In this document: positions 1-64,000 of the stretch, piece after piece
Numbering within the stretch: the stretch's first letter is position 1
Layout of the letters: each line of letters opens with the position of its first letter
NCBI RefSeq assembly: GCF_001261735.1
Contig: NZ_CVRP01000014.1
Coordinates: forward strand, 1-64,000
DNA from: Dysgonomonas sp. BGC7
GTDB taxonomy: Bacteria > Bacteroidota > Bacteroidia > Bacteroidales > Dysgonomonadaceae
Direction: 5' to 3'
Length of the DNA: 64,000 nucleotides
Notes under the pieces: generated by a model
The model's input: only the letters and a program-made list of their open reading frames with translations
Told to the model about the DNA's origin: nothing
The model's database searches: none
Made by a program: the position numbers and the translations under genes

Positions 1-594
1 CCTGAAATGTTCGGTGCTGAAACAATACTAATGAACAGGGCTGAAACAAAAGAAGTATTTGACAATACGGTATTACTGATCAACAATTTCAAGCATTACT
101 TCCGAAAGTTTGACCAGCCGATTTATGAAAATCCTTCTCCGGGAAATAAAGCAGGGGGAATAACAACTCTTGAAGACAAATCTTTGGGTTGTACTCAGAA
201 AGGAGGAAACTCGGAGGTAGTGGATGTGTTAGATTACGGACAGCCGGTTACCAAACATGGGCTGAATCTGCTGAATGCTCCCGGAAACGACCTTGTGGCG
301 GCTTCGGCGCTGGCCATGTCGGGATGTCAGATTGTACTTTTTACCACAGGTAGGGGAACTCCATTCGGAGCATTTGTACCTACAATGAAGATATCCACAA
401 ACAGTAAACTATACAATTTCAAGCAAAACTGGATCGATTTCAATGCCGGATCTCTGCTCGAAGGAAAAAGTATGCAGACGATTCTGGACGAATTCATCAA
501 CTTTACGGTCGACGTATGCAACGGTAAACATCTGAAACACGAGGAGACAGGATTTAAAGAAATTGCTATATTCAAATCAGGGGTAACGCTATAA
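1..594 (+). CDS. uxaA: Altronate dehydratase, C-terminal part (5'-truncated by window edge)
   Basis: The reading frame is open from base 1, so this is the last 197 residues of a longer protein. It matches the C-terminal SAF-family catalytic region of UxaA, which dehydrates D-altronate to 2-keto-3-deoxygluconate in cytoplasmic uronate catabolism. Visible family traits are the NPSPGNKAGGITTLEDKSLG stretch near residue 43, the GCTQKGG segment, and the SGCQIVLFTTGRGTPFG region typical of the altronate/galactarate dehydratase C-terminus. No signal peptide can be judged because the N-terminus is missing. It is followed after 57 nt by a membrane acyltransferase gene on the same strand. Family assignment is firm; altronate rather than a related hexarate as substrate is inferred from similarity. 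Confidence 0.85.
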   Translation, partial: PEMFGAETILMNRAETKEVFDNTVLLINNFKHYFRKFDQPIYENPSPGNKAGGITTLEDKSLGCTQKGGNSEVVDVLDYGQPVTKHGLNLLNAPGNDLVAASALAMSGCQIVLFTTGRGTPFGAFVPTMKISTNSKLYNFKQNWIDFNAGSLLEGKSMQTILDEFINFTVDVCNGKHLKHEETGFKEIAIFKSGVTL

Positions 595-612
595 GAAAGA
601 AAAAAGAAGAAT

Positions 613-620
613 TATATTTG
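613..620 (+). promoter_or_regulatory. Possible -7 element (TATATTTG)
   Basis: An exact match to the Bacteroidota -7 consensus TAnnTTTG lies 32 nt before the start of the acyltransferase gene, but no convincing TTTG -33 box is seen at the right distance. It could give this gene transcription independent of uxaA. Confidence 0.25.
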
Positions 621-651
621 TTGTATAATGTAACCTAATAAAAATCGTAAA

Positions 652-1776
652 ATGCAAACCGAAGTAAAGATCTCTTCTAAGAGACTCGACTCTTTAGATG
701 CCCTACGAGGTTTTGACATGGCCTTTATAATGGGTATTCCTGCAATTATAGCCTGTTTGGAACAACTATTCGGAGGGGCAGCACTAGGGTGGTTGTCTGA
801 ACAAATGCACCATGCCAAATGGGATGGATTGAGAATAATGGACTTGGTGTTTCCTACGTTTCTTTTCATTGCAGGATGCTCTTTTCCACTATCGCTAATA
901 AAAAGAAGAGAAAAGAAACAATCAGATAGTCAAATATACAAACACATATTCACAAGGGTATTCTGGATGATACTACTCGGATGTGTATATAACGGCCTTC
1001 TCAAATTCGACTTCGAACATATGCGATATGCAAGCGTATTGGCGCGAATAGGAATAGCATGGATGTTTGCTTCGCTGATTTATATGCACGTGTCTAACAG
1101 GAAACTGATAGTAGCTCTTCCTTTTATTATACTTGCCATTTACAGCCTTGTTATAGGAAATGTGTATGCTCCCGACGCCGAAGTGGGTCTTAATATATAT
1201 ACGCCCGAAGCCTCTATTGTAGGCTGGGTAGACAGGATGCTTCTTCCCGGCAGACTATTACGCTCCGGGATTTTTGATCCGGAGGGAATAATGTCTACCA
1301 TTCCTGCTATATCCACTGCGCTATTGGGAATGTTAGCAGGTGATATATTACAAAACGACAAATATAATCCGAACAAAAAGGTTTGTATATTCTCGTTGCT
1401 TGGAACAAGCTTCATAATTGCCGGAGTAGTTCTGAGCATTTGGGAGCCTATAAACAAAGCTTTGTGGTCTAGTTCATTCACTCTTGTTTCAGCAGGAATC
1501 AGCTTACTTATGCTGACATTATTTTACTGGATTATTGATATTAAGAATATAAAAAAAGGATTTTCCTTTTTCAAAATAATAGGCATGAACTCGCTTGTCA
1601 TCTATCTGGGGCAGCAAATAATTTCCTTTAAAGGCATATCGTCTTATTTCTTCAATGGTCTGGCATCTTTGTTTAGTGAAAATATAGGCAATCTGATACT
1701 AAGTTGTGGTTATGTTGCAGTGTGTTGGCTGTTTCTATATTTCTTATATAAGAAGAATGTATTTCTGAAAATATAA
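652..1776 (+). CDS. DUF5009/HGSNAT-like multipass membrane acyltransferase
   Basis: A 374-residue polytopic membrane protein with about ten hydrophobic segments. The N-terminal motif SLDALRGFDMAFI, followed by HHAKWDGLRIMDLVFPTFLF, is characteristic of the DUF5009 / heparan-alpha-glucosaminide N-acetyltransferase (HGSNAT, also called NagX) family. The conserved His in this loop is the proposed acetyl acceptor in the human enzyme. By family knowledge it would transfer an acyl group, probably acetyl, across the inner membrane to an amino sugar or other glycan; the acceptor cannot be read from sequence. It ends next to a convergent terminator facing the PUL. The ATG at 652 gives a proper DALRGFD N-terminus. 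Function beyond the family level is uncertain. Confidence 0.8.
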   Translation: MQTEVKISSKRLDSLDALRGFDMAFIMGIPAIIACLEQLFGGAALGWLSEQMHHAKWDGLRIMDLVFPTFLFIAGCSFPLSLIKRREKKQSDSQIYKHIFTRVFWMILLGCVYNGLLKFDFEHMRYASVLARIGIAWMFASLIYMHVSNRKLIVALPFIILAIYSLVIGNVYAPDAEVGLNIYTPEASIVGWVDRMLLPGRLLRSGIFDPEGIMSTIPAISTALLGMLAGDILQNDKYNPNKKVCIFSLLGTSFIIAGVVLSIWEPINKALWSSSFTLVSAGISLLMLTLFYWIIDIKNIKKGFSFFKIIGMNSLVIYLGQQIISFKGISSYFFNGLASLFSENIGNLILSCGYVAVCWLFLYFLYKKNVFLKI

Positions 1777-1826
1777 TTTTAGCATCGGTAACTAAGTACT
1801 CATAAATAGCTAAGCTCTAAAATACA

Positions 1827-1862
1827 AAGAGGCAGAACCAACTAATATCGGTTTTGCCTCTT
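1827..1862. terminator. Bidirectional terminator hairpin
   Basis: A 13-bp inverted repeat with one G-T mismatch (AAGAGGCAGAACC paired with GGTTTTGCCTCTT) and a 10-nt loop lies between two convergent genes. It probably ends transcription both of the acyltransferase gene and of the PUL. Confidence 0.75.
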
Positions 1863-1884
1863 GTTGCAGATAACCCGGAACCCC

Positions 1885-3393
1885 TTAAAATTGCATTATC
1901 GCCCGAGCCCTACCCCATGTATCGTATTTGAATTTTGAATTCTGTAAAATCCCTGTCTGAAAATGTACAGACCATACTTTTTGGTTATCTATCTCTGTAG
2001 AAGCCCAATACTGTCCTGTCAGGTTCAATATAACGCCACCTGCATTTGTTAGCTTTGTATTAAATTCAGTACGAGCAGCAATAGCCGCAGTAGAATTAAG
2101 ATTAGGCATTGCCCCTCCATCTATCCACGAAGTTTCTATATCGGCATATGCAATACCGCTGATAGCTGCATACAGAGATCTCAATTCATTCTTAGAAGGT
2201 ATATACCACTGTCCATTCACATCACTTTCGTTCATTTCGCTATACAACCAATGAAAGACTGCGTAATCTGTAGAGAAATTAGAAGCAGATTTTCGCACAT
2301 TAATAAGGCTATGTGTTGCACTTTTTCCATCATCAATATCCCTTATCAAAGCTACACCATCAGTAGATTCGTCCTTAGGTGAAGTTCCCCATCTGTTTTG
2401 CTTTTCGGTTAAGGAAACCACCTTACCGTTTTTTCCTCCATTATAGACTTCAAAAACAATACCCTGAGGAGTTCCTGTGAAAGGATAGACATCTCCGACA
2501 CTATAATTATGTTCGGGTAAAGGATCTCCTGTAAGAGTAATTTTCCACTTCGACACTTTACCTCCCGTAAGGGTAGTTGCAGTTTCAGTACTGTAATTAA
2601 AGTTTATTTCTTTGCCAGTAGTTTCTTGTATAAAAGAAAATATTTCCTTTCCCACACCTATTGTCTGAGCCGGTACTAATGCCCGATATGTATAAGTAGA
2701 AGCAGATGTTTCTTTTTCGACACGAAGCATTGCAATATCCTGCGTTGCAGAGACAACAGATGTTGCAGAAGAATTTACCAAATTAACATTTGCAGAAGAA
2801 GAACAGTTGCGTAGTATTACTGTTAAAGAGTTGTCAAAAGCCACCATATTTGCACCTTTAACAATTTCCACCTGTACAAGAGACAAGGCATGAGAAAATT
2901 GTAGATTAACAGTAGTTTTCATTTGATTTTCGGCTTTAGCTAAAATCAAATCACTATCATTATATATGCTTTCATCTTTTTGGTTATTGTCTACGGTAAA
3001 TATCATATTTACAGGATCAGCACCTGACACATATGGATAATAAGCATAAAAAGTAAGAGTAGAACCATCGACTGGTGAATATATCTTATCACCATCTAAT
3101 GTCCATTCTCCGGCATTATAAGTCAATTTCCGATTGTCTTCATAATTACCGGACGACTTCAAGGATTCACCACTTTTAATGATAAACACTCCTATTTCGT
3201 CTCCATCTTCAAATTTACTTTTAAAATCAGTACCAGTAGATACTTTTGTTTGATTATCAAAGCTCATTGAAAAGTTAATTTCACCTTTCGATTCGAGGCT
3301 CTTTTCTTCTCCGGCTGAAAAATCATCCTCGTTACCGCAAGAAGCAAAACCTAAGAAGAGTAATCCTATTAATAATAATCGTATTGATTTCAT
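1885..3393 (-). CDS. Fimbrillin-like lipoprotein with Lcl_C/DUF1566-type C-terminus (copy 2)
   Basis: A 502-residue exported lipoprotein, with signal peptide MKSIRLLLIGLLFLGFASC whose lipobox ends FASC. Residues of about 20-300 show the fimbrillin (Mfa-like_1) pattern: a stretch containing GDEIGVF, then STLTFYAYYPY, then beta-rich sequence. The last ~190 residues resemble the Lcl_C/DUF1566 fold: QWYIPSKNELRSLY, then GQYWASTE, a WSVHFQTG motif and a final RARAIMQF. The start at 3393 is chosen because it directly begins the signal peptide and avoids overlap with the upstream gene; an upstream ATG at 3414 is possible. It is a tandem paralogue of the preceding gene, nearly collinear in the C-terminal half and divergent in the N-terminal half. 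As the last gene of the PUL it is probably a surface adhesin or glycan-binding protein; its function is inferred. Confidence 0.8.
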   Translation of the reverse strand: MKSIRLLLIGLLFLGFASCGNEDDFSAGEEKSLESKGEINFSMSFDNQTKVSTGTDFKSKFEDGDEIGVFIIKSGESLKSSGNYEDNRKLTYNAGEWTLDGDKIYSPVDGSTLTFYAYYPYVSGADPVNMIFTVDNNQKDESIYNDSDLILAKAENQMKTTVNLQFSHALSLVQVEIVKGANMVAFDNSLTVILRNCSSSANVNLVNSSATSVVSATQDIAMLRVEKETSASTYTYRALVPAQTIGVGKEIFSFIQETTGKEINFNYSTETATTLTGGKVSKWKITLTGDPLPEHNYSVGDVYPFTGTPQGIVFEVYNGGKNGKVVSLTEKQNRWGTSPKDESTDGVALIRDIDDGKSATHSLINVRKSASNFSTDYAVFHWLYSEMNESDVNGQWYIPSKNELRSLYAAISGIAYADIETSWIDGGAMPNLNSTAAIAARTEFNTKLTNAGGVILNLTGQYWASTEIDNQKVWSVHFQTGILQNSKFKYDTWGRARAIMQF

Positions 3394-3421
3394 ATATTTG
3401 TATTTTATTTTCATGAAGTAA

Positions 3422-4957
3422 TTAGAATGCCAGGATAGGACGAAGTCTTCCGTAGGCATCTCCTTTCGATTTTGAGTTTTGCAATACGCTCGTCTGAAAA
3501 TGTACCGACCAGACTACATTACTGCTTATTTCTGTTACTGCCCAATATTGTCCATAGAAATTGAAAGCTGTTCCTCCTGCATTTGTGACCTTGGTATTGA
3601 ATGCCGTACGGGAATTCTGGCTAGCGGTTGAATCGAATCCCGGCATAGCAGCACCATCCGTCCAGCTATTCTCAATCTCAGCATAAGTCAATCCGCTAAT
3701 TGCTGCATAGAGCTCTTTCAATTCGTTTTTAGACGGAACATACCATGCTCCATTCTCATCAGCACCATTAAGGCTATTATATAGCCAATAGAAAACAGTA
3801 TAATCATTTGCAAAATTTGCTGCGTTTTTACGCTTCGCTATCAAATTCTTAGTCGCATCTTTTCCATTGTCTGCATCTCTGATGAGCAATACACCATCAG
3901 CCGATTCATCTTTTGTATTATCTCCCCATCTGGCCTGCTTTTCCTGTAGAGAAACAACCTTGCCATTTTTTCCTCCGTTACTAATTTCGTAAACTATACC
4001 TGTAGGTGTTCCTTCTTTAGGATAAACATCGCCCACACTATACTTTGCTACAACGACAGGCTTACCGTTTCCGAGAGTAGGATCATCGCCTGTACCAAGC
4101 CAATCAGAAATACTTCCTTCCGAAATCTCGATCTGGCTGGTGCCCACTGTAACATCGAACGAATATATTTTCCCTTCGGTAAAAGAGACAGGAACAGTTG
4201 TCTTCCACTCGAAAGAGGTATTATTAGACAAAACAAATTCAAGATTATATAACACATCTGATTCGGGCAACACAATAGCCTGAGAAACTGTTCCATCTGG
4301 TGCTGTCGATGCTGTTATAATTTCTTTTGTCCGAATATTACTCATCCGCCCTGTAGCCAAATTAAAATCGGCAGCAGTATTCAACCCGTTTATATTGACT
4401 TTCATATTGTTTAGGCTGGATGCAGGTAAACCCTGTCCGACAGAAATATTAAATATGAGTTTAGTCAGCTTATGCGAAAAATTGAGATCGACAGATGTAA
4501 CTCCGTTATTTATATCTAAGGCATTGTTGCTGTACAAAAGATCTATTTTGGATTGTTGACTCTGGTCTTTAAGATTAACATCGTATAGAAAATTACTTAC
4601 TTCTTTGTAAGGATAATATGCTACAAAGTCAACATTTTTGCTTTCATCAGCAGGATAATATATAGGATCTGCTACAGGAGATAATCTACCGGACGCATCC
4701 GCTGTATATTGAGAATTACGGGCATTATTTACAACAAGAGTAGTACCGCTTCTCATCATATAGACTCCTATTTCATCACCCGAAGTCCATAATCCATCTG
4801 CTGTTTTCAGTTTCGACATTTCTGATATAGAAGCATCAAACTGTACAGCGCTTCCTACTTTGTGACTGTCGCTATTATCGTCATCATCGCTACAAGCGAT
4901 TAATCCAAACAGTAATAATCCGGTTAGTATTAAATGTATTTTTTTCATGCTTTTCAT
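3422..4957 (-). CDS. Fimbrillin-like lipoprotein with Lcl_C/DUF1566-type C-terminus (copy 1)
   Basis: A 511-residue lipoprotein. The lipobox GLIAC is followed by an Asp-rich run, a typical export context for surface lipoproteins in Bacteroidota. The N-terminal half carries the fimbrillin signature (GDEIGVYMMRSG, then a DFVAYYPY motif). The C-terminal half carries the Lcl_C-like block (AWYVPSKNELKELY, GQYWAVTE, WSVHFQT, final RLRPILAF). Either ATG at 4957 or 4948 begins a good signal peptide. It lies 58 nt downstream of the GH16-reductase gene and 28 nt before its paralogue, so both are probably transcribed with the PUL. Fimbrillins polymerise into type V pili after N-terminal processing; the presence of a C-terminal Lcl_C-like domain suggests a tip or stand-alone binding protein rather than a stalk subunit. 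This role is inference. Confidence 0.8.
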   Translation of the reverse strand: MKSMKKIHLILTGLLLFGLIACSDDDDNSDSHKVGSAVQFDASISEMSKLKTADGLWTSGDEIGVYMMRSGTTLVVNNARNSQYTADASGRLSPVADPIYYPADESKNVDFVAYYPYKEVSNFLYDVNLKDQSQQSKIDLLYSNNALDINNGVTSVDLNFSHKLTKLIFNISVGQGLPASSLNNMKVNINGLNTAADFNLATGRMSNIRTKEIITASTAPDGTVSQAIVLPESDVLYNLEFVLSNNTSFEWKTTVPVSFTEGKIYSFDVTVGTSQIEISEGSISDWLGTGDDPTLGNGKPVVVAKYSVGDVYPKEGTPTGIVYEISNGGKNGKVVSLQEKQARWGDNTKDESADGVLLIRDADNGKDATKNLIAKRKNAANFANDYTVFYWLYNSLNGADENGAWYVPSKNELKELYAAISGLTYAEIENSWTDGAAMPGFDSTASQNSRTAFNTKVTNAGGTAFNFYGQYWAVTEISSNVVWSVHFQTSVLQNSKSKGDAYGRLRPILAF

Positions 4958-5015
4958 ATTTATGTTATTTTCATTACTTGCTAAAAGAAGGCATTTGTTT
5001 TATTCTTTAGCTACT

Positions 5016-6656
5016 TCATTCCCATTCCGGAAATTGTGTCTTATTCAGGTCAAGATCTGAAATCTGCTTCATATCAGCAGCATCAAGCTCAAAGTCAAAC
5101 ACATCTAAGTTTTCAGACATGTAAGCTAAATTTGATGTACGGGGAACAGTAATTATACCTCGCTGAATAATCCATCTTATAGCTATCTGAGCATTACTTT
5201 TATTATACTTTTTACCAATGGCTGTAAGAATAGGATTATTGAAAATATCGCCACGACCACCGACCAACGGAGACCATGCTTCCATCTGTATTCCCATATT
5301 ATTTAAATCTCTTTGGGCTGCAAACTGCTGAAAAAGGACATGAGTCTCTATTTGATTCACCGCTGGTTTTACTTTTGCATAAGACAATAATTCTTTAAGT
5401 TGATCGGTATCGAAATTACTAACCCCAATCGCTTTTATCTTACCCTCATTGTAAAACTCTTCCATCGCTTTCCACGATCCTTTTATATCTTTATGTGGTC
5501 TTGGTCGATGAATCAGATACAGGTCTATGTAATCTGTTCCAAGTTTTCGTAAAGATGCTTCAAAGCCTTTTTTAGCCGCTTCATATCCCATATCATCTAC
5601 CCATAGCTTTGTGGTAATGAAAAGATCTTTACGTTCAATTCCACTTTTTTTGATTCCCTCACCAACTTCTTCTTCATTAGCGTATATATTGGCGGTATCA
5701 ATCATTCGGTATCCTAATGAAATTGCATTTGCAACACTATTACGGGCTTCAGATCCATTAAGAGCGTGTGTTCCAAAACCGAGTGCAGGCATTTGCACTC
5801 CATTGTTGAGTGTAATCATCGGAACAGATCTTTTTTGATAAACTCTTACATAATCAACCTCATATGTAGCAGGCAGAGCTGTTTCATCTACACCTTTCAT
5901 TCCACCCCAATCTCCTCCCCAAGCCAAATTCAGCTTAAGATAGAATGGCTTATCGAACGGCCACATTGTTTTATCTCCGGCTTTATTATTGTGATAAATG
6001 AAATGTGCTTTACCATCAACATAGCCTTTAATATAATCAGGTGTCCATTCCAGTCCATATATATGAAATTCAGATTCGGCTGTAGGAACATATTGTTCTC
6101 CGGTTTTGTGAGTTCCTTTTTTATGGTTATACGCAGCAGTATGAATAGCTGAAGATGTCCAGTTTGGACGAACTCCTACTTCTTCCATAATATCTATTTC
6201 TCCATCTTCAGGCCACGTTTTAAAATCTCGGGGGAGCATCCAGAAAGCAGGCCATGTTCCTTTTCCTACAGGTAGTTTAAGACGAGCTTCGAAATATCCG
6301 TAAGTCCAGCTTTGAAGAGTATTCAGGCGGGCGGATATAACCCCACGTCCTTTCTTTTTTGCAATAATTTTCAAAGTTCCATCAGAAACTATAGTGCAAG
6401 TATCTATGCCAGATACCCCTGCCACATAATGCTGAATTTCGTTATTTCCCCATCCATGATCTCCTGTTTCGTAACTCCAACGTGTTGTATTAGGCATTGC
6501 AGGTTTTCCATTGTCTGAAGAAAGATCGTTAAACTCTTCTTGCCAGATCAATGAGTATCCTTCAGGATTAAAACGATCAGACTTAAGAGATTCTTGCGCA
6601 CGGCTTATCCCCACAACTGAAATAAGGAAACAAAATAGAATAAAGCTCTTCTTCAT
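5016..6656 (-). CDS. Exported GH16 beta-glucanase fused to an aldo/keto reductase
   Basis: A 546-residue two-domain protein with a signal peptide (cleavage likely after SRA, residue 20). Residues about 30-276 are a GH16 endo-beta-glucanase (laminarinase/lichenase type) with the catalytic motif EIDIMEE: nucleophile E153, D155, acid/base E158. Supporting motifs are WTYGYFEARLKLP and the terminal YEVDYVRVYQ. From about residue 278 a full aldo/keto reductase follows, with the complete tetrad D320 (GYRMID), Y325, K350 (TTKLW) and H383 (LIHRP), plus GVSNF and the NADP-binding segment VPRTSN. GH16 normally ends at YVRVYQ, so the reductase is appended as a whole domain of normal length. Reading frame and codon use are continuous across the join. 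AKRs use NAD(P)H and are usually cytosolic, so an exported copy is odd. It sits in the PUL between GH2 and the fimbrillin-like genes. Domain calls are strong; the fused function is unknown. Confidence 0.9.
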   Translation of the reverse strand: MKKSFILFCFLISVVGISRAQESLKSDRFNPEGYSLIWQEEFNDLSSDNGKPAMPNTTRWSYETGDHGWGNNEIQHYVAGVSGIDTCTIVSDGTLKIIAKKKGRGVISARLNTLQSWTYGYFEARLKLPVGKGTWPAFWMLPRDFKTWPEDGEIDIMEEVGVRPNWTSSAIHTAAYNHKKGTHKTGEQYVPTAESEFHIYGLEWTPDYIKGYVDGKAHFIYHNNKAGDKTMWPFDKPFYLKLNLAWGGDWGGMKGVDETALPATYEVDYVRVYQKRSVPMITLNNGVQMPALGFGTHALNGSEARNSVANAISLGYRMIDTANIYANEEEVGEGIKKSGIERKDLFITTKLWVDDMGYEAAKKGFEASLRKLGTDYIDLYLIHRPRPHKDIKGSWKAMEEFYNEGKIKAIGVSNFDTDQLKELLSYAKVKPAVNQIETHVLFQQFAAQRDLNNMGIQMEAWSPLVGGRGDIFNNPILTAIGKKYNKSNAQIAIRWIIQRGIITVPRTSNLAYMSENLDVFDFELDAADMKQISDLDLNKTQFPEWE

Positions 6657-6672
6657 AACCTATACTGTTAAA

Positions 6673-8481
6673 TTACTTCGTTTTGTATTCTTCTTTTTTC
6701 TTATTATAAAAATCCTGCATTACAAAAAATGCTTTCTTTTTTATACCCCAATTAGATATAACACCTTTACGATTATAAAAATCCTGTATGCCGGGCAATT
6801 GGCGCCTTGGAGAACGAAAGTCTACTAATATCCAAGGAGAAAGACCGGAAAGCCCTTCTATTTTATCTAACATTTCAAGATTTTGTATATAAAGTTCCTC
6901 CTGATACTCTTCTGTCCATCGTTGTGTCTTAGGGCCGTGCATGCCTTGTAGAGCATCTCCTCCAAATTCACTGATAATTACCGGCTTGTTATACGGAACT
7001 TCCCATTTCATATCCTTACACGACTCGTTAGTACCTCTATACCAGCCTAAGTACTGATTGAAACTGACAACATCTACAAATTCATTCATATTGTCATCAA
7101 GCTTATTTATGTTGTTAGGAGCCTCAGTCACTTCCATAGCCATACTTATCAGCCTTGTATTATCCTGCTGACGGGCAAAAGATGAAAGCCTGCTCAGGAA
7201 TTTATCGCGAGCATCGCCATGTGGAGTTTCATTGGCAATAGACCAAATAATAACTGCTGCACGATTCTTGTCACGATAAATCATGTCACGTAATTGGTTT
7301 TGAGCATTCTGATATGTTTCTTCTCTATCGAAAGAGATCGTCCAGTAGACGGGTATCTCAGACCACACCATTAGCCCGAGACGTTCGGCTTCACGTACCA
7401 TATTTTCATTGTGAGGATAATGTGCCAGACGCACATAATTACAACCCATTTCTTTAGCCCAAGACAAGAGTGTTACAGCATGCTCTTTCGACCATGCACG
7501 TCCTTGATAGAAAGGAGCTTCTTCGTGAATACTGATTCCCCGTAAGAAAATATGCTGACCATTAAGAAGTATTTGCTTCTCTTTGGTTTCTATAGTTCGA
7601 AAACCAATCTTATCTGAAATATTCTCATTCTCAGAATGTAGTGCTACATCATACAATTTAGGGTTTTCGGGAGTCCATAAAACAGGCTTGGACTTTATTT
7701 CGAAAACCGCCTTTCCGTCAGTATCTGTAAGCAGCTTTTGCTTTATTTTCAGTTCGGGTATATCTATGGTGATTGTTTGCCCGGCAAGAGGATTATTCAA
7801 CTTAACCCATCCCGTGATTAAATTTGTCACACCTTTTGGCAACTGGATAAAATAATCTTCAAGATAGGTTTCAGGCAGCACAGATAACATTACCTCGCGA
7901 GTAATTCCTCCATAGTTCCACCAATCCATATTGACAGTAGGGACATTATCCTTATGGCGTTTGTTATCGACTTTTACAACTACAAAATTATTACCATTGG
8001 TTATTTCGTCAGTCACATCAAAATTGAAAGGAGTATAACCTCCTATGTGCTCTCCTACTTTTGTGCCGTTTACATATACCTTAGTGTCATAGTTTGCAGC
8101 TCCAAAATATAAGACATATTTTTTGCCGGCCTCTTTTGACACTTCAAAGTCTTTCTTGAACCAAACGGTACCTTCATAAAAGAAAAGCTGATCGTCTTTT
8201 GTATTCCAGTCGGATGGAATATCCATGATGGGTGAAGTGTCAAGATTATACTCTACCAATTCTTGCGGGTTCTGAGCTTTTCTGTTTTTGAAAAAGCCAT
8301 TTTTCAACACTTCGAGTCTATATCCATAATATCCATTTTCGAGAGGATCTACAACATAATTCCATTTGCCATTCAGGCTAATATTTTCGCGAGCATAGAT
8401 ATTGGACACCAACGGAATCTCTTTTGCAAAAGAAGTAGCTGCCAGTAATAGAGTAAATATTGTAAATAAAATTCTTTTCAT
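6673..8481 (-). CDS. Exported GH2 beta-glycosidase (beta-glucuronidase/beta-galactosidase type)
   Basis: A 602-residue protein with signal peptide (cleavage near TSFA). It has the GH2 order: sugar-binding jelly roll (SLNGKW to about 200), Ig-like domain (about 205-300), then a TIM barrel. The acid/base is E418 in IIWSIANETP and the nucleophile E505 in VIISEFGGDA. An N-R-K triad at 570-572 (FYNRKG) aligns with the NxK motif that contacts the carboxylate in bacterial beta-glucuronidases, so beta-glucuronidase is favoured over beta-galactosidase, though this triad also occurs in uncharacterised GH2 relatives. The start at 8481 begins the signal peptide and leaves 10 nt after the GH10 stop; a longer frame to 8541 would overlap that gene. 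It probably trims oligosaccharides in the periplasm. Confidence 0.88.
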   Translation of the reverse strand: MKRILFTIFTLLLAATSFAKEIPLVSNIYARENISLNGKWNYVVDPLENGYYGYRLEVLKNGFFKNRKAQNPQELVEYNLDTSPIMDIPSDWNTKDDQLFFYEGTVWFKKDFEVSKEAGKKYVLYFGAANYDTKVYVNGTKVGEHIGGYTPFNFDVTDEITNGNNFVVVKVDNKRHKDNVPTVNMDWWNYGGITREVMLSVLPETYLEDYFIQLPKGVTNLITGWVKLNNPLAGQTITIDIPELKIKQKLLTDTDGKAVFEIKSKPVLWTPENPKLYDVALHSENENISDKIGFRTIETKEKQILLNGQHIFLRGISIHEEAPFYQGRAWSKEHAVTLLSWAKEMGCNYVRLAHYPHNENMVREAERLGLMVWSEIPVYWTISFDREETYQNAQNQLRDMIYRDKNRAAVIIWSIANETPHGDARDKFLSRLSSFARQQDNTRLISMAMEVTEAPNNINKLDDNMNEFVDVVSFNQYLGWYRGTNESCKDMKWEVPYNKPVIISEFGGDALQGMHGPKTQRWTEEYQEELYIQNLEMLDKIEGLSGLSPWILVDFRSPRRQLPGIQDFYNRKGVISNWGIKKKAFFVMQDFYNKKKEEYKTK

Positions 8482-8491
8482 ATCTACACGT

Positions 8492-9559
8492 TTATTTATA
8501 CAAGCCTTGTAAAATACCATCATACGCCGGCTTACGCTCATAGTCTTTGCTAAAAGGCAACACCCAGTCCGGCGAACTGTAGCGCCACGAATACTGATCA
8601 GTTACTCCCCACATAGTGATTCCGAATTGTAATTCGACAGGTATATCCATCATAGCTTTAGTTACATACCTGTATATATCCTGCTGTTTTTTAGCCAACT
8701 CATCGGTAAAAGTAAGTGTCTCTATATTATCCGGATTTACTGAAACATCCAACTCGGAGACATGTACTTTCAAATTTCTCGCGGCAGCAGCCCGAACAGC
8801 ATATTCTATTCTACCTTCCAGTTTATTAATATCTGTATGCATTTGCAGACCAATTCCGTGTATAGGAACATTTTTAGCAATCAGCTCATCTGCCAGTTTA
8901 TTAATAGCTACATTCTTAGCATGACTATATTCCTGTCCGTACTCATTATAAAATAGAATTGCGTCAGGATCTGCTTCGTGAGCATATTTAAATGCTAATT
9001 CTATATACTCTGTTCCTATATTTGTAAGCCATACACAAGGGCGATATGTTCCATCGTCGAGTAAAACTTCATTAACAACATCCCATGAGGTAACTTCACC
9101 CTTAAAGTGTGTAACAACATCCTGTATATATTCTTTCATCAGAGTTTTCCATGCTTCTTTGTTGCCTGAAAAAGACTGTATCCATGCCGGAGTTTCCCTA
9201 TACCAGATGAGAGTATGACCATGAACCCTCATATTGTTTTGCTTAGCAAAATCGACTATATAATCAGCATCATCGAAAAAGTATAAGCCTTTACCTTTAC
9301 TGACAACAGTCATTTTCATCGCATTTTCTGCCGTTATACTACTAAATTCTTTAATGAGTATCTCCTTATATTTAGCATCATTCTTCAAATGAGTAATATT
9401 TACAGCAGCACCCATCTTGAGAGGCGACTCTCTTAGATTGTCAATATTAAGTTTGGGTATTTCGTTACTGCCAGTCGGAGTATTATCATCATCATCGCTA
9501 CATGCCGATGTTATAGTCATCGAAAATATACATAGCGCAAATATTAATATCTTTTTCAT
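8492..9559 (-). CDS. GH10 endo-beta-1,4-xylanase lipoprotein
   Basis: A 355-residue lipoprotein with Cys20 in the lipobox TSAC, followed by an acidic run expected for surface display. The GH10 barrel is complete: HGHTLIWY (about 114-120), DVVNEVL with acid/base E164, and HVSELDVSV with nucleophile E269, then a TMWGVTD segment with the usual aglycone-site Trp. No carbohydrate-binding insert is present, so it is a single-domain endo-enzyme. GH10 members hydrolyse xylan and some also accept mixed cellulosic substrates. The start at 9559 avoids overlap with the upstream GH3 stop. It is the one clear xylan-type enzyme in a PUL that also holds GH16 and GH3, which bears on the target polysaccharide. 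Confidence 0.92.
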   Translation of the reverse strand: MKKILIFALCIFSMTITSACSDDDDNTPTGSNEIPKLNIDNLRESPLKMGAAVNITHLKNDAKYKEILIKEFSSITAENAMKMTVVSKGKGLYFFDDADYIVDFAKQNNMRVHGHTLIWYRETPAWIQSFSGNKEAWKTLMKEYIQDVVTHFKGEVTSWDVVNEVLLDDGTYRPCVWLTNIGTEYIELAFKYAHEADPDAILFYNEYGQEYSHAKNVAINKLADELIAKNVPIHGIGLQMHTDINKLEGRIEYAVRAAAARNLKVHVSELDVSVNPDNIETLTFTDELAKKQQDIYRYVTKAMMDIPVELQFGITMWGVTDQYSWRYSSPDWVLPFSKDYERKPAYDGILQGLYK

Positions 9560-9572
9560 GTGTATTCTATTT

Positions 9573-11891
9573 TTAGCGTACAATAAATTCTTCTTTCTTT
9601 AAGTCTGCTGTGCGAGAAGATGATCCTATATGAACTGTAAAAGCACCAGCTTCTACTCCATAATTCATTTTAGCATCATAATACGAAAGTTTGTCAGGAG
9701 TTATATTAAACTCTACAGTCTTAGTCTCTCCGGGGTTCAGCGATATACGGGCAAAATCTTTCAATTCTTTTACAGGACGTGTTGCCGAACTATAGTTATC
9801 GGTTATATAGAGTTGCACAACTTCATCTCCTTGCTTTTTACCGATATTAGTTATATCTATAGAAGCTACAACAGAGCCATCTTTAGCAATCTCCTTCGCC
9901 GACAGTTTCATTTCTCCATATTTGAAAGAAGTGTAACTAAGTCCATATCCGAAATCGAATAATGGAGTAGAATTTCCTGTTGCATATTTAAACCATTTCG
10001 AGGTGAATTTATAATTATAATAAGTCTGAATTTGTCCCGAATGACGAGGAATTGTGATTGGCAATTTTGCTGAAGGATTTACGTCACCGAAAAGAATCTC
10101 GGCTGTAGCCTGTCCTCCCAAAGAGCCCGGTTCCCATGCCTCTAGCAATGCTGGAACATTATTAGCAATCCACTCGGTAGACAAAGGGCGACCGTTTACC
10201 AGAACCACAACTACAGGTACTCCCATATTGTACAAACCCTCTACAAGCTCTTGCTGAAGACCAACCAGATTAATATCATATCTGTCGCTATTTTCTCCAC
10301 ATGTTTTATCTTTCCACTGGTAACGCATAGAATTTTCTCCGACAACAACTATTACTAAATCGTTATCTTTTGCCATACCAATAGCCTTATCAACTTGTTC
10401 TTGTTTCATAGTACGCAGATTCCAGCCAAATTCGCAGAGATTAAATTTCACATCCGGACGTACTTGTTTCAACCCCTGATAGATTGTCACTACATTAGCC
10501 TCGGGCTGTTCCAGAGCCCAATCGCCTAATATGGACTGGTTGTTGGCATTAGGCCCTGTAACAAGAACTTTCTTATATTTTTTACTGTCGAGCGGTAACA
10601 GGTTATTCTCGTTTTTGAGAAGAACTATTGACTGACGAGCTAAATCCAATGCTGTTTGTTGGTGATTCTTATTATATAGTATTTTATTAACATTGGCTAC
10701 ATTCACATAAGGATTTTCAAATAATCCCAAGCGGAATTTAGACTCCAAAATTTTCCTTACGGACTCGTTGATACGAGCTTCTGTTAGTTTACCTTCCTGA
10801 ACAAGCTTTATGACATCGAAGTAAAAATCAGGGCCATGCATATGCAAATCCATTCCGGCATCGACTGAAAGGAAGAACGCATCTTTCAACGTCTCACTCA
10901 CTTTATGATAGTCTTGCATACGCTCTATATCCATCCAGTCACTAACTATGAAACCCTTAAACCCTAATTCTTTTCGTAAGATATCATCCATCAGGTATTT
11001 ATTACCATGACAAGGTATTCCGTTCAATTCATTGTGGGCAGTCATCACCGTTGCTGCTCCAGCATCTACACAAGCCTGAAAAGGAGGCAGAAACACTTCG
11101 CGCATTGTACGTTCCGACACATCGAATGGAGCCCCGTTGACACCGTTCAGAGGTTGACTTCCTCCTATCAAATGCTTTGCACATGCCAAGACAAAATCAG
11201 CTCCTGCATTACTTTCATTCTGAAACCCTTTTATAGTTGCCACTCCCATCTTAGAAACCAGAAATGGATCTTCACCAAACGTCTCTCCTACTCTACCCCA
11301 ACGGGCATCGCGAGCTACTTCCACGTTTGGAGTAAAAGTCCAGTGAGTTCCTGTAGCTCTCATTTCCAAAGCTGTCTCATGCGACATTTTTTCAACCAAA
11401 GCAGGATTGAACGAAGCAGCCTGTCCTATACAAGTTGGGTAAATAGTTGTTCCTCGTACCATACCATTGCCATGTACAGCATCAATTCCCATAATGAGCG
11501 GAATTTTCAATCTGCTCTGCAAGGCTAATGATTGTAGATAATTAGCCTCTTCGGCAGATACAACATGCAAGAACGAACCTACCATTCCTTGCTTTGTCAT
11601 CTCTTCTATTTTAGCAGGAGGATAATCTGCATAGAATCCCATCGCATGGCTCTTTTTCATTTCTTCGGGAGAAATCTCAAAAGCTGCTTTTTTCATATGC
11701 TCCAAGCCTACATACTGGTTCATTTGTGCAACTTTCTCTTCCAAGCTCATTCTTCCAAGAAGGTCTTCGACACGCTTTTCAACAGGTTGTTTAGCATCCT
11801 GATAAATATATTGTGCCGACATATACTGACCTGTAAAGAAGAATGAGGCCACGACTAAAACTGCTGTTATATTTTTGTTTTTGAAAATCAT
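9573..11891 (-). CDS. Periplasmic GH3 beta-glucosidase
   Basis: A 772-residue GH3 enzyme with a signal peptide (cleavage near QYMSA). Domain order is the GH3 N-terminal barrel, the alpha/beta sandwich C-terminal domain and a terminal fibronectin type III-like domain starting about residue 670. The nucleophile is D318 in GFIVSDWMD. Also visible are the KHLIGG and RWGRVGETFGEDP motifs. Length and architecture match bacterial BglX-type beta-glucosidases/beta-xylosidases that release monosaccharides from the non-reducing end of imported oligosaccharides. It lies 27 nt downstream of the small lipoprotein gene in the PUL. Exact sugar specificity cannot be fixed from motifs. Confidence 0.93.
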   Translation of the reverse strand: MIFKNKNITAVLVVASFFFTGQYMSAQYIYQDAKQPVEKRVEDLLGRMSLEEKVAQMNQYVGLEHMKKAAFEISPEEMKKSHAMGFYADYPPAKIEEMTKQGMVGSFLHVVSAEEANYLQSLALQSRLKIPLIMGIDAVHGNGMVRGTTIYPTCIGQAASFNPALVEKMSHETALEMRATGTHWTFTPNVEVARDARWGRVGETFGEDPFLVSKMGVATIKGFQNESNAGADFVLACAKHLIGGSQPLNGVNGAPFDVSERTMREVFLPPFQACVDAGAATVMTAHNELNGIPCHGNKYLMDDILRKELGFKGFIVSDWMDIERMQDYHKVSETLKDAFFLSVDAGMDLHMHGPDFYFDVIKLVQEGKLTEARINESVRKILESKFRLGLFENPYVNVANVNKILYNKNHQQTALDLARQSIVLLKNENNLLPLDSKKYKKVLVTGPNANNQSILGDWALEQPEANVVTIYQGLKQVRPDVKFNLCEFGWNLRTMKQEQVDKAIGMAKDNDLVIVVVGENSMRYQWKDKTCGENSDRYDINLVGLQQELVEGLYNMGVPVVVVLVNGRPLSTEWIANNVPALLEAWEPGSLGGQATAEILFGDVNPSAKLPITIPRHSGQIQTYYNYKFTSKWFKYATGNSTPLFDFGYGLSYTSFKYGEMKLSAKEIAKDGSVVASIDITNIGKKQGDEVVQLYITDNYSSATRPVKELKDFARISLNPGETKTVEFNITPDKLSYYDAKMNYGVEAGAFTVHIGSSSRTADLKKEEFIVR

Positions 11892-11918
11892 CTTTATATT
11901 TTTTTACACTTATAGATA

Positions 11919-12287
11919 TTAGTTCGTTACATTCAATATTGCTTCTCTGGAAGTTGTATATTTCGGAGTAGTCACAACCAGCTTCAAGTTATGTTTAACA
12001 GGCTGACCAGAATGGTACTCGAAAACTGTACCTCTGCAATATTCTACCCCATCGAGATACCAGATTCCTTCACACAGATTGGAAGGAGTGAATTGCATGA
12101 CTATGCTGAAATCGACACCTACCTGAGCACCAAAAACGCCTAATTCATTCCCAGTCTTATCTGGCCATCGTCCCATTATACGAGGATATTCCTCTTCTGT
12201 CATTACAGGCAGATCTACATCCGAATCGCAGGCAGAGAAAAAACTCATACCGATAATCATCATTATTATATATATTAACTTTTTCAT
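11919..12287 (-). CDS. Small lipoprotein in the surface glycan-binding position of the PUL
   Basis: A 122-residue lipoprotein (lipobox FSAC, Cys near residue 19) directly after susD, the usual place of SusE/SGBP genes. The mature part is about 100 residues, predicted all-beta and compatible with one Ig/PKD-like domain. It has an aromatic-rich loop (CEGIWYLDGVEYC) flanked by two Cys that could form a disulfide. Typical SGBPs are 300-500 residues with several domains, so this one is unusually short. I do not recognise a named family. The start at 12287 begins the signal peptide; a longer frame would overlap susD. Surface glycan binding is an inference from position and lipidation only. Confidence 0.7.
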   Translation of the reverse strand: MKKLIYIIMMIIGMSFFSACDSDVDLPVMTEEEYPRIMGRWPDKTGNELGVFGAQVGVDFSIVMQFTPSNLCEGIWYLDGVEYCRGTVFEYHSGQPVKHNLKLVVTTPKYTTSREAILNVTN

Positions 12288-12316
12288 TATAGTATCATTT
12301 TTTAGATTATCATTTT

Positions 12317-13939
12317 TTACTGCTTGTCCCACCACACTCTGGCATTCCAACTATCAACTCCGCCCATAGCTTCCAAAGCTGCATTATATGCTTCTTTATT
12401 GTACGATGCTTCAGACAATGGATAGTTTAGTCGGCGGGGTATAGTCTGAGATTCGATAGTTATAGCTCCATATTCGTGAGAAGATTTCAGCACAGGATAG
12501 CCAGAACGGCGCCAGTTGGCAAATGCTTCAGGACCATTGGTCAGATGCAGTATCCATAGTTGCTCATTGATAGACTTCATTTGTCCGCTTACTGTTGCCG
12601 GATATGGATTCGTTGTCAGATATGTAGAAATTTCTGCATCAGAGATTGCATTTATCTTATATTTTGCCAGAAGTTTCATTGCTGCGGTTACTCCGTTTTC
12701 ATAATATTGTTTTGCCGTTGTCGAACTCGGGATATCGCCACTCCATCTTACTTTAGCTTCACTAAGGAGTAACTGAACTTCGGCATATGTCATCAGAACA
12801 CCCGGAGCATCGCCTTTTAGAAATGCATTATTCAATTGAGGACGACAAGATTTATCCTGCCACTTCTGAGTAGAAGTACTCCAATAACCACTCGGCCATT
12901 TATCGTACCAGAAATAGCCCGGATTTGGCGGTTGAAACTGGCTTAACCCTTTTGTTGTAATAATCTCATCTGTAAGGTCTATTCTATTAAACGGATTCCC
13001 TGAAGCTAAAGCCGTTTCATCATAGCTACGCCCAATCTTCAAAAGACGTGGATCGCTCGTATCTTTCAAATAATTCCATAGAGTAGAACAAATACATTGT
13101 GTAGGGTATGGATCTCGCCCTCTCCAAATCTGCGACATTGCATTGCGACGAATTTCAGTTGTCTCCCAATCGAAAATATCATTATATGTAGTAAGAGCAT
13201 CATCGTTTATAGTAAGCAAACCCGAGGCCAATCCTAAGATTTCAATCACTTCTTTACGTGCTTTTTCGGGATTTACCTTTGTTAAACGCATAGCTGCACG
13301 AAGGCGTAACGAATTGGCAAAACGTTTCCATTTGGTAATATCTCCACTGTATATTATATCTCCCGTTACAGTGCCACCTGCTGCACTCAGAGCAGCTTCT
13401 ACTTCTTTCATTTCCTTCAGAAAATCATCATAAATAACTTCCTGCTTATTGTATACCGGACTTGAGATATCTTGAGAAGCACCTCTTCCTGCTTCGAAGT
13501 AGGGAATATCTCCATACATATCGGTCAAAATCATAGAATAATAAACTCTGAAGATGCGAGCTATTGATCTCACATTGGTATAAGAGGGGTCGTCTTTTGT
13601 TTTATCAATTACATCTACAAGATTTTTCATAGACAGACCATATATACGAGTCCATGTCTGAGACATAATAGGGTTACTCCGGCGATATTGACCTCCATAA
13701 TTGGTTACATTCCACTCACCCTGCACATGTTGAACAAAGCTGGAAAAATAAAAGTTATAAGGCTCCATAGTCAACCAATCACCTCCTGTAAGAAGTTGGG
13801 CATATGCCAACTGATTGTTCGGATCTATAACAGGAGACTTTGTCGGGTTGGTATTCAGATCATCGAAGTTGTTACACGATGAGAGCAGCAATAGGCTCAA
13901 GACGCCTGCCAACAGTATTTTATTTATATTTTTAAACAT
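12317..13939 (-). CDS. SusD/RagB-type outer-membrane glycan-binding lipoprotein
   Basis: A 540-residue lipoprotein (lipobox LLSSC, Cys near 22). The sequence after it (FDDLNTNPTKSP) and the overall pattern match the SusD-like_2 branch. This partner caps the SusC transporter on the cell surface and delivers glycan into it. Aromatic residues suitable for sugar stacking are frequent (for example the PNPGYFWYDKWPSGYW stretch near residue 340). The stop codon of susC lies 11 nt upstream. Length and termini are complete, with no sign of truncation. Confidence 0.93.
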   Translation of the reverse strand: MFKNINKILLAGVLSLLLLSSCNNFDDLNTNPTKSPVIDPNNQLAYAQLLTGGDWLTMEPYNFYFSSFVQHVQGEWNVTNYGGQYRRSNPIMSQTWTRIYGLSMKNLVDVIDKTKDDPSYTNVRSIARIFRVYYSMILTDMYGDIPYFEAGRGASQDISSPVYNKQEVIYDDFLKEMKEVEAALSAAGGTVTGDIIYSGDITKWKRFANSLRLRAAMRLTKVNPEKARKEVIEILGLASGLLTINDDALTTYNDIFDWETTEIRRNAMSQIWRGRDPYPTQCICSTLWNYLKDTSDPRLLKIGRSYDETALASGNPFNRIDLTDEIITTKGLSQFQPPNPGYFWYDKWPSGYWSTSTQKWQDKSCRPQLNNAFLKGDAPGVLMTYAEVQLLLSEAKVRWSGDIPSSTTAKQYYENGVTAAMKLLAKYKINAISDAEISTYLTTNPYPATVSGQMKSINEQLWILHLTNGPEAFANWRRSGYPVLKSSHEYGAITIESQTIPRRLNYPLSEASYNKEAYNAALEAMGGVDSWNARVWWDKQ

Positions 13940-13950
13940 AGCTTTCCTTA

Positions 13951-16900
13951 TTAGAATTTTACATTAACATTAACCCCAAAGCTTCTGCGAGATGGAAGAG
14001 AACCAAACTCCAATCCCATACCCGTACTATTATTATAATTGGAATCAGGATCTATATTATCTATCTTTTTATAAATAATAAATGGATTACGAGACACGAA
14101 TGAAACAGAAACATCATCGGCAAATTTTTGAATTATTTTTCGAGGCAGACGATATGAGAAAGTTATTTCTCTGACTTTTATATAGCTGTTGTCGTACACA
14201 AAAGCACTAGGCGCATAAGTAGAAATATGTTTCCAGTATTCTTCGGGATCTACCAATTTTGTGTTTTGAGCATAAGACTTATTACCTGCACCATCTACTG
14301 TTTCTATAACGCCTTTAGCAACATATCCTCCTGTTGGTGCCCAGTCTACTTCAGATACTCCGGCTTCGAGACGTTGCTCTTCCGATCTGTACCAACCATC
14401 GCGTCCGACAAGTGTTTCTTTCGATTTTCCTGTGCTGTAGAATGAACGAGCTGACATTGAGTAAAGATCTGCACCCCATTTTACATCAATTATGGCAGAC
14501 AATGAGAAACTCTTATATCTCAGATTTGTGTTAACACCTCCTGTCCAATCCCATGTAGCATTGCCCAATACAGAAACCTGATCAGATATTTCGGGTAGTC
14601 CGGTAGAGGCGTTTATTATAATATCGCCCTTAGGACTACGTTTGTAATCTTTTCCCATAATAGCTCCGTAGTTCTCTCCGACTACTGCATCTACAGTTAC
14701 ATTTAGCCAAGCTGCCTCAGCCAGTGTAAAGCGATCGAGCCCGGAAGCAAGGCTTTTTACCTTATTTACATTCTTTGAGAAATTGAAATTCAAATCCCAA
14801 GAAAGGTCATTTGTTTCGACAGGACGAGTATTTAAAACTATTTCGACTCCTTTATTTTCTATATCACCAGCATTTACAATCTTGGCATCGTAACCCGAAG
14901 CGATAGACGTATTCAAACGCATAATCTGATCTTTACTATTTTGTGTATAGTAAGTGAAATCGAAGCCTAATCTGTTTTTCAAGAATTTCATTTCAATCCC
15001 GAATTCAGCAGAATTTGTCCGAGTAGGCTTCAGATTAGGATTAGGAACTTCCGAGTTGTAAATAGTACCCAAAGGATAAGTTCCATATGCCTTATCTATC
15101 ATAGAGTAGTTTAGTGCCAAACGGTAAGGGCTTGTATCACTACCTACCTGAGCTACCGAAGCTCTCAGTTTGCCATAAGGGAATATATCTTTATTTAGTT
15201 TCCACACCTCAGTGAAGAGGAATGATGTAGATACAGAAGGATATATATATGTATTCTTACTGGAAGGCAGAGTCGATGATTTGTCTCCACGAAGGGTAGC
15301 ATCGAGATACAAGAAATTGTTATATCCTACATTCACCATCGCAAATAAAGAGTTGATCTGTTTACGATATACATCTTCTACTACTTCTTTGGAAAGAAAA
15401 CTCTGAAGTGCAACAACCTCACGCATACGCATATCTTTTGCTGTAACAGATTCGGTACGATTGTTTACAAAAAAGATATTTCCCCCTACATTAGCCCCTA
15501 CATCAAAAAGTCCGAATTTATCTTTATAGGTAAGTAGAGCTTCCGTGTTGTATGTATAGTTCTTGAAAGTATTATTCTTCAAATATCCGGTCTCTCTTCC
15601 GGGTGTTGAATATGGAGCATAGTCTTGAAAAGTAAAGAGGTTAATCTCTCCTCCACCTGTTACACGAGCCTGAAACTTATCATTAAATTTATAGCTTAAC
15701 ACTCCTGTTCCCGAAAACTTATCTTTATCAGAGTTATTATTCATCTCATTTACAATCCAATAAGGATTGAGATTATATACATCGTGGTTGTTCCAATCGT
15801 AATACTCTCCATTATCCATTTTATAAGCATTTTTCAACCATCTTTGATCGAAAGTAGTGGCAAGCGTCATTAGGTTTTTACCCACATTGGTGCGGTCGCC
15901 GGATAATGCCGGACGGTTATTCACATCTTCACGCACATAATTAGCTTTCAGATCGAGATCCAGCTTATTTGCAATCTGTGTATTTGCACGTATATTAATC
16001 GTATTTCGACTCATATCTGTATTAGGAACTATATCCCAATTCAACATATTTGTATATGATAGCCTTACACCGGTTTTATCTTGTGTGGCATTAAAGATTA
16101 CAGTATTGGTAGTAGTAACACCTGTTCGGAAAAAGCCGTCGATGTTGTTCTCGATAAACTTATAAGGACGTTTTACTCCATCGAAATACGTTAGATATAA
16201 CCCTTCATCGATTTTAGGCCCCCAGTTGCGACTAGAGCTATGCTTGTCATCGATCCCGTTTATACGACCTTCTGTACCCTGTCCGTAAGTTGTTTGAAGA
16301 TTATTATACTTAGTAAGTTGATGCTCGATAGTAGTAGTTGAATTAAACTCTATACCAAGCCTTTTCTTACCTCCTGCTTTTTTTGTTGTAATCAGAATTA
16401 CACCATGGGAAGCCCGACTACCATAGAGAGCCGAAGCGGCAGGGCCTTTGAGCACCGATATGTTTTCTATATCGTCGGGGTTAATACTTGAAATACCGTC
16501 TCCCAAATCATATCCTCCATGCGTATCGGCAGAACCAAAATTAGTATTGTCTAACGGAACGCCATCTACAACATACAAAGGCTGATTATTTCCTGTAAGT
16601 TCGGTACTACCACGAATAATAACACGAGAACTACCCGATGGGCCGCCAGCTGTCTGGCTGATAACCAACCCCGGAACCTTTCCAGCCAAAGCATTGATAA
16701 CATTTGTTTCCTTTGCCTTTTCCAGCTCTTCTCCTTTCACTTCACCCACCGAGTATCCCAAAGCCTTCTTCTCACGCTTGATGCCCAAAGCCGTAACTGC
16801 AACTTCTTTTAGCAGATTCACTTCTTCTTCGAGCGTAATATTTAATGTCTTCTGATTCGATACTCTTACTTCCTGAGTAACGAACCCAATGTATTTTATA

Positions 16901-17154
16901 ACAAGAACCGTATTAGGAGTAACATCAATCGTAAATTTCCCATCAGCATCGGTAATGGTACCTTTCAATGTTGCTTTAATTTGGACGGAAGCCCCGATAA
17001 GAGGTTCTCCTTCAACATCAATCACCGTACCCGATATCTTCCATGAGTTTTGTTGAACAGTTTCTGTTGCTTTTACATCTATATTACCCATTGCAAAGGA
17101 ACAGGGCAATACTAGAAGAGAAAACAGCAAGAGTGATACTTTCATTCTTTTCAT
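13951..17154 (-). CDS. SusC/RagA-type TonB-dependent glycan transporter
   Basis: A 1067-residue outer-membrane transporter. After a signal peptide come a carboxypeptidase-D regulatory-like domain (ISGTVIDVEGEPLIGASV), the SusC-specific linker, a TonB plug (PLYVVDGVPLDN, RASHGVILITTKK) and a 22-strand barrel that ends in the canonical aromatic residue (VNVNVKF). No STN/anti-sigma extension is visible, consistent with control by the neighbouring HTCS rather than ECF trans-envelope signalling. The start at 17154 (or 17145) begins the signal peptide; a longer frame to 17208 adds an unlikely hydrophobic leader. It heads the structural part of the PUL and imports oligosaccharides too large for porins. 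Confidence 0.95.
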   Translation of the reverse strand: MKRMKVSLLLFSLLVLPCSFAMGNIDVKATETVQQNSWKISGTVIDVEGEPLIGASVQIKATLKGTITDADGKFTIDVTPNTVLVIKYIGFVTQEVRVSNQKTLNITLEEEVNLLKEVAVTALGIKREKKALGYSVGEVKGEELEKAKETNVINALAGKVPGLVISQTAGGPSGSSRVIIRGSTELTGNNQPLYVVDGVPLDNTNFGSADTHGGYDLGDGISSINPDDIENISVLKGPAASALYGSRASHGVILITTKKAGGKKRLGIEFNSTTTIEHQLTKYNNLQTTYGQGTEGRINGIDDKHSSSRNWGPKIDEGLYLTYFDGVKRPYKFIENNIDGFFRTGVTTTNTVIFNATQDKTGVRLSYTNMLNWDIVPNTDMSRNTINIRANTQIANKLDLDLKANYVREDVNNRPALSGDRTNVGKNLMTLATTFDQRWLKNAYKMDNGEYYDWNNHDVYNLNPYWIVNEMNNNSDKDKFSGTGVLSYKFNDKFQARVTGGGEINLFTFQDYAPYSTPGRETGYLKNNTFKNYTYNTEALLTYKDKFGLFDVGANVGGNIFFVNNRTESVTAKDMRMREVVALQSFLSKEVVEDVYRKQINSLFAMVNVGYNNFLYLDATLRGDKSSTLPSSKNTYIYPSVSTSFLFTEVWKLNKDIFPYGKLRASVAQVGSDTSPYRLALNYSMIDKAYGTYPLGTIYNSEVPNPNLKPTRTNSAEFGIEMKFLKNRLGFDFTYYTQNSKDQIMRLNTSIASGYDAKIVNAGDIENKGVEIVLNTRPVETNDLSWDLNFNFSKNVNKVKSLASGLDRFTLAEAAWLNVTVDAVVGENYGAIMGKDYKRSPKGDIIINASTGLPEISDQVSVLGNATWDWTGGVNTNLRYKSFSLSAIIDVKWGADLYSMSARSFYSTGKSKETLVGRDGWYRSEEQRLEAGVSEVDWAPTGGYVAKGVIETVDGAGNKSYAQNTKLVDPEEYWKHISTYAPSAFVYDNSYIKVREITFSYRLPRKIIQKFADDVSVSFVSRNPFIIYKKIDNIDPDSNYNNSTGMGLEFGSLPSRRSFGVNVNVKF

Positions 17155-17258
17155 TGGTATTAGTTTGAGAGTTAAAATAATAAAACAAAAGGCTATATGA
17201 ATAACCATTCAGGCAACAATATTAGATATAATGTTCTTTAAGAGGGTTTAAAAATTGA

Positions 17259-17333
17259 CAGATTGAGGTTTGAAAACTATCATTTAACAAGATCAGACAG
17301 TTTAACAGACAGATAACAGACTAATAAACAGAT
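17259..17333. promoter_or_regulatory. Phased CAGA direct repeats upstream of susC
   Basis: Between the HTCS stop and the susC start, CAGA(C/T) occurs at 17259, 17294, 17306, 17317 and 17329. The last four are spaced 12, 11 and 12 bp, close to one helical turn, and the first is about three turns away. Such phasing fits a tandem-binding AraC-type regulator. The HTCS encoded next door is the obvious candidate. No binding data exist here. Confidence 0.35.
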
Positions 17334-17350
17334 GATAACAAAAAGATTAA

Positions 17351-20300
17351 TCAATCCACTATTTTGCTTGGATTGGTTCCATAATATTTTTTAAAAACTG
17401 TACTAAAGTATTTAGTATCGGAAAAACCTGTTTGTAATGCAACCTCTTGAATAGTATATTTTTTAGAAATTAACAACTCTTTTGCCTGCTTTAGTCTGAT
17501 AACCCGAATAAATTCGTTAGGAGACTGATTCGTCAGGGCTTTTAGCTTTTCATAAACAAGTGTACGACTCATCGCAATTTCTGCACAGAGATCATTGACC
17601 GTAAATTTACTGTTTGCCATATTCTTTACGACTATTTGAATACACTTATTTAAGAATTCTTCATCGATATTTGTTGTGCCGACCTCAATATCCACAGCGC
17701 TATCTTCTAAGGTTGTTGATTCGGCCAGATTATTTTTTGTAAGATAATATTGCTGCAATTTTTTTCGGGTTTGAAGAAAGTTGTGAATTTTCATTTTCAA
17801 CACCTGACTATCAAATGGCTTTGTTATATAGTCATCAGCTCCATATTGGAGACTGTGAATCATCTTATCTTTCTCGGCAATGGCAGTAAGCAAAATAACA
17901 TGAATGTGAGATGTCTCAATATTGTTTTTCAGAATACGACACAGCTCATCGCCATGCATACCATCCATCATAATATCAGAGACAACCAAATCTGTCATAT
18001 TATTCTTGAGAAACTCCAACGCTCGCTCTGCCGAAGAAACACTGTATAGCTTATACTCATCAGACAATATATTTGTCAAGTAGTTACGCATATCATCATT
18101 ATCTTCTACAAGGAGAATGCGGTAAGATTCTGTAAAGTGACGTTTCGACGCTGAATAGAATTCTTTATCCGCATAGGTATCCTCTTCTATACCGGTATGA
18201 GGAGAGACAAAGCCCAAATCCTTGATAGGGAAAGACAAGCAAAAGGTAGTTCCCTTGTTTTCCTCACTTATAAAAGCTAACTCTCCTTTTATTTGTTTCA
18301 CCAACTTATGCGTAAACATAAGCCCTATACCCGATCCTATTTCTTTAGAGTTGACAGCATTTTCGGCTCTGTATATATGTTTAAATATTTTCTTCTGTTC
18401 TTTCTTCGAAATACCAATACCAAAGTCTTCGACCTCGAGGCTGATCTTTTTATCATTATTTCTCAGCCTTAAATAAATACCTGAATCCTCTTTCGAGTAT
18501 TTAAGAGCGTTCGAAAGTAGATTGTCAACTATTCTGTCCAGCTTTTTTATGTCAGTCTCTATATAAATACCATCAGCCGGAAGTTCTAGATGAATGGCAA
18601 TACCCTTATCTTGAGCCAAAGGAGAAAATTGCTTTTGCTTATTGTTCACATAGTTTTTCAAATCGCAGATGGAAAGGCTCAATCGGGAAGGATTTATTTC
18701 CTCTTTCTGAAAATCTAACAACTGAGTAACCAAAGAGAAGAGTTTCTCCCCATTCTGTTTTGCCAATTGCAGATATGCTTTTCCCTTATCTGACATTTTA
18801 TGTTCTTCTTCCAGATTGGACAAAGGAGCTAGTACTAAAGACAATGGAGTGCGAATGTCGTGTGCAACATTTATAAAGAAATTAATTCGTTCCTTCGATT
18901 GCTGTTTCAACATTCTTTCTCTGTAAAAACTCCATGCCCAATAAACTAATGACACAAATACCAAAGAATAAATGATCCATGCCCAGATAGTATTCCAGAA
19001 AGGCTCATTTACAATAACATTTATCTTCCTTTCGGCCAGTATTTGTCCGTCATTTTTGTTTATACATTGAATTTTGAATGTATACTTTCCCGGAGAAATA
19101 TTGGTATAATCGGCAGTCAATGCACTTCCGCGCGGTATCCAATCCTTGTCGAATCCTTCTAAAATATATTTATAAACATAATTATCCGGATTATAGAGAT
19201 CTATAGCAATAAAGCCAAAGGAGAAAGAACTCTGATCGTAATCTAATGTAATATCATTCAGCTCATTGATAGGCTTGGGTAATATTTCGGGTGCATCTTT
19301 TGGCGTAATTGACTGATAGAATAGTCTAAAATCGGTAAACAGTAGTTTTGCTTTCAGTTCTGCTCTTTTTATATCTTTCGGATTAAATATCAGCGCCCCA
19401 TCTGTTCCTCCAAATGCCATACGACCATCTTTAAATTCGGTGAAAGACATAAAAAGAAATTCCTTTATAGGAAGATTGCTTATATTATACAAGAACCTTT
19501 TCTGAGCAGGATCGAAACAAAATATCCCTTTACTGTTACTTACCCATAACAACCCCTGCCTATCTTCCAGTATTCCGTATATATAGTTGGATGGAAGTCC
19601 ATTGTAAGTAGAGAAATTATCAACCTTATCAGTCTTCAGATTCATACAGTTGAGCCCTCCCCCATCGGTACCAAACCAGATTTCATCACCAATCATTACT
19701 GATGAGTAGACAAAAGTATTACTTTTTATATCATATTTGGCCGGACTATTAAAGTAGCGTTTTTTCTCGCCCGTATGTTTGTTCAAAATAACAAAACCGT
19801 TAGAAGTCGCCACAAAAAGATTATTGCGATCAATTACCTTTATGGACTTAACCTGCTCTATGTCATAGTAGGAAAAAACTTCTTTGCCATCCACCAAAGA
19901 CATCCTGGCAAGAGAAGAATACAGACAGCCAAACCACATGTCTCCATCATTATCTTTTACGGAGGCATATATACACTCTAACTGTGTCTTTTTCTGAAAA
20001 TATGGAATGTAACGTAAAACTCCTCTATGTTTGTCGATACAATATAAGCCGGTACTGTAGCCCCCTGTCCAAATCCGACCGTTATTATCTTCGCAGAGGG
20101 TAAGAAAACTGTTTTCTTCTTCAAGGAAATGAGTCCATTGGTTCTTCTTCGTATCGTGGAAGCTTACTCCCAGATTGGTTGCATACCAAACATCTCCATC
20201 TCTGTCTTCGAGAATAGCATATATATGAGTTCCTTTAACAGACTGATTATTAAAGGGGATATGTCTTATCCATTCAAATATTTCAGGCTCTTTTACGATT

Positions 20301-21298
20301 GTTACCCCACCAGTATAGGTACCTACCCAAATATTCTTGTCATCAACTAAAATATCATACACATTGTTTGCCCGAAGAATACTCCCTTCTCTGTCATCGT
20401 TAGACAAATAAGACCCTGAGGTTTTAGCATCCATATCTACTTTATATACTCCACGACCGTCGAGCCCGATCAGAAGAGAATTACCAATCCATTCCCTTAT
20501 TGCTTTTACAGGAACCGAGGGTATGTTGTTTATATACGGCAAGTCAAGATTCTCTTTTTTTACAAGATCCCAGACAAACAGACCGGAACTAAAACTCCCT
20601 GCCCATAAATAATGTCTCTTTTCGTCTTTGTAAATACTCATTATGTTGTGACCGTCAAAAATGGCTTTATCGTCTACCTTTCCGGAATTTTTATCTATAA
20701 AATATACACCCTTAGTAGTTCCTATTGCAAGCAAAGCAGAAGAGAAAGACACAATACAGTTTATAGAAAGATCTTCGTTAGTCAGTATAGGGTTCGCAGC
20801 AGTATCTTTGCTATTATATTTCAATAATCCCTTTAGAGACGCTATCCAGATAAAACCCTCTTCGTCAAGATACAGATCGTGGATAAATATAGTCTGAGTT
20901 TGTAAGGCAAAGACGAAAGAATCGGAAAAAGAATCGTAATAAAATATCTTTCCACTATCGGTAAAAGCCCATAATTGTCCGTTATAAGCTTTACGGATCT
21001 GAACCTCTCTACCATCTTTATCCTGCATAATCTCACTCTCCGACAAGCTATAATGCTTTACATTACGTCCATCGTATCTGCTAATACCCGATCGGGATGC
21101 AATCCAGATAAAACCATCTTTATCTTTTACGATATTGGATATAGACTGGCTCATCTGATTGTAACGATCGGTAAGTTGCCTATAATCGAAACTATTATCT
21201 GCTAAAGATTCAGAGAAAACGGATAAGAAAAGAAATAAAAGAAAGAATATATTTTTACTTTTCAGAGTATTGAGCATCTTACATAGAAAGATTGTCAT
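17351..21298 (-). CDS. Hybrid two-component system sensor/regulator (HTCS) of the PUL
   Basis: A 1315-residue one-protein two-component system. After a signal peptide comes a periplasmic double propeller of Reg_prop repeats (recurring DGFIWIAS, DGDMWFG, GLLWVSN), then a Y_Y_Y domain, then one membrane helix near 775-795. The cytoplasmic part has HisKA with phospho-His in NVAHDIRTPLS (about 815), HATPase_c (GSGIGLMFTHKLV), a receiver at about 1055-1170 (phospho-Asp in VVSDIMMDGM) and an AraC-type HTH at about 1215-1315. All modules look intact. By family knowledge the propellers bind an oligosaccharide from the target glycan and activate the adjacent susC operon. The start could also be the ATG at 21277. 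Paired direct repeats lie about 135-165 nt upstream of its start. Confidence 0.95.
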   Translation of the reverse strand: MTIFLCKMLNTLKSKNIFFLLFLFLSVFSESLADNSFDYRQLTDRYNQMSQSISNIVKDKDGFIWIASRSGISRYDGRNVKHYSLSESEIMQDKDGREVQIRKAYNGQLWAFTDSGKIFYYDSFSDSFVFALQTQTIFIHDLYLDEEGFIWIASLKGLLKYNSKDTAANPILTNEDLSINCIVSFSSALLAIGTTKGVYFIDKNSGKVDDKAIFDGHNIMSIYKDEKRHYLWAGSFSSGLFVWDLVKKENLDLPYINNIPSVPVKAIREWIGNSLLIGLDGRGVYKVDMDAKTSGSYLSNDDREGSILRANNVYDILVDDKNIWVGTYTGGVTIVKEPEIFEWIRHIPFNNQSVKGTHIYAILEDRDGDVWYATNLGVSFHDTKKNQWTHFLEEENSFLTLCEDNNGRIWTGGYSTGLYCIDKHRGVLRYIPYFQKKTQLECIYASVKDNDGDMWFGCLYSSLARMSLVDGKEVFSYYDIEQVKSIKVIDRNNLFVATSNGFVILNKHTGEKKRYFNSPAKYDIKSNTFVYSSVMIGDEIWFGTDGGGLNCMNLKTDKVDNFSTYNGLPSNYIYGILEDRQGLLWVSNSKGIFCFDPAQKRFLYNISNLPIKEFLFMSFTEFKDGRMAFGGTDGALIFNPKDIKRAELKAKLLFTDFRLFYQSITPKDAPEILPKPINELNDITLDYDQSSFSFGFIAIDLYNPDNYVYKYILEGFDKDWIPRGSALTADYTNISPGKYTFKIQCINKNDGQILAERKINVIVNEPFWNTIWAWIIYSLVFVSLVYWAWSFYRERMLKQQSKERINFFINVAHDIRTPLSLVLAPLSNLEEEHKMSDKGKAYLQLAKQNGEKLFSLVTQLLDFQKEEINPSRLSLSICDLKNYVNNKQKQFSPLAQDKGIAIHLELPADGIYIETDIKKLDRIVDNLLSNALKYSKEDSGIYLRLRNNDKKISLEVEDFGIGISKKEQKKIFKHIYRAENAVNSKEIGSGIGLMFTHKLVKQIKGELAFISEENKGTTFCLSFPIKDLGFVSPHTGIEEDTYADKEFYSASKRHFTESYRILLVEDNDDMRNYLTNILSDEYKLYSVSSAERALEFLKNNMTDLVVSDIMMDGMHGDELCRILKNNIETSHIHVILLTAIAEKDKMIHSLQYGADDYITKPFDSQVLKMKIHNFLQTRKKLQQYYLTKNNLAESTTLEDSAVDIEVGTTNIDEEFLNKCIQIVVKNMANSKFTVNDLCAEIAMSRTLVYEKLKALTNQSPNEFIRVIRLKQAKELLISKKYTIQEVALQTGFSDTKYFSTVFKKYYGTNPSKIVD

Positions 21299-21433
21299 TC
21301 AGACTGTTTTTATAGATTAGATCTTCGAAATTATAAAAAAACATTATAAAGCTAAAAGCCCCGGAAAGATTTAACTTCTTATGGAAGAAACCTTACAGAG
21401 CCTTTAGCCTTAAGTTATAAAAAAGTTTACTGT

Positions 21434-21463
21434 CGTATTTGTATCTGTAGGGGCCGTATTTGT
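21434..21463. promoter_or_regulatory. Paired CGTATTTGT direct repeats upstream of the HTCS gene
   Basis: Two identical 9-mers start at 21434 and 21455, exactly 21 bp apart, about two helical turns. They lie in a 212-bp gap upstream of the HTCS gene and downstream of the next gene's stop. A dimeric or tandem DNA-binding protein is a plausible ligand. The match could be chance. Confidence 0.3.
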
Positions 21464-21510
21464 CCCTGCTCATCTAATCACAAAATACATCAATAAATAC
21501 TTTGTATTAT

Positions 21511-22248
21511 TTATCTTTTTATGAATTGGGAAACTCTCAAGCTGGGATCAAAGATATAAGGAGAGCCAACTCCTTTTGCTGTCACCTGCCAAAGTACATT
21601 GTAATAAGCTTTAGTCCCTCCATTATTTGCCAACAGGTAAACAATTCCTTTTTCGCTGTTATAATAAACAGCCATATTGTCTATCTCTGGCTCGAGCAAA
21701 TAATCATAGACGCCTTTAGGAAAAACTACCGTACGTCCTTTAATAGAAACCGAAATACTTTGATAGCGAAGTCTTGGTGAGTCGCCTCTGGCAATGCCTT
21801 TTACAATCCGGCCTTTTACACGATATAACCCATCAGTCCCTTTCTGCAAAAAAGTATCTTTCGACGTAACGCCTGACACTGATATATTTACACGAACATC
21901 ATTTCCTTCGAACGAAATTATTCCTTGAGAAGACAAACGACTGACTTCTATCATCTCATAATCGTCTATGCGCATCAGGTCTGTACCTCTTATATAACCA
22001 CTCTTGACCTCCCTCGATGGCAGATAATAACCAACATAGCGCCAAGGATCGATTTCCCTGTCGGGAGGATACATATAAAAAACAGAATCGTTGGATACAA
22101 GCTGCATAGTAGTCAAATCTCCCGGGCGGGTACAAAAATCAATTCTTCCTCTTATTGTGTCCAGAGCAACCACAAACTGAGCAGAAGCATTATGCACAGA
22201 GAGACTCATAATAAAAACGATGAGCAACATGTAATAATTTCTTTTCAT
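21511..22248 (-). CDS. Exported protein of unknown function with an SH3-like segment
   Basis: A 245-residue protein with a Sec signal peptide (cleavage near NASA) and no lipobox. I do not recognise a named family. Residues about 30-100 (GRIDFCTRPGDL ... GYYLPSREVKSGYIRGTDL) resemble a bacterial SH3-type fold, in which a GY-I-...-L strand closes the barrel; the rest is beta-rich without catalytic motifs. The stop-to-start gap from the VanX-type gene is 5 nt, so they are co-transcribed. A wall-binding or accessory role in peptidoglycan turnover is inferred from the neighbours. The start at 22248 begins the signal peptide; the frame continues upstream only over vanX. Confidence 0.65.
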   Translation of the reverse strand: MKRNYYMLLIVFIMSLSVHNASAQFVVALDTIRGRIDFCTRPGDLTTMQLVSNDSVFYMYPPDREIDPWRYVGYYLPSREVKSGYIRGTDLMRIDDYEMIEVSRLSSQGIISFEGNDVRVNISVSGVTSKDTFLQKGTDGLYRVKGRIVKGIARGDSPRLRYQSISVSIKGRTVVFPKGVYDYLLEPEIDNMAVYYNSEKGIVYLLANNGGTKAYYNVLWQVTAKGVGSPYIFDPSLRVSQFIKR

Positions 22249-22253
22249 AACAG

Positions 22254-22931
22254 CTATTTTATTACTTTGTAAAACTTTCGGGCTTCGGTTAGCGAAACAG
22301 CATTGAAGTGCCACCACTCACCCCTGATAGTAAGGAAACCTGCATGAATCATCACCTTTCGCAATAAACCCCTATTTTTCACTTGCTGCTTTGTCAGCAA
22401 ACCCTGAGCTACAAGCTCAGCCTCTTTGTTTATTCCTGCTGCCCGTCCAAAAAAATCGAAAGGAGTACCCATATCCAACGGTTTTCCTTTTTCATTGCAA
22501 ACGGTGAGATCTACAGCCATGCCATAATTGTGAAGCCCTGTACGAACAGGATTAGCTACATAAGCAGCATATTTGGTATTCTGTACAACCTCATACATTT
22601 TTTTTTGCACACTCAACGGACGAACGGCATCGTATACAAGAAGACTATATCCGGGATAGAGCGTCTTCAAATACTTTTGCGCATCAATAAGCTTTTGGGC
22701 TGCTAATGGATGCAGGTATATATTAAACAAGCTGTCGTAGAGGATTGTTTTTGTAAAATTATCGGTAGTCGCATATTTTAAATCATATTTTATTGTCTTA
22801 TCCTGAGCGCTAACATTTATAAGATTTTGTTTTTGCAGATAACGCTCAAGCGAAACGGTCTTGTCCTGTGCTATTGTAAATAGCGGTACGAACAATAGGA
22901 TAAAACAATAAAATACAGAGTTACTCTTCAT
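22254..22931 (-). CDS. VanX-type D-alanyl-D-alanine dipeptidase
   Basis: A 225-residue exported zinc dipeptidase of the M15D family. It cleaves D-Ala-D-Ala released from or destined for peptidoglycan. Zinc and catalytic signatures are visible: VYDAVRPLSVQ with the conserved Arg, HNYGMAVDL (His and Asp ligands) and the terminal EWWHFN with catalytic Glu and third ligand His. A signal peptide (FVPLFTIA) places it in the periplasm, unlike the cytoplasmic VanX of resistance operons, so wall recycling is more likely than vancomycin resistance. No vanH or vanA ligase is nearby. The start (22931 or 22934) overlaps the end of the upstream gene, which implies translational coupling. Confidence 0.88.
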   Translation of the reverse strand: MKSNSVFYCFILLFVPLFTIAQDKTVSLERYLQKQNLINVSAQDKTIKYDLKYATTDNFTKTILYDSLFNIYLHPLAAQKLIDAQKYLKTLYPGYSLLVYDAVRPLSVQKKMYEVVQNTKYAAYVANPVRTGLHNYGMAVDLTVCNEKGKPLDMGTPFDFFGRAAGINKEAELVAQGLLTKQQVKNRGLLRKVMIHAGFLTIRGEWWHFNAVSLTEARKFYKVIK

Positions 22932-23772
22932 CATCGTCTTCTTCGTCAAAATCGAACTCCACATATTCACGGCTCAGGATTTCATCTATTACTGCACAAG
23001 CCTCTGCATAGGTAGATGTAGCATTCAGTCGGTCGATAGAAAGATAAGCCTCTTTCAGCGACTGCAGCATCACCCTATCCTCTTCGTTAGGTCCCATTTC
23101 GGGGCTCTCGATAAACCAATGAAGTTCGTTCTTAAGATTTTCGCGAGCAGCATTATAGAAACCTAGAGCAGCTTCCCTTTCTCCTATCTTTTCTTTAGCT
23201 TTAGCTGCTTCTATCATATCGTGCCCTATTACATTCTTATAGTTACCCATAATAGTCAACGATATTTTAAGTCTCATTACAACAGCAAAATGCAAAGCAT
23301 CTGCATCATCTTTCTGAGTATAATAATAGCTTAACGACTGCAAACTGTTTCGCAGATCAACAGCCTCACTAATCAGCACTTCGTGAACTTTTCGGGCAGG
23401 ATAGCCACGACCTTCTTCCTGAATAATATCTACCACAGAAGGAATAGATTCGAACAGCCTATCCACAACCTGAAGGCGAAGGCTCTCATAGTTGCCATTA
23501 ATATCTAAAGCAAAAACAAGACGTATAAGGTTCCTTATAAGAGAGCCGTTATTTTGCTTTATTATAGATAGGTTATATGTTTCTAAAGCCTCACTCTTTC
23601 CTGTCGAAAATAGTTCTATCATAATCTTATCAAGAATAGCCGCCTCAGCTTCTTCCCGAGGAAACACAAGCAATAATTCTTCAATTTTGTTCTCGATGAT
23701 TAGATTCCAGACTTCCTTATTTTCTCCGTCAAGAAACGTCCGCACATTGTCATTCAGTGTCAGTTTGTTCAT
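22921..23772 (-). CDS. Cytoplasmic helical protein with acidic C-terminal tail, unknown function
   Basis: A 283-residue protein with no signal peptide or membrane segment. It looks almost entirely alpha-helical, compatible with a TPR-like or other helical-repeat scaffold, and ends in a run of Asp/Glu (FDFDEEDDDEE). I do not recognise a family. Its start lies 23 nt inside the upstream NagZ-hydrolase gene and its stop overlaps the vanX start, so it is translationally coupled on both sides. The cytoplasmic location is puzzling because all its neighbours are exported. A regulatory or scaffold role is guesswork. Confidence 0.7.
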   Translation of the reverse strand: MNKLTLNDNVRTFLDGENKEVWNLIIENKIEELLLVFPREEAEAAILDKIMIELFSTGKSEALETYNLSIIKQNNGSLIRNLIRLVFALDINGNYESLRLQVVDRLFESIPSVVDIIQEEGRGYPARKVHEVLISEAVDLRNSLQSLSYYYTQKDDADALHFAVVMRLKISLTIMGNYKNVIGHDMIEAAKAKEKIGEREAALGFYNAARENLKNELHWFIESPEMGPNEEDRVMLQSLKEAYLSIDRLNATSTYAEACAVIDEILSREYVEFDFDEEDDDEE

Positions 23773-26700
23773 CTTCTGTTTCAGTATTAGATTTATTATC
23801 TGTTAGTTCTTCTGTACTTTTACTTTTTCTCAGAGCTTTATATATTTCTTCCTGAATGCGTTGGCGTATACCCAATGTCATCAATTGCTTATGAGTACGT
23901 TTTTCATTCACTCTGTTCGACAAAAATATATAAATTAAATCATTATCGGGGTCTACCCAGAAACAAGTTCCGGTAAATCCTGTATGACCGTATGTACTCG
24001 CCGGTGTACTGATAGATGTAGGTCCTGACTTATTAGTGCGCATTTCGGGTTTGTCAAAGCCCAGTCCCCGACGCGAAGACGAGCTCTTGGTTGTAGTAAA
24101 AAGCTGGCAGGTTTTTTCAGAAAGGTACCTCTCTCCTCCGTATGTTCCTTTGTTCAACCACATTTGATAGAGCTTTGCCAGATCGTTTGCATTAGAAAAT
24201 AATCCTGCATTACCCGATACGCCGCCCATAAATGCCGCTCCTTCATCGTGCACATATCCTTGCAAAAGTTGTTTACGCAAAAAATCATCTTTTTCTGTAG
24301 GAACAATACGGTTCTTATCAAATTTACTCAACGGATTATAGGTAGTCGTTGTTGCACCCAATTTCATGAAAAAACTCTTTTGTAGAAAGGTATTCAAATC
24401 TTCCGTTGCAATATCTTCAACAACCTCTTTCAACAACATAAAGTTAAGACAACTATAGAAATATGTTTTCCTCTTACGCAGCTTAGAATCCGCAATAGCT
24501 TTCACAATCGTATCCTGATAGGCTTTGTTCACATACATCTTTTCGGCTAAGGGCAAAAAGCCTGCTTTGGGAATAGAAGAAACAAGATTTGGTTTAAATT
24601 TATAATCGACACGAGCCCATGTACTTTCGTCAAATTGAGCAGAGTAAAGAGGTGTTTTTGTTCTGTTAAACAAGCGTCCCTCGTAACTGGATTTATCGAT
24701 TGCATCCATATAATACGGAATAAATGAAGGCAGGCCTGTTTCGTGCAACAGAGCTTCACGCACAGTAATTCCGACCTTATTCGTATGTTTGAGTGCTTTA
24801 ATGTATGTACTCAAAGGAGTGCTCAGTTTTATTTCCGACTCATCGTACAGTTTCATAATAGCAGGAACGGTAGCCGACGCTTTGGTCATAGATGCAATAT
24901 CGTAAATATCGCTATTTGTAACTTTTCTCTTGCCATCATATTCAAACGAACCAAACGAGCGGTTGTATATAATTACTCCACTCTTAGCAACTAGAACCTG
25001 ACATCCAGGAAAAGCTTGAGCATTTATACTTTCATTCACGATTGTATCTATTGCATTGAATCTGTAAGACGGAATATTCAATGCCTCAGGCACTTCGTAA
25101 CTTAGTCTTACTTTTTTTGTTTTCAATCCCTTACCTTCTTTAAATAAGCCTTTCACTGATACCGGAATTTTACCATCTGTCTTATTCCCCCCGAATATGG
25201 CCTGAGCAGCATAATCCTGAGCCAGATCTGTTCCTTCATAGGCCAAAAGCACTCCGTCGGCAGCTTTTACAGATGCAGCATAAGTGGCCATACGATATGG
25301 GACTACAAAGAACGTAAGAATCGTCTCTTTCCCTTGAGTGACCGTCCTGATAGCGGCATCTGCATTTGTCCGTGTAGTATGAACGGAAACGATCACTGTA
25401 TTGTAAGGTTCAATATCCTTTTTCAACTTTAGCAGTGCATTGGCGTCTGAGGCTGTAAAGCAAGATACATCCGCATAGTTTTTCAGCATATTGTGAAATG
25501 TATTATCAGCATTTTCTCCGATAGCTACAGCAGCAATTTTCCGTTTATTTAGCTTTTTGAGAGGAATTATATTTTCATCGTCTTTCAACAGTGTTACCGA
25601 AGCCTTATTCAGCTCTCTATTGATCCAATCAGCGTTCGCATTATTAAGATTCTGCAACAAATTGTCAGTAGGCAGACTGCTTGCTTCATTTATATGCAGT
25701 ATGTATTTATACATAAGAACCTTTTTGCATTTCGCTTCCAGTAAAGAATCGCTCAAAACACTATCTGCTACAGCCTTTTTTACCGATTCATAATCTTTGA
25801 CAGGATCGACAGGTCCCAGAAGAATATCATTACCTGCCAATAAGGCTCTCACACAATAATTCTCTTCTCCCGAAACACCTTTCATCTGCAATCCATCGGT
25901 AAAGATAAGGCCGGAGAAGCCCAACTCAGTTTGCAGCAAATCTGTGGCTATAGCCGACGAAAGGGAACTTGGCTGATTGCCTGCATCCAAAGCAGGAATA
26001 TTCAGGTGAGCAACCATCATACCTGAAAGTCCTTCTTTTATATATTCCTTAAAAGGTCTTAGCTCAACATCCTCCAACCTGTCTTTGTCATTCTGGATAA
26101 CGGGCAACACCTTATGAGAGTCTGTAGATGTATCTCCATGTCCTGGAAAATGCTTTGCGACAGCCATCACGCCACCGGCTTCCAGTCCTTTGGAATACAT
26201 AATACTCAGTCGGGCTACACGCTCCGGGTCTTCACCAAAAGAACGGTTACCTATCACAGGATTATCAGGATTGCTATTGACATCCAGTACAGGAGCAAAA
26301 TTGACATGAATACCCATCAGGCGACACTGACGAGCTACTTCCAGTCCATAATAGTATAGTAACGAATCGTTCTGAATAGCTCCTAGCATCATATTTCGGG
26401 GAAACTGAGTTGTGTTTGAGAGTCTCATCGACAATCCCCATTCGCCATCGAGAGAGATCATCAACGGAACTTTCGACACGCTCTGTCCTACATTTGTCAG
26501 ATTAAGCTGCTCTACGGGTGTACTCTTCGAAAACAGAAGTCCTCCTACATGTTGATTTTCTACCAGAGAAACGATCTTATCCCTATTGGTCTGATTGTCG
26601 GAACTGAGAACAACGGGCATAAATAGCTGTCCGATGCGTTGATCGGTACTCATCTGATTATAGATAGAATCCACCCATTTGGTCATAGAAATTCTGTCCG

Positions 26701-26806
26701 CCTCTTTATATAAAGAAGGGGTAATTCTTTTATTATCCAACGCCTTTATCGACAGACAAAAAAACGAGATTGCGATAGAAGTCGCAAATATATATTTTAT
26801 CTTCAT
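23750..26806 (-). CDS. NagZ-type GH3 fused to a beta-lactamase-fold serine hydrolase
   Basis: A 1018-residue exported bifunctional protein. Residues about 40-370 are a GH3 N-acetylhexosaminidase of NagZ type: KHFPGHGDTSTDSH carries the Asp-His acid/base dyad (D229, H231) and D304 in FTDGLQM is the nucleophile. A GH3 C-terminal sandwich follows (about 400-560). From about 580 comes a class C beta-lactamase/esterase-type domain with S639-M-T-K642, Y784 in YSCLNF and an HTGFTGT box in the KTG position. Such fusions recur in Bacteroidota and are thought to act on wall fragments; substrates are not known. It heads the coupled four-gene cluster with VanX, so muropeptide breakdown is the best inference. 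The C-terminal tail is hydrophilic. Confidence 0.88.
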   Translation of the reverse strand: MKIKYIFATSIAISFFCLSIKALDNKRITPSLYKEADRISMTKWVDSIYNQMSTDQRIGQLFMPVVLSSDNQTNRDKIVSLVENQHVGGLLFSKSTPVEQLNLTNVGQSVSKVPLMISLDGEWGLSMRLSNTTQFPRNMMLGAIQNDSLLYYYGLEVARQCRLMGIHVNFAPVLDVNSNPDNPVIGNRSFGEDPERVARLSIMYSKGLEAGGVMAVAKHFPGHGDTSTDSHKVLPVIQNDKDRLEDVELRPFKEYIKEGLSGMMVAHLNIPALDAGNQPSSLSSAIATDLLQTELGFSGLIFTDGLQMKGVSGEENYCVRALLAGNDILLGPVDPVKDYESVKKAVADSVLSDSLLEAKCKKVLMYKYILHINEASSLPTDNLLQNLNNANADWINRELNKASVTLLKDDENIIPLKKLNKRKIAAVAIGENADNTFHNMLKNYADVSCFTASDANALLKLKKDIEPYNTVIVSVHTTRTNADAAIRTVTQGKETILTFFVVPYRMATYAASVKAADGVLLAYEGTDLAQDYAAQAIFGGNKTDGKIPVSVKGLFKEGKGLKTKKVRLSYEVPEALNIPSYRFNAIDTIVNESINAQAFPGCQVLVAKSGVIIYNRSFGSFEYDGKRKVTNSDIYDIASMTKASATVPAIMKLYDESEIKLSTPLSTYIKALKHTNKVGITVREALLHETGLPSFIPYYMDAIDKSSYEGRLFNRTKTPLYSAQFDESTWARVDYKFKPNLVSSIPKAGFLPLAEKMYVNKAYQDTIVKAIADSKLRKRKTYFYSCLNFMLLKEVVEDIATEDLNTFLQKSFFMKLGATTTTYNPLSKFDKNRIVPTEKDDFLRKQLLQGYVHDEGAAFMGGVSGNAGLFSNANDLAKLYQMWLNKGTYGGERYLSEKTCQLFTTTKSSSSRRGLGFDKPEMRTNKSGPTSISTPASTYGHTGFTGTCFWVDPDNDLIYIFLSNRVNEKRTHKQLMTLGIRQRIQEEIYKALRKSKSTEELTDNKSNTETEDEQTDTE

Positions 26807-26855
26807 TGTGATCTGTTATGAATAGTTTTGAAAAGATATATGATACCTTCCTCCA

Positions 26856-26863
26856 CAAAAATA
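26856..26863 (-). promoter_or_regulatory. Possible -7 element (TATTTTTG) for the NagZ-hydrolase cluster
   Basis: An exact TAnnTTTG match on the minus strand lies 50 nt upstream of the first gene of the cluster. No clear -33 TTTG is seen, so support is partial. The remainder of the 296-nt divergent gap to the PAP2 gene is AT-rich; apart from a short 5-bp palindrome at 27023-27035 I see nothing else there. Confidence 0.3.
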
Positions 26864-27102
26864 AAACGAATATGTTTTATTAAAAGGATTGTATCCATTA
26901 ATTAAACATAGATTAACAAAGTCATAATTATAATTGAGCTATTTGCAGAAACAGAACAAAATGCGATCCCTACCCACTTTCAGAAAAATCTAATTTAATA
27001 TGAATTATCGTATACAAAAGTTCGTATCTTATACGTTATAGTTTACGGTTGATCTATTATGCGGCTTTGATGCAAAAACATATTATATTGGAGAAATAGA
27101 AG

Positions 27103-27981
27103 ATGAAAACTCTTATCATCATTTTACTTATACTGAAGAATGTTATACCTTTCTATGCACAGGAAAAGAGGTTATTAAATATCTACAAAACCAAACCTCT
27201 ACAGAGTAGCGTTTCATTAGACAGTACACTAACTCCCAAGATCATTTTTTCACAGCCAAATACCGAACCATTAAAATACCAGAACAAAATCAATGTCGAT
27301 TTCGAAACCGAACAAAGATGCTTCAAATCGATGTACCCCAGATTAATTATACCCGTTACTTTTCTCGCTTACGGAATAATGGCACAGGAAAATCATTTGA
27401 TGAAGGAACTGGACAGAAGCACCAACCACGAAGTGGAGGAACATTATACACATCCAATGATATATGACGATTATCTTCAGTTTGTACCGGCTATTTCGGT
27501 CTATGGACTAAATCTGATAGGTATAAAGGGACAACACAACCTAAAGGATGTAACAGTGATTATGGCAACATCACATTTGCTAATGGCCGGAACGGTAAAT
27601 ATATTGAAGAGTACAACAAATGTATCACGCCCCGACAATTCGGCACGAAACTCTTTCCCTTCAGGCCATACTGCAACCAGTTTTGTGGGAGCACATATAT
27701 TATTCCGGGAATATATCGGGATATCTCCTTATATAGCTATCAGTGGATATCTGGTATCTTCTGCTACAGGTACGCTACGCGTGCTGAACAAAAGACATTG
27801 GGTGAGCGATGTCGCTATGGGCGCCGGAATAGGGATGCTTAGCGTGGAGGCAAGCTATTTATTACTGCCTGTTATCAACTCCGTTTTGTACCCGAATGCA
27901 GGTAAGCAAAAAAGTCAACTGGCTATAGTACCATCCATCGGCAAGAATGAATATGGAATGGGAATGGTATATGTATTTTAA
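27103..27981 (+). CDS. PAP2-family membrane phosphatase
   Basis: A 292-residue protein with an N-terminal signal or anchor and several hydrophobic helices in the second half. All three PAP2 motifs are present: K-x6-RP in LKSTTNVSRP, PSGH in NSFPSGHTA, and R-x5-H-x3-D in RVLNKRHWVSD. Family members dephosphorylate lipid phosphates such as undecaprenyl pyrophosphate, phosphatidate or lipid A at the periplasmic face. The long N-terminal region before the first motif (about 150 residues) is typical of Bacteroidota versions. It is transcribed alone, diverging from the wall-turnover cluster. The lipid substrate cannot be assigned. Confidence 0.85.
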   Translation: MKTLIIILLILKNVIPFYAQEKRLLNIYKTKPLQSSVSLDSTLTPKIIFSQPNTEPLKYQNKINVDFETEQRCFKSMYPRLIIPVTFLAYGIMAQENHLMKELDRSTNHEVEEHYTHPMIYDDYLQFVPAISVYGLNLIGIKGQHNLKDVTVIMATSHLLMAGTVNILKSTTNVSRPDNSARNSFPSGHTATSFVGAHILFREYIGISPYIAISGYLVSSATGTLRVLNKRHWVSDVAMGAGIGMLSVEASYLLLPVINSVLYPNAGKQKSQLAIVPSIGKNEYGMGMVYVF

Positions 27982-28019
27982 AAAAGTAATAACAGCGTGT
28001 AAAATAGAGACCTAAGACT

Positions 28020-28050
28020 TTTGTGTATTTCAAAAATATATTTACCTTTG
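28020..28050 (+). promoter_or_regulatory. rplS promoter
   Basis: TTTG at 28020-28023, 19 nt, then TACCTTTG at 28043-28050: an essentially perfect Bacteroidota housekeeping promoter. A start of transcription near 28057 would give an rplS leader of about 70 nt. Confidence 0.75.
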
Positions 28051-28126
28051 CATCCGCTTTGCGTAATCTCTGACGGGAGATACTCGTGTATATTGCGTAT
28101 ATTAACAACAAAACCATTATATAGTC

Positions 28127-28486
28127 ATGGATTTAATTAAAGTTGCTGAAGAAGCATTTGCCACAGGAAAAGAGTTTCCTTCATTCAAAAGTGGTGATAC
28201 GATTACAGTTGCTTACCGTATCAAAGAAGGTAACAAGGAGCGTGTGCAGCAGTATCGCGGAGTAGTTATCAAGATCGGTGGACATGGAACAAAAAAACGT
28301 TTTACTGTTCGTAAAATGTCTGATAACATTGGCGTAGAAAGAATTTTCCCTATCGAATCTCCATTTATTGACAGCATTGTAGTTAACAAAGTGGGTAAAG
28401 TTCGTCGTGCTAAATTGTATTACCTACGTGGTCTTACAGGTAAAAAAGCCAGAATCAAAGAAAAAAGAGTTAACACTAAAGCTTAA
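28127..28486 (+). CDS. rplS: 50S ribosomal protein L19
   Basis: A 119-residue protein at normal L19 length, basic, with the characteristic FKSGDTITVAYRIKEG and RVQQYRGVVI segments and a VGKVRRAKLYYLR block near the C-terminus. L19 sits at the 30S-50S interface. It has its own strong promoter and terminator, so it is monocistronic here, unlike the rpsP-rimM-trmD-rplS operon of many bacteria. Confidence 0.98.
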   Translation: MDLIKVAEEAFATGKEFPSFKSGDTITVAYRIKEGNKERVQQYRGVVIKIGGHGTKKRFTVRKMSDNIGVERIFPIESPFIDSIVVNKVGKVRRAKLYYLRGLTGKKARIKEKRVNTKA

Positions 28487-28521
28487 TTTCTTATTCTGTC
28501 TGTTGCACAGAAAAATATACG

Positions 28522-28554
28522 AAGAGCCTGTCTACAAAACAGGCTCTTTTTTTT
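28522..28554 (+). terminator. rplS terminator
   Basis: A 9-bp perfect stem (AAGAGCCTG / CAGGCTCTT) with a 9-nt loop is followed by a run of Ts, a classical intrinsic terminator 36 nt after the rplS stop. Confidence 0.9.
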
Positions 28555-28608
28555 CCTCTTTCATCATAAAATCTACAAACAAATGAAAATTAATCATCAT
28601 TCTCCGAA

Positions 28609-28637
28609 ATAGAAATTATAGGAAAAATAATTTCTAT
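28609..28637. repeat. 10-bp perfect inverted repeat upstream of hflX
   Basis: ATAGAAATTA and TAATTTCTAT flank a 9-nt spacer. The right arm touches TATCTTTA (28635-28642), a near match to the -7 element. It could be an operator or a 5' leader hairpin; there is no T-run, so a terminator is unlikely. Confidence 0.35.
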
Positions 28638-28684
28638 CTTTAACTTTTTCAATACCAATACATTTATACTTATCAGACTTTTAT

Positions 28685-29905
28685 ATGAAAGATTTTATAA
28701 TATCAGAATCAAAAAATAAAGAAGCAATCCTTGTAGGACTTATCACTCCTCAGCAAAATGAGGATCAGATAAAGGAATACCTTGATGAGCTTGCATTCCT
28801 TGCCGAAACAGCAGGAATAACCCCTGTGAAAAGCTTCACCCAAAAACTGGATTATGCAAATCCGGTTACCTTTGTAGGCACGGGGAAATTACAGGAAATA
28901 AAACAGCATATGGAGGACAACGAGATTGACCTTGTGATATTCGACGACGAGTTGTCTCCTAAGCAAATACGAAATATAGAAAAAGAGCTACAGGTAAAAA
29001 TACTTGACCGAACAAGTCTTATCCTCGACATCTTCGCCATGCGGGCTCAGACAGCCTATGCCAAAACGCAGGTAGAACTGGCTCAGTATCAGTATATGTT
29101 GCCACGCCTTACTCGTCTGTGGTCGCATCTCGACCGCCAGCGCGGAGGGGGTGTAATGATGCGTGGTGTGGGAGAAACACAGTTGGAAACAGACCGCCGT
29201 ATAATTACAGAGAAAATAGCAAAGCTGAAAGAAGACCTGAAAGGAATAGACAGACAAATGGCTTCGCAACGGAAGAACAGGGGAAAGATGGTGCGTGTAG
29301 CCCTTGTAGGATATACCAATGTGGGCAAATCTACATTGATGAACCTCCTGAGTAAATCGGAGGTGTTTGCCGAAAATAAGCTATTTGCGACACTGGACAC
29401 TACCGTGCGAAAAGTGATAATAGACAATCTGCCATTCCTACTTTCCGATACTGTGGGATTTATACGAAAACTGCCTACACATCTGGTAGAATCGTTCAAA
29501 TCGACATTAGACGAAGTTAGAGAGGCTGACCTGCTTCTGCATGTTGTAGATATTTCTCATCCAAACTTCGAGGAACAGATAGAGGTAGTAAACAGCACCC
29601 TGCTCGATATCGACAAAACGGAAAAGCCGACAATACTTGTTTTCAACAAGATAGATGCATTCACCTACAAGCCAAAAGACGAAGACGATCTGACTCCAAT
29701 GACTAGAGAGAACATATCGCTGGACGAACTGAAAAAGTCGTGGATGAACAAGATGCACGATGATTGTATATTTATATCGGCAAAGGAGAAGGTCAACCTA
29801 GAAGAACTGAAAACAAAGGTATACGACAGGGTAAAGGCTATACATATAGAGCGTTACCCGTACAACGACTTTTTGTTTCAGAAATATGATGAGGAAGCAG
29901 AATAA
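28685..29905 (+). CDS. hflX: Ribosome-associated GTPase HflX
   Basis: A 406-residue GTPase that binds the 50S subunit and splits or rescues stalled ribosomes. The N-terminal HflX domain (about 1-190) includes GGVMMRGVGETQLETDRR. The G domain follows with G1 GYTNVGKST, G3 DTVGFI and G4 NKID (LVFNKIDAF). The C-terminal part is complete, and the length is normal. The prmC start lies 2 nt after its stop, so the two translation-related genes form an operon. Confidence 0.96.
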   Translation: MKDFIISESKNKEAILVGLITPQQNEDQIKEYLDELAFLAETAGITPVKSFTQKLDYANPVTFVGTGKLQEIKQHMEDNEIDLVIFDDELSPKQIRNIEKELQVKILDRTSLILDIFAMRAQTAYAKTQVELAQYQYMLPRLTRLWSHLDRQRGGGVMMRGVGETQLETDRRIITEKIAKLKEDLKGIDRQMASQRKNRGKMVRVALVGYTNVGKSTLMNLLSKSEVFAENKLFATLDTTVRKVIIDNLPFLLSDTVGFIRKLPTHLVESFKSTLDEVREADLLLHVVDISHPNFEEQIEVVNSTLLDIDKTEKPTILVFNKIDAFTYKPKDEDDLTPMTRENISLDELKKSWMNKMHDDCIFISAKEKVNLEELKTKVYDRVKAIHIERYPYNDFLFQKYDEEAE

Positions 29906-29907
29906 AC

Positions 29908-30750
29908 ATGCACTTACTCGTCGACTATATAAAAAAATCACTTGAAGCGTATTATCCCGGAGACGAAATTCCGGGGTATACACGCATCATTATAGAACAC
30001 ATCACAGGAAAAACCTATTCGAAGGCAATGCTGGAAGGCAATGCTCTGACAAAAGAGCAGCAGGAATATATCCACACCATTGTAGACAGGCTGAAACAAT
30101 ACGAACCGATACAATATATTCTGGGAGAAACAGAGTTTTTCGGACTACCATTCTCCGTAAATGAGAATGTACTGATTCCTCGTCCCGAAACGGAAGAACT
30201 TATTGAACTTATACTAAATGAAAATAAGCAACCTAATCTATCGGTACTAGATATAGGAACAGGTAGCGGCGCTATCGCTATTGCTTTGGCAAAGCATCTC
30301 AGGGAAGCTAAAGTGTCTGCATGGGATATTTCTCAAAATGCACTAGAGGTAGCCGGACGAAATTCTAAAACTAATGAAACAAATATCTATTTTCGAGCTA
30401 TAGATGTTCTTAAGAAATATCCACGAGACGAAAAATTTGATATAATAGTCAGCAATCCGCCTTATGTCCTCGAAAGTGAGAAAGCAGAGATGGAACAAAA
30501 CGTGTTAGACTACGAGCCTCATCTGGCCCTTTTTGTACCCAACGACAAAGCTTTGTTGTTTTACGAACGCATAGCCGAGATTGCTCTCGATATACTGAAG
30601 CCTCAGGGAAAGCTCTATTTTGAGATAAACAGAGCAAAAGGACACGAAGTGTTGGAAATGCTAAAAGATAAAGGATTTTCCGACATAGCTCTGTTTCAAG
30701 ATCTAAGCCGAAATGACAGGATGGTGAAAGCAACAAAACTTTATCTATAA
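29908..30750 (+). CDS. prmC: Release factor N5-glutamine methyltransferase
   Basis: A 280-residue enzyme that methylates the Gln of the GGQ motif in release factors RF1 and RF2, using S-adenosylmethionine. The N-terminal helical bundle is followed by the SAM motif LDIGTGSGAIAIALA and the catalytic NPPY motif (VSNPPYV). Length and layout are typical. It follows hflX after 2 nt. Confidence 0.95.
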   Translation: MHLLVDYIKKSLEAYYPGDEIPGYTRIIIEHITGKTYSKAMLEGNALTKEQQEYIHTIVDRLKQYEPIQYILGETEFFGLPFSVNENVLIPRPETEELIELILNENKQPNLSVLDIGTGSGAIAIALAKHLREAKVSAWDISQNALEVAGRNSKTNETNIYFRAIDVLKKYPRDEKFDIIVSNPPYVLESEKAEMEQNVLDYEPHLALFVPNDKALLFYERIAEIALDILKPQGKLYFEINRAKGHEVLEMLKDKGFSDIALFQDLSRNDRMVKATKLYL

Positions 30751-30753
30751 GGG

Positions 30754-30893
30754 AAGTCCCTCCAAACCTTTCCGAAAGAGAGGCTTAGCGAAGCCAATAC
30801 TGATCAGCTAACAGTAATCAGTCAGCAGTTAGTATAGGAGGTATATTTCTTGTGTCAGCTGGATCTCCCCTCTGGAGAGATGAAGAGGGACTT
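30754..30893. repeat. Degenerate intergenic palindromic element
   Basis: The non-coding gap between prmC and recX is bounded by a perfect 9-bp inverted repeat, AAGTCCCTC (30754-30762) and GAGGGACTT (30885-30893). It contains inner palindromic sequence such as CTCCCCTCTGGAGAG and the imperfectly self-complementary block 30801-30838. The layout resembles the interspersed intergenic palindromes or MITE-like elements of Bacteroidota. No reading frame is present. Copy number in the genome cannot be judged from this window. Confidence 0.45.
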
Positions 30894-30968
30894 GATAATG
30901 TACAACTTTGTAAGGTTTTAGTTAAAATTATGTTTTTCAGAAACGATCAGATTAGTTGAACTTTGGAA

Positions 30969-31475
30969 ATGAAAGATTCAATAAACAAAAGGACAATAAC
31001 CGAACCACAGGCACTCAACCGAATAGCAGCCTATTGTTCACGAGCCGAACGATGCGAATATGATATCCGCAAAAAGCTTGTAGCATGGGGATTGCCCGAT
31101 GATGCCATTAAAAGAATTACAGACCGGCTGAAAAAAGAAAAATTTCTGGATGACGCTCGCTTTGCCCGAGGATTTATTAACGACAAACTGAAATTCAATA
31201 AATGGGGGCGCACTAAGATCATATACGAGCTTCGTAAACGAAATATACCTGATTCTGTCTACAATCCGATACTCGACGAATTGTCAGGCGATGAATTTGA
31301 AAATCAACTGATGTACATCCTTTCCATTAAGGTCAAATCTGTAAAAGCAAAAACAGAATACGAGAAAAAGACCAAACTTATCCGTTTTGCTCTTGGGCGT
31401 GGTTTTTCTATGGATATGAGTATCAAATGTGTGGATAAGCTATTAGGAGGCGACTATGAAGAGTATAATTCATAA
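30969..31475 (+). CDS. recX: Regulatory protein RecX
   Basis: A 168-residue helical protein that caps and inhibits RecA filaments. It shows the repeated three-helix pattern of RecX: CSRAERCEYDIRKKL, then KKEKFLDDARFARGFINDK and KWGRTKIIYELRKR. The ATG at 30969 is preferred over an in-frame TTG at 30963. The gene overlaps the ComF-like gene by 20 nt, so translation is coupled. recA is not in the window. Confidence 0.92.
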   Translation: MKDSINKRTITEPQALNRIAAYCSRAERCEYDIRKKLVAWGLPDDAIKRITDRLKKEKFLDDARFARGFINDKLKFNKWGRTKIIYELRKRNIPDSVYNPILDELSGDEFENQLMYILSIKVKSVKAKTEYEKKTKLIRFALGRGFSMDMSIKCVDKLLGGDYEEYNS

Positions 31476-32145
31476 CTTTTTGAGCCTCTTTTTCCCCGAC
31501 CTGTGCGTTGTATGCAAAGACAGATTGTCGGAAGGAGAAACTCATATCTGCAGCAATTGTCTTATCTTATTGCCTAAGACGAACTTCCATTTGCAACCGG
31601 ACAATCGTCTCGAGCAATTTTTTGCAGGGCGAATTCCCTTCAAGCGTATTGCCGCCTATGCCTATTTTCTAAAAGGAGGCAGCATTCAGAATATTATACA
31701 TGAACTTAAATACAACCGTAATCCCGAAATAGGGGTTTTTATAGGAAAGTTATGTGGCGAAAATATAAAAGACAGTGATTTTGCTTCATCTATAGACCTT
31801 CTTATTCCCGTTCCTTTGCATCCGAAAAGAGAAAAACAAAGGGGATATAATCAGTCTCTCGAGATATGTAAAGGAATATCTGAAATAACGCAGATCCCTA
31901 TAGATAGCGGTACTCTCACCAGAACGGTGAATAATCAATCGCAGACAAAAAATTCTCGTTTCGACCGTTGGAAAAATGTTGAGGATATTTTCACTCTGAC
32001 AAATATTGAGAGCTTTCAGAACAAGCATATCTTGCTAGTAGATGATGTGATTACAACAGGATCTACCCTAGAGTCGTGTGCAAAAGAGATTCTCAAAAGC
32101 GAGGGTGTAAAGATTAGTATCTTTGCCGTAGGAACAGCCAACTGA
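31456..32145 (+). CDS. comF: ComF-family phosphoribosyltransferase-like protein
   Basis: A 229-residue protein with an N-terminal four-Cys zinc motif (CVVC ... CSNC) and a C-terminal PRTase fold with the PRPP-binding loop LLVDDVITTGST. ComF proteins take part in uptake or processing of single-stranded DNA during natural transformation in several bacteria; in Bacteroidota the role is not established. Its coupling to recX supports a link to DNA recombination. Family assignment is firm, process assignment tentative. Confidence 0.9.
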   Translation: MKSIIHNFLSLFFPDLCVVCKDRLSEGETHICSNCLILLPKTNFHLQPDNRLEQFFAGRIPFKRIAAYAYFLKGGSIQNIIHELKYNRNPEIGVFIGKLCGENIKDSDFASSIDLLIPVPLHPKREKQRGYNQSLEICKGISEITQIPIDSGTLTRTVNNQSQTKNSRFDRWKNVEDIFTLTNIESFQNKHILLVDDVITTGSTLESCAKEILKSEGVKISIFAVGTAN

Positions 32146-32356
32146 GATAATAAATAGAAAGAACTATAGTTCGGCAAATAAACATTGAATAACACAAAGA
32201 TTAAATTATCAATGATATAGAGTCAATTCTTTTGTCAAAGCGACTTCGAATTGTTCTATGAAGTCTCAAAGAGTAATATTTAAGAAAAAGTATAAAACTG
32301 TCACTTTTGTCACTTTTTAGTTAAAATCAGAATATAGAAATCTTAAAAGCTGATAC

Positions 32357-32386
32357 TTTGTAACTCGTAAGATATTTTTACCTTTG
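32357..32386 (+). promoter_or_regulatory. hisS promoter
   Basis: TTTG at 32357-32360, 18 nt, then TACCTTTG at 32379-32386. The spacing is one short of the usual 19-21. The -7 box is exact and lies 30 nt before the hisS ATG, implying a short leader. I see nothing else in the rest of the gap from 32146. Confidence 0.65.
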
Positions 32387-32416
32387 TACTCCAATAATAT
32401 TTTGAATACTAAAGCT

Positions 32417-33781
32417 ATGTCACAACCTTCAATTCCTAAAGGAACAAGAGATTTTTCGCCAGAAGAAATGGCGAAACGCAACTATATTTTCGACACCATC
32501 CGCGAAGTATATAAGTTGTACGGTTTTCGGCAAATTGAAACTCCTGCAATGGAGAATTTATCAACACTGATGGGAAAATACGGAGAAGAAGGAGATAAGC
32601 TATTGTTCAAAATACTTAATTCGGGAGACTATCTCAAAGGCATTTCAGACGAAGAACTAACAGAAAGAAACGTTACCCGCCTAGCTACAAAACTCAGCGA
32701 AAAGGGTCTCCGCTACGATCTTACTGTGCCGTTTGCACGCTACGTGGTAATGCACCGCAACGAGATTACATTTCCGTTCCGCAGATACCAGATACAACCG
32801 GTATGGCGTGCCGATCGTCCCCAAAAAGGGCGCTATCGCGAATTTTTCCAATGCGACGCAGACATTGTGGGGTCAGACTCTCTTATCAATGAAGTAGAGC
32901 TGATCCAGATAATAGACGAAGTATTCAATCGCTTTGGCATTCGGGTATGTATAAAACTAAACAACAGAAAGATACTATCAGGTATTGCCGAAATAATAGG
33001 AGAATTGGATAAGATTGTAGACATCACTGTTGCTATCGACAAGCTTGACAAAATAGGATTGGATAAAGTAAATGAAGAGCTGGCTTCTAAAGCGATATCA
33101 GCAAAAGCCATAGAGCAACTACAACCCATTATTATGCTGCAAGGCACTAATGAAGAAAAGCTTGTAATTCTGAAAGAAGTTTTAAAAGACTCTCGGATAG
33201 GTCAAGAGGGTGTAGAGGAACTTGCGTTTATACTAAACAAACTGAAAGTAACGGGTATTCGCTCCGAACTTGATCTCGATCTCACCCTTGCCCGTGGGCT
33301 GAACTACTACACAGGAGCTATTATAGAAGTGAAAGCTCTCGATGTGCAAATAGGAAGTATTACCGGAGGTGGACGTTACGATAATCTGACAGGTATTTTT
33401 GGACTTTCGGGAGTGTCGGGGGTCGGAATTTCTTTTGGTGCCGACCGCATATTCGACGTACTCAACCAGCTCGACCTCTATCCCAAAAACTCGATACAAA
33501 ACACGAAAGTACTGTTTGTCAACTTTGGGGAGAATGAAGAAAACCACATCTTCTCTGTAATTGCAAAAATACGCAAAGTTGGTATCTCTGCAGAAATATA
33601 TCCGGAAGCAGCAAAGATGAAGAAACAAATGTCTTATGCCGATTCCAATAATATACCTTATGTTGCTATAATAGGGGAAAATGAGATACAGGAAAACAAA
33701 GTAACTCTCAAAAACATGACCAGCGGCGAACAAAAACTACTGACAATAGAGGATTTTATCAGAGAACTATCTCAGTCATAA
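32417..33781 (+). CDS. hisS: Histidyl-tRNA synthetase
   Basis: A 454-residue class II aminoacyl-tRNA synthetase. Motif 2 region [15 protein letters not shown], followed by [12 protein letters not shown], and the histidine-specific ARGLNYYTG and GGGRYDNL motifs are present. A C-terminal anticodon-binding domain starts near residue 355. The ATG at 32417 opens [13 protein letters not shown], the usual N-terminus; upstream in-frame codons lie within the promoter and are not used. It stands alone between comF and the dcw cluster. Confidence 0.97.
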
Positions 33782-34030
33782 TCATAGAGAAATACTTATA
33801 CATAAAGTGCTCTTATCTAGAGTTATTAGATAAAAGTTACCTGAAAACACCATATTTATTAAAACCGGGTAAGCTCTCAATCCGAACTATCTGAGAAAGA
33901 ATGCATAAGACTTCCCGCCCCTTTTGTTAATAACCTGTTGATATCTTTACATAAAAATCTAATAATTAGCACACTAACACTGTTAATAACTTACTAACAG
34001 GCTGTTGATAAGTTTTTCGGCATTTTTAAG
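33782..34030. other. AT-rich intergenic region before the dcw cluster
   Basis: No gene is visible. A weak 7-bp hairpin (TTATCTA / TAGATAA, 33813-33833) without a T-run follows hisS. From about 33925 to 34020 the sequence repeats near-identical units, TGTTAATAAC and CTGTTGATA(A), twice each. These resemble degenerate DnaA boxes (TTATCCACA on the other strand) but none is exact. Confidence 0.4.
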
Positions 34031-34055
34031 TGGGGAAAAGTGGGGAAAAGTGTTT
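34031..34055 (+). promoter_or_regulatory. MraZ operator (TGGGG direct repeats)
   Basis: TGGGGAAAAGTGGGGAAAAG is followed by TGTTT: two perfect TGGGG boxes and a third degenerate one, each 10 bp apart. This matches the MraZ site, TGGGN repeated with 5-nt spacers, known from E. coli. It lies 75 nt before the mraZ ATG, just upstream of the probable -7 box TACCTTTA (34064-34071). Autoregulation of the dcw operon by MraZ is expected. Confidence 0.75.
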
Positions 34056-34063
34056 TATTTTTA

Positions 34064-34071
34064 TACCTTTA
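34064..34071 (+). promoter_or_regulatory. Possible -7 element of the dcw operon (TACCTTTA)
   Basis: Seven of eight positions match TAnnTTTG. It lies 38 nt before the mraZ start and directly downstream of the TGGGG repeats, so bound MraZ would cover the -33 region. No good -33 TTTG is present. Confidence 0.4.
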
Positions 34072-34109
34072 CCATCGTTTAGCGTATATTGTTAAAATAC
34101 AAAGTATTA

Positions 34110-34571
34110 ATGTTGCAATTTCTAGGAAATATAGAAGCCAAAATCGATGCAAAAGCCCGAATTTTTGTACCGGCAGCTTTTAGGAAGATATTACAATCTT
34201 CTGCCCAAAACACATTGATACTCAGGAAAGATATATTTCAGGACTGCCTTGTGCTCTATCCTCTGCAGGTATGGGACGACGAAGTTGCAAAATTACGCTC
34301 ACGGCTAAACAGGTGGGACAAAGAGCAGCAAGCTCTTTTCAGACAATTCGTTGTTGATGCTGAACGTCTCGAAATGGATGCCAATGGACGGATTCTCATT
34401 CCGAAACGGTATTGTCAGATGATAGGTGTTACCTCTGATGTGAGATTCCTTGGTGTAGACAACACAATCGAAATATGGAATAACGATTCTCTGGAACAAA
34501 CTCTGATAGATGCAGATGCCTTTAGCTCCCGAATTCAGGCATTGATGAACAATGACCCACAAAACGACTAA
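34110..34571 (+). CDS. mraZ: Transcriptional regulator MraZ
   Basis: A 153-residue protein with two SpoVT/AbrB-like domains: IEAKIDAKARIFVPAAFR at the start and the second repeat LEMDANGRILIPKRY near residue 90. MraZ binds TGGGN repeats before its own gene and represses or tunes the division and wall cluster; matching repeats are present at 34031-34055. The ATG at 34110 is preferred over an in-frame TTG at 34089 because it starts the conserved MLQFLGNIEAKIDAK. rsmH begins 5 nt downstream. Confidence 0.95.
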   Translation: MLQFLGNIEAKIDAKARIFVPAAFRKILQSSAQNTLILRKDIFQDCLVLYPLQVWDDEVAKLRSRLNRWDKEQQALFRQFVVDAERLEMDANGRILIPKRYCQMIGVTSDVRFLGVDNTIEIWNNDSLEQTLIDADAFSSRIQALMNNDPQND

Positions 34572-34576
34572 CCATT

Positions 34577-35488
34577 ATGGAACAAATGTATCATGTACCT
34601 GTACTACTCAAAGAAAGTGTGGACGGAATGAATATTCGCCCTGACAGTACTTGCGTAGACGTTACATTCGGAGGAGGAGGCCATTCGAGAGAAATACTTT
34701 CTCGCCTGAATAATAAAGGACATCTATACGCCTTCGATCAGGATGAAGATGCGATAGACAATATACAAAACGACAGTAGATTCACCTTTATTCGTGGCAA
34801 TTTCAGATTTCTAAAAAACTTCATAAAGTACCATGATGTAGACGGAGTAGATGCCATTCTTGCCGACTTAGGAGTATCGTCTCATCATTTCGACGACGAA
34901 GGACGTGGATTCTCTTTCCGCTTCGAAGATAGTGATTTGGATATGCGCATGAACCAGAACGGAAGAAAGACCGCTGCATACATATTAAACAACTATACAG
35001 AAGAACAGTTGGCTGATATATTCTACCTGTACGGAGAACTGAAACAGTCGAGACGCATTGCTTCTGCAATAGTAAAGACAAGAAAGGAAAAGTCTTATAA
35101 AAAAATAAGCGACCTCCTAACGACCTTCGCACCGCTTATACCCAGAGGCGAAAAAGAAAAGAAGATGCTGGCACAAGCATTTCAGGCGTTACGCATCGAA
35201 GTGAATGAAGAAATGGAAGCATTGAGGGAAATGCTGGAACAGGCTCTCGAAATATTGAAACCGGGAGGCCGGCTATCTGTAATAACGTATCATTCGCTCG
35301 AGGATCGTATGGTAAAGAACTTTTTCAAAACAGGTAACTTTGAAGGAAAGATAGAAAAAGACTTTTACGGAAACTTTGAAACTCCTTTCCGACTCATAAA
35401 CAACAAGGTAATCATACCTTCCAAAGATGAAGAGAACATAAACCCTCGCTCGAGGAGTGCAAAGTTGAGGATAGTAGAAAAAATTTGA
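34577..35488 (+). CDS. rsmH: 16S rRNA (cytosine-1402-N4) methyltransferase
   Basis: A 303-residue enzyme (also MraW) that methylates C1402 in the ribosomal P site. Visible motifs are YHVPVLLKESVDGM at the start, the SAM-binding VDVTFGGGGHSREIL, LADLGVSSHHFD, and LSVITYHSLEDRMVK near the end. Length is normal. It follows mraZ by 5 nt and ends 17 nt before the ftsL ATG. Confidence 0.97.
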   Translation: MEQMYHVPVLLKESVDGMNIRPDSTCVDVTFGGGGHSREILSRLNNKGHLYAFDQDEDAIDNIQNDSRFTFIRGNFRFLKNFIKYHDVDGVDAILADLGVSSHHFDDEGRGFSFRFEDSDLDMRMNQNGRKTAAYILNNYTEEQLADIFYLYGELKQSRRIASAIVKTRKEKSYKKISDLLTTFAPLIPRGEKEKKMLAQAFQALRIEVNEEMEALREMLEQALEILKPGGRLSVITYHSLEDRMVKNFFKTGNFEGKIEKDFYGNFETPFRLINNKVIIPSKDEENINPRSRSAKLRIVEKI

Positions 35489-35505
35489 TAGCAATACAGC
35501 AAAGG

Positions 35506-35832
35506 ATGAAAGCAAAAGACATAAAAAAGAAAATAATGTATATTCTGGGAGGAACAGTCCTCACAGAAGATTTCTTCTGGAAAAATGCCCGATTCATCGC
35601 TACTGTTTTCATCATAATTGTTTTATATATAAGCAACAGATACAGCTGTATCGAAAAAATGGCGAAAATAGAATCGCTTCAATACGAGCTAAAAGATGCT
35701 AAATACGAATCTCTTACCATATCCTCTCAACTGATGGGAGTAAGCAGAGAATCGAAAGTAGAAGAACTGGTTCTGAAAAACGGAGTCGAAATTAAACTGA
35801 CAAAAGACCCTACTTACAAAATCAAAGAATAA
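35506..35832 (+). CDS. ftsL: FtsL-like divisome protein
   Basis: A 108-residue bitopic protein with a basic cytoplasmic N-terminus, one membrane helix (FIATVFIIIVLYISN, about 33-47) and a periplasmic heptad-rich segment. Sequence conservation of FtsL is low; the call rests on size, topology and position between rsmH and ftsI. In family terms it links FtsQ/FtsB with FtsW-FtsI. The ATG at 35506 is preferred over an in-frame TTG at 35485 that would overlap the rsmH stop. Confidence 0.88.
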   Translation: MKAKDIKKKIMYILGGTVLTEDFFWKNARFIATVFIIIVLYISNRYSCIEKMAKIESLQYELKDAKYESLTISSQLMGVSRESKVEELVLKNGVEIKLTKDPTYKIKE

Positions 35833-35847
35833 AAGACTAAGATATAT

Positions 35848-38052
35848 ATGGCAAAAAAATCTGAAGGAGCAATGAAGAATGTAGCAGTCAGCCGTTATGG
35901 TTGGTTGGTATTCCTATTGTCCATGATTTTCATTGCAGTCATTGTCTGTATCTTCAAAATAAAATATGCAGAAGGATCTGCATGGAGAGAACTGGGACGT
36001 CAGGAGACTGTAAAAAAAGACAGAGAGATACGCCCCAACAGAGGAAATATATATGCCGACGATGACCGCCTTCTGGCCACAAGCGAACCTTTATATGGGG
36101 TATATATCGACTTCATGTCGGAGGGAATAGCAAAAGATACGCTGATGAAATATGTGACTCCGCTATCACAATCTTTAGCTAAGAAGTTTCCTGACAGAAA
36201 TGCGGCTCAGTATAAAAAAGTAATAATGGACGGATGGCAACTCAGCAGAAAAGAACTTGCCGAAATAGAACGCAACAGAAAAAACGGGTCAAATAAAAAA
36301 GTCAAAGTCCGCAGCCGTTATGTAAGAATCATACGTCCCGATATCAACTACATTGACCTGAAAGAAATAAAGACTTATCCATTCCTAAATCAAAGAAGCA
36401 ATAGAAGTGGTCTGTTCACCGAAGAAAAAACTATGCGGATGAAACCTTTTGGAAGGCTGGCAGGCAGAACTGTTGGTTCTATTTTCAAAGATTTTGAAGC
36501 AGGGGGAGCAAGTGGCCTTGAACTCAAATATGATTCCATCCTCAAAGGCATACCGGGAGTTAAGACCCGTCAACGTGTACAAGGAAGATGGATAGATGTA
36601 GTATTGGAGGAGCCTGTTGATGGCTTAGACATAAAAACCACTCTGAATGTAGATGTACAAGATCTGGCTGAAAGAGCATTGTATAGCAAGCTGGCTGAAA
36701 CAAAGGCAGAGTCAGGCGTAGCCATTGTAATGGAGGTGGAGACCGGTGAAATAAAAGCCATAACAAACCTCGACAGAATATCGGAAGGGGTATATGCAGA
36801 AGGCAACCCAAATGCTTTTTCATATATGTCTGAGCCGGGATCGACATTCAAAACAGTCTCGTTAATGGTTGCCTTAGAAGATGGAGTAATAACTCCAAAC
36901 GACTCTGTATATGTAGGCAATGGACTCTTCGAATATAAAGGACGGACTGTACGTGATCACTACTGGCGAACCGGAGGACGAAAAGATTATATGACTATTG
37001 CCGAAGGGATGCATATATCATCCAACGTTGTAATATCAAAGATGATACTGAAAGGATACGAAAACGATCCTCAGAAGTATGTAAAACATATACACGATCT
37101 GGGTATCACAAAGAAAATAGAATGGGATGTCCCTTTGAAAGGTAAAGAGGGGACTTCTGTAATACGTTTTCCAGACGACAAGTTCAATATATGGTCAAAG
37201 ACAACTCTGCCATGGATGTCTTTTGGCTACGAAACGCAAATACCGCCTATCTACATGCTAATGTTCTATAATGGGATAGCCAATAATGGAAAAATGATAA
37301 AGCCATTCCTCACAAAAGCATTCATGAAAGATGGCAAGATAAAAGAGGAGTTTGAAACTGAAGTTATAAATCCATCTCTATGTTCCGACAAAACCCTAAG
37401 TGAGATACAAGAAATCCTCAGAGGAGTAGTAACAAACGGAACAGGGAAAGCCGTGAGCTCTGACTTATTTCCTATTGCAGGAAAAACAGGGACAGCAATG
37501 ATTGCAGCAAGAGGGGGCTATGAAGGATATTATGTTTCTTTCTGTGGTTACTTTCCTGCCGACAAACCTAAATACACTTGTTTTGTGGGCATACGCAGAC
37601 CAGTAGGCTCTCCATCCGGAGGACTGATGCCGGGTGCCGTATTTAAAAATATAGCAGAAGGAATCTTCAATCGCAATCTGGTTTCCACTCCTGTAAAAGC
37701 ATCAAAAGATACAGTAAACTCGTTAATACCGGCAGTAAAGAGTGGGTCTTTGAAAAATACGGAATTAGTATTAAAGAAGCTGGATCAATCATATTCCCTT
37801 CTGGAGAAGGTTGATTGGATAAAGGCAAAACAAGATTCTCTTGACAACAAGATTCTTCTCGAAAATAATGTAACTATAAAACAAGGATTTGTGCCAAGTG
37901 TTATAGGTATGGGAGCACGCGATGCGATATACTTACTCGAGAATGCAGGATTGAAAGTAAACCTAAGCGGAGCTGGAAAAGTTAAGCGCCAATCTATTAC
38001 AGCAGGAAGCAAAGTTATAAAAGGCAGTACAATCTCTATCGAATTAAACTAA
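35848..38052 (+). CDS. ftsI: Septal peptidoglycan transpeptidase FtsI (PBP) with PASTA domain
   Basis: A 734-residue class B penicillin-binding protein with an N-terminal membrane anchor (about 18-37), a PBP dimerisation domain (IRPNRGNIYA) and a transpeptidase domain. Catalytic motifs are S332-T-F-K335, S391-S-N393 and K546-T-G548. A C-terminal PASTA domain (about 668-734) is present, as in Bacteroidota and Gram-positive homologues but not in E. coli FtsI. It crosslinks septal peptidoglycan together with FtsW. The gene lies 15 nt after ftsL and before murE, the standard dcw order. Confidence 0.96.
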   Translation: MAKKSEGAMKNVAVSRYGWLVFLLSMIFIAVIVCIFKIKYAEGSAWRELGRQETVKKDREIRPNRGNIYADDDRLLATSEPLYGVYIDFMSEGIAKDTLMKYVTPLSQSLAKKFPDRNAAQYKKVIMDGWQLSRKELAEIERNRKNGSNKKVKVRSRYVRIIRPDINYIDLKEIKTYPFLNQRSNRSGLFTEEKTMRMKPFGRLAGRTVGSIFKDFEAGGASGLELKYDSILKGIPGVKTRQRVQGRWIDVVLEEPVDGLDIKTTLNVDVQDLAERALYSKLAETKAESGVAIVMEVETGEIKAITNLDRISEGVYAEGNPNAFSYMSEPGSTFKTVSLMVALEDGVITPNDSVYVGNGLFEYKGRTVRDHYWRTGGRKDYMTIAEGMHISSNVVISKMILKGYENDPQKYVKHIHDLGITKKIEWDVPLKGKEGTSVIRFPDDKFNIWSKTTLPWMSFGYETQIPPIYMLMFYNGIANNGKMIKPFLTKAFMKDGKIKEEFETEVINPSLCSDKTLSEIQEILRGVVTNGTGKAVSSDLFPIAGKTGTAMIAARGGYEGYYVSFCGYFPADKPKYTCFVGIRRPVGSPSGGLMPGAVFKNIAEGIFNRNLVSTPVKASKDTVNSLIPAVKSGSLKNTELVLKKLDQSYSLLEKVDWIKAKQDSLDNKILLENNVTIKQGFVPSVIGMGARDAIYLLENAGLKVNLSGAGKVKRQSITAGSKVIKGSTISIELN

Positions 38053-38067
38053 TAAAAGAATACAGAT

Positions 38068-39519
38068 ATGAAATTACAAGATTTACTTAAAAACATAGAT
38101 GTAGTTGAAATAAAAGGAAATGACAATCCAGAAATATCAGGGATTTTTACCGATTCTCGCAAATCTGTTGTCAACTCTGTCTTTATAGCATTAAAAGGCG
38201 TACAGGTAGATGGACATCAATATGTGAACAATGCGCTAGAACTAGGAGCAAAAGCCATTATATATCAAGATAAAATTGATACATCAAAGGACGGTATCAC
38301 CTATGTAAAGGTAAAGGATAGCGCCGATGCAGCAGGAAAAATAGCAACACATTGGTACGAAGATCCATCCACTAAGCTGAAATTAGTTGGAGTGACAGGT
38401 ACAAATGGAAAAACAACAACAGCGACCTTACTATATGAGATGTTTCGTAAGCTAGGATATAAAGTTGGTTTGCTCTCTACAGTAGCCAATTATATAGATG
38501 GAGTTGCCTTCCACGCCACACATACTACCCCAGACCCTATCTCTCTGAACGAGATGTTGAAAAAAATGGTAGATGAGGGGTGCGAATATGCATTCATGGA
38601 AGTTAGTTCACATGCCATACACCAAAAGCGTATCAGTGGTCTGAAATTTGAAGGAGGAATATTTACGAATATAACCCAAGACCATTTGGACTATCACAAA
38701 ACAATGGAAGAGTATTTGAAAGCTAAAAAAGCATTTTTCGACAATCTTCCTGACACCGCATTTGCCCTTACTAATGCAGATGACAAGAGTGGCTTAGTAA
38801 TGTTGCAGAATACCAAAGCCAAAAAGTACACATACTCAGTACGCTCTCTTGCCGACTTCAAAGCGAAGATCATAGAAAAACACTTTGACGGAACAGCTGT
38901 AGAGTTTAACGGAAAAGAATTACAAGTTCAGTTTGTAGGAGTATTCAATGTTTATAATTTATTGGCTGTATATGGGGCAACAATCCTACTTCATCAGGAT
39001 CCTGATCAGGCATTATTAATTCTCAGCACACTGAAACCCGTAGCAGGAAGATTCGAAACAATTCGTTCTTCGGACGATTTTACTGCTATTGTCGATTATG
39101 CTCATACTCCCGATGCTTTGACTAACGTTCTGGAAGCTATTCACGAAGTACTTGATGGCAATGGACGTGTAATAACTGTAGTAGGCTGTGGAGGGAACAG
39201 AGACAAAACAAAACGCCCTATAATGGCTCGTGAAGCAGTACGACTAAGCGATCAGGTTATTCTTACATCAGACAATCCTCGCTTCGAAGAACCTCAGGCA
39301 ATAATAAACGATATGGCAGATGGACTTAATAGTCAGCAAATGAAAAAAACTCTTTTGATCGTTGAGCGCGAACAAGCGATAAAGACAGCCTGTACTCTGG
39401 CCAAAGCCGGAGACGTTATTCTAATTGCAGGAAAAGGACACGAAGACTATCAGGATGTGAAAGGTGTGAAACACCATTTCGATGATAGAGAAATAGTTAG
39501 AAACATATTCAACAATTAA
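38068..39519 (+). CDS. murE: UDP-MurNAc-L-Ala-D-Glu:meso-DAP ligase
   Basis: A 483-residue Mur ligase with the ATP loop [12 protein letters not shown]. Its DNPR motif ([11 protein letters not shown]) marks meso-diaminopimelate-adding MurE rather than the lysine-adding type, so the wall peptide should contain meso-DAP. Length is normal and the three-domain layout is complete. It follows ftsI by 15 nt. murF is not in this cluster and must be elsewhere. Confidence 0.97.
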
Positions 39520-39535
39520 AACTTAGATATATATA

Positions 39536-40798
39536 ATGTTATATTATTTATTCGACTATCTGGACAAATTAGACTTTCCCGGAGCAGGAATGTTTCGTTA
39601 TGTTTCGTTCAGGGCAGCATTTGCTCTAGTCTTATCGCTTATTATATCTACAGTGATAGGCAGACGCATCATCGATAAATTGCAGAAGTTACAGATAGGA
39701 GAAATAGTCAGAAATTTGGGATTGGAAGGGCAGCTCAGTAAGAAAGGAACACCCACTATGGGGGGTATTATTATAATAATTGCCATACTTGTTCCGGCTC
39801 TGCTTCTTGCCCGTTTAGATAATATATATATTATATTGATGCTTATAACCACTGTTTGGCTCGGTACATTGGGCTTTTTGGATGATTATATCAAAGTATT
39901 CAAAAAAGATAAAGAAGGTTTGCACGGCAAATTTAAAATAATAGCACAGGTGGGTTTAGGTCTCATTGTAGGGTTAACACTCTACCTCAGCCCCGACGTT
40001 ATTATCCGTGAAAATGTAGAATATCGCAATCAGGACAATATTATAGAGCGTGTAAGCTATATCGAAGAAGGTGTAAAATCTACCCAGACAACAATTCCTT
40101 TTGTAAAAAACAATAATCTGGACTACGAAAGCCTTGTTTCATTTATGGGAGATTATGCTGAGCCTGCTGCATGGGTATTATTTGTAATAATAGTAATATT
40201 CATTGTAACAGCTGTGTCTAACGGAGCAAATCTTACGGATGGTTTAGACGGACTGGCAGCAGGAAGTTCTGCCATTATAGGAGTCACTCTCGGCATTCTC
40301 GCTTATGTATCGGGGCATATGGGTTTTGCTTCATATCTCAACATTATGTTTATACCCGGTAGCCAGGAGTTGGTTATATTTGCGGCTGCGTTTATTGGGG
40401 CTACAGTAGGGTTCCTCTGGTACAACGCATTCCCTGCTCAGGTCTTTATGGGCGACACTGGGAGTCTTACATTAGGAGGTATTATCGGGGTATTCGCAGT
40501 AGTGATTCACAAGGAGTTATTGTTGCCTATATTATGCGGAATATTCTTTGTAGAAAGTATTTCGGTTATGATGCAGGTATTCTATTTCAAACTGACAAAA
40601 AAGAAATATGGAGAAGGACGACGCATTTTCAAAATGACACCATTGCATCACCATTTCCAAAAAGCAGGAAATGCCGGCATACAGGCTATTTTTCAAAAGC
40701 CAATCGGTCCTATTCCTGAATCAAAAATAGTAGTCCGGTTCTGGATCATAGGTATTATCCTTGCAGTCTTAACATTAGCAACCCTAAAAATGCGATAA
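39536..40798 (+). CDS. mraY: Phospho-N-acetylmuramoyl-pentapeptide transferase
   Basis: A 420-residue polytopic membrane enzyme that makes lipid I from UDP-MurNAc-pentapeptide and undecaprenyl phosphate. Motifs [31 protein letters not shown] and the terminal MTPLHHHF are seen. It is about 60 residues longer than E. coli MraY because of an insertion between helices (about residues 160-200, containing EYRNQDN), a feature of Bacteroidota versions. It lies between murE and murD. Confidence 0.97.
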
Positions 40799-40806
40799 CA
40801 AGTTAT

Positions 40807-42141
40807 ATGAACAAGATCATTATATTAGGAGGAGGAGAAAGTGGTGTAGGCTCTGCGATACTTGCACAAGCCAAGGGCTTCGATGTATTTTTATCCGACA
40901 ATGGCCCTTTGCAGGAGAAGTATAAACAAGAGCTTGACCAGTATAATATCCCTTACGAAGAGAAAGGACATACAGAAGATCTTATCCTTGCAGCTACCGA
41001 GATAATAAAAAGCCCCGGTATTCCTAATTATGTTCCCCTTGTTCAACAGGCAATAGCCAAAGGGATTCCAATCTTGTCGGAAATGGAGTTTGCGAAAAGG
41101 TATACCTCTGCAAAAATGATTTGTATTACAGGTAGTAATGGTAAAACTACCACAACAAGCCTAATTTATTATATTCTTAAATCGGCAGGATTGAATGTAG
41201 GATTGGGTGGAAACATCGGAAGAAGTTTTGCCCGTCAGGTAGCAGAAGAAAGCTTCGATTATTATGTTTTAGAACTAAGCAGTTTCCAGCTAGAAAACAT
41301 GTATAGTTTTAAGGCTGATATAGCTATTTTACTTAACATTACACCCGATCATCTCGACAGATACGATCACGACATGCAAAAATACGTGGATGCAAAAATG
41401 CGTATTGCACAAAACCAAACAGAGCATGATGCACTTATATTCTGGGAAGAAGATCCTGTAGTAAGTAAAGAAATTAAAAAACTTACATCTTCTGGCAGAC
41501 GTTATACTTTTGCCGAATATAAAACAGGAAATGCAATCGCTTACTCTGAAGATAATAAGATAATTATAAACACTCCCAAATCCACATTTGTTATGGAACA
41601 GGACTTATTGGCATTGGAAGGAACACATAACCTCTACAACTCTTTAGCTTCGGGCATTACAGCTAAATTACTGGATATTACCGACGAAAATCTACGCCAA
41701 TCGCTAAGTGATTTTAAAGGAGTAGAGCACCGTTTAGAGAAGGTAGCCAAAGTAAGAGGTATTCAGTTCGTAAACGACTCTAAAGCGACCAACGTAAACT
41801 CATGTTGGTATGCCTTGCAAAGTATAAAAACAAAGGTTGTACTTATTCTAGGAGGTACAGACAAGGGTAATGATTATACCGAAATAGAACAGCTTGTGAA
41901 AGATAAAGCCCGTGCATTGGTTTATCTTGGAGCCGACAATAGTAAACTTCATAAATTCTTCGATAGCAAAGTTGCAAGAACAGAAGATACGGCTTCGATG
42001 AAGGAGGCAGTAGAAAAAGCTTATACTCTTGCCGAAGAGGGAGATACAGTCCTTCTTTCACCATGTTGCGCAAGTTTCGACTTATTCAAAAATTATGAAG
42101 ACAGAGGTATTCAATTTAAAGAGTGCGTAAGGAAACTTTAA
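40807..42141 (+). CDS. murD: UDP-N-acetylmuramoylalanine-D-glutamate ligase
   Basis: A 444-residue Mur ligase that adds D-Glu to UDP-MurNAc-L-Ala in the cytoplasm. It has the N-terminal nucleotide-binding GGGESGVGSA, the ATP loop ITGSNGKTTTTS, the FVNDSKATN motif and LSPCCASFDLF near the end. Length is normal. It follows mraY by 8 nt and precedes ftsW by 32 nt. Confidence 0.97.
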   Translation: MNKIIILGGGESGVGSAILAQAKGFDVFLSDNGPLQEKYKQELDQYNIPYEEKGHTEDLILAATEIIKSPGIPNYVPLVQQAIAKGIPILSEMEFAKRYTSAKMICITGSNGKTTTTSLIYYILKSAGLNVGLGGNIGRSFARQVAEESFDYYVLELSSFQLENMYSFKADIAILLNITPDHLDRYDHDMQKYVDAKMRIAQNQTEHDALIFWEEDPVVSKEIKKLTSSGRRYTFAEYKTGNAIAYSEDNKIIINTPKSTFVMEQDLLALEGTHNLYNSLASGITAKLLDITDENLRQSLSDFKGVEHRLEKVAKVRGIQFVNDSKATNVNSCWYALQSIKTKVVLILGGTDKGNDYTEIEQLVKDKARALVYLGADNSKLHKFFDSKVARTEDTASMKEAVEKAYTLAEEGDTVLLSPCCASFDLFKNYEDRGIQFKECVRKL

Positions 42142-42173
42142 GATTACAAAACCTGTTTATAATTAAATAAGAT

Positions 42174-43412
42174 ATGGAATTCAATTTTTTAGGAAAAGCT
42201 TTCAAAGGAGACAAAGTCATTTGGTGCATATTCATTGCCTTATGTATTATCTCTTTACTTGAAGTATTCAGTGCTACGAGTACGATTGCTTATCGTCAGC
42301 ATAGTCACTGGGGGCCAATCCTGCGACACGCCGCATTTCTATTGATTGGGTTCGCTGTAGTTATGTTTCTGCAAAGAGTTCCCAGCAGGTTCTTTTCTAT
42401 TCTTCTCCTGGGACTTCCCATATCTGCTATTTTACTGATTATAACGATGTTTATGGGAGAAGATGTAAATGGAGCTCAACGCTGGCTGGGAATAGGAGCC
42501 TTTACAATACAGCCTTCCGAGTTCGCTAAAATTTCGGCTATTGGGTTTGTTGCATTCTTTCTCAGCAAGATGAAAGCTGACAATGAAGGTTGGATATTCA
42601 AAACTCTGATTATTGGCATAGGGGCTTTATGTCTGCTTATAGCTCCCGAGAATCTGTCTACAGCTTGCCTTTTGTTTGGAGTATGCTTTCTTATGATGTT
42701 TATAGGACAAGTAAGTATTAAAAAGCTTGGGCTTATTGCTCTTACAGGCATAGCGGGAGTCGTACTCATATTGGGAAGTCTCACTTTGATGCCCGATGAA
42801 ATAGCGAAAAAATATCTTCCGGATCGGTTAACAACATGGAAAAATCGAATAGAAAGACACGATGACAAAGTTTCTATCAACGACCTGAAAGAAGATGGTA
42901 CTTTAGCTTACAAAATAACAGATGAAAACTATCAGGTATCACATGCCAAAATAGCCATTGCAAACGGAGGAGTAATAGGGCTTCCCGGTAGTGGAACCGA
43001 AAGGGATTTTCTGCCACAAGCGTACTCCGACTTCATTTTTGCCATTATTCTCGAAGAGATGGGACTTCTGGGTGGTTTATTTGTTTTATTATTATATGTT
43101 GCTCTTATGATCAGATGCGGAGTGTTGGCATCGAAATGCGAAAAGAAATTTCCTCGTTATCTTATTCTGGGAGCAGGACTGATTCTCACGATACAAGCCC
43201 TCGCCAACATGGCGGTAGCAGTAAATTTGATTCCAGTAACAGGACAGCCGCTACCTTTGGTTAGTCGGGGAGGAACATCTACGATTATAACATGTGCTTA
43301 CTTTGGCATCATTCTGGCTTGCTCTTCGAAATTAAACGATCAGGATCATGAAGATGTTGATGAAAGTATTGCCAATGTAGACTTTGAGCCAACAGAAGAA
43401 CCGACAAATTAA
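42174..43412 (+). CDS. ftsW: Septal peptidoglycan polymerase FtsW (SEDS family)
   Basis: A 412-residue polytopic SEDS glycosyltransferase that polymerises lipid II at the septum with FtsI. Visible motifs are GAQRWLGIGAFTIQPSE, the conserved extracellular loop with SDFIFAIILEE, and QPLPLVSRGGTS. The extracellular loop carries an extra charged stretch (about 220-250, RIERHDDK region), as in other Bacteroidota. A short acidic cytoplasmic tail ends the protein. It lies between murD and murG. Confidence 0.96.
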   Translation: MEFNFLGKAFKGDKVIWCIFIALCIISLLEVFSATSTIAYRQHSHWGPILRHAAFLLIGFAVVMFLQRVPSRFFSILLLGLPISAILLIITMFMGEDVNGAQRWLGIGAFTIQPSEFAKISAIGFVAFFLSKMKADNEGWIFKTLIIGIGALCLLIAPENLSTACLLFGVCFLMMFIGQVSIKKLGLIALTGIAGVVLILGSLTLMPDEIAKKYLPDRLTTWKNRIERHDDKVSINDLKEDGTLAYKITDENYQVSHAKIAIANGGVIGLPGSGTERDFLPQAYSDFIFAIILEEMGLLGGLFVLLLYVALMIRCGVLASKCEKKFPRYLILGAGLILTIQALANMAVAVNLIPVTGQPLPLVSRGGTSTIITCAYFGIILACSSKLNDQDHEDVDESIANVDFEPTEEPTN

Positions 43413-43423
43413 AGACTAAACAA

Positions 43424-44521
43424 ATGAGAGTAATAATTAGTGGAGGCGGTACAGGAGGTCATATCTTTCCGGCCATAGCCATTGCAAACACAATAAAAGA
43501 ACGATATCCCGATTCTAAAATATTATTTGTAGGTGCAGAAGGGCGCATGGAGATGGATAAAGTCCCTACAGCAGGATATGAAATTGTAGGTCTTGAGGTC
43601 TCAGGGCTAAATAGGAAAAATCCATTCAAGAATTTTAGTACAATATTGAAATTCCGAAGAAGCCTAAAAAAAGCAAAAGCTATTATTAAAGGATTCAACC
43701 CGGATATTGTTATCGGAGTTGGCGGATATGCAAGCGGCCCCACCCTATACAAGGCCAATTCGCTAGGAATACCTACACTGATTCAGGAACAAAACTCTTA
43801 TGCAGGCATAACTAATAAGCTTCTGGGGAAAAAGGCATCCAGAATATGTGTTGCATATGAAGGCATGGAACATTTCTTTCCAAAAGGGAAAATTGTAATA
43901 ACAGGAAATCCCTGTCGGGAAGAACTACTATCAGGCAATATAAGCAGAGAAGAAGCATATAAAGAATTTAACCTTGATCCTTCAAAAAAAACAATATTAC
44001 TCATAGGAGGTAGTCTTGGATCCGGAACATTGAACAAAAGCATGTTGCAAGGCACCGATGTAATAAGTGAAGCAGGCATTCAAGTTTTATGGCAATGCGG
44101 TAAATTATATTCTTTCGAGTTGAATATGGATATTGCAAGCAAAGGCAACCCGAAAGACATCCATATACATGAATTTATAAGCAGGATGGATCTTGCCTAT
44201 AAAGCTGCCGACTTAGTTATATCCAGGGCAGGAGCAAGCTCCATCGCAGAGCTTAGCCTGCTAGGGAAACCAACTATTCTTGTCCCATCTCCGAATGTAT
44301 CAGAAGATCATCAGACAAAAAATGCAATGGCATTGGTTAACAAAAATGCAGCTATATTGATAAAAGATGTAGATGCTGTAGAAAATCTTACAAATACGGC
44401 ATTAAATACTATCAATAATGAAGCTAAACTGAAAGAGCTTTCAGAAAATATTCTTAAACTAGCTCATCCCAATGCAGCAAATCGCATTGTAGACGAAGCT
44501 ATAAAACTAATACAAAAATAA
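43424..44521 (+). CDS. murG: Lipid II synthase MurG
   Basis: A 365-residue GT28 transferase that adds GlcNAc to lipid I at the inner membrane face. It shows the glycine loop SGGGTGGHIFPAIAIA, EQNSYAGITNKLL, GGSLGS, and the donor-site SRAGASSIAEL. Length is normal. Its stop and the murC start overlap by one base (TAATG), a sign of translational coupling. Confidence 0.97.
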   Translation: MRVIISGGGTGGHIFPAIAIANTIKERYPDSKILFVGAEGRMEMDKVPTAGYEIVGLEVSGLNRKNPFKNFSTILKFRRSLKKAKAIIKGFNPDIVIGVGGYASGPTLYKANSLGIPTLIQEQNSYAGITNKLLGKKASRICVAYEGMEHFFPKGKIVITGNPCREELLSGNISREEAYKEFNLDPSKKTILLIGGSLGSGTLNKSMLQGTDVISEAGIQVLWQCGKLYSFELNMDIASKGNPKDIHIHEFISRMDLAYKAADLVISRAGASSIAELSLLGKPTILVPSPNVSEDHQTKNAMALVNKNAAILIKDVDAVENLTNTALNTINNEAKLKELSENILKLAHPNAANRIVDEAIKLIQK

Positions 44522-45891
44522 TGGATATACAATCAATATATTTCATCGGAATAGGAGGTATAGGTATGAGTAATCTTGCCAGATACTTTATTTCAAAAGG
44601 GAAGAAAGTCGCAGGATACGACCGTACAGAGACTCTCTTAACACAGAATCTTACTGCCGAAGGTGCTGAGATTCACTACACCGATGATATAAAATTGATC
44701 CCCGATTATTGCAAAGATTGTGTTACTACTCTAGTTGTCTATACTCCGGCCGTACCTTCAGACAATGAAGAGGCAAGATTTTTCAGAGAAAATAATTTCA
44801 CAATGCAAAAGCGTGCCCAAGTATTGGGTACAATTACTCAGTCGAGTAAAGCTCTATGTTGTGCCGGCACTCATGGAAAGACTACAACATCAAGCATGCT
44901 TGCTCATATACTGAAGCAATCTCATATCGACTGTAATGCATTCCTCGGAGGTATTCTGAAGAATTACAATAGCAACCTCATGCTATCAGATAAGAGTGAA
45001 TATACTGTAATAGAAGCGGACGAATACGACCGTTCTTTTCATTGGCTACACCCTCACATGGCTTTGATAACATCTGTCGATCCTGACCATTTGGATATAT
45101 ATGGCACAGAAGAAGAGTATCTGAAAAGCTTCGAGCATTTTACAAGTCTTATACAGCCGGGAGGTGCATTGGTAATGAAACATAACATAAAGTTGGCTCC
45201 TAAAACAAAAGAACATGTACAGATATATACCTATTCGATAAATAATGGAGACTTCCATGCTCAAAATATTAAAATAGGAAACGGAGAAATTCGCTTCGAT
45301 TTTGTTACACCTAAAGAAACAATACATAATATAGAACTTGGAGTACCTATTAAAATAAATATAGAGAATGGAATAGGATCAATGGCACTAGCTTGGCTTA
45401 TTGGTGCTACAGCAGACGAACTACGTCATGGCATGAAGACTTTTCAGGGAGCTAAACGCCGCTTCGATTTCCATCTGAAAACAGATAAAATAGTAATGAT
45501 AGATGATTATGCGCACCATCCTCAAGAATTGGCAGCTAGCATAACCTCTGTAAAGGAATTATACCCTGACCGCAAAATAACAGGGATTTTTCAACCTCAT
45601 CTATATACACGAACCCGTGATTTTGCATCAGAGTTTGCAAAAAGTCTGTCCTTATTAGACGAACTAATTCTTCTGGATATTTATCCCGCACGCGAGAAGC
45701 CAATAGAAGGAATAACTTCCCAAATTATATTAGACAATGTGACTTGTCCAAAAACACTCTGTCATAAAGAAGATCTATTATCTTTACTGGAAAAGAAGGA
45801 AGATATTGACGTTCTTCTCACCATTGGGGCAGGAGATATAGATCAATTATTAGAACCTATACAGAAACTACTAAAAAACAAAACTTTATGA
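44521..45891 (+). CDS. murC: UDP-N-acetylmuramate-L-alanine ligase
   Basis: A 456-residue Mur ligase that adds L-Ala to UDP-MurNAc. Motifs are FIGIGGIGMSNLA at the N-terminus, ATP loop CAGTHGKTTTSS, EADEYDRSF, and DDYAHHPQE. It overlaps the next gene by ATGA, so the unusual downstream protein is translationally coupled to murC. No ddl follows. Confidence 0.97.
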   Translation: MDIQSIYFIGIGGIGMSNLARYFISKGKKVAGYDRTETLLTQNLTAEGAEIHYTDDIKLIPDYCKDCVTTLVVYTPAVPSDNEEARFFRENNFTMQKRAQVLGTITQSSKALCCAGTHGKTTTSSMLAHILKQSHIDCNAFLGGILKNYNSNLMLSDKSEYTVIEADEYDRSFHWLHPHMALITSVDPDHLDIYGTEEEYLKSFEHFTSLIQPGGALVMKHNIKLAPKTKEHVQIYTYSINNGDFHAQNIKIGNGEIRFDFVTPKETIHNIELGVPIKINIENGIGSMALAWLIGATADELRHGMKTFQGAKRRFDFHLKTDKIVMIDDYAHHPQELAASITSVKELYPDRKITGIFQPHLYTRTRDFASEFAKSLSLLDELILLDIYPAREKPIEGITSQIILDNVTCPKTLCHKEDLLSLLEKKEDIDVLLTIGAGDIDQLLEPIQKLLKNKTL

Positions 45892-46718
45892 AAAAAGTAT
45901 TTTTATTTATCCTTCTAACATCTTGTATTATTTCTTTATCTGCACAGGTAAAGTACACAGAAGCAGAAAAAAATGGCCTAAGAGGTCCTGTAAAAACAGT
46001 ACGTATTATCACAACGGCAACAGACTTTAGAGGGCTGTTAGACACCCTATTTGTTGAAAGAATAGAAGAATACAGAAAAGATGGACAATTAGTAATGACT
46101 CGAAACATAAGAAAAAAAACTGATCGTTTTCCGAGTGGACATGTTGTATCTACATTTGATGAAAACGGACTACGTACACAAAGAGAATCTTTCATTGAAG
46201 ATAAGGAAACAGGAGTGGCAAAGAAGACTGGAATTACATTTTTCACCTATGATGAACAAAAACGATTGAAAAAAGAGACCCAGTGCGACTCGTTAGGTTC
46301 CGTTATTCAGCATTCGGATACATATTCATATCCCAATAAGGACACTATGATACAAGATACATACTCCAAATCTACAGGAACATATACCATCACCTCCAAG
46401 CTTGACAAATGGGGTAATGAAATAAAGAGAACAAGAAAAGATCTGCTCAATAGAGAATATAAATATGACGATAAAGGCCAGGTTGTTTCGTGGGTAAATA
46501 AAGAAAAAGATGGAAGTAAATTCATTGCAGAATACGAATACAACAAAGAAGGAGATCAGATACGGGAAGCAACCAAAAACTACAAAGGCAATACAACCAA
46601 TTCAGAGCATACGTTCGAATATGATGAACATGGCAGCTGGATAAAGAAAACAAAGATATTGAAGAACGGTCCTTACAGAATGTCTGAATACAGGATTATT
46701 GAATATTATAACGATTAA
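45888..46718 (+). CDS. Exported YD-repeat-like protein inside the dcw cluster, unknown function
   Basis: A 276-residue protein with a Sec signal peptide (cleavage near SLSA) and no lipobox. The mature part is a chain of short beta-hairpin units resembling YD/RHS-like or MORN-like repeats, for example TFFTYDEQKRLKKE, NREYKYDDKGQVVSW, EYEYNKEGDQI and TFEYDEHGSW. There are no catalytic motifs. It overlaps murC by 4 nt and its stop lies 2 nt before ftsQ, so it sits inside the operon. This position usually goes straight from murC to ftsQ. Such repeat proteins are common as secreted proteins of unknown role in Bacteroidota. A periplasmic structural or divisome-associated role is an inference from position. 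Confidence 0.85.
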   Translation: MKKVFLFILLTSCIISLSAQVKYTEAEKNGLRGPVKTVRIITTATDFRGLLDTLFVERIEEYRKDGQLVMTRNIRKKTDRFPSGHVVSTFDENGLRTQRESFIEDKETGVAKKTGITFFTYDEQKRLKKETQCDSLGSVIQHSDTYSYPNKDTMIQDTYSKSTGTYTITSKLDKWGNEIKRTRKDLLNREYKYDDKGQVVSWVNKEKDGSKFIAEYEYNKEGDQIREATKNYKGNTTNSEHTFEYDEHGSWIKKTKILKNGPYRMSEYRIIEYYND

Positions 46719-46720
46719 AA

Positions 46721-47455
46721 ATGAAAAAAGCATTAGTCATAATAGGTATATGCCTATTGGTCGGTTATTTAGTATTCTCGGCTTTCTATTTTCAGGGAAT
46801 GCCTCAGGATGGCTTATGCTCGAAATTTGAGGTAGAAATAAAGAACGGTTCGGAAGAAGACCTGTTTATTGATGCTAAAGATATTGAAAAATATATAAAG
46901 GAAAAAGGACTCGACCCTACCGGAAAGCAATTAAAAGATGTAAATACAAACGTTATAGAAGAAGCCATACTCTCAAATCATTTAGTAAAAAAAGCAGATG
47001 TATTTATTACCAACAATGGAGCAATAAAGGCCTCGATAGAAGAACGCAAACCCATACTAAGAGTAATAAGCAATAGTGGAGAGAACTATTATATTGACAA
47101 CGAAGGGCAAAAGATGCCCCTCTCTCAAAGATTTACAGCATACCTTCCGATAGCTACCGGAATAATAAATGAGAACTTTGCAAAGAGGGATTTATATAAA
47201 TTTGCATTATTTTTGTACAATAATAAGTTTTGGAATGCACAGATAGAGCAAATTGTTGTACTTCCTAACAAAGATATAAAACTTATACCTCGTGTTGGCG
47301 ACCATGAGATTATTTTAGGTAGTTTGACTGAATATGAAGAAAGACTGGAAAAACTAATGACCTTCTACGAGAATGGATTGAACGAAACCGGTTGGAATAA
47401 ATATTCCGTCATAAATTTAAAGTTTGACAAACAAGTAGTCTGCACAAGGCGTTAA
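46721..47455 (+). CDS. ftsQ: Divisome protein FtsQ/DivIB
   Basis: A 244-residue bitopic protein with a short cytoplasmic N-terminus and one membrane helix (LVIIGICLLVGYLVFSAFY). A periplasmic part with a POTRA-like segment (about 37-110) and a beta domain follows. Sequence similarity is weak, as usual for FtsQ, but topology and position before ftsA support the call. It recruits the FtsL/FtsB and FtsW/FtsI complex. It begins 2 nt after the YD-like gene. Confidence 0.9.
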   Translation: MKKALVIIGICLLVGYLVFSAFYFQGMPQDGLCSKFEVEIKNGSEEDLFIDAKDIEKYIKEKGLDPTGKQLKDVNTNVIEEAILSNHLVKKADVFITNNGAIKASIEERKPILRVISNSGENYYIDNEGQKMPLSQRFTAYLPIATGIINENFAKRDLYKFALFLYNNKFWNAQIEQIVVLPNKDIKLIPRVGDHEIILGSLTEYEERLEKLMTFYENGLNETGWNKYSVINLKFDKQVVCTRR

Positions 47456-47510
47456 TAAAAATACAGTTACGACTGATTCTTTTGAATCGGCCTATAAAGG
47501 ATAGAAATAT

Positions 47511-48878
47511 ATGGAACAATCAGGGTTTATTGTAGGGATCGATCTGGGAACTTCTAAGATAGTAGGAGTACTCGGCCGGAAAAACGAACAGGGTGTGATT
47601 TCTATACTTGCATCGGAGAGTGTGCCTTCCGATTCATGCGTTAAGTATGGGGTAATTTATAATATAGATGAAGCTGCCGGAAAGATAAAGAAGCTGATCA
47701 GTCTGCTCGAAAATAAAGTAGGCAGGAAGATTGGAAAAGCATATGTTTCCATATCAGGAAAATCCTTGAGAGCAATAGAACACAAGGAGAGTAAGCTCTT
47801 AGATGAAGCAACTCCTGTTACTTTCGCTATACTCGACAATATGGAACAGCAAGCGAAACTCAATAAGCCGGACTTTTTCACCAACTACAGTGTTTTAGCT
47901 CCTGAATATTATCTGGATGGAAAATATGAAGTAGATCCCATAGATAAAATAGCATCGAGCGTAGAAGGTCATTATAGACTGATCATAGGCAGACCCAATA
48001 TAAAAGCTAATCTGATAAAGAGTATTACAGACAAAGCCCAGATAGAAATAGCGGGCTTCATAGTAGGCCCTGTAGCAGCAGGAGCTTTAGTGCTCGACGA
48101 ACACGACAGACAACTAGGTTGCGCTCTTGTCGATTTCGGAGCAGGGACTACAACATTATCGATATACAAAGGTGGCCTGCTAAGATATATGGCAGTTATC
48201 CCTTTCGGTGGCCGTACTATCACAAAAGACATACAAGAACTTGGTTTTGTATTTGACTCTGCCGAAACCTATAAAATCAGATACGGCAAATTAGGTAAAG
48301 ACAAAAACAAAGCGGCAGGAGAACTTTCGCAGGAAGTCGATTTAAGAGAGCTCAATAAAGTTATACAGCTACGACAAGATGAAATAATTCTGAATGTTAT
48401 CAATCAGATAAAAGAATCGGGGTATGCAGATCAGCTCGAAGCCGGAATTATAATTATGGGAGGAGCTGCTCAAATGAACGGATTAGTTGATTACTTTGCC
48501 GAAAAAGCACAAATGCCTGTAAAACGAGCTATCGCAAAACGGGTATATATCAATAATGCTGCGGAGTTGGTACAAAATCCTATTTATACACAAGGCTTAA
48601 GCCTACTGCTTTTTGCTAACGAAAACTGTGAAAAAGCAGAGAACAAAGTTCCTGTAATAGAACCTGTACAAGTAATACCTCCACAACCGGTTCAGCAACA
48701 GAAGGAAGAGGAACATAGTGTAAAAACACAAGAAAGTGAAGAGCAACCCGAACCATCAAAAGATGTACCTAAAGGAAAGAAAGGAAAAAAACATGATGAC
48801 GGAAAGCAGACATCTTTCTTTAACTTCTTCGAAAAGATACAAAACTTTGGAGGAACAATGTTCAAAGACGAAGAGTAA
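47511..48878 (+). CDS. ftsA: Cell division protein FtsA
   Basis: A 455-residue actin-like ATPase that tethers FtsZ to the membrane. It shows phosphate 1 loop GIDLGTSKIVGV, the SHS2 1C domain (about 85-170), phosphate 2 DFGAGTTTLSIY, and an adenosine motif GGAAQMNG. A variable acidic/Gln-rich linker (about 385-435) leads to a C-terminal amphipathic helix (SFFNFFEKIQNFGG), the membrane-targeting sequence. It precedes ftsZ by 44 nt. Confidence 0.96.
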   Translation: MEQSGFIVGIDLGTSKIVGVLGRKNEQGVISILASESVPSDSCVKYGVIYNIDEAAGKIKKLISLLENKVGRKIGKAYVSISGKSLRAIEHKESKLLDEATPVTFAILDNMEQQAKLNKPDFFTNYSVLAPEYYLDGKYEVDPIDKIASSVEGHYRLIIGRPNIKANLIKSITDKAQIEIAGFIVGPVAAGALVLDEHDRQLGCALVDFGAGTTTLSIYKGGLLRYMAVIPFGGRTITKDIQELGFVFDSAETYKIRYGKLGKDKNKAAGELSQEVDLRELNKVIQLRQDEIILNVINQIKESGYADQLEAGIIIMGGAAQMNGLVDYFAEKAQMPVKRAIAKRVYINNAAELVQNPIYTQGLSLLLFANENCEKAENKVPVIEPVQVIPPQPVQQQKEEEHSVKTQESEEQPEPSKDVPKGKKGKKHDDGKQTSFFNFFEKIQNFGGTMFKDEE

Positions 48879-48922
48879 GCCATTCACGTCCTGTTTTTAA
48901 AATAAAATAATATCTATATAAT

Positions 48923-50209
48923 ATGGATGATAAAATTCTGGATTTTCAATTTCCAAGAAAGACCCAAACGATCATAAAGGTTATCGGAGTAGGTGGAGGT
49001 GGAGGAAACGCTGTAAACCACATGTATAACGAAGGAATACATGATGTTTCTTTTGCACTGTGCAACACCGACAATCAGGCACTATGCGAATCTCCTGTAG
49101 AGACCCGCATTCAGCTAGGCCGTAAAACGACAGAAGGATTGGGAGCCGGCAACCGCCCCGAAGTAGCAAAAGCTGCTGCCGAAGAAAGCAAAGAAGACCT
49201 GCAAAGGCTTCTGAGCGATGGAACTAAGATGGTATTCATCACCGCAGGTATGGGAGGCGGAACAGGAACAGGAGCTGCACCTGTAGTTGCTCGTATAGCT
49301 AAAGACTTAGGAATACTTACTGTAGGTATTGTTACCATTCCATTTGTATTCGAAGGACGAAAAAAAATAATACAAGCCCTGAAGGGTGTTGAAGATATAG
49401 CAAAAAATGTAGATGCTCTTCTTGTTATCAACAACGAAAGGCTTATCGACATCTATGCAGACCTGACAATTCCCAATGCTTTTGCAAGAGCTGATGATAC
49501 ACTCACTATTGCAGCTAAAGGTATCGCCGAAATCATTACAGTACATGGTCATATCAATCTTGACTTTGCAGATGTAAAAACAATACTTAAAGATGGCGGT
49601 GTAGCTATTATGAGTAGTGGATTCGGAGAAGGAGAAAATCGTGTAGAAGATGCTATTATCAATGCCCTGCATTCTCCATTGCTGAATAATAATGATGTTT
49701 TTGCTGCTAAGAAAATACTATTCAATATTTATTCAAGTGAAGAAGCTCCTCTCATTGTAGAAGAAATGGAGGGAGTGGCCAACTTTATGAAACGATTTGG
49801 AGCAGAGATAGAAGTTATATGGGGTACTGCTACAGACAAAGCTTTAGGCGATAAAGTAAAAATTACACTTCTAGCTACAGGATTTGGAATGTCCAGTATA
49901 CCGGGTATTGAGAATGTAGAAGAAATCAACGAAGAAGAGGAAGAAGAACGCATCAGAAAGGAAGAAGAAGAAAAGCGTCGTATAAACGAAATGATAGAAG
50001 TACATTACGGAAAAGACGGAATACAAGGTGTAGCTGTACGGTCTTCTTTTTTTGGACAAAAGCCAATTATATTATCAACAGAGGAACTTGATAACGATAA
50101 GATAGTAGATGCTCTTGAAAACAATCCGGTATTCAAAAGAGATGACAAGTTCAATCCCGGCGATTATAAGCCGGAAACACGAAATACAGGTAATCTCTTC
50201 AATGATTGA
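48923..50209 (+). CDS. ftsZ: Cell division tubulin homologue FtsZ
   Basis: A 428-residue GTPase that forms the Z ring. It shows the tubulin signature GGGTGTGAAPVVA, T3-T7 loops and a complete polymerisation domain up to about 320. A strongly charged Glu/Arg-rich linker follows (about 332-356). A PVFKR motif resembling the conserved C-terminal peptide that binds FtsA lies about 25 residues before the end, followed by an unusual extra tail ending NTGNLFND. The gene is followed by a YqeY-like gene 21 nt downstream. Confidence 0.97.
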   Translation: MDDKILDFQFPRKTQTIIKVIGVGGGGGNAVNHMYNEGIHDVSFALCNTDNQALCESPVETRIQLGRKTTEGLGAGNRPEVAKAAAEESKEDLQRLLSDGTKMVFITAGMGGGTGTGAAPVVARIAKDLGILTVGIVTIPFVFEGRKKIIQALKGVEDIAKNVDALLVINNERLIDIYADLTIPNAFARADDTLTIAAKGIAEIITVHGHINLDFADVKTILKDGGVAIMSSGFGEGENRVEDAIINALHSPLLNNNDVFAAKKILFNIYSSEEAPLIVEEMEGVANFMKRFGAEIEVIWGTATDKALGDKVKITLLATGFGMSSIPGIENVEEINEEEEEERIRKEEEEKRRINEMIEVHYGKDGIQGVAVRSSFFGQKPIILSTEELDNDKIVDALENNPVFKRDDKFNPGDYKPETRNTGNLFND

Positions 50210-50230
50210 AATATATAAAAACAACAAAAT

Positions 50231-50683
50231 ATGAATTTATTTGATAAAGTAAGTGAAGATATTAAAGACGCAATGCGCGCAAAAGATAAGATAAAACTGG
50301 AAGCATTGCGAGGAATGAAAAAAGAGTTCATCGAAGCCAAAACAGCTAAAGGAGCTAGCGAAGAGCTATCTGACGAAGCTGCTATCCAGATACTGCAGAA
50401 AATGGCTAAGCAACGCCGTGATAGTGCTGAAATATACAACAAGCAAAACAGAGAAGACCTTGCTGAGAATGAGTTAGCAGAACTTAGTGTAATAGAAGCG
50501 TATCTGCCTAAGCAACTGACTCAAGAGGAACTTGATGTGAAAATCGCCGAAATCATAGCACAAGTAGGAGCTTCTTCTCCTGCTGATATGGGAAAAGTAA
50601 TGGGGGTAGCCTCCAAAGCTCTTGCAGGACTTGCTGCCGGCAAGGCAATATCTGAAACAGTAAAAAAACTACTAAGCAAGTAG
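50231..50683 (+). CDS. GatB/YqeY domain protein
   Basis: A 150-residue helical protein of the YqeY family, which shares a domain with the tail of GatB and is thought to bind tRNA or act near tRNA-dependent amidation. Features are LRGMKKEFIEAK near residue 20, KQRRDSAEIY and the terminal ADMGKVMGVASKALAG block. Cellular role is poorly defined. It is co-oriented with ftsZ and ends before a strong terminator, so it is probably the last gene of the operon. Confidence 0.9.
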   Translation: MNLFDKVSEDIKDAMRAKDKIKLEALRGMKKEFIEAKTAKGASEELSDEAAIQILQKMAKQRRDSAEIYNKQNREDLAENELAELSVIEAYLPKQLTQEELDVKIAEIIAQVGASSPADMGKVMGVASKALAGLAAGKAISETVKKLLSK

Positions 50684-50707
50684 TGCTAATCTATATACGG
50701 AAAAGAA

Positions 50708-50742
50708 TGGGATGCTGATAATCAGCATCCCATCCTTTTTTA
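50708..50742. terminator. Bidirectional terminator between the dcw operon and mutL
   Basis: An 11-bp perfect stem (TGGGATGCTGA / TCAGCATCCCA) with a 3-nt loop is followed by TCC and a T-run. It lies between convergent genes, so it probably serves both the dcw operon and mutL. Confidence 0.85.
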
Positions 50743-50764
50743 TTGAACTCTCATTAAATTAGTC

Positions 50765-52606
50765 TTATTTAAACATTCTGTCAATTACATCGTCCTCTAG
50801 CAAAGAGATAATAGTCTTTCCATCAGGAGTATATTTATGGGTAGGGGAACTGAATAACTGATCGACAAGTTTATTCATCTCCTCTTCTGTCAATTTATGC
50901 CCATATGGTATAGAAGCAGCATTTGCCATTGCCAAAGCTAAAGATTCCTGAATTTCTTCTTTTACATCGCTCCCGGAATCTATACTTTTACCTATCATAT
51001 TTCGCACAAGCTGTATAGGATCAATATTTGTTATCTCCGAAGGGGTTCCGTTAATCGCATAAGAGTTATTTCCCAGATTGCTAAGATCAAAACCAACAGC
51101 CTCCAAATCCTCTATTAGGTATGGTATCATTGCTGCCTCCGATGGTGAAAACTCTATTATCTCAGGAAATAACGCACGCTGAGAGACACCTCTATTTTGT
51201 CTTATCTGCGACAGAAACTGATCGAATAAGATACGTATATGTGCTCTGTGTTGATCTATCAGCATCAATCCGGACTTGACAGAAGTCAAAATATATCTGC
51301 TCTTATATTGATAATGGACAACGATATCAGGCACTACTGTATCTATAATCTTATTCAGACCGTTTTCGGAAGAAGGATGACTAAATATATTAATATCTTC
51401 CAGCTCTTGTGGGGCTTCTTCTCTATCATTCTCGAACCCTTCATAGAATTTTTCCCAGTCGAGGCTTGGTCGCTGATAACCAGAACTTCCACTTGGAGAC
51501 TTGAAAGGATTGTAAGATGGATTAACATTTACACGAGGCTGACTCACATTTTTTAAAGGATCATGAATCGGAATATCAATTGCTCCTTCTGTATCGAAGT
51601 CAATAGAAGGAACTTCATTAAATTTTCCTAGAGCCTCTTTTACTGCCGCAGAAAGAATTTGCCAAATTGGTTTTTCATTTTCAAACTTGATTTCTGTCTT
51701 TGTAGGATGTATGTTAACATCTATAGTAGAAGGATCAATTTCGAAATAAATAAAGTAATTAGGATTCTCGCCTGGTGCTATCAGAGGTTCGAAGGCGGAT
51801 ATAACAGCCTTATTAAAATACGGGTGGCGCATATAACGTCCATTCACAAAGAAATATTGTAATGCCCTAGCTTTTCTTGCCGATTCCGGCTTTCCTATAT
51901 ATCCGGTTATTTTAGCCAGTGACGTATCAATATCTATTGATATAAGTTGCTGATTAAAATTCTTCCCCACTACATTTATTATCCTTTGACGAAGATTAGA
52001 TGCAGGATAACATAAAGCTTCTATATCATTGTCCACAAAGGAAAATTCAACTTCAGGGTTTACGAGTACAATTCTTTCAAGTTCGGTAAGAATATTACGA
52101 CGTTCGGTATCGTTCGACTTCAAGAACTTACGGCGAGCAGGTACATTAAAGAATATATTTTTTACAGAGAAATTACTACCTACAGCACATGCTATACATT
52201 CTTGCGACTCAACTTTAGACCCTGATATTTGCAACCTTGTCCCTAATTCATCTTCATTCCGGCGAGTACGCAAATCAATCTGAGATATAGCAGCAATAGA
52301 TGGTAAGGCTTCACCTCTAAACCCCATTGTATGAAGGTTAAATAAATCGTCTGCCGATCTGATTTTAGAAGTCGCATGTCTTTCAAAGGCCATGCGTGCA
52401 TCTGTAGCAGACATACCTTTACCATTGTCGATGACTTGTATCAGTGTACGACCAGCATCTTTTATAATCAACTGAACACTGTCTGCTCCGGCATCTATAG
52501 AGTTTTCAACTAGCTCTTTGACTACAGAAGCCGGTCGCTGAATAACCTCTCCTGCTGCAATCTGATTAGCTATTGAATCTGGTAAAAGGTGTATAATATC
52601 ACTCAT
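50765..52606 (-). CDS. mutL: DNA mismatch repair protein MutL
   Basis: A 613-residue GHKL ATPase. The N-terminal ATP motifs are intact: [26 protein letters not shown] and [13 protein letters not shown]. The C-terminal domain is present, but its endonuclease motifs are not. The DQHAxxExxxxE site reads [12 protein letters not shown] (451-462); the ACR/CHGSIR-type site is replaced by ANAASIPYG (about 561); and the last CPHGRP-type site reads SPTHKY (about 586). This protein therefore resembles E. coli MutL in lacking the nick-making activity of most bacterial MutLs. It is the last gene of the envelope operon, 3 nt after the OstA-like gene. Confidence 0.96.
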
Positions 52607-52609
52607 AAT

Positions 52610-54565
52610 TTAGAACTGAAAATCATCCCCTGTCGGGGTAGTAAATACCGACGAACGTTTCGGTTTAATATCACTCGCTTTCTTTTCTATCTTGCGGAAT
52701 ATATCGTGCTTATCAAGAGGGCGCAGATAATCGTACCAATAGAAATCCTTCAGTCGAAGTTGATCGGGAGCCAAGAGATGAAAAGGCGTAGTTTTGCCCA
52801 CAGGTTTTGGCCATGCAATCAGTTTATTGAAAGCACCATCGTTCATAAATATTTCTAAGTAACTACTTTCCAACCAGTTTAACACCATAGACAGAGAGCC
52901 ATCTTTTTCTTCGGGAAAAGCTACAGTTTCCACATTTCCTTCTGCCAATACCCTATTTACTTTCTTATTGTTAAAGAATATTTTCAAAGAACGACTTTTC
53001 AACTGGTTAAAATGAATTGAATCCTTTTGTTCTATCGAGAAACTGGAACGTTTTACGTGAAGACGGTCTATCGTACTATCGTTCATAAATATATCTATCG
53101 TATCTCCGGAGAGTTGCCTATTCGTATTCCACAAAATAGGATCCCGATACATATGAAGGACAGAGTCTTTCGTATTGAATTGTAAGGAATCACAGACTCC
53201 CTGCATATCGCTCCGGTAGAATCGGACTCCATAATATGCTTTTATTTCTCTATATACATTTATCGTTGTATCACCTAAGTGATGTGCCGCAGAGCCGTTT
53301 TTCGTGATAGGCATAGTATCGACTAAGAGAGCTCTATCCTTCAACTCTAGTTCAGGTATTGCTAAAGAGTCACTCAGTTCCATCCCTAAAGAATCTATTG
53401 TAACACCTACTCCTACACGTACTAAAGAGTCAGCTATCACCGGATGAATTATCTTCAAAGAATCACCTCTTCCATGCACAATAGTATCTCTAATCGCTAT
53501 TAATTTGAGTGTATCGGCATGAATAAAGAGACTGTCTCCTTGCGAATATTCTATGGCAAAAGCAGAGTCTGTGGCTAAGGCAAAATCACTTAATTCGTCA
53601 TAATATCCATAATGCCCTCTAAGGATTACATGCTTAGCTGTATCTTGCAAGAACATATTACCAAATACCTCTCCATATCCCTGTTGCTTGTAATAATAGA
53701 TAGAATCGCCACGCAGAAGCCTGTTTCCTTCTTTATTCACAATAGTAGACTGATCTAACAACAAAGAATTTTCGGTCTGAGTATTATACCACCCCTTACT
53801 CGTATATATAACACCACTATCGGACACGATTGTACTCGGAGTAGATATAAGGGCAGTTTTTTCTTCTGTATCATATTTCAATCTGTCGGAATACAACTTA
53901 AATTTCGGATTGGTAAGAATAACACTATCCCTAAATGTCGCCATATGCATATCAGGCTCGTATTGTCCCCAGTATGAAGTAAGCTCATTCAAAGAATCTA
54001 CAAGCATACCTCCATCGAAATAATATCCGACATTCATCATGCGGTCATAGTTCAGACTATCAGTAAACAATGTAACTCCCTGAGGCGTATGTTCCAACAC
54101 AACCTCTTTACGCACTTTGACCAGCCTTGTATTGCCATCGTAATGCATATATTTCCCATATAAAAACAGAGTATCGCCCTGTTCCATACGAACTCGTCCG
54201 AAGGCTTCGAACGAATTTAGGGTTTCGTTCCAATAAGCACTATCGCTATACAAATACGCACCTTCGTGAAAGAGAATAACACTATCTTTTAGCACCTGGT
54301 AATCTGCATTCAACCTCTTAGAGAGAGTCTTAGTATGAACAAGTTCAATAACTTTCGGAGTTACTTTACTTTGCTTTTGAACTTTTTGGGAAGACTGATT
54401 AGCCTGAGAAGATGTTTGAGGCTTCTGAGGTACCTGATCTATGCTATATTCTCTTTGAGACGAAAGTATTGTCTGAGCAGAGGCATAAAGAGCAATGAGG
54501 CATAGAACACTCACAAGAGGTATTCTATGCCTTTGCATAAGATATTTTATTAGTTTCTGAAACAC
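52610..54565 (-). CDS. OstA-like LPS transport-related periplasmic protein
   Basis: A 651-residue exported protein (signal peptide ending ALYASA, after an in-frame alternative Met near residue 10). The body is made of regularly spaced beta-strands with recurring GD-LFLYG, YDEELSD-like and D(T/S)L motifs, matching the OstA-like N-terminal (LptA/LptD jelly-roll) family of Bacteroidota. LptA carries lipopolysaccharide across the periplasm; this protein is much longer than E. coli LptA (185 residues) and lacks the LptD barrel. It lies 19 nt after a SurA-like gene, which assists LptD folding in other bacteria. Its function is inferred from the family. Confidence 0.85.
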   Translation of the reverse strand: MFQKLIKYLMQRHRIPLVSVLCLIALYASAQTILSSQREYSIDQVPQKPQTSSQANQSSQKVQKQSKVTPKVIELVHTKTLSKRLNADYQVLKDSVILFHEGAYLYSDSAYWNETLNSFEAFGRVRMEQGDTLFLYGKYMHYDGNTRLVKVRKEVVLEHTPQGVTLFTDSLNYDRMMNVGYYFDGGMLVDSLNELTSYWGQYEPDMHMATFRDSVILTNPKFKLYSDRLKYDTEEKTALISTPSTIVSDSGVIYTSKGWYNTQTENSLLLDQSTIVNKEGNRLLRGDSIYYYKQQGYGEVFGNMFLQDTAKHVILRGHYGYYDELSDFALATDSAFAIEYSQGDSLFIHADTLKLIAIRDTIVHGRGDSLKIIHPVIADSLVRVGVGVTIDSLGMELSDSLAIPELELKDRALLVDTMPITKNGSAAHHLGDTTINVYREIKAYYGVRFYRSDMQGVCDSLQFNTKDSVLHMYRDPILWNTNRQLSGDTIDIFMNDSTIDRLHVKRSSFSIEQKDSIHFNQLKSRSLKIFFNNKKVNRVLAEGNVETVAFPEEKDGSLSMVLNWLESSYLEIFMNDGAFNKLIAWPKPVGKTTPFHLLAPDQLRLKDFYWYDYLRPLDKHDIFRKIEKKASDIKPKRSSVFTTPTGDDFQF

Positions 54566-54584
54566 TCGTTTTTAGAGATTTATC

Positions 54585-55952
54585 CTATTCTTTAATCCAT
54601 CCGGTATATTGGAAATCACAGTTAACCCAATTATCATCTATACGTACATACGTATTTTTAATTTTGTTTTGCAACCACTTCTTCAATATTTCCTGATGTT
54701 TCTTATTTTCCACTATTTCTTTCAAAGCCTGATAGTCGTCTGAGACGTTAGCAACGTGTCCATCAACGCGTGTACGTAGTTTTACTATAGCCATTGCCTC
54801 TTTTCCGTTTTTTTGCATCATCTTGAAAGGAGCCGAGATTTCTCCGACTTTCATCTTGTCTACTACCTTACCAACTTCGGCAGGCAATTCTTCCATTGTA
54901 AAACGAGGTGTACCATAATTGGACGACTCTGATCTGTTCACCATCAATCCATTATTACCACGAGTATCTTTATCGTAAGAAGAATAAGCAACTGCATCTT
55001 CAAAAGAGTATTTTTTATCTTTAATACCTTCTGCAATAGTATCTAAGCGGGCTTTAGTTTTCTCCATTTGTTCTGCCGGAACTTTAGGACGTAATAAGAT
55101 ATGGCGAACATTAACCAAATCTCCTCTGCGCTCTATCATCTGAATAATATGGAATCCATATTCAGTTTCAACAATGTTAGAAACCTTTTTAGGATCTGAA
55201 AGAGAGAAAGCCATATTTGCAAACTCAGGAACCCATTGTGCACGTCCACTAAACCCCATTTCTCCACCATTAGGTGCAGATCCGTCTTCGGAATACATGA
55301 TAGCCAGCGACGAAAAACTTTCCCCAGCATTCACCCTATTGGTAAAATCTCTCAATCGCTCTTTTACCTTATCTATTTCTGTTATGGGAACTACAGGCTC
55401 TTGAGTTAATATCTGTACTTCAACTGTTGTCTGAATATAAGGTAAGCTATCTTTAGGCAACTGAGCATAATATCGTCTAACTTCTGATGGAGTCAGCGTA
55501 TTTTTTTTACCTACAATATTTTTTTGAACGGTAGAGACCATTTCGTTATTACGTATATCCTCGCGCCATCTCTCTCTCAATTGAGATAAAGGAGCCCGCA
55601 TATATTCTTCTACCTTTTCCTTCGATCCAAAATTAGAAATATACATGTTTTCGTATCTGGTAACACCTCTTGATATTTCTGAAGCCGGCACATCAATACT
55701 ATCTATTTTTGCCTGGTCGAGAAAAAGTTTTTGAACAGCTAGTTGCTCCGGTATAAAGCAATAAGGGTCTCCTTCGAGGCGTACTCCTCTGGCCAACATA
55801 TCTAACCGGGCTTCTTCCACATCCGATTTCAAGATGGCCTCATCACCTACAACCCAGATTATCTGATCTATAATATTATTCTGAGCCTTGCAAAAAAGAC
55901 CTGAGCCCAATAATATTGCTAATAAAATAAATTTTCCGGTTTTCTTTATCAT
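54585..55952 (-). CDS. surA: SurA-type periplasmic peptidyl-prolyl isomerase/chaperone
   Basis: A 455-residue exported protein (signal peptide ending LFCKA). It has a SurA_N-like helical domain followed by two PpiC/rotamase domains (about 170-270, with GGEMGFSGRAQW and EYGFHIIQMIERR; and about 280-380, with VRHILLRPK). A helical end follows. This is the SurA architecture, a chaperone for outer-membrane proteins. The gene lies between the SurA_N-like lipoprotein gene and the OstA-like gene. Confidence 0.92.
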   Translation of the reverse strand: MIKKTGKFILLAILLGSGLFCKAQNNIIDQIIWVVGDEAILKSDVEEARLDMLARGVRLEGDPYCFIPEQLAVQKLFLDQAKIDSIDVPASEISRGVTRYENMYISNFGSKEKVEEYMRAPLSQLRERWREDIRNNEMVSTVQKNIVGKKNTLTPSEVRRYYAQLPKDSLPYIQTTVEVQILTQEPVVPITEIDKVKERLRDFTNRVNAGESFSSLAIMYSEDGSAPNGGEMGFSGRAQWVPEFANMAFSLSDPKKVSNIVETEYGFHIIQMIERRGDLVNVRHILLRPKVPAEQMEKTKARLDTIAEGIKDKKYSFEDAVAYSSYDKDTRGNNGLMVNRSESSNYGTPRFTMEELPAEVGKVVDKMKVGEISAPFKMMQKNGKEAMAIVKLRTRVDGHVANVSDDYQALKEIVENKKHQEILKKWLQNKIKNTYVRIDDNWVNCDFQYTGWIKE

Positions 55953-56034
55953 TTTGTATTCTCAATTAAAAAATCGCGTAAATATAGTGATAATGTATTA
56001 CTTTTTCTCTTAACGCAAAAAAAGATGTAATATT

Positions 56035-56895
56035 CTATTTGTTATAAAACTTAATTTCTTCGGAAGAAAGCCCCTTATCATACAAATCTTTTTGTACCTG
56101 TTTTAGATAAGTAGCCTTACGTTGCTCTATATATATTTCTTCCAAAACTCCTTTTATATAATCTAACGGGGCCTCTGCTCCTGCCAACTTATATTCTTTT
56201 ATATTAACAAGATAAACAAACGAAGAGTCACGTGCCTCTATATTCTTATTCGTTCTCAGAAATTGTTCCTCATCACTTATTACAACAGGCAAATTCGACA
56301 TCATATCATCGAAACCTACCCATCTGTCGTAAAAATAATCATAACCAACTACATTCTGCAATGTATTCTTCTCTATATTCTCTATCGAAGCCTCAGTGCC
56401 TTGCTTATACCATTTCTGGAAATTTGGGAGCTGCGCCGAACTTTTAGGAATCTTAAGGAATAATCCTTTTATAATGCTATTCTCCAGCTTGAATTTTTCC
56501 TTGTTTTCATTATAATAAGCCTTTATTTCTTCTTCTGAGATTGATTTGGAAAAATGCTCTTTCAGAAGTTGCTCCTGATACATATTTGTAATTAAAGATT
56601 TTCGATAGTTCTGCACCAAAGTCTCAATTTCTTCTTTATTTACAATATTCTGAGAAGCTTTATCATACATTAACTGGTCGTTGATCCATGCCTCTATGTA
56701 CGAATGTGCAGCATTTATACTGTCTTCTCCGGTTAGTCCGGAAGGTAGAGCTTCGTCCAAATCTGCCTGATAGAGTATTTTATCTTTTACTGATACAACT
56801 GGAGATTGTTCCCTATCTACATCTGCATTTTCTTTTTTGCATGAAGAAGCAAGAATAATTCCGCCTAATATATATATGACCAATCTCTTTCTCAT
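56035..56895 (-). CDS. SurA_N-like lipoprotein lacking a recognisable isomerase domain
   Basis: A 286-residue lipoprotein (lipobox LASSC, Cys near 19). After the VVSVKDKILYQADLDEALPSGL stretch, typical of the N-terminal SurA_N region of PpiC-type chaperones, it is helical with EEEIKAYYNENKEKFKLE in the position of the usual parvulin linker. No rotamase motif such as GG-LG or EYG-HII follows. It overlaps the upstream isomerase gene by ATGA. A chaperone without isomerase activity is a reasonable inference, anchored to an envelope membrane. Confidence 0.8.
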   Translation of the reverse strand: MRKRLVIYILGGIILASSCKKENADVDREQSPVVSVKDKILYQADLDEALPSGLTGEDSINAAHSYIEAWINDQLMYDKASQNIVNKEEIETLVQNYRKSLITNMYQEQLLKEHFSKSISEEEIKAYYNENKEKFKLENSIIKGLFLKIPKSSAQLPNFQKWYKQGTEASIENIEKNTLQNVVGYDYFYDRWVGFDDMMSNLPVVISDEEQFLRTNKNIEARDSSFVYLVNIKEYKLAGAEAPLDYIKGVLEEIYIEQRKATYLKQVQKDLYDKGLSSEEIKFYNK

Positions 56896-58907
56896 CCTAT
56901 CTTATTCAATACAGATTCATCAATCTCAACCTTATATTTTCCCTCAAGATACTTGTCCCAGTTCTTCTCGAGCTCTTCCTGATAATCTACCTCAACTTCA
57001 CTGCGAACATCCGTATAGTCTTCGGGTTTATCTATAAACCTGCCTATGACAAGAAACTTCGGATAACCCTTATAAGGAATAGGCTCGCTCTCTCCGTAAA
57101 CCATATTATCAACATATCTATTATCACCTTTTATCCATGAACCTATTTCTATTTTGACCTGAACAGAGTCTGTATTGAAACGAGTCCGTATATCTTCTAT
57201 AAGCTTATTATTTACTTTTTTTCTTCCTACAAAGTTTTTAACTTTTTCAAGCATATTATCGTTCTGTACATGAAGAACCAAGCCCTTATATTTCTTTTGT
57301 GATAAAGAGTATTTATTACGATGTTGTATAAAATAATCGGATAGTCCGGCTTCGTCAGAAGCAGAGCGTTTCCATACATTTTTATTCTTTACTTCGTAAG
57401 ATAATAACTCTTCTGAAAAGACTTTCATTGTATTATAAAATTCAGGCTCTCTTTCCCCAAGAGTTGCTTCTGCATAATCGGACAATACCAAAAATAAGAA
57501 ACTGTCGAAATATTCTTTAAGGATATCCGTAGAAAGGCTATACGGAGAAGCTTCTGTTATCTGTAGGATTTGCAATTCGGTAGGATCAACATTAACTTCT
57601 TTCCGCCTTATCTCTAGATATTTGACAAATGCCTTAACCTGATATTTCTTCTTACCATCAATATCCACCAATATATCATTCCCATTGGTCACTGAAGAAA
57701 AAAATAAGGAGTCGCGAGGAGATATAGTTGCAGCAATATTATTCAAGCTTGCATAAACAGGCTGATTAATATTTACTTTGAATTTATCAAGTAGCTTTTT
57801 TCTTCTGTCATCGCTCAGATCCTGTACCTTATCACTCTTGATCACCCTGTCTTTCAGGGCATATCTCATCTGATCGTAACTGCCCATAGGATATTTCCTT
57901 AATAAGCGGATAATGTGAAAACCGTAATCGGACATTATCGGTTCGCTGATATCTCCGGCTTTATCAAGGTTAAAAGCAGCTCCAATAAAAGACATTGGTA
58001 AATTTGCATCTATGCCGATTATACCTAAATAGCATCCTTTTTTACTTGTCTGAAATACTCTCGTAAATTCGTCACAAAGATCCTGAAAAGTGTTTTTCCC
58101 TGATTTAATATTAGAATATTCACGTCGGGCAACAGTTCCTACACTGTCTATATGATGTTTTAGAGGTGGAATATGAGGGAAGTTGAACACAACCTGCTCT
58201 ACTTCGACAGATCCTACGGCAGGGCGTTTTTTCAACACCTGCACTATATGATACCCTTTTGCAGATCTTATAGGAAAGCTCACTGCATTTAAAGGCAAAC
58301 TGTACACAGCATTCTCCACCTTATAGGAAAGCATAAATGGAGCAATCCATCCTGCGTACCCATTATATTTCTCAGCTCCAAGAAAAATTTTTGATCCGGC
58401 ATTCTTAGGATGGAAAGCATCGGTTCCAAAGCCTTTTTTCAATATTATCTCTCTCGCTGCTAATGCCTCTTTATATACTGATAAGGTATCGGCAGGAAAA
58501 ACAACATCTTTTTCGAAAGGAAAAACAATGTGATTAATCTCAATATTTTCTAAAGATCGCTGATATAGATCTTTGATATACTGCACTTCATATACCGTAT
58601 CGACCATATATGGGGCGGCTACTTGCGATCGGTAAGACTCATACGCATTAACGTAAGCATATGCTGTATCTAAATGCTGGGCAAGAGCTTCCTCGACATT
58701 CAGCTTTAACTTAATATATGACTGAAGAAAATCTGATACAGATTCTTTAGTATCAGCGTATTTATTTCCTCTTTCATACGCACTGCGAACTTCAGAAATA
58801 CAAACAGGCTTACCATTTATTTTAAAAACGATATCCTCTTCCTTTTGGGAAAAAGAAACTAAAGAATAGAGGAAAAGAAAAAGTATCAATAATAATTTTC
58901 TATACAT
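56892..58907 (-). CDS. Large periplasmic PpiC-type peptidyl-prolyl isomerase
   Basis: A 671-residue exported protein with a signal peptide (LYSLVSFS). It has an N-terminal SurA_N-like helical part and two parvulin domains (about 125-230, EINHIVFPF ... AKGYHIVQVLKKR; and about 235-345, including SDYGFHIIRLLRK). A long helical C-terminal region of about 300 residues then follows, ending KVEIDESVLNKIG. It is probably a folding factor for outer-membrane proteins. It is the first gene of the operon PPIase, lipoprotein, surA, ostA-like, mutL. Confidence 0.88.
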   Translation of the reverse strand: MYRKLLLILFLFLYSLVSFSQKEEDIVFKINGKPVCISEVRSAYERGNKYADTKESVSDFLQSYIKLKLNVEEALAQHLDTAYAYVNAYESYRSQVAAPYMVDTVYEVQYIKDLYQRSLENIEINHIVFPFEKDVVFPADTLSVYKEALAAREIILKKGFGTDAFHPKNAGSKIFLGAEKYNGYAGWIAPFMLSYKVENAVYSLPLNAVSFPIRSAKGYHIVQVLKKRPAVGSVEVEQVVFNFPHIPPLKHHIDSVGTVARREYSNIKSGKNTFQDLCDEFTRVFQTSKKGCYLGIIGIDANLPMSFIGAAFNLDKAGDISEPIMSDYGFHIIRLLRKYPMGSYDQMRYALKDRVIKSDKVQDLSDDRRKKLLDKFKVNINQPVYASLNNIAATISPRDSLFFSSVTNGNDILVDIDGKKKYQVKAFVKYLEIRRKEVNVDPTELQILQITEASPYSLSTDILKEYFDSFLFLVLSDYAEATLGEREPEFYNTMKVFSEELLSYEVKNKNVWKRSASDEAGLSDYFIQHRNKYSLSQKKYKGLVLHVQNDNMLEKVKNFVGRKKVNNKLIEDIRTRFNTDSVQVKIEIGSWIKGDNRYVDNMVYGESEPIPYKGYPKFLVIGRFIDKPEDYTDVRSEVEVDYQEELEKNWDKYLEGKYKVEIDESVLNKIG

Positions 58908-58936
58908 AATTGAGTAATATACTTATATATTATCCA

Positions 58937-58944
58937 CAAAGATA
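58937..58944 (-). promoter_or_regulatory. -7 element of the envelope operon (TATCTTTG)
   Basis: An exact TAnnTTTG match 30 nt before the start of the PpiC-type gene, after a strong guaB terminator, so the operon has its own promoter. A TTTAC about 19 nt upstream is only a weak -33. Confidence 0.5.
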
Positions 58945-58987
58945 CAAGAAATTAGACTTTGTAAAGTTTTAAAATATTGTAAAATAA

Positions 58988-59021
58988 AAAACTCTGTATA
59001 TTTTTCAATATACAGAGTTTT
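58988..59021 (-). terminator. guaB terminator
   Basis: A 14-bp perfect inverted repeat (AAAACTCTGTATAT / ATATACAGAGTTTT) with a 6-nt loop lies 22 nt past the guaB stop. On the minus strand it is followed by a T-rich run, the expected orientation for guaB. Confidence 0.85.
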
Positions 59022-59042
59022 CCTCGTGTATTTATATCTTAG

Positions 59043-60521
<1,479 letters not shown>

Positions 60522-60549
60522 TTAAAGAGCTTTTGAAATTTATTGCGTG

Positions 60550-60557
60550 CAAATATA
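60550..60557 (-). promoter_or_regulatory. -7 element of guaB (TATATTTG)
   Basis: An exact TAnnTTTG match 32 nt upstream of the guaB start. No clear -33 TTTG is present at 19-21 nt. The 283-nt divergent gap to the GH123 gene otherwise shows only a second candidate -7 on the plus strand. Confidence 0.45.
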
Positions 60558-60737
60558 AGCATATTTTAGGAATCAGTCGATATATAAGTCTAAAAAAATG
60601 CGCTTCAACCTTAATTTTCGCGTTTCACAATTGAGACATATTTCTCAGCCATTATAGTAATGCTCACATAAGAGTTAACAGAACACAAAAAAGGAAGAAA
60701 CTCAACTATAAATTCTTTCCAGTTAGAATAATATCGT

Positions 60738-60745
60738 TAATTTTG
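60738..60745 (+). promoter_or_regulatory. -7 element of the GH123 gene (TAATTTTG)
   Basis: An exact TAnnTTTG match, 56 nt before the start codon, with TTTC 18 nt upstream as a weak -33. Confidence 0.4.
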
Positions 60746-60801
60746 TTAATGTTCATTTACCTATAATACAACCTTAAAACATATACAATTAACCTAAAAA
60801 C

Positions 60802-62583
60802 ATGAAAAGAAGAACTTTTATTATGGTCAAGATTAGCAGCTTCGTAATTCTATTTGCCATTTTGATAGGATGCGCAGAAACAAGACCTGCTAAAAATTGT
60901 GATACATTCAAAGAAATGGCAGATCCTACAGTCGATACACTTTCAGACTGGAGTAAAGTGCCTGTCGGTCTTAATTTATCTTTTGCCAGTATAGACACGA
61001 AGTTTCCTAAATCAATAGCTCCTGATATTACAAAGAAAGCAACCCATAGTATCACCGGATGGAAAGGCGAAAGACTTTCAGCCCAACTATTACTTTGGAG
61101 CACAGATAGCATTAAGCAGGTAGAATGCGAAATAGGCGATTTCAAGTCACAAACGTCTGTACTTGCTTCAAATATAGCTAAAGCCCGATTTGTCCGTTAC
61201 GTAATGACAGATATATTCGAACCGGGATGCGGCTATAGAAAGCCGGAAGACTTTCCGGCATCGTTAACTGCTGACATGCTCGACAATATCGAATGTTTCG
61301 ACATTGAAGCAAAAACAGTACGTCCAGTGTGGATATCTGTCAACATTCCGGCAACAGCTAATGCAGGAACATACAAAAGCAAAATAAAGATATATGGGAA
61401 AGGGCAAGCTGCTCAGGAAATAGAATTAGAGTTGAATATTCAGGATAAAGTATTACCCCCTGCCTCAGACTGGGAATACTATCTCGACCTATGGCAACAT
61501 CCATCAGCTGTTGCAAGGACAGAAGGGCTAAAAGTATGGAGTGAGGAGCATTTTGATGCTATGAAACCTTTATACAAAATGCTTGCCGACGCAGGGCAAA
61601 AGGTTATCACCACTACGTTGAATAAAGATCCGTGGAACGTACAGACATACGATCCGTACGAAGACATGATAATCTGGACAAAAAACGCAGATGGAAGTTG
61701 GACGTACGACTATACCATATTCGACAAATGGGTAAGCTTTATGATAGATTTAGGAATTAAGAAAGGTATAAATTGTTACTCTTTAGTTCCTTGGAACAAT
61801 GAACTGCACTATAAAGATGCTGTAACAAATGAAGTGAAAACAGTAAAAGCCAATCCGGGTACAAAAATGTTTGAGGACATGTGGAAGCCTTTTCTGTCCG
61901 ATTTCAATAAACATCTCCAAGGCAAAGGATGGCTCAATATAACAAATATAGCAATGGACGAACGTGCTCCTAAAGAGATGGAAGCCACACTTAAGTTTTT
62001 GGCAAACAATGCTCCTGATTTTGGAATAGCATTTGCCGACAATCATAAAAGCTATAAAAAATATCCATATATAAAAGATATGTGTGTAGCGGCAGATGCC
62101 AAGGTAGACTCCGCAGATATTGCTTCGCGCAGAAAAAAAGGATTAATCACTAATTATTATGTCTGTTGTAGTGATAAATTCCCGAATGTGTTCACTTTTT
62201 CAGATTATCCTGAGGCTGTGTACAGTGCATGGTACTCGGTTGCAGCAGGATATGATGGCTACTTACGTTGGGCATATAATTCGTGGGTAGAAAAACCTCT
62301 GACTGATTCCAGATTCAGAACATGGCCTGCCGGAGATACATATATTGTTTACCCGAATGCCAGAACCTCTGTTCGTTTCGAACGACTGATAGAAGGCATA
62401 CAGGATGCTGAAAAGATACGCATTTTGCGCAATGAGTTTACAAAAGCAAACTCTCAGGAATCTCTTGAAAAACTGAATCAACTAAATATAGAAGTTGCCA
62501 AATTCAATACAATTAAGCCTACTCAACCATACGCAGAAATGCTACATAACGCTAAAGATATTATCAATAAGTTATCCCAATAA
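60802..62583 (+). CDS. GH123/DUF4091 glycoside hydrolase lipoprotein
   Basis: A 593-residue lipoprotein with Cys24 in the lipobox LIGC. An N-terminal beta-sandwich (about 45-215) precedes a TIM-barrel DUF4091 domain. The pair D386-E387 in NIAMDERAP matches the catalytic Asp-Glu pair of GH123. Known GH123 enzymes release N-acetylgalactosamine from glycosphingolipid-type or related glycans by substrate-assisted catalysis; activity here is inferred. The C-terminal RTSVRFERLIEGIQDAEKI is a conserved family segment. It stands alone between guaB and the Ca2+-ATPase, with no SusC/D neighbour, so it is not part of the PUL in this window. Confidence 0.85.
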   Translation: MKRRTFIMVKISSFVILFAILIGCAETRPAKNCDTFKEMADPTVDTLSDWSKVPVGLNLSFASIDTKFPKSIAPDITKKATHSITGWKGERLSAQLLLWSTDSIKQVECEIGDFKSQTSVLASNIAKARFVRYVMTDIFEPGCGYRKPEDFPASLTADMLDNIECFDIEAKTVRPVWISVNIPATANAGTYKSKIKIYGKGQAAQEIELELNIQDKVLPPASDWEYYLDLWQHPSAVARTEGLKVWSEEHFDAMKPLYKMLADAGQKVITTTLNKDPWNVQTYDPYEDMIIWTKNADGSWTYDYTIFDKWVSFMIDLGIKKGINCYSLVPWNNELHYKDAVTNEVKTVKANPGTKMFEDMWKPFLSDFNKHLQGKGWLNITNIAMDERAPKEMEATLKFLANNAPDFGIAFADNHKSYKKYPYIKDMCVAADAKVDSADIASRRKKGLITNYYVCCSDKFPNVFTFSDYPEAVYSAWYSVAAGYDGYLRWAYNSWVEKPLTDSRFRTWPAGDTYIVYPNARTSVRFERLIEGIQDAEKIRILRNEFTKANSQESLEKLNQLNIEVAKFNTIKPTQPYAEMLHNAKDIINKLSQ

Positions 62584-62600
62584 GTAACGCTTCAATGAAG

Positions 62601-62631
62601 AGGGCAGAAGATATAATCTTCTGCCCTTTTT
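62601..62631. terminator. Bidirectional terminator
   Basis: An 11-bp perfect stem (AGGGCAGAAGA / TCTTCTGCCCT) with a 5-nt loop and a T-run lies between the GH123 gene and the convergent Ca2+-ATPase gene. Confidence 0.85.
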
Positions 62632-62647
62632 ATATTTAATATTCATA

Positions 62648-64000
62648 TCATTTCTTTCTGATAAGCCTTATAACCTCTCCTATCCAAAAGACGAGAGATG
62701 TTCCCCCGATAATAATCCCCCAATCTTGGATTGTCAGAGGCATAGTGCGAAATACATCGCCACCGAAAGTAACAATCAGTATCTGTCCGACAAGAATAAT
62801 CAAAGCTACCAATTCGAAGCCGACACTCTTATTCAAACCAGCAAAAGCTGATTTTCCTGTAGCATACGCTTTTGCATTAAACATATTCCAGAATTGCAAC
62901 AAAACAAACACTGTAAAGAAATATGACAAGAAGTAACGTTCTCTGTCCTCTTCAGGGATATAATTGAAGAACGAGTTCAAAGATTCAGGATCAGCGAAAT
63001 AATACATCATAGCCAAAAGCAGAATTACAAATGCAATACCTGTGAATAAAATATGTTTGGCAATGGAAGGTTTGATTATAAAATCGCTATTCTTACGTGG
63101 TTTACTATTCATCACATTAGGATCGGGAGGAAGAGAAGCCAACGCTCCGGCAGCAAATGTATCCATGATAAGATTCACCCACAACATCTGAGTCACTGTC
63201 AGCGGAAGCTCTTGACCAAATATAGATCCGAGGAAAACGATGAGCAATGCAGCAACATTGATGGTAAGCTGAAACAATATAAACCGCTGAATATTCTTGT
63301 AGAGAGAGCGTCCCCACATTACAGCAGTAGCTATACTGCTGAAAGAGTCGTCGAGCAAAGTTATATCACTAGCCTCTTTTGCCACGGAAGTACCTGATCC
63401 CATCGACAAGCCAACATCGGCATAGTTCAGGGCTGGAGCGTCGTTAGTACCATCACCGGTAACAGCAACAATCTCTCCATTTTGCTTCAAGAGATGAACA
63501 AGACGCTGTTTATCGGTAGGACGAGCACGACACATTATCTTAAGTTTCTGTACTCTTTTAAATGCCTCATCATCAGAAAGACTTTCGAAATCTACACCTC
63601 CTATTATATTTTCGTCCGAATCTTCATCATCATTCCAGATACCAATTTGCCGGCCTATTTCTTTTGCTGTACCGTACGTATCTCCTGTAACGATCTTAAC
63701 ACCTACACCGGCATTGAGACAACGCTGAACTGCTTCCGGCACATCGGGACGTACAGGGTCTGAAATTCCTGCAATACCCAGAAATTTAAGATCACCGACG
63801 GCAAGTTCTTCGACTGAACGCGTATCATCTTCAGGAATATATTTATAGGCAAAACCAAGTGTACGCATTGCCTGGTTCTGATATTTCAGCAACTGGGTAT
63901 CTACAGTTTCTTTAAATTGGGCAGTAGGAATATCCCCTTCGGTAGCGACAACAACATCACTTTTAGCCAACACGACTTCGGGTGCTCCCTTCACATAAAG
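62648..64000 (-). CDS. P-type calcium-translocating ATPase, C-terminal part (cut by window edge)
   Basis: The frame stays open to base 64000, so the N-terminal actuator and phosphorylation domains lie outside. About 450 residues are visible. They include the N-domain end with the KGAPE motif (just inside the right edge), TGDGTNDAPAL of the P-domain hinge, and the membrane helices M5-M10 with NLIMDTFAAGALA in the ion-binding region. These are features of PMCA/SERCA-like bacterial Ca2+-ATPases. It would export Ca2+ from the cytoplasm. The GTG at 63994 is an internal Val codon, not a start. Confidence 0.93.
   Translation of the reverse strand, partial: LYVKGAPEVVLAKSDVVVATEGDIPTAQFKETVDTQLLKYQNQAMRTLGFAYKYIPEDDTRSVEELAVGDLKFLGIAGISDPVRPDVPEAVQRCLNAGVGVKIVTGDTYGTAKEIGRQIGIWNDDEDSDENIIGGVDFESLSDDEAFKRVQKLKIMCRARPTDKQRLVHLLKQNGEIVAVTGDGTNDAPALNYADVGLSMGSGTSVAKEASDITLLDDSFSSIATAVMWGRSLYKNIQRFILFQLTINVAALLIVFLGSIFGQELPLTVTQMLWVNLIMDTFAAGALASLPPDPNVMNSKPRKNSDFIIKPSIAKHILFTGIAFVILLLAMMYYFADPESLNSFFNYIPEEDRERYFLSYFFTVFVLLQFWNMFNAKAYATGKSAFAGLNKSVGFELVALIILVGQILIVTFGGDVFRTMPLTIQDWGIIIGGTSLVFWIGEVIRLIRKK

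Follow-up and report, generated by a model that had tools for sequence, protein, structure and literature searches.

A GH16–aldo/keto reductase fusion with a predicted export signal in a polysaccharide utilisation locus of Dysgonomonas

Organization of the locus

The DNA analysed here (the window) is a stretch of 64,000 nucleotides from Dysgonomonas sp. BGC7 (contig NZ_CVRP01000014.1, positions 1 to 64,000). It holds a gene in which a GH16 glycoside hydrolase is joined to an aldo/keto reductase (AKR). The genes of the locus lie on one strand in the order HTCS, SusC, SusD, small lipoprotein, GH3, GH10, GH2, fusion and two fimbrillin-like genes, and the intergenic gaps from SusC onward are at most 58 bases. 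The genes other than the fusion are as follows.

17351..21298, minus strand: hybrid two-component regulator (HTCS) with Reg_prop, Y_Y_Y, HisKA, HATPase_c, Response_reg and HTH_18 domains
13951..17208, minus strand: SusC-like TonB-dependent transporter, identified from sequence, with homologues in the polysaccharide utilisation loci (PULs) of L188 and L021
12317..13939, minus strand: SusD-like protein, identified in the same way, with homologues in the same two PULs
11919..12350, minus strand: small putative lipoprotein with no Pfam match and a homologue in L188
9573..11891, minus strand: GH3 glycoside hydrolase (Pfam; nearest entries beta-xylosidase and beta-glucosidase)
8492..9583, minus strand: GH10 lipoprotein-like glycoside hydrolase (Pfam; nearest entries xylanases)
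6673..8541, minus strand: GH2, beta-glucuronidase-like (Pfam; nearest solved relative 6d1n)
3422..4957, minus strand: fimbrillin-like protein with an Lcl_C-like C-terminus, a probable PUL surface protein (PF13149, 159 bits)
1885..3459, minus strand: second fimbrillin-like protein with an Lcl_C-like C-terminus (PF13149, 132.9 bits)

A SusC/SusD pair, glycoside hydrolases and a regulator are combined here, which marks the locus as a PUL. The PUL setting that an earlier sequence-only reading had given the fusion was therefore borne out by the HTCS, the SusC/SusD pair, GH3, GH10 and GH2. The GH2 matches 6d1n, a beta-galactosidase/beta-glucuronidase, at 778 bits, and it adjoins the fusion both in the window and in L021, the second fusion locus described below. 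An acidic beta-linked polysaccharide would fit best as the substrate of the locus.

L188, a stretch from the window's genus, carries at positions 6596-19900 a locus comparable with window positions 1885-17208. Eight genes from SusC to fimbrillin stand in the same order and are 44-76% identical; the L188 stretch ends within SusC, and its locus has no fusion gene. Gain of the fusion gene here, between the GH2 and the fimbrillin-like genes, is likelier than its loss in L188, because no other genome searched, apart from that of L021, has the fusion. The fimbrillin-like pair (window 1885-4957) closes the PUL and is 44-51% identical to the L188 pair; the two are possible surface glycan-binding proteins. 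The Lcl_C match in both lies below its cut-off.

Several further observations were made around the locus. At window 1-594 the contig start truncates a gene for a galactarate/altronate dehydratase (PF20629), of which the C-terminal part remains; it faces the PUL and hints at uronate catabolism nearby. At window 23750-26806 lies a 1018-aa protein whose start resembles an exported GH3-type enzyme. The window's genome has a second locus (G000:C8 36185-37999, L187) with a 75% identical GH2, a GH10, two GH3 and a 474-aa protein without a Pfam match; GH16 was not seen within the stretch viewed.

Structure of the fusion gene

The fusion gene and its domains are listed below.

5016..6656, minus strand: GH16-AKR fusion gene, 546 aa (open frame, Pfam, full-length homologue in L021)
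6597..6656, minus strand: Sec-type signal peptide MKKSFILFCFLISVVGISRA, residues ~1-20, read from sequence
5829..6590, minus strand: GH16 domain, residues 23-276 (Pfam PF00722; solved relative 8va4_A)
6183..6200, minus strand: GH16 catalytic motif EIDIME, residues 153-158 (residue check on sequence)
5019..5825, minus strand: AKR domain, residues 278-546, placed in an exported AKR subfamily (Pfam PF00248; clade from tree)

Positions 5016-6656 form a single open frame with no internal stops. PF00722 (GH16) matches residues 91-269 with 89 bits against a cut-off of 22, and the solved GH16 relative 8va4_A aligns across residues 30-276 with 331 bits. PF00248 (Aldo_ket_red) matches residues 292-535 with 191.2 bits against a cut-off of 24. 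One continuous frame with a signal peptide, a GH16 and an AKR had been proposed from the letters alone, and it holds at 546 aa with both Pfam domains far above their cut-offs. The N-terminus has neither a lipobox nor an RR motif, the latter being the mark of a Tat substrate.

EIDIME at residues 153-158 fits the pattern E-x-D-x-(x)-E, which we take to be the GH16 catalytic motif. The AKR catalytic tetrad consists of D320, Y325, K350 and H383. E153, D155, E158 and the four tetrad residues are present under the numbers first given to them, and both active sites of the fusion are apparently intact.

The join of the two domains lies at residues 276-278 (window ~5825-5831). The GH16 half ends in DYVRVYQK, as standalone GH16 proteins do. 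The AKR half starts with VPMITLNNG, near the mature start of standalone exported AKRs, which indicates that the AKR's own signal peptide is absent; the linker is almost nil.

Genuineness and distribution of the fusion

A scan of one genome per species across 84,980 species returned at least 593 stretches, of which at least 586 encode a relative, and the best 80 of the 586 were used. Among these 80, a second full fusion was found in L021 (Bacteroides sp. 51, NZ_QVMI01000017.1), which was assembled separately. Strain 51 and the strain of the window may be of cockroach-gut origin. Absence of any homologous fusion, together with a lack of reductase activity, had been named beforehand as a result that would speak against the two-domain reading; the L021 fusion is 76% identical to that of the window end to end, over residues 1-546. 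Synonymous sites between the two are saturated, and pN/pS is 0.173 across the 254 GH16 codons and 0.168 across the 269 AKR codons. Judged from these ratios, purifying selection is strong and equal on both halves.

Since just two cases were found, the fusion might be put down to a fault in assembly or to a chance event that selection does not maintain. The second case is separate, its synonymous divergence is saturated and both halves show pN/pS near 0.17, which together argue that selection keeps both halves. An assembly error is thus very unlikely as the source of the fusion, and the probability of error and chance taken together is close to negligible. As far as two cases can tell, the GH16-AKR join has a single origin.

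The fusion is rare. No further fusion appeared among the matches listed in 1,444 genome look-ups, made in overlapping sets to which the genome of L021 does not belong; several of the lists end at a set score or length, and a fusion would be expected to rank first in them. It occurred only in the window's genome among the matches listed for 101 relatives, for 101 genomes of the family and for 158 genomes of the genus of Bacteroides ihuae (G263), and likewise among 393 genomes of the order, with the best 3 candidates per genome scored. A search with the AKR gave the same result among the matches listed for 395 genomes of the phylum and 295 of the class. The window's genome has no other close AKR or GH16, its remaining two matches being 39% and 27% identical. 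Two candidates for further fusions, L038 and L085, were rejected, as each proved to be two separate genes. The idea that such fusions form a widespread class in PULs with GH3 and GH10 lost ground, since only two were found, both in PULs where they adjoin GH2. GH3 and GH10 stand beside the fusion only in the window, the comparison covering 13.6 kb of L021.

An internal deletion appears to have disrupted the GH2 upstream of the fusion in L021 (4950-5998); the final residues of this GH2 can be read in another frame. The L021 fusion is intact despite this apparent break.

Export signals and phylogeny of the AKR subfamily

A set of 71 distinct AKR frames was gathered by similarity alone, and export-type N-termini were called by pattern rules. 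With the fusion's AKR as reference, all 39 frames that score at least 359 bits begin with an export-type sequence: 32 are Tat-like (twin-arginine), three Sec-like and two lipoprotein-like (lipobox), and two are the fusions. Such a sequence is absent from all 32 frames that score 314 bits or below, a set that includes two fragments lacking their true start. Three of the 32 score below 240 bits, and both fragments are among these three. The members of the exported subfamily are mostly Bacteroidota, with one row (L094) from Fidelibacterota.

A maximum-likelihood AKR tree was built from 68 of the 71 frames and midpoint-rooted for drawing; it carries a long-branch warning among the distant rows. 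One branch parts exported from non-exported AKRs with a support of 98/92. The two fusions group together (100/99) and are joined by two lipoprotein-type AKRs and one Sec-type AKR (99/93). Their sister on this tree is L002, a lipoprotein-type AKR from another species of the window's genus, with a lower support of 93/72, and the wider Sec/lipoprotein/fusion group of seven rows has just 85/65. The export signal is older than the fusion on this tree, because the AKR half nests in a clade in which 39 of 39 members bear signals.

The lack of NAD(P)H normally expected outside the cytoplasm had been raised as a puzzle for the fusion. The puzzle itself stands, but it is not peculiar to the fusion; with export signals in 39 of 39 members, it belongs to the entire clade.

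The window's genome encodes TatC, as do 21 of the 22 genomes asked. Loss of Tat was considered as the cause of the Sec signals and rejected on these counts; a missing Tat system did not compel the use of Sec. G058, the sole genome asked that gave no TatC match, encodes an AKR of the Sec type.

In a quick tree of 75 rows made without bootstrap, the GH16 half falls among standalone genes that come mostly from Tannerellaceae (branch support 91). This grouping suggests that the GH16 and AKR halves have different histories, as they seem to do.

Cofactor site and active-site signature

Two further features of the AKR half distinguish it from non-exported relatives.

5109..5144, minus strand: altered dinucleotide 2'-phosphate site, residues 505-516 (PRTSNLAYMSEN), from row comparison
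5499..5510, minus strand: HRPR motif, residues 383-386, the catalytic His with two arginines, from row counts

The residues needed for a nicotinamide cofactor are retained. S413, N414, Q435 and W461 presumably hold the nicotinamide, and E515 and N516 are taken to face the adenine side, as expected from other AKRs. These six and the tetrad are unvarying in 39/39 exported rows, and D320, Y325, K350, H383, S413, N414, Q435, W461, R506, E515 and N516 are invariant in 31/31 aligned.

The 2'-phosphate site is changed in a coordinated way. Positions 506 and 512 align with a Lys and an Arg of solved relatives, which we take to be the residues that bind the 2'-phosphate of NADPH. The exported rows have R506 with H/Y512 (39/39), whereas the non-exported rows have K and R (25/25); 25 of the 29 non-exported rows were compared, four distant ones being left out. 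Changes at these two positions, K232 and R238 of a Corynebacterium 2,5-DKG reductase, reportedly shift that enzyme towards NADH. Exported AKRs probably differ from the usual preference for NADPH.

The HRPR motif is present in 38 of 39 exported rows and in none of the 29 non-exported rows. Directly after the catalytic His, all 39 have Arg, where YvgN has Trp and 4mhb has Gln. FP[ED]W at the C-terminus is found in 39/39 exported and 0/29 non-exported rows. Seven proteins outside the discovery set (two exported and five non-exported) all fit the exported-AKR signature; one further protein used in this test came from a genome already used. The fusion bears every mark of the subfamily, namely an export N-terminus (the GH16 half's signal), PR[ST]x4[HY], HRPR and FP[ED]W. 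The loop after HRPR is two residues longer (PHKD) in both fusions only. This pattern suggests an enzyme retuned in cofactor preference and substrate rather than one that has decayed.

The AKR half could instead be a non-catalytic sugar-binding module that serves GH16. It is predicted to be exported and is joined to a glycoside hydrolase almost without a linker, and little cofactor is expected outside the cell. On the other hand, the tetrad and the nicotinamide-contact residues do not vary in 39/39 exported rows, and constraint on the AKR equals that on the GH16 half. Such a module is clearly unlikely, and the same invariant catalytic and nicotinamide-site residues count against the earlier suggestion of an AKR that does no more than bind sugars.

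Probable folding outside the cytoplasm

AKR domains without cysteine make up 5 of 7 in the Sec/lipoprotein/fusion group and 8 of 61 among the others (Fisher p 0.002, with shared descent ignored), and both fusion AKR domains have none. The mean cysteine count is 1.28 in Tat-type AKR domains and 1.17 in non-exported ones. The scarcity of cysteine in the Sec/lipoprotein/fusion AKRs would fit folding outside the cytoplasm, although the richness of the Tat-type domains counts against a simple reading.

Part of the AKR might work in the cytoplasm, through an internal start or through chains that are not exported. Both fusions have an in-frame ATG (M280) at the start of the AKR. The upstream context of M280 scores -4.48, which is below all 34 starts of the window (mean 4.48, with the model built and scored on these same 34 starts) and like that of internal ATGs (mean -4.89), so a short cytosolic form is unlikely. 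In addition, the closest relatives bear export signals, and the AKR half is free of cysteine. The poor start context and the cysteine-free AKR domains weaken the earlier proposal of a partly cytosolic protein, and an AKR at work in the cytoplasm is regarded as highly improbable.

Proposed mechanism and alternatives

The preferred reading is that the fusion is an active extracytoplasmic two-domain enzyme, in which the AKR acts on a glycan product with a cofactor preference that is not the usual one; it is held with modest confidence, a little above an even chance. Sec would export the chain unfolded, and the GH16 and AKR domains would both fold outside the cytoplasm. GH16 would cut a beta-glucan-type chain, and in the same compartment the AKR would convert a carbonyl group, or the corresponding alcohol, of a product derived from the glycan. 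The alditol formation at fresh glucan ends that was suggested earlier may be one such reaction. The sugar end freed by the fusion is probably acidic or modified, and such a sugar is the probable substrate of the AKR because two arginines lie beside the catalytic histidine. The AKR would draw on nicotinamide cofactor encountered outside the cytoplasm and would depart from the usual preference for NADPH, and GH16 would be the carrier that brings the AKR to the product as the product forms. Export by Sec leaves the fusion no obvious way to carry NAD(P)(H) along, though the window's genome has TatC.

A closed cycle of hydride transfer offers a different answer to the supply of cofactor. The AKR would keep a nicotinamide cofactor tightly bound, oxidise one sugar and reduce another, and free cofactor would not be needed. 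Zymomonas glucose-fructose oxidoreductase, a periplasmic enzyme that needs a nicotinamide cofactor and is exported by Tat with bound NADP, works in this way. It resembles the fusion in its extracytoplasmic type and nicotinamide cofactor, but has another fold and no glycosidase fusion; the difference from the AKR fold counts against a closed cycle. Tat-like signals on 32 of the 39 members would fit export of a folded, cofactor-loaded protein, and the nicotinamide-site residues are invariant. However, the two fusions and the five standalone AKRs grouped with them bear Sec or lipoprotein signals, which means that cofactor cannot be carried along in a folded protein. TatC was found in five of the six genomes of this group that could be asked, yet Tat is not used. 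Such a cycle is considered fairly unlikely.

It can also be proposed that the substrate of the AKR half is uronic acid set free by the adjacent GH2, and not neutral glucan ends. The GH2 adjoins the fusion in both loci, its nearest solved relative is of the beta-galactosidase/beta-glucuronidase type, and R384 and R386 lie next to the catalytic histidine. Two findings weigh against this proposal: the arginines occur across the exported clade, also away from PULs, and the L021 GH2 appears broken beside an intact fusion. Its probability is put as quite low.

Beyond the two-domain enzyme preferred here, Bacteroidota may run extracytoplasmic nicotinamide AKR chemistry with a redesigned cofactor site, coupled in this case to polysaccharide cleavage, so that reduction or oxidation of the freed sugar end precedes its uptake. 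This broader proposal is tentative and stands well short of an even chance. If it is true, PULs include a redox step on cleavage products, which is absent from usual PUL models. Because this conserved AKR subfamily carries export signals and has a cofactor site altered in a coordinated way, nicotinamide redox chemistry in the envelope of Bacteroidota becomes directly testable. The fusion to GH16 suggests that the substrate is a glycan, and it offers one protein for such testing.

Relation to known systems

AKRs are usually regarded as NADPH enzymes of the cytosol. The component families of the fusion are known; searches of the open-licence PMC literature met neither an exported AKR subfamily with its own signature nor a fusion of it to GH16.

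The GH16 half resembles the laminarinase-type beta-glucanases of Bacteroidota PULs in its domain, its EIDIME motif and its PUL setting. The best whole-genome GH16 matches are 60-67% identical to it, and seven of the eight standalone GH16 loci viewed have SusC-like and GH3 matches. Unlike the fusion, these beta-glucanases have no AKR.

The best-scoring described type for the AKR half is the 2,5-diketogluconate reductase type (DkgA/YvgN/TM1009-like; solved 4mhb, 1vp5 and YvgN). The tetrad and the nicotinamide site are common to both. The fusion AKR differs in its export signal, in the change of K/R to R and H/Y at the 2'-phosphate site, in HRPR and in the C-terminal FPEW. It scores 257.4 bits against the DkgA model NF008598, under the NCBIfam equivalog cut-off of 425.

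The standalone Tat-, Sec- and lipoprotein-type exported AKRs belong to the same subfamily, share its signature and are 60-72% identical to the fusion in the AKR domain; in contrast to the fusion, they have no GH16. None of their 37 loci (3.3 to 19.5 kb each, many of 3.8 kb) matches the window's GH16, GH2, GH3, GH10, SusC or SusD above 50 bits, the queries being the window's own proteins, for which distant relatives may be missed. It is thus chiefly the fusion that carries the link to glycans. Forerunners of the fusion, in the form of an exported AKR gene next to a separate GH16 gene, were looked for in the 37 loci and not found. Two of the 37 have weak HTCS matches.

Two single cases were noticed among the standalone genes. 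A Tat-type exported AKR in L106 (9320-11863) adjoins a divergent GH43 gene; no other standalone AKR was noticed beside a glycoside hydrolase. L105 (9294-17272) has a 3-keto-disaccharide hydrolase gene at a distance of ~6 kb from its exported AKR, which is of the lipoprotein type.
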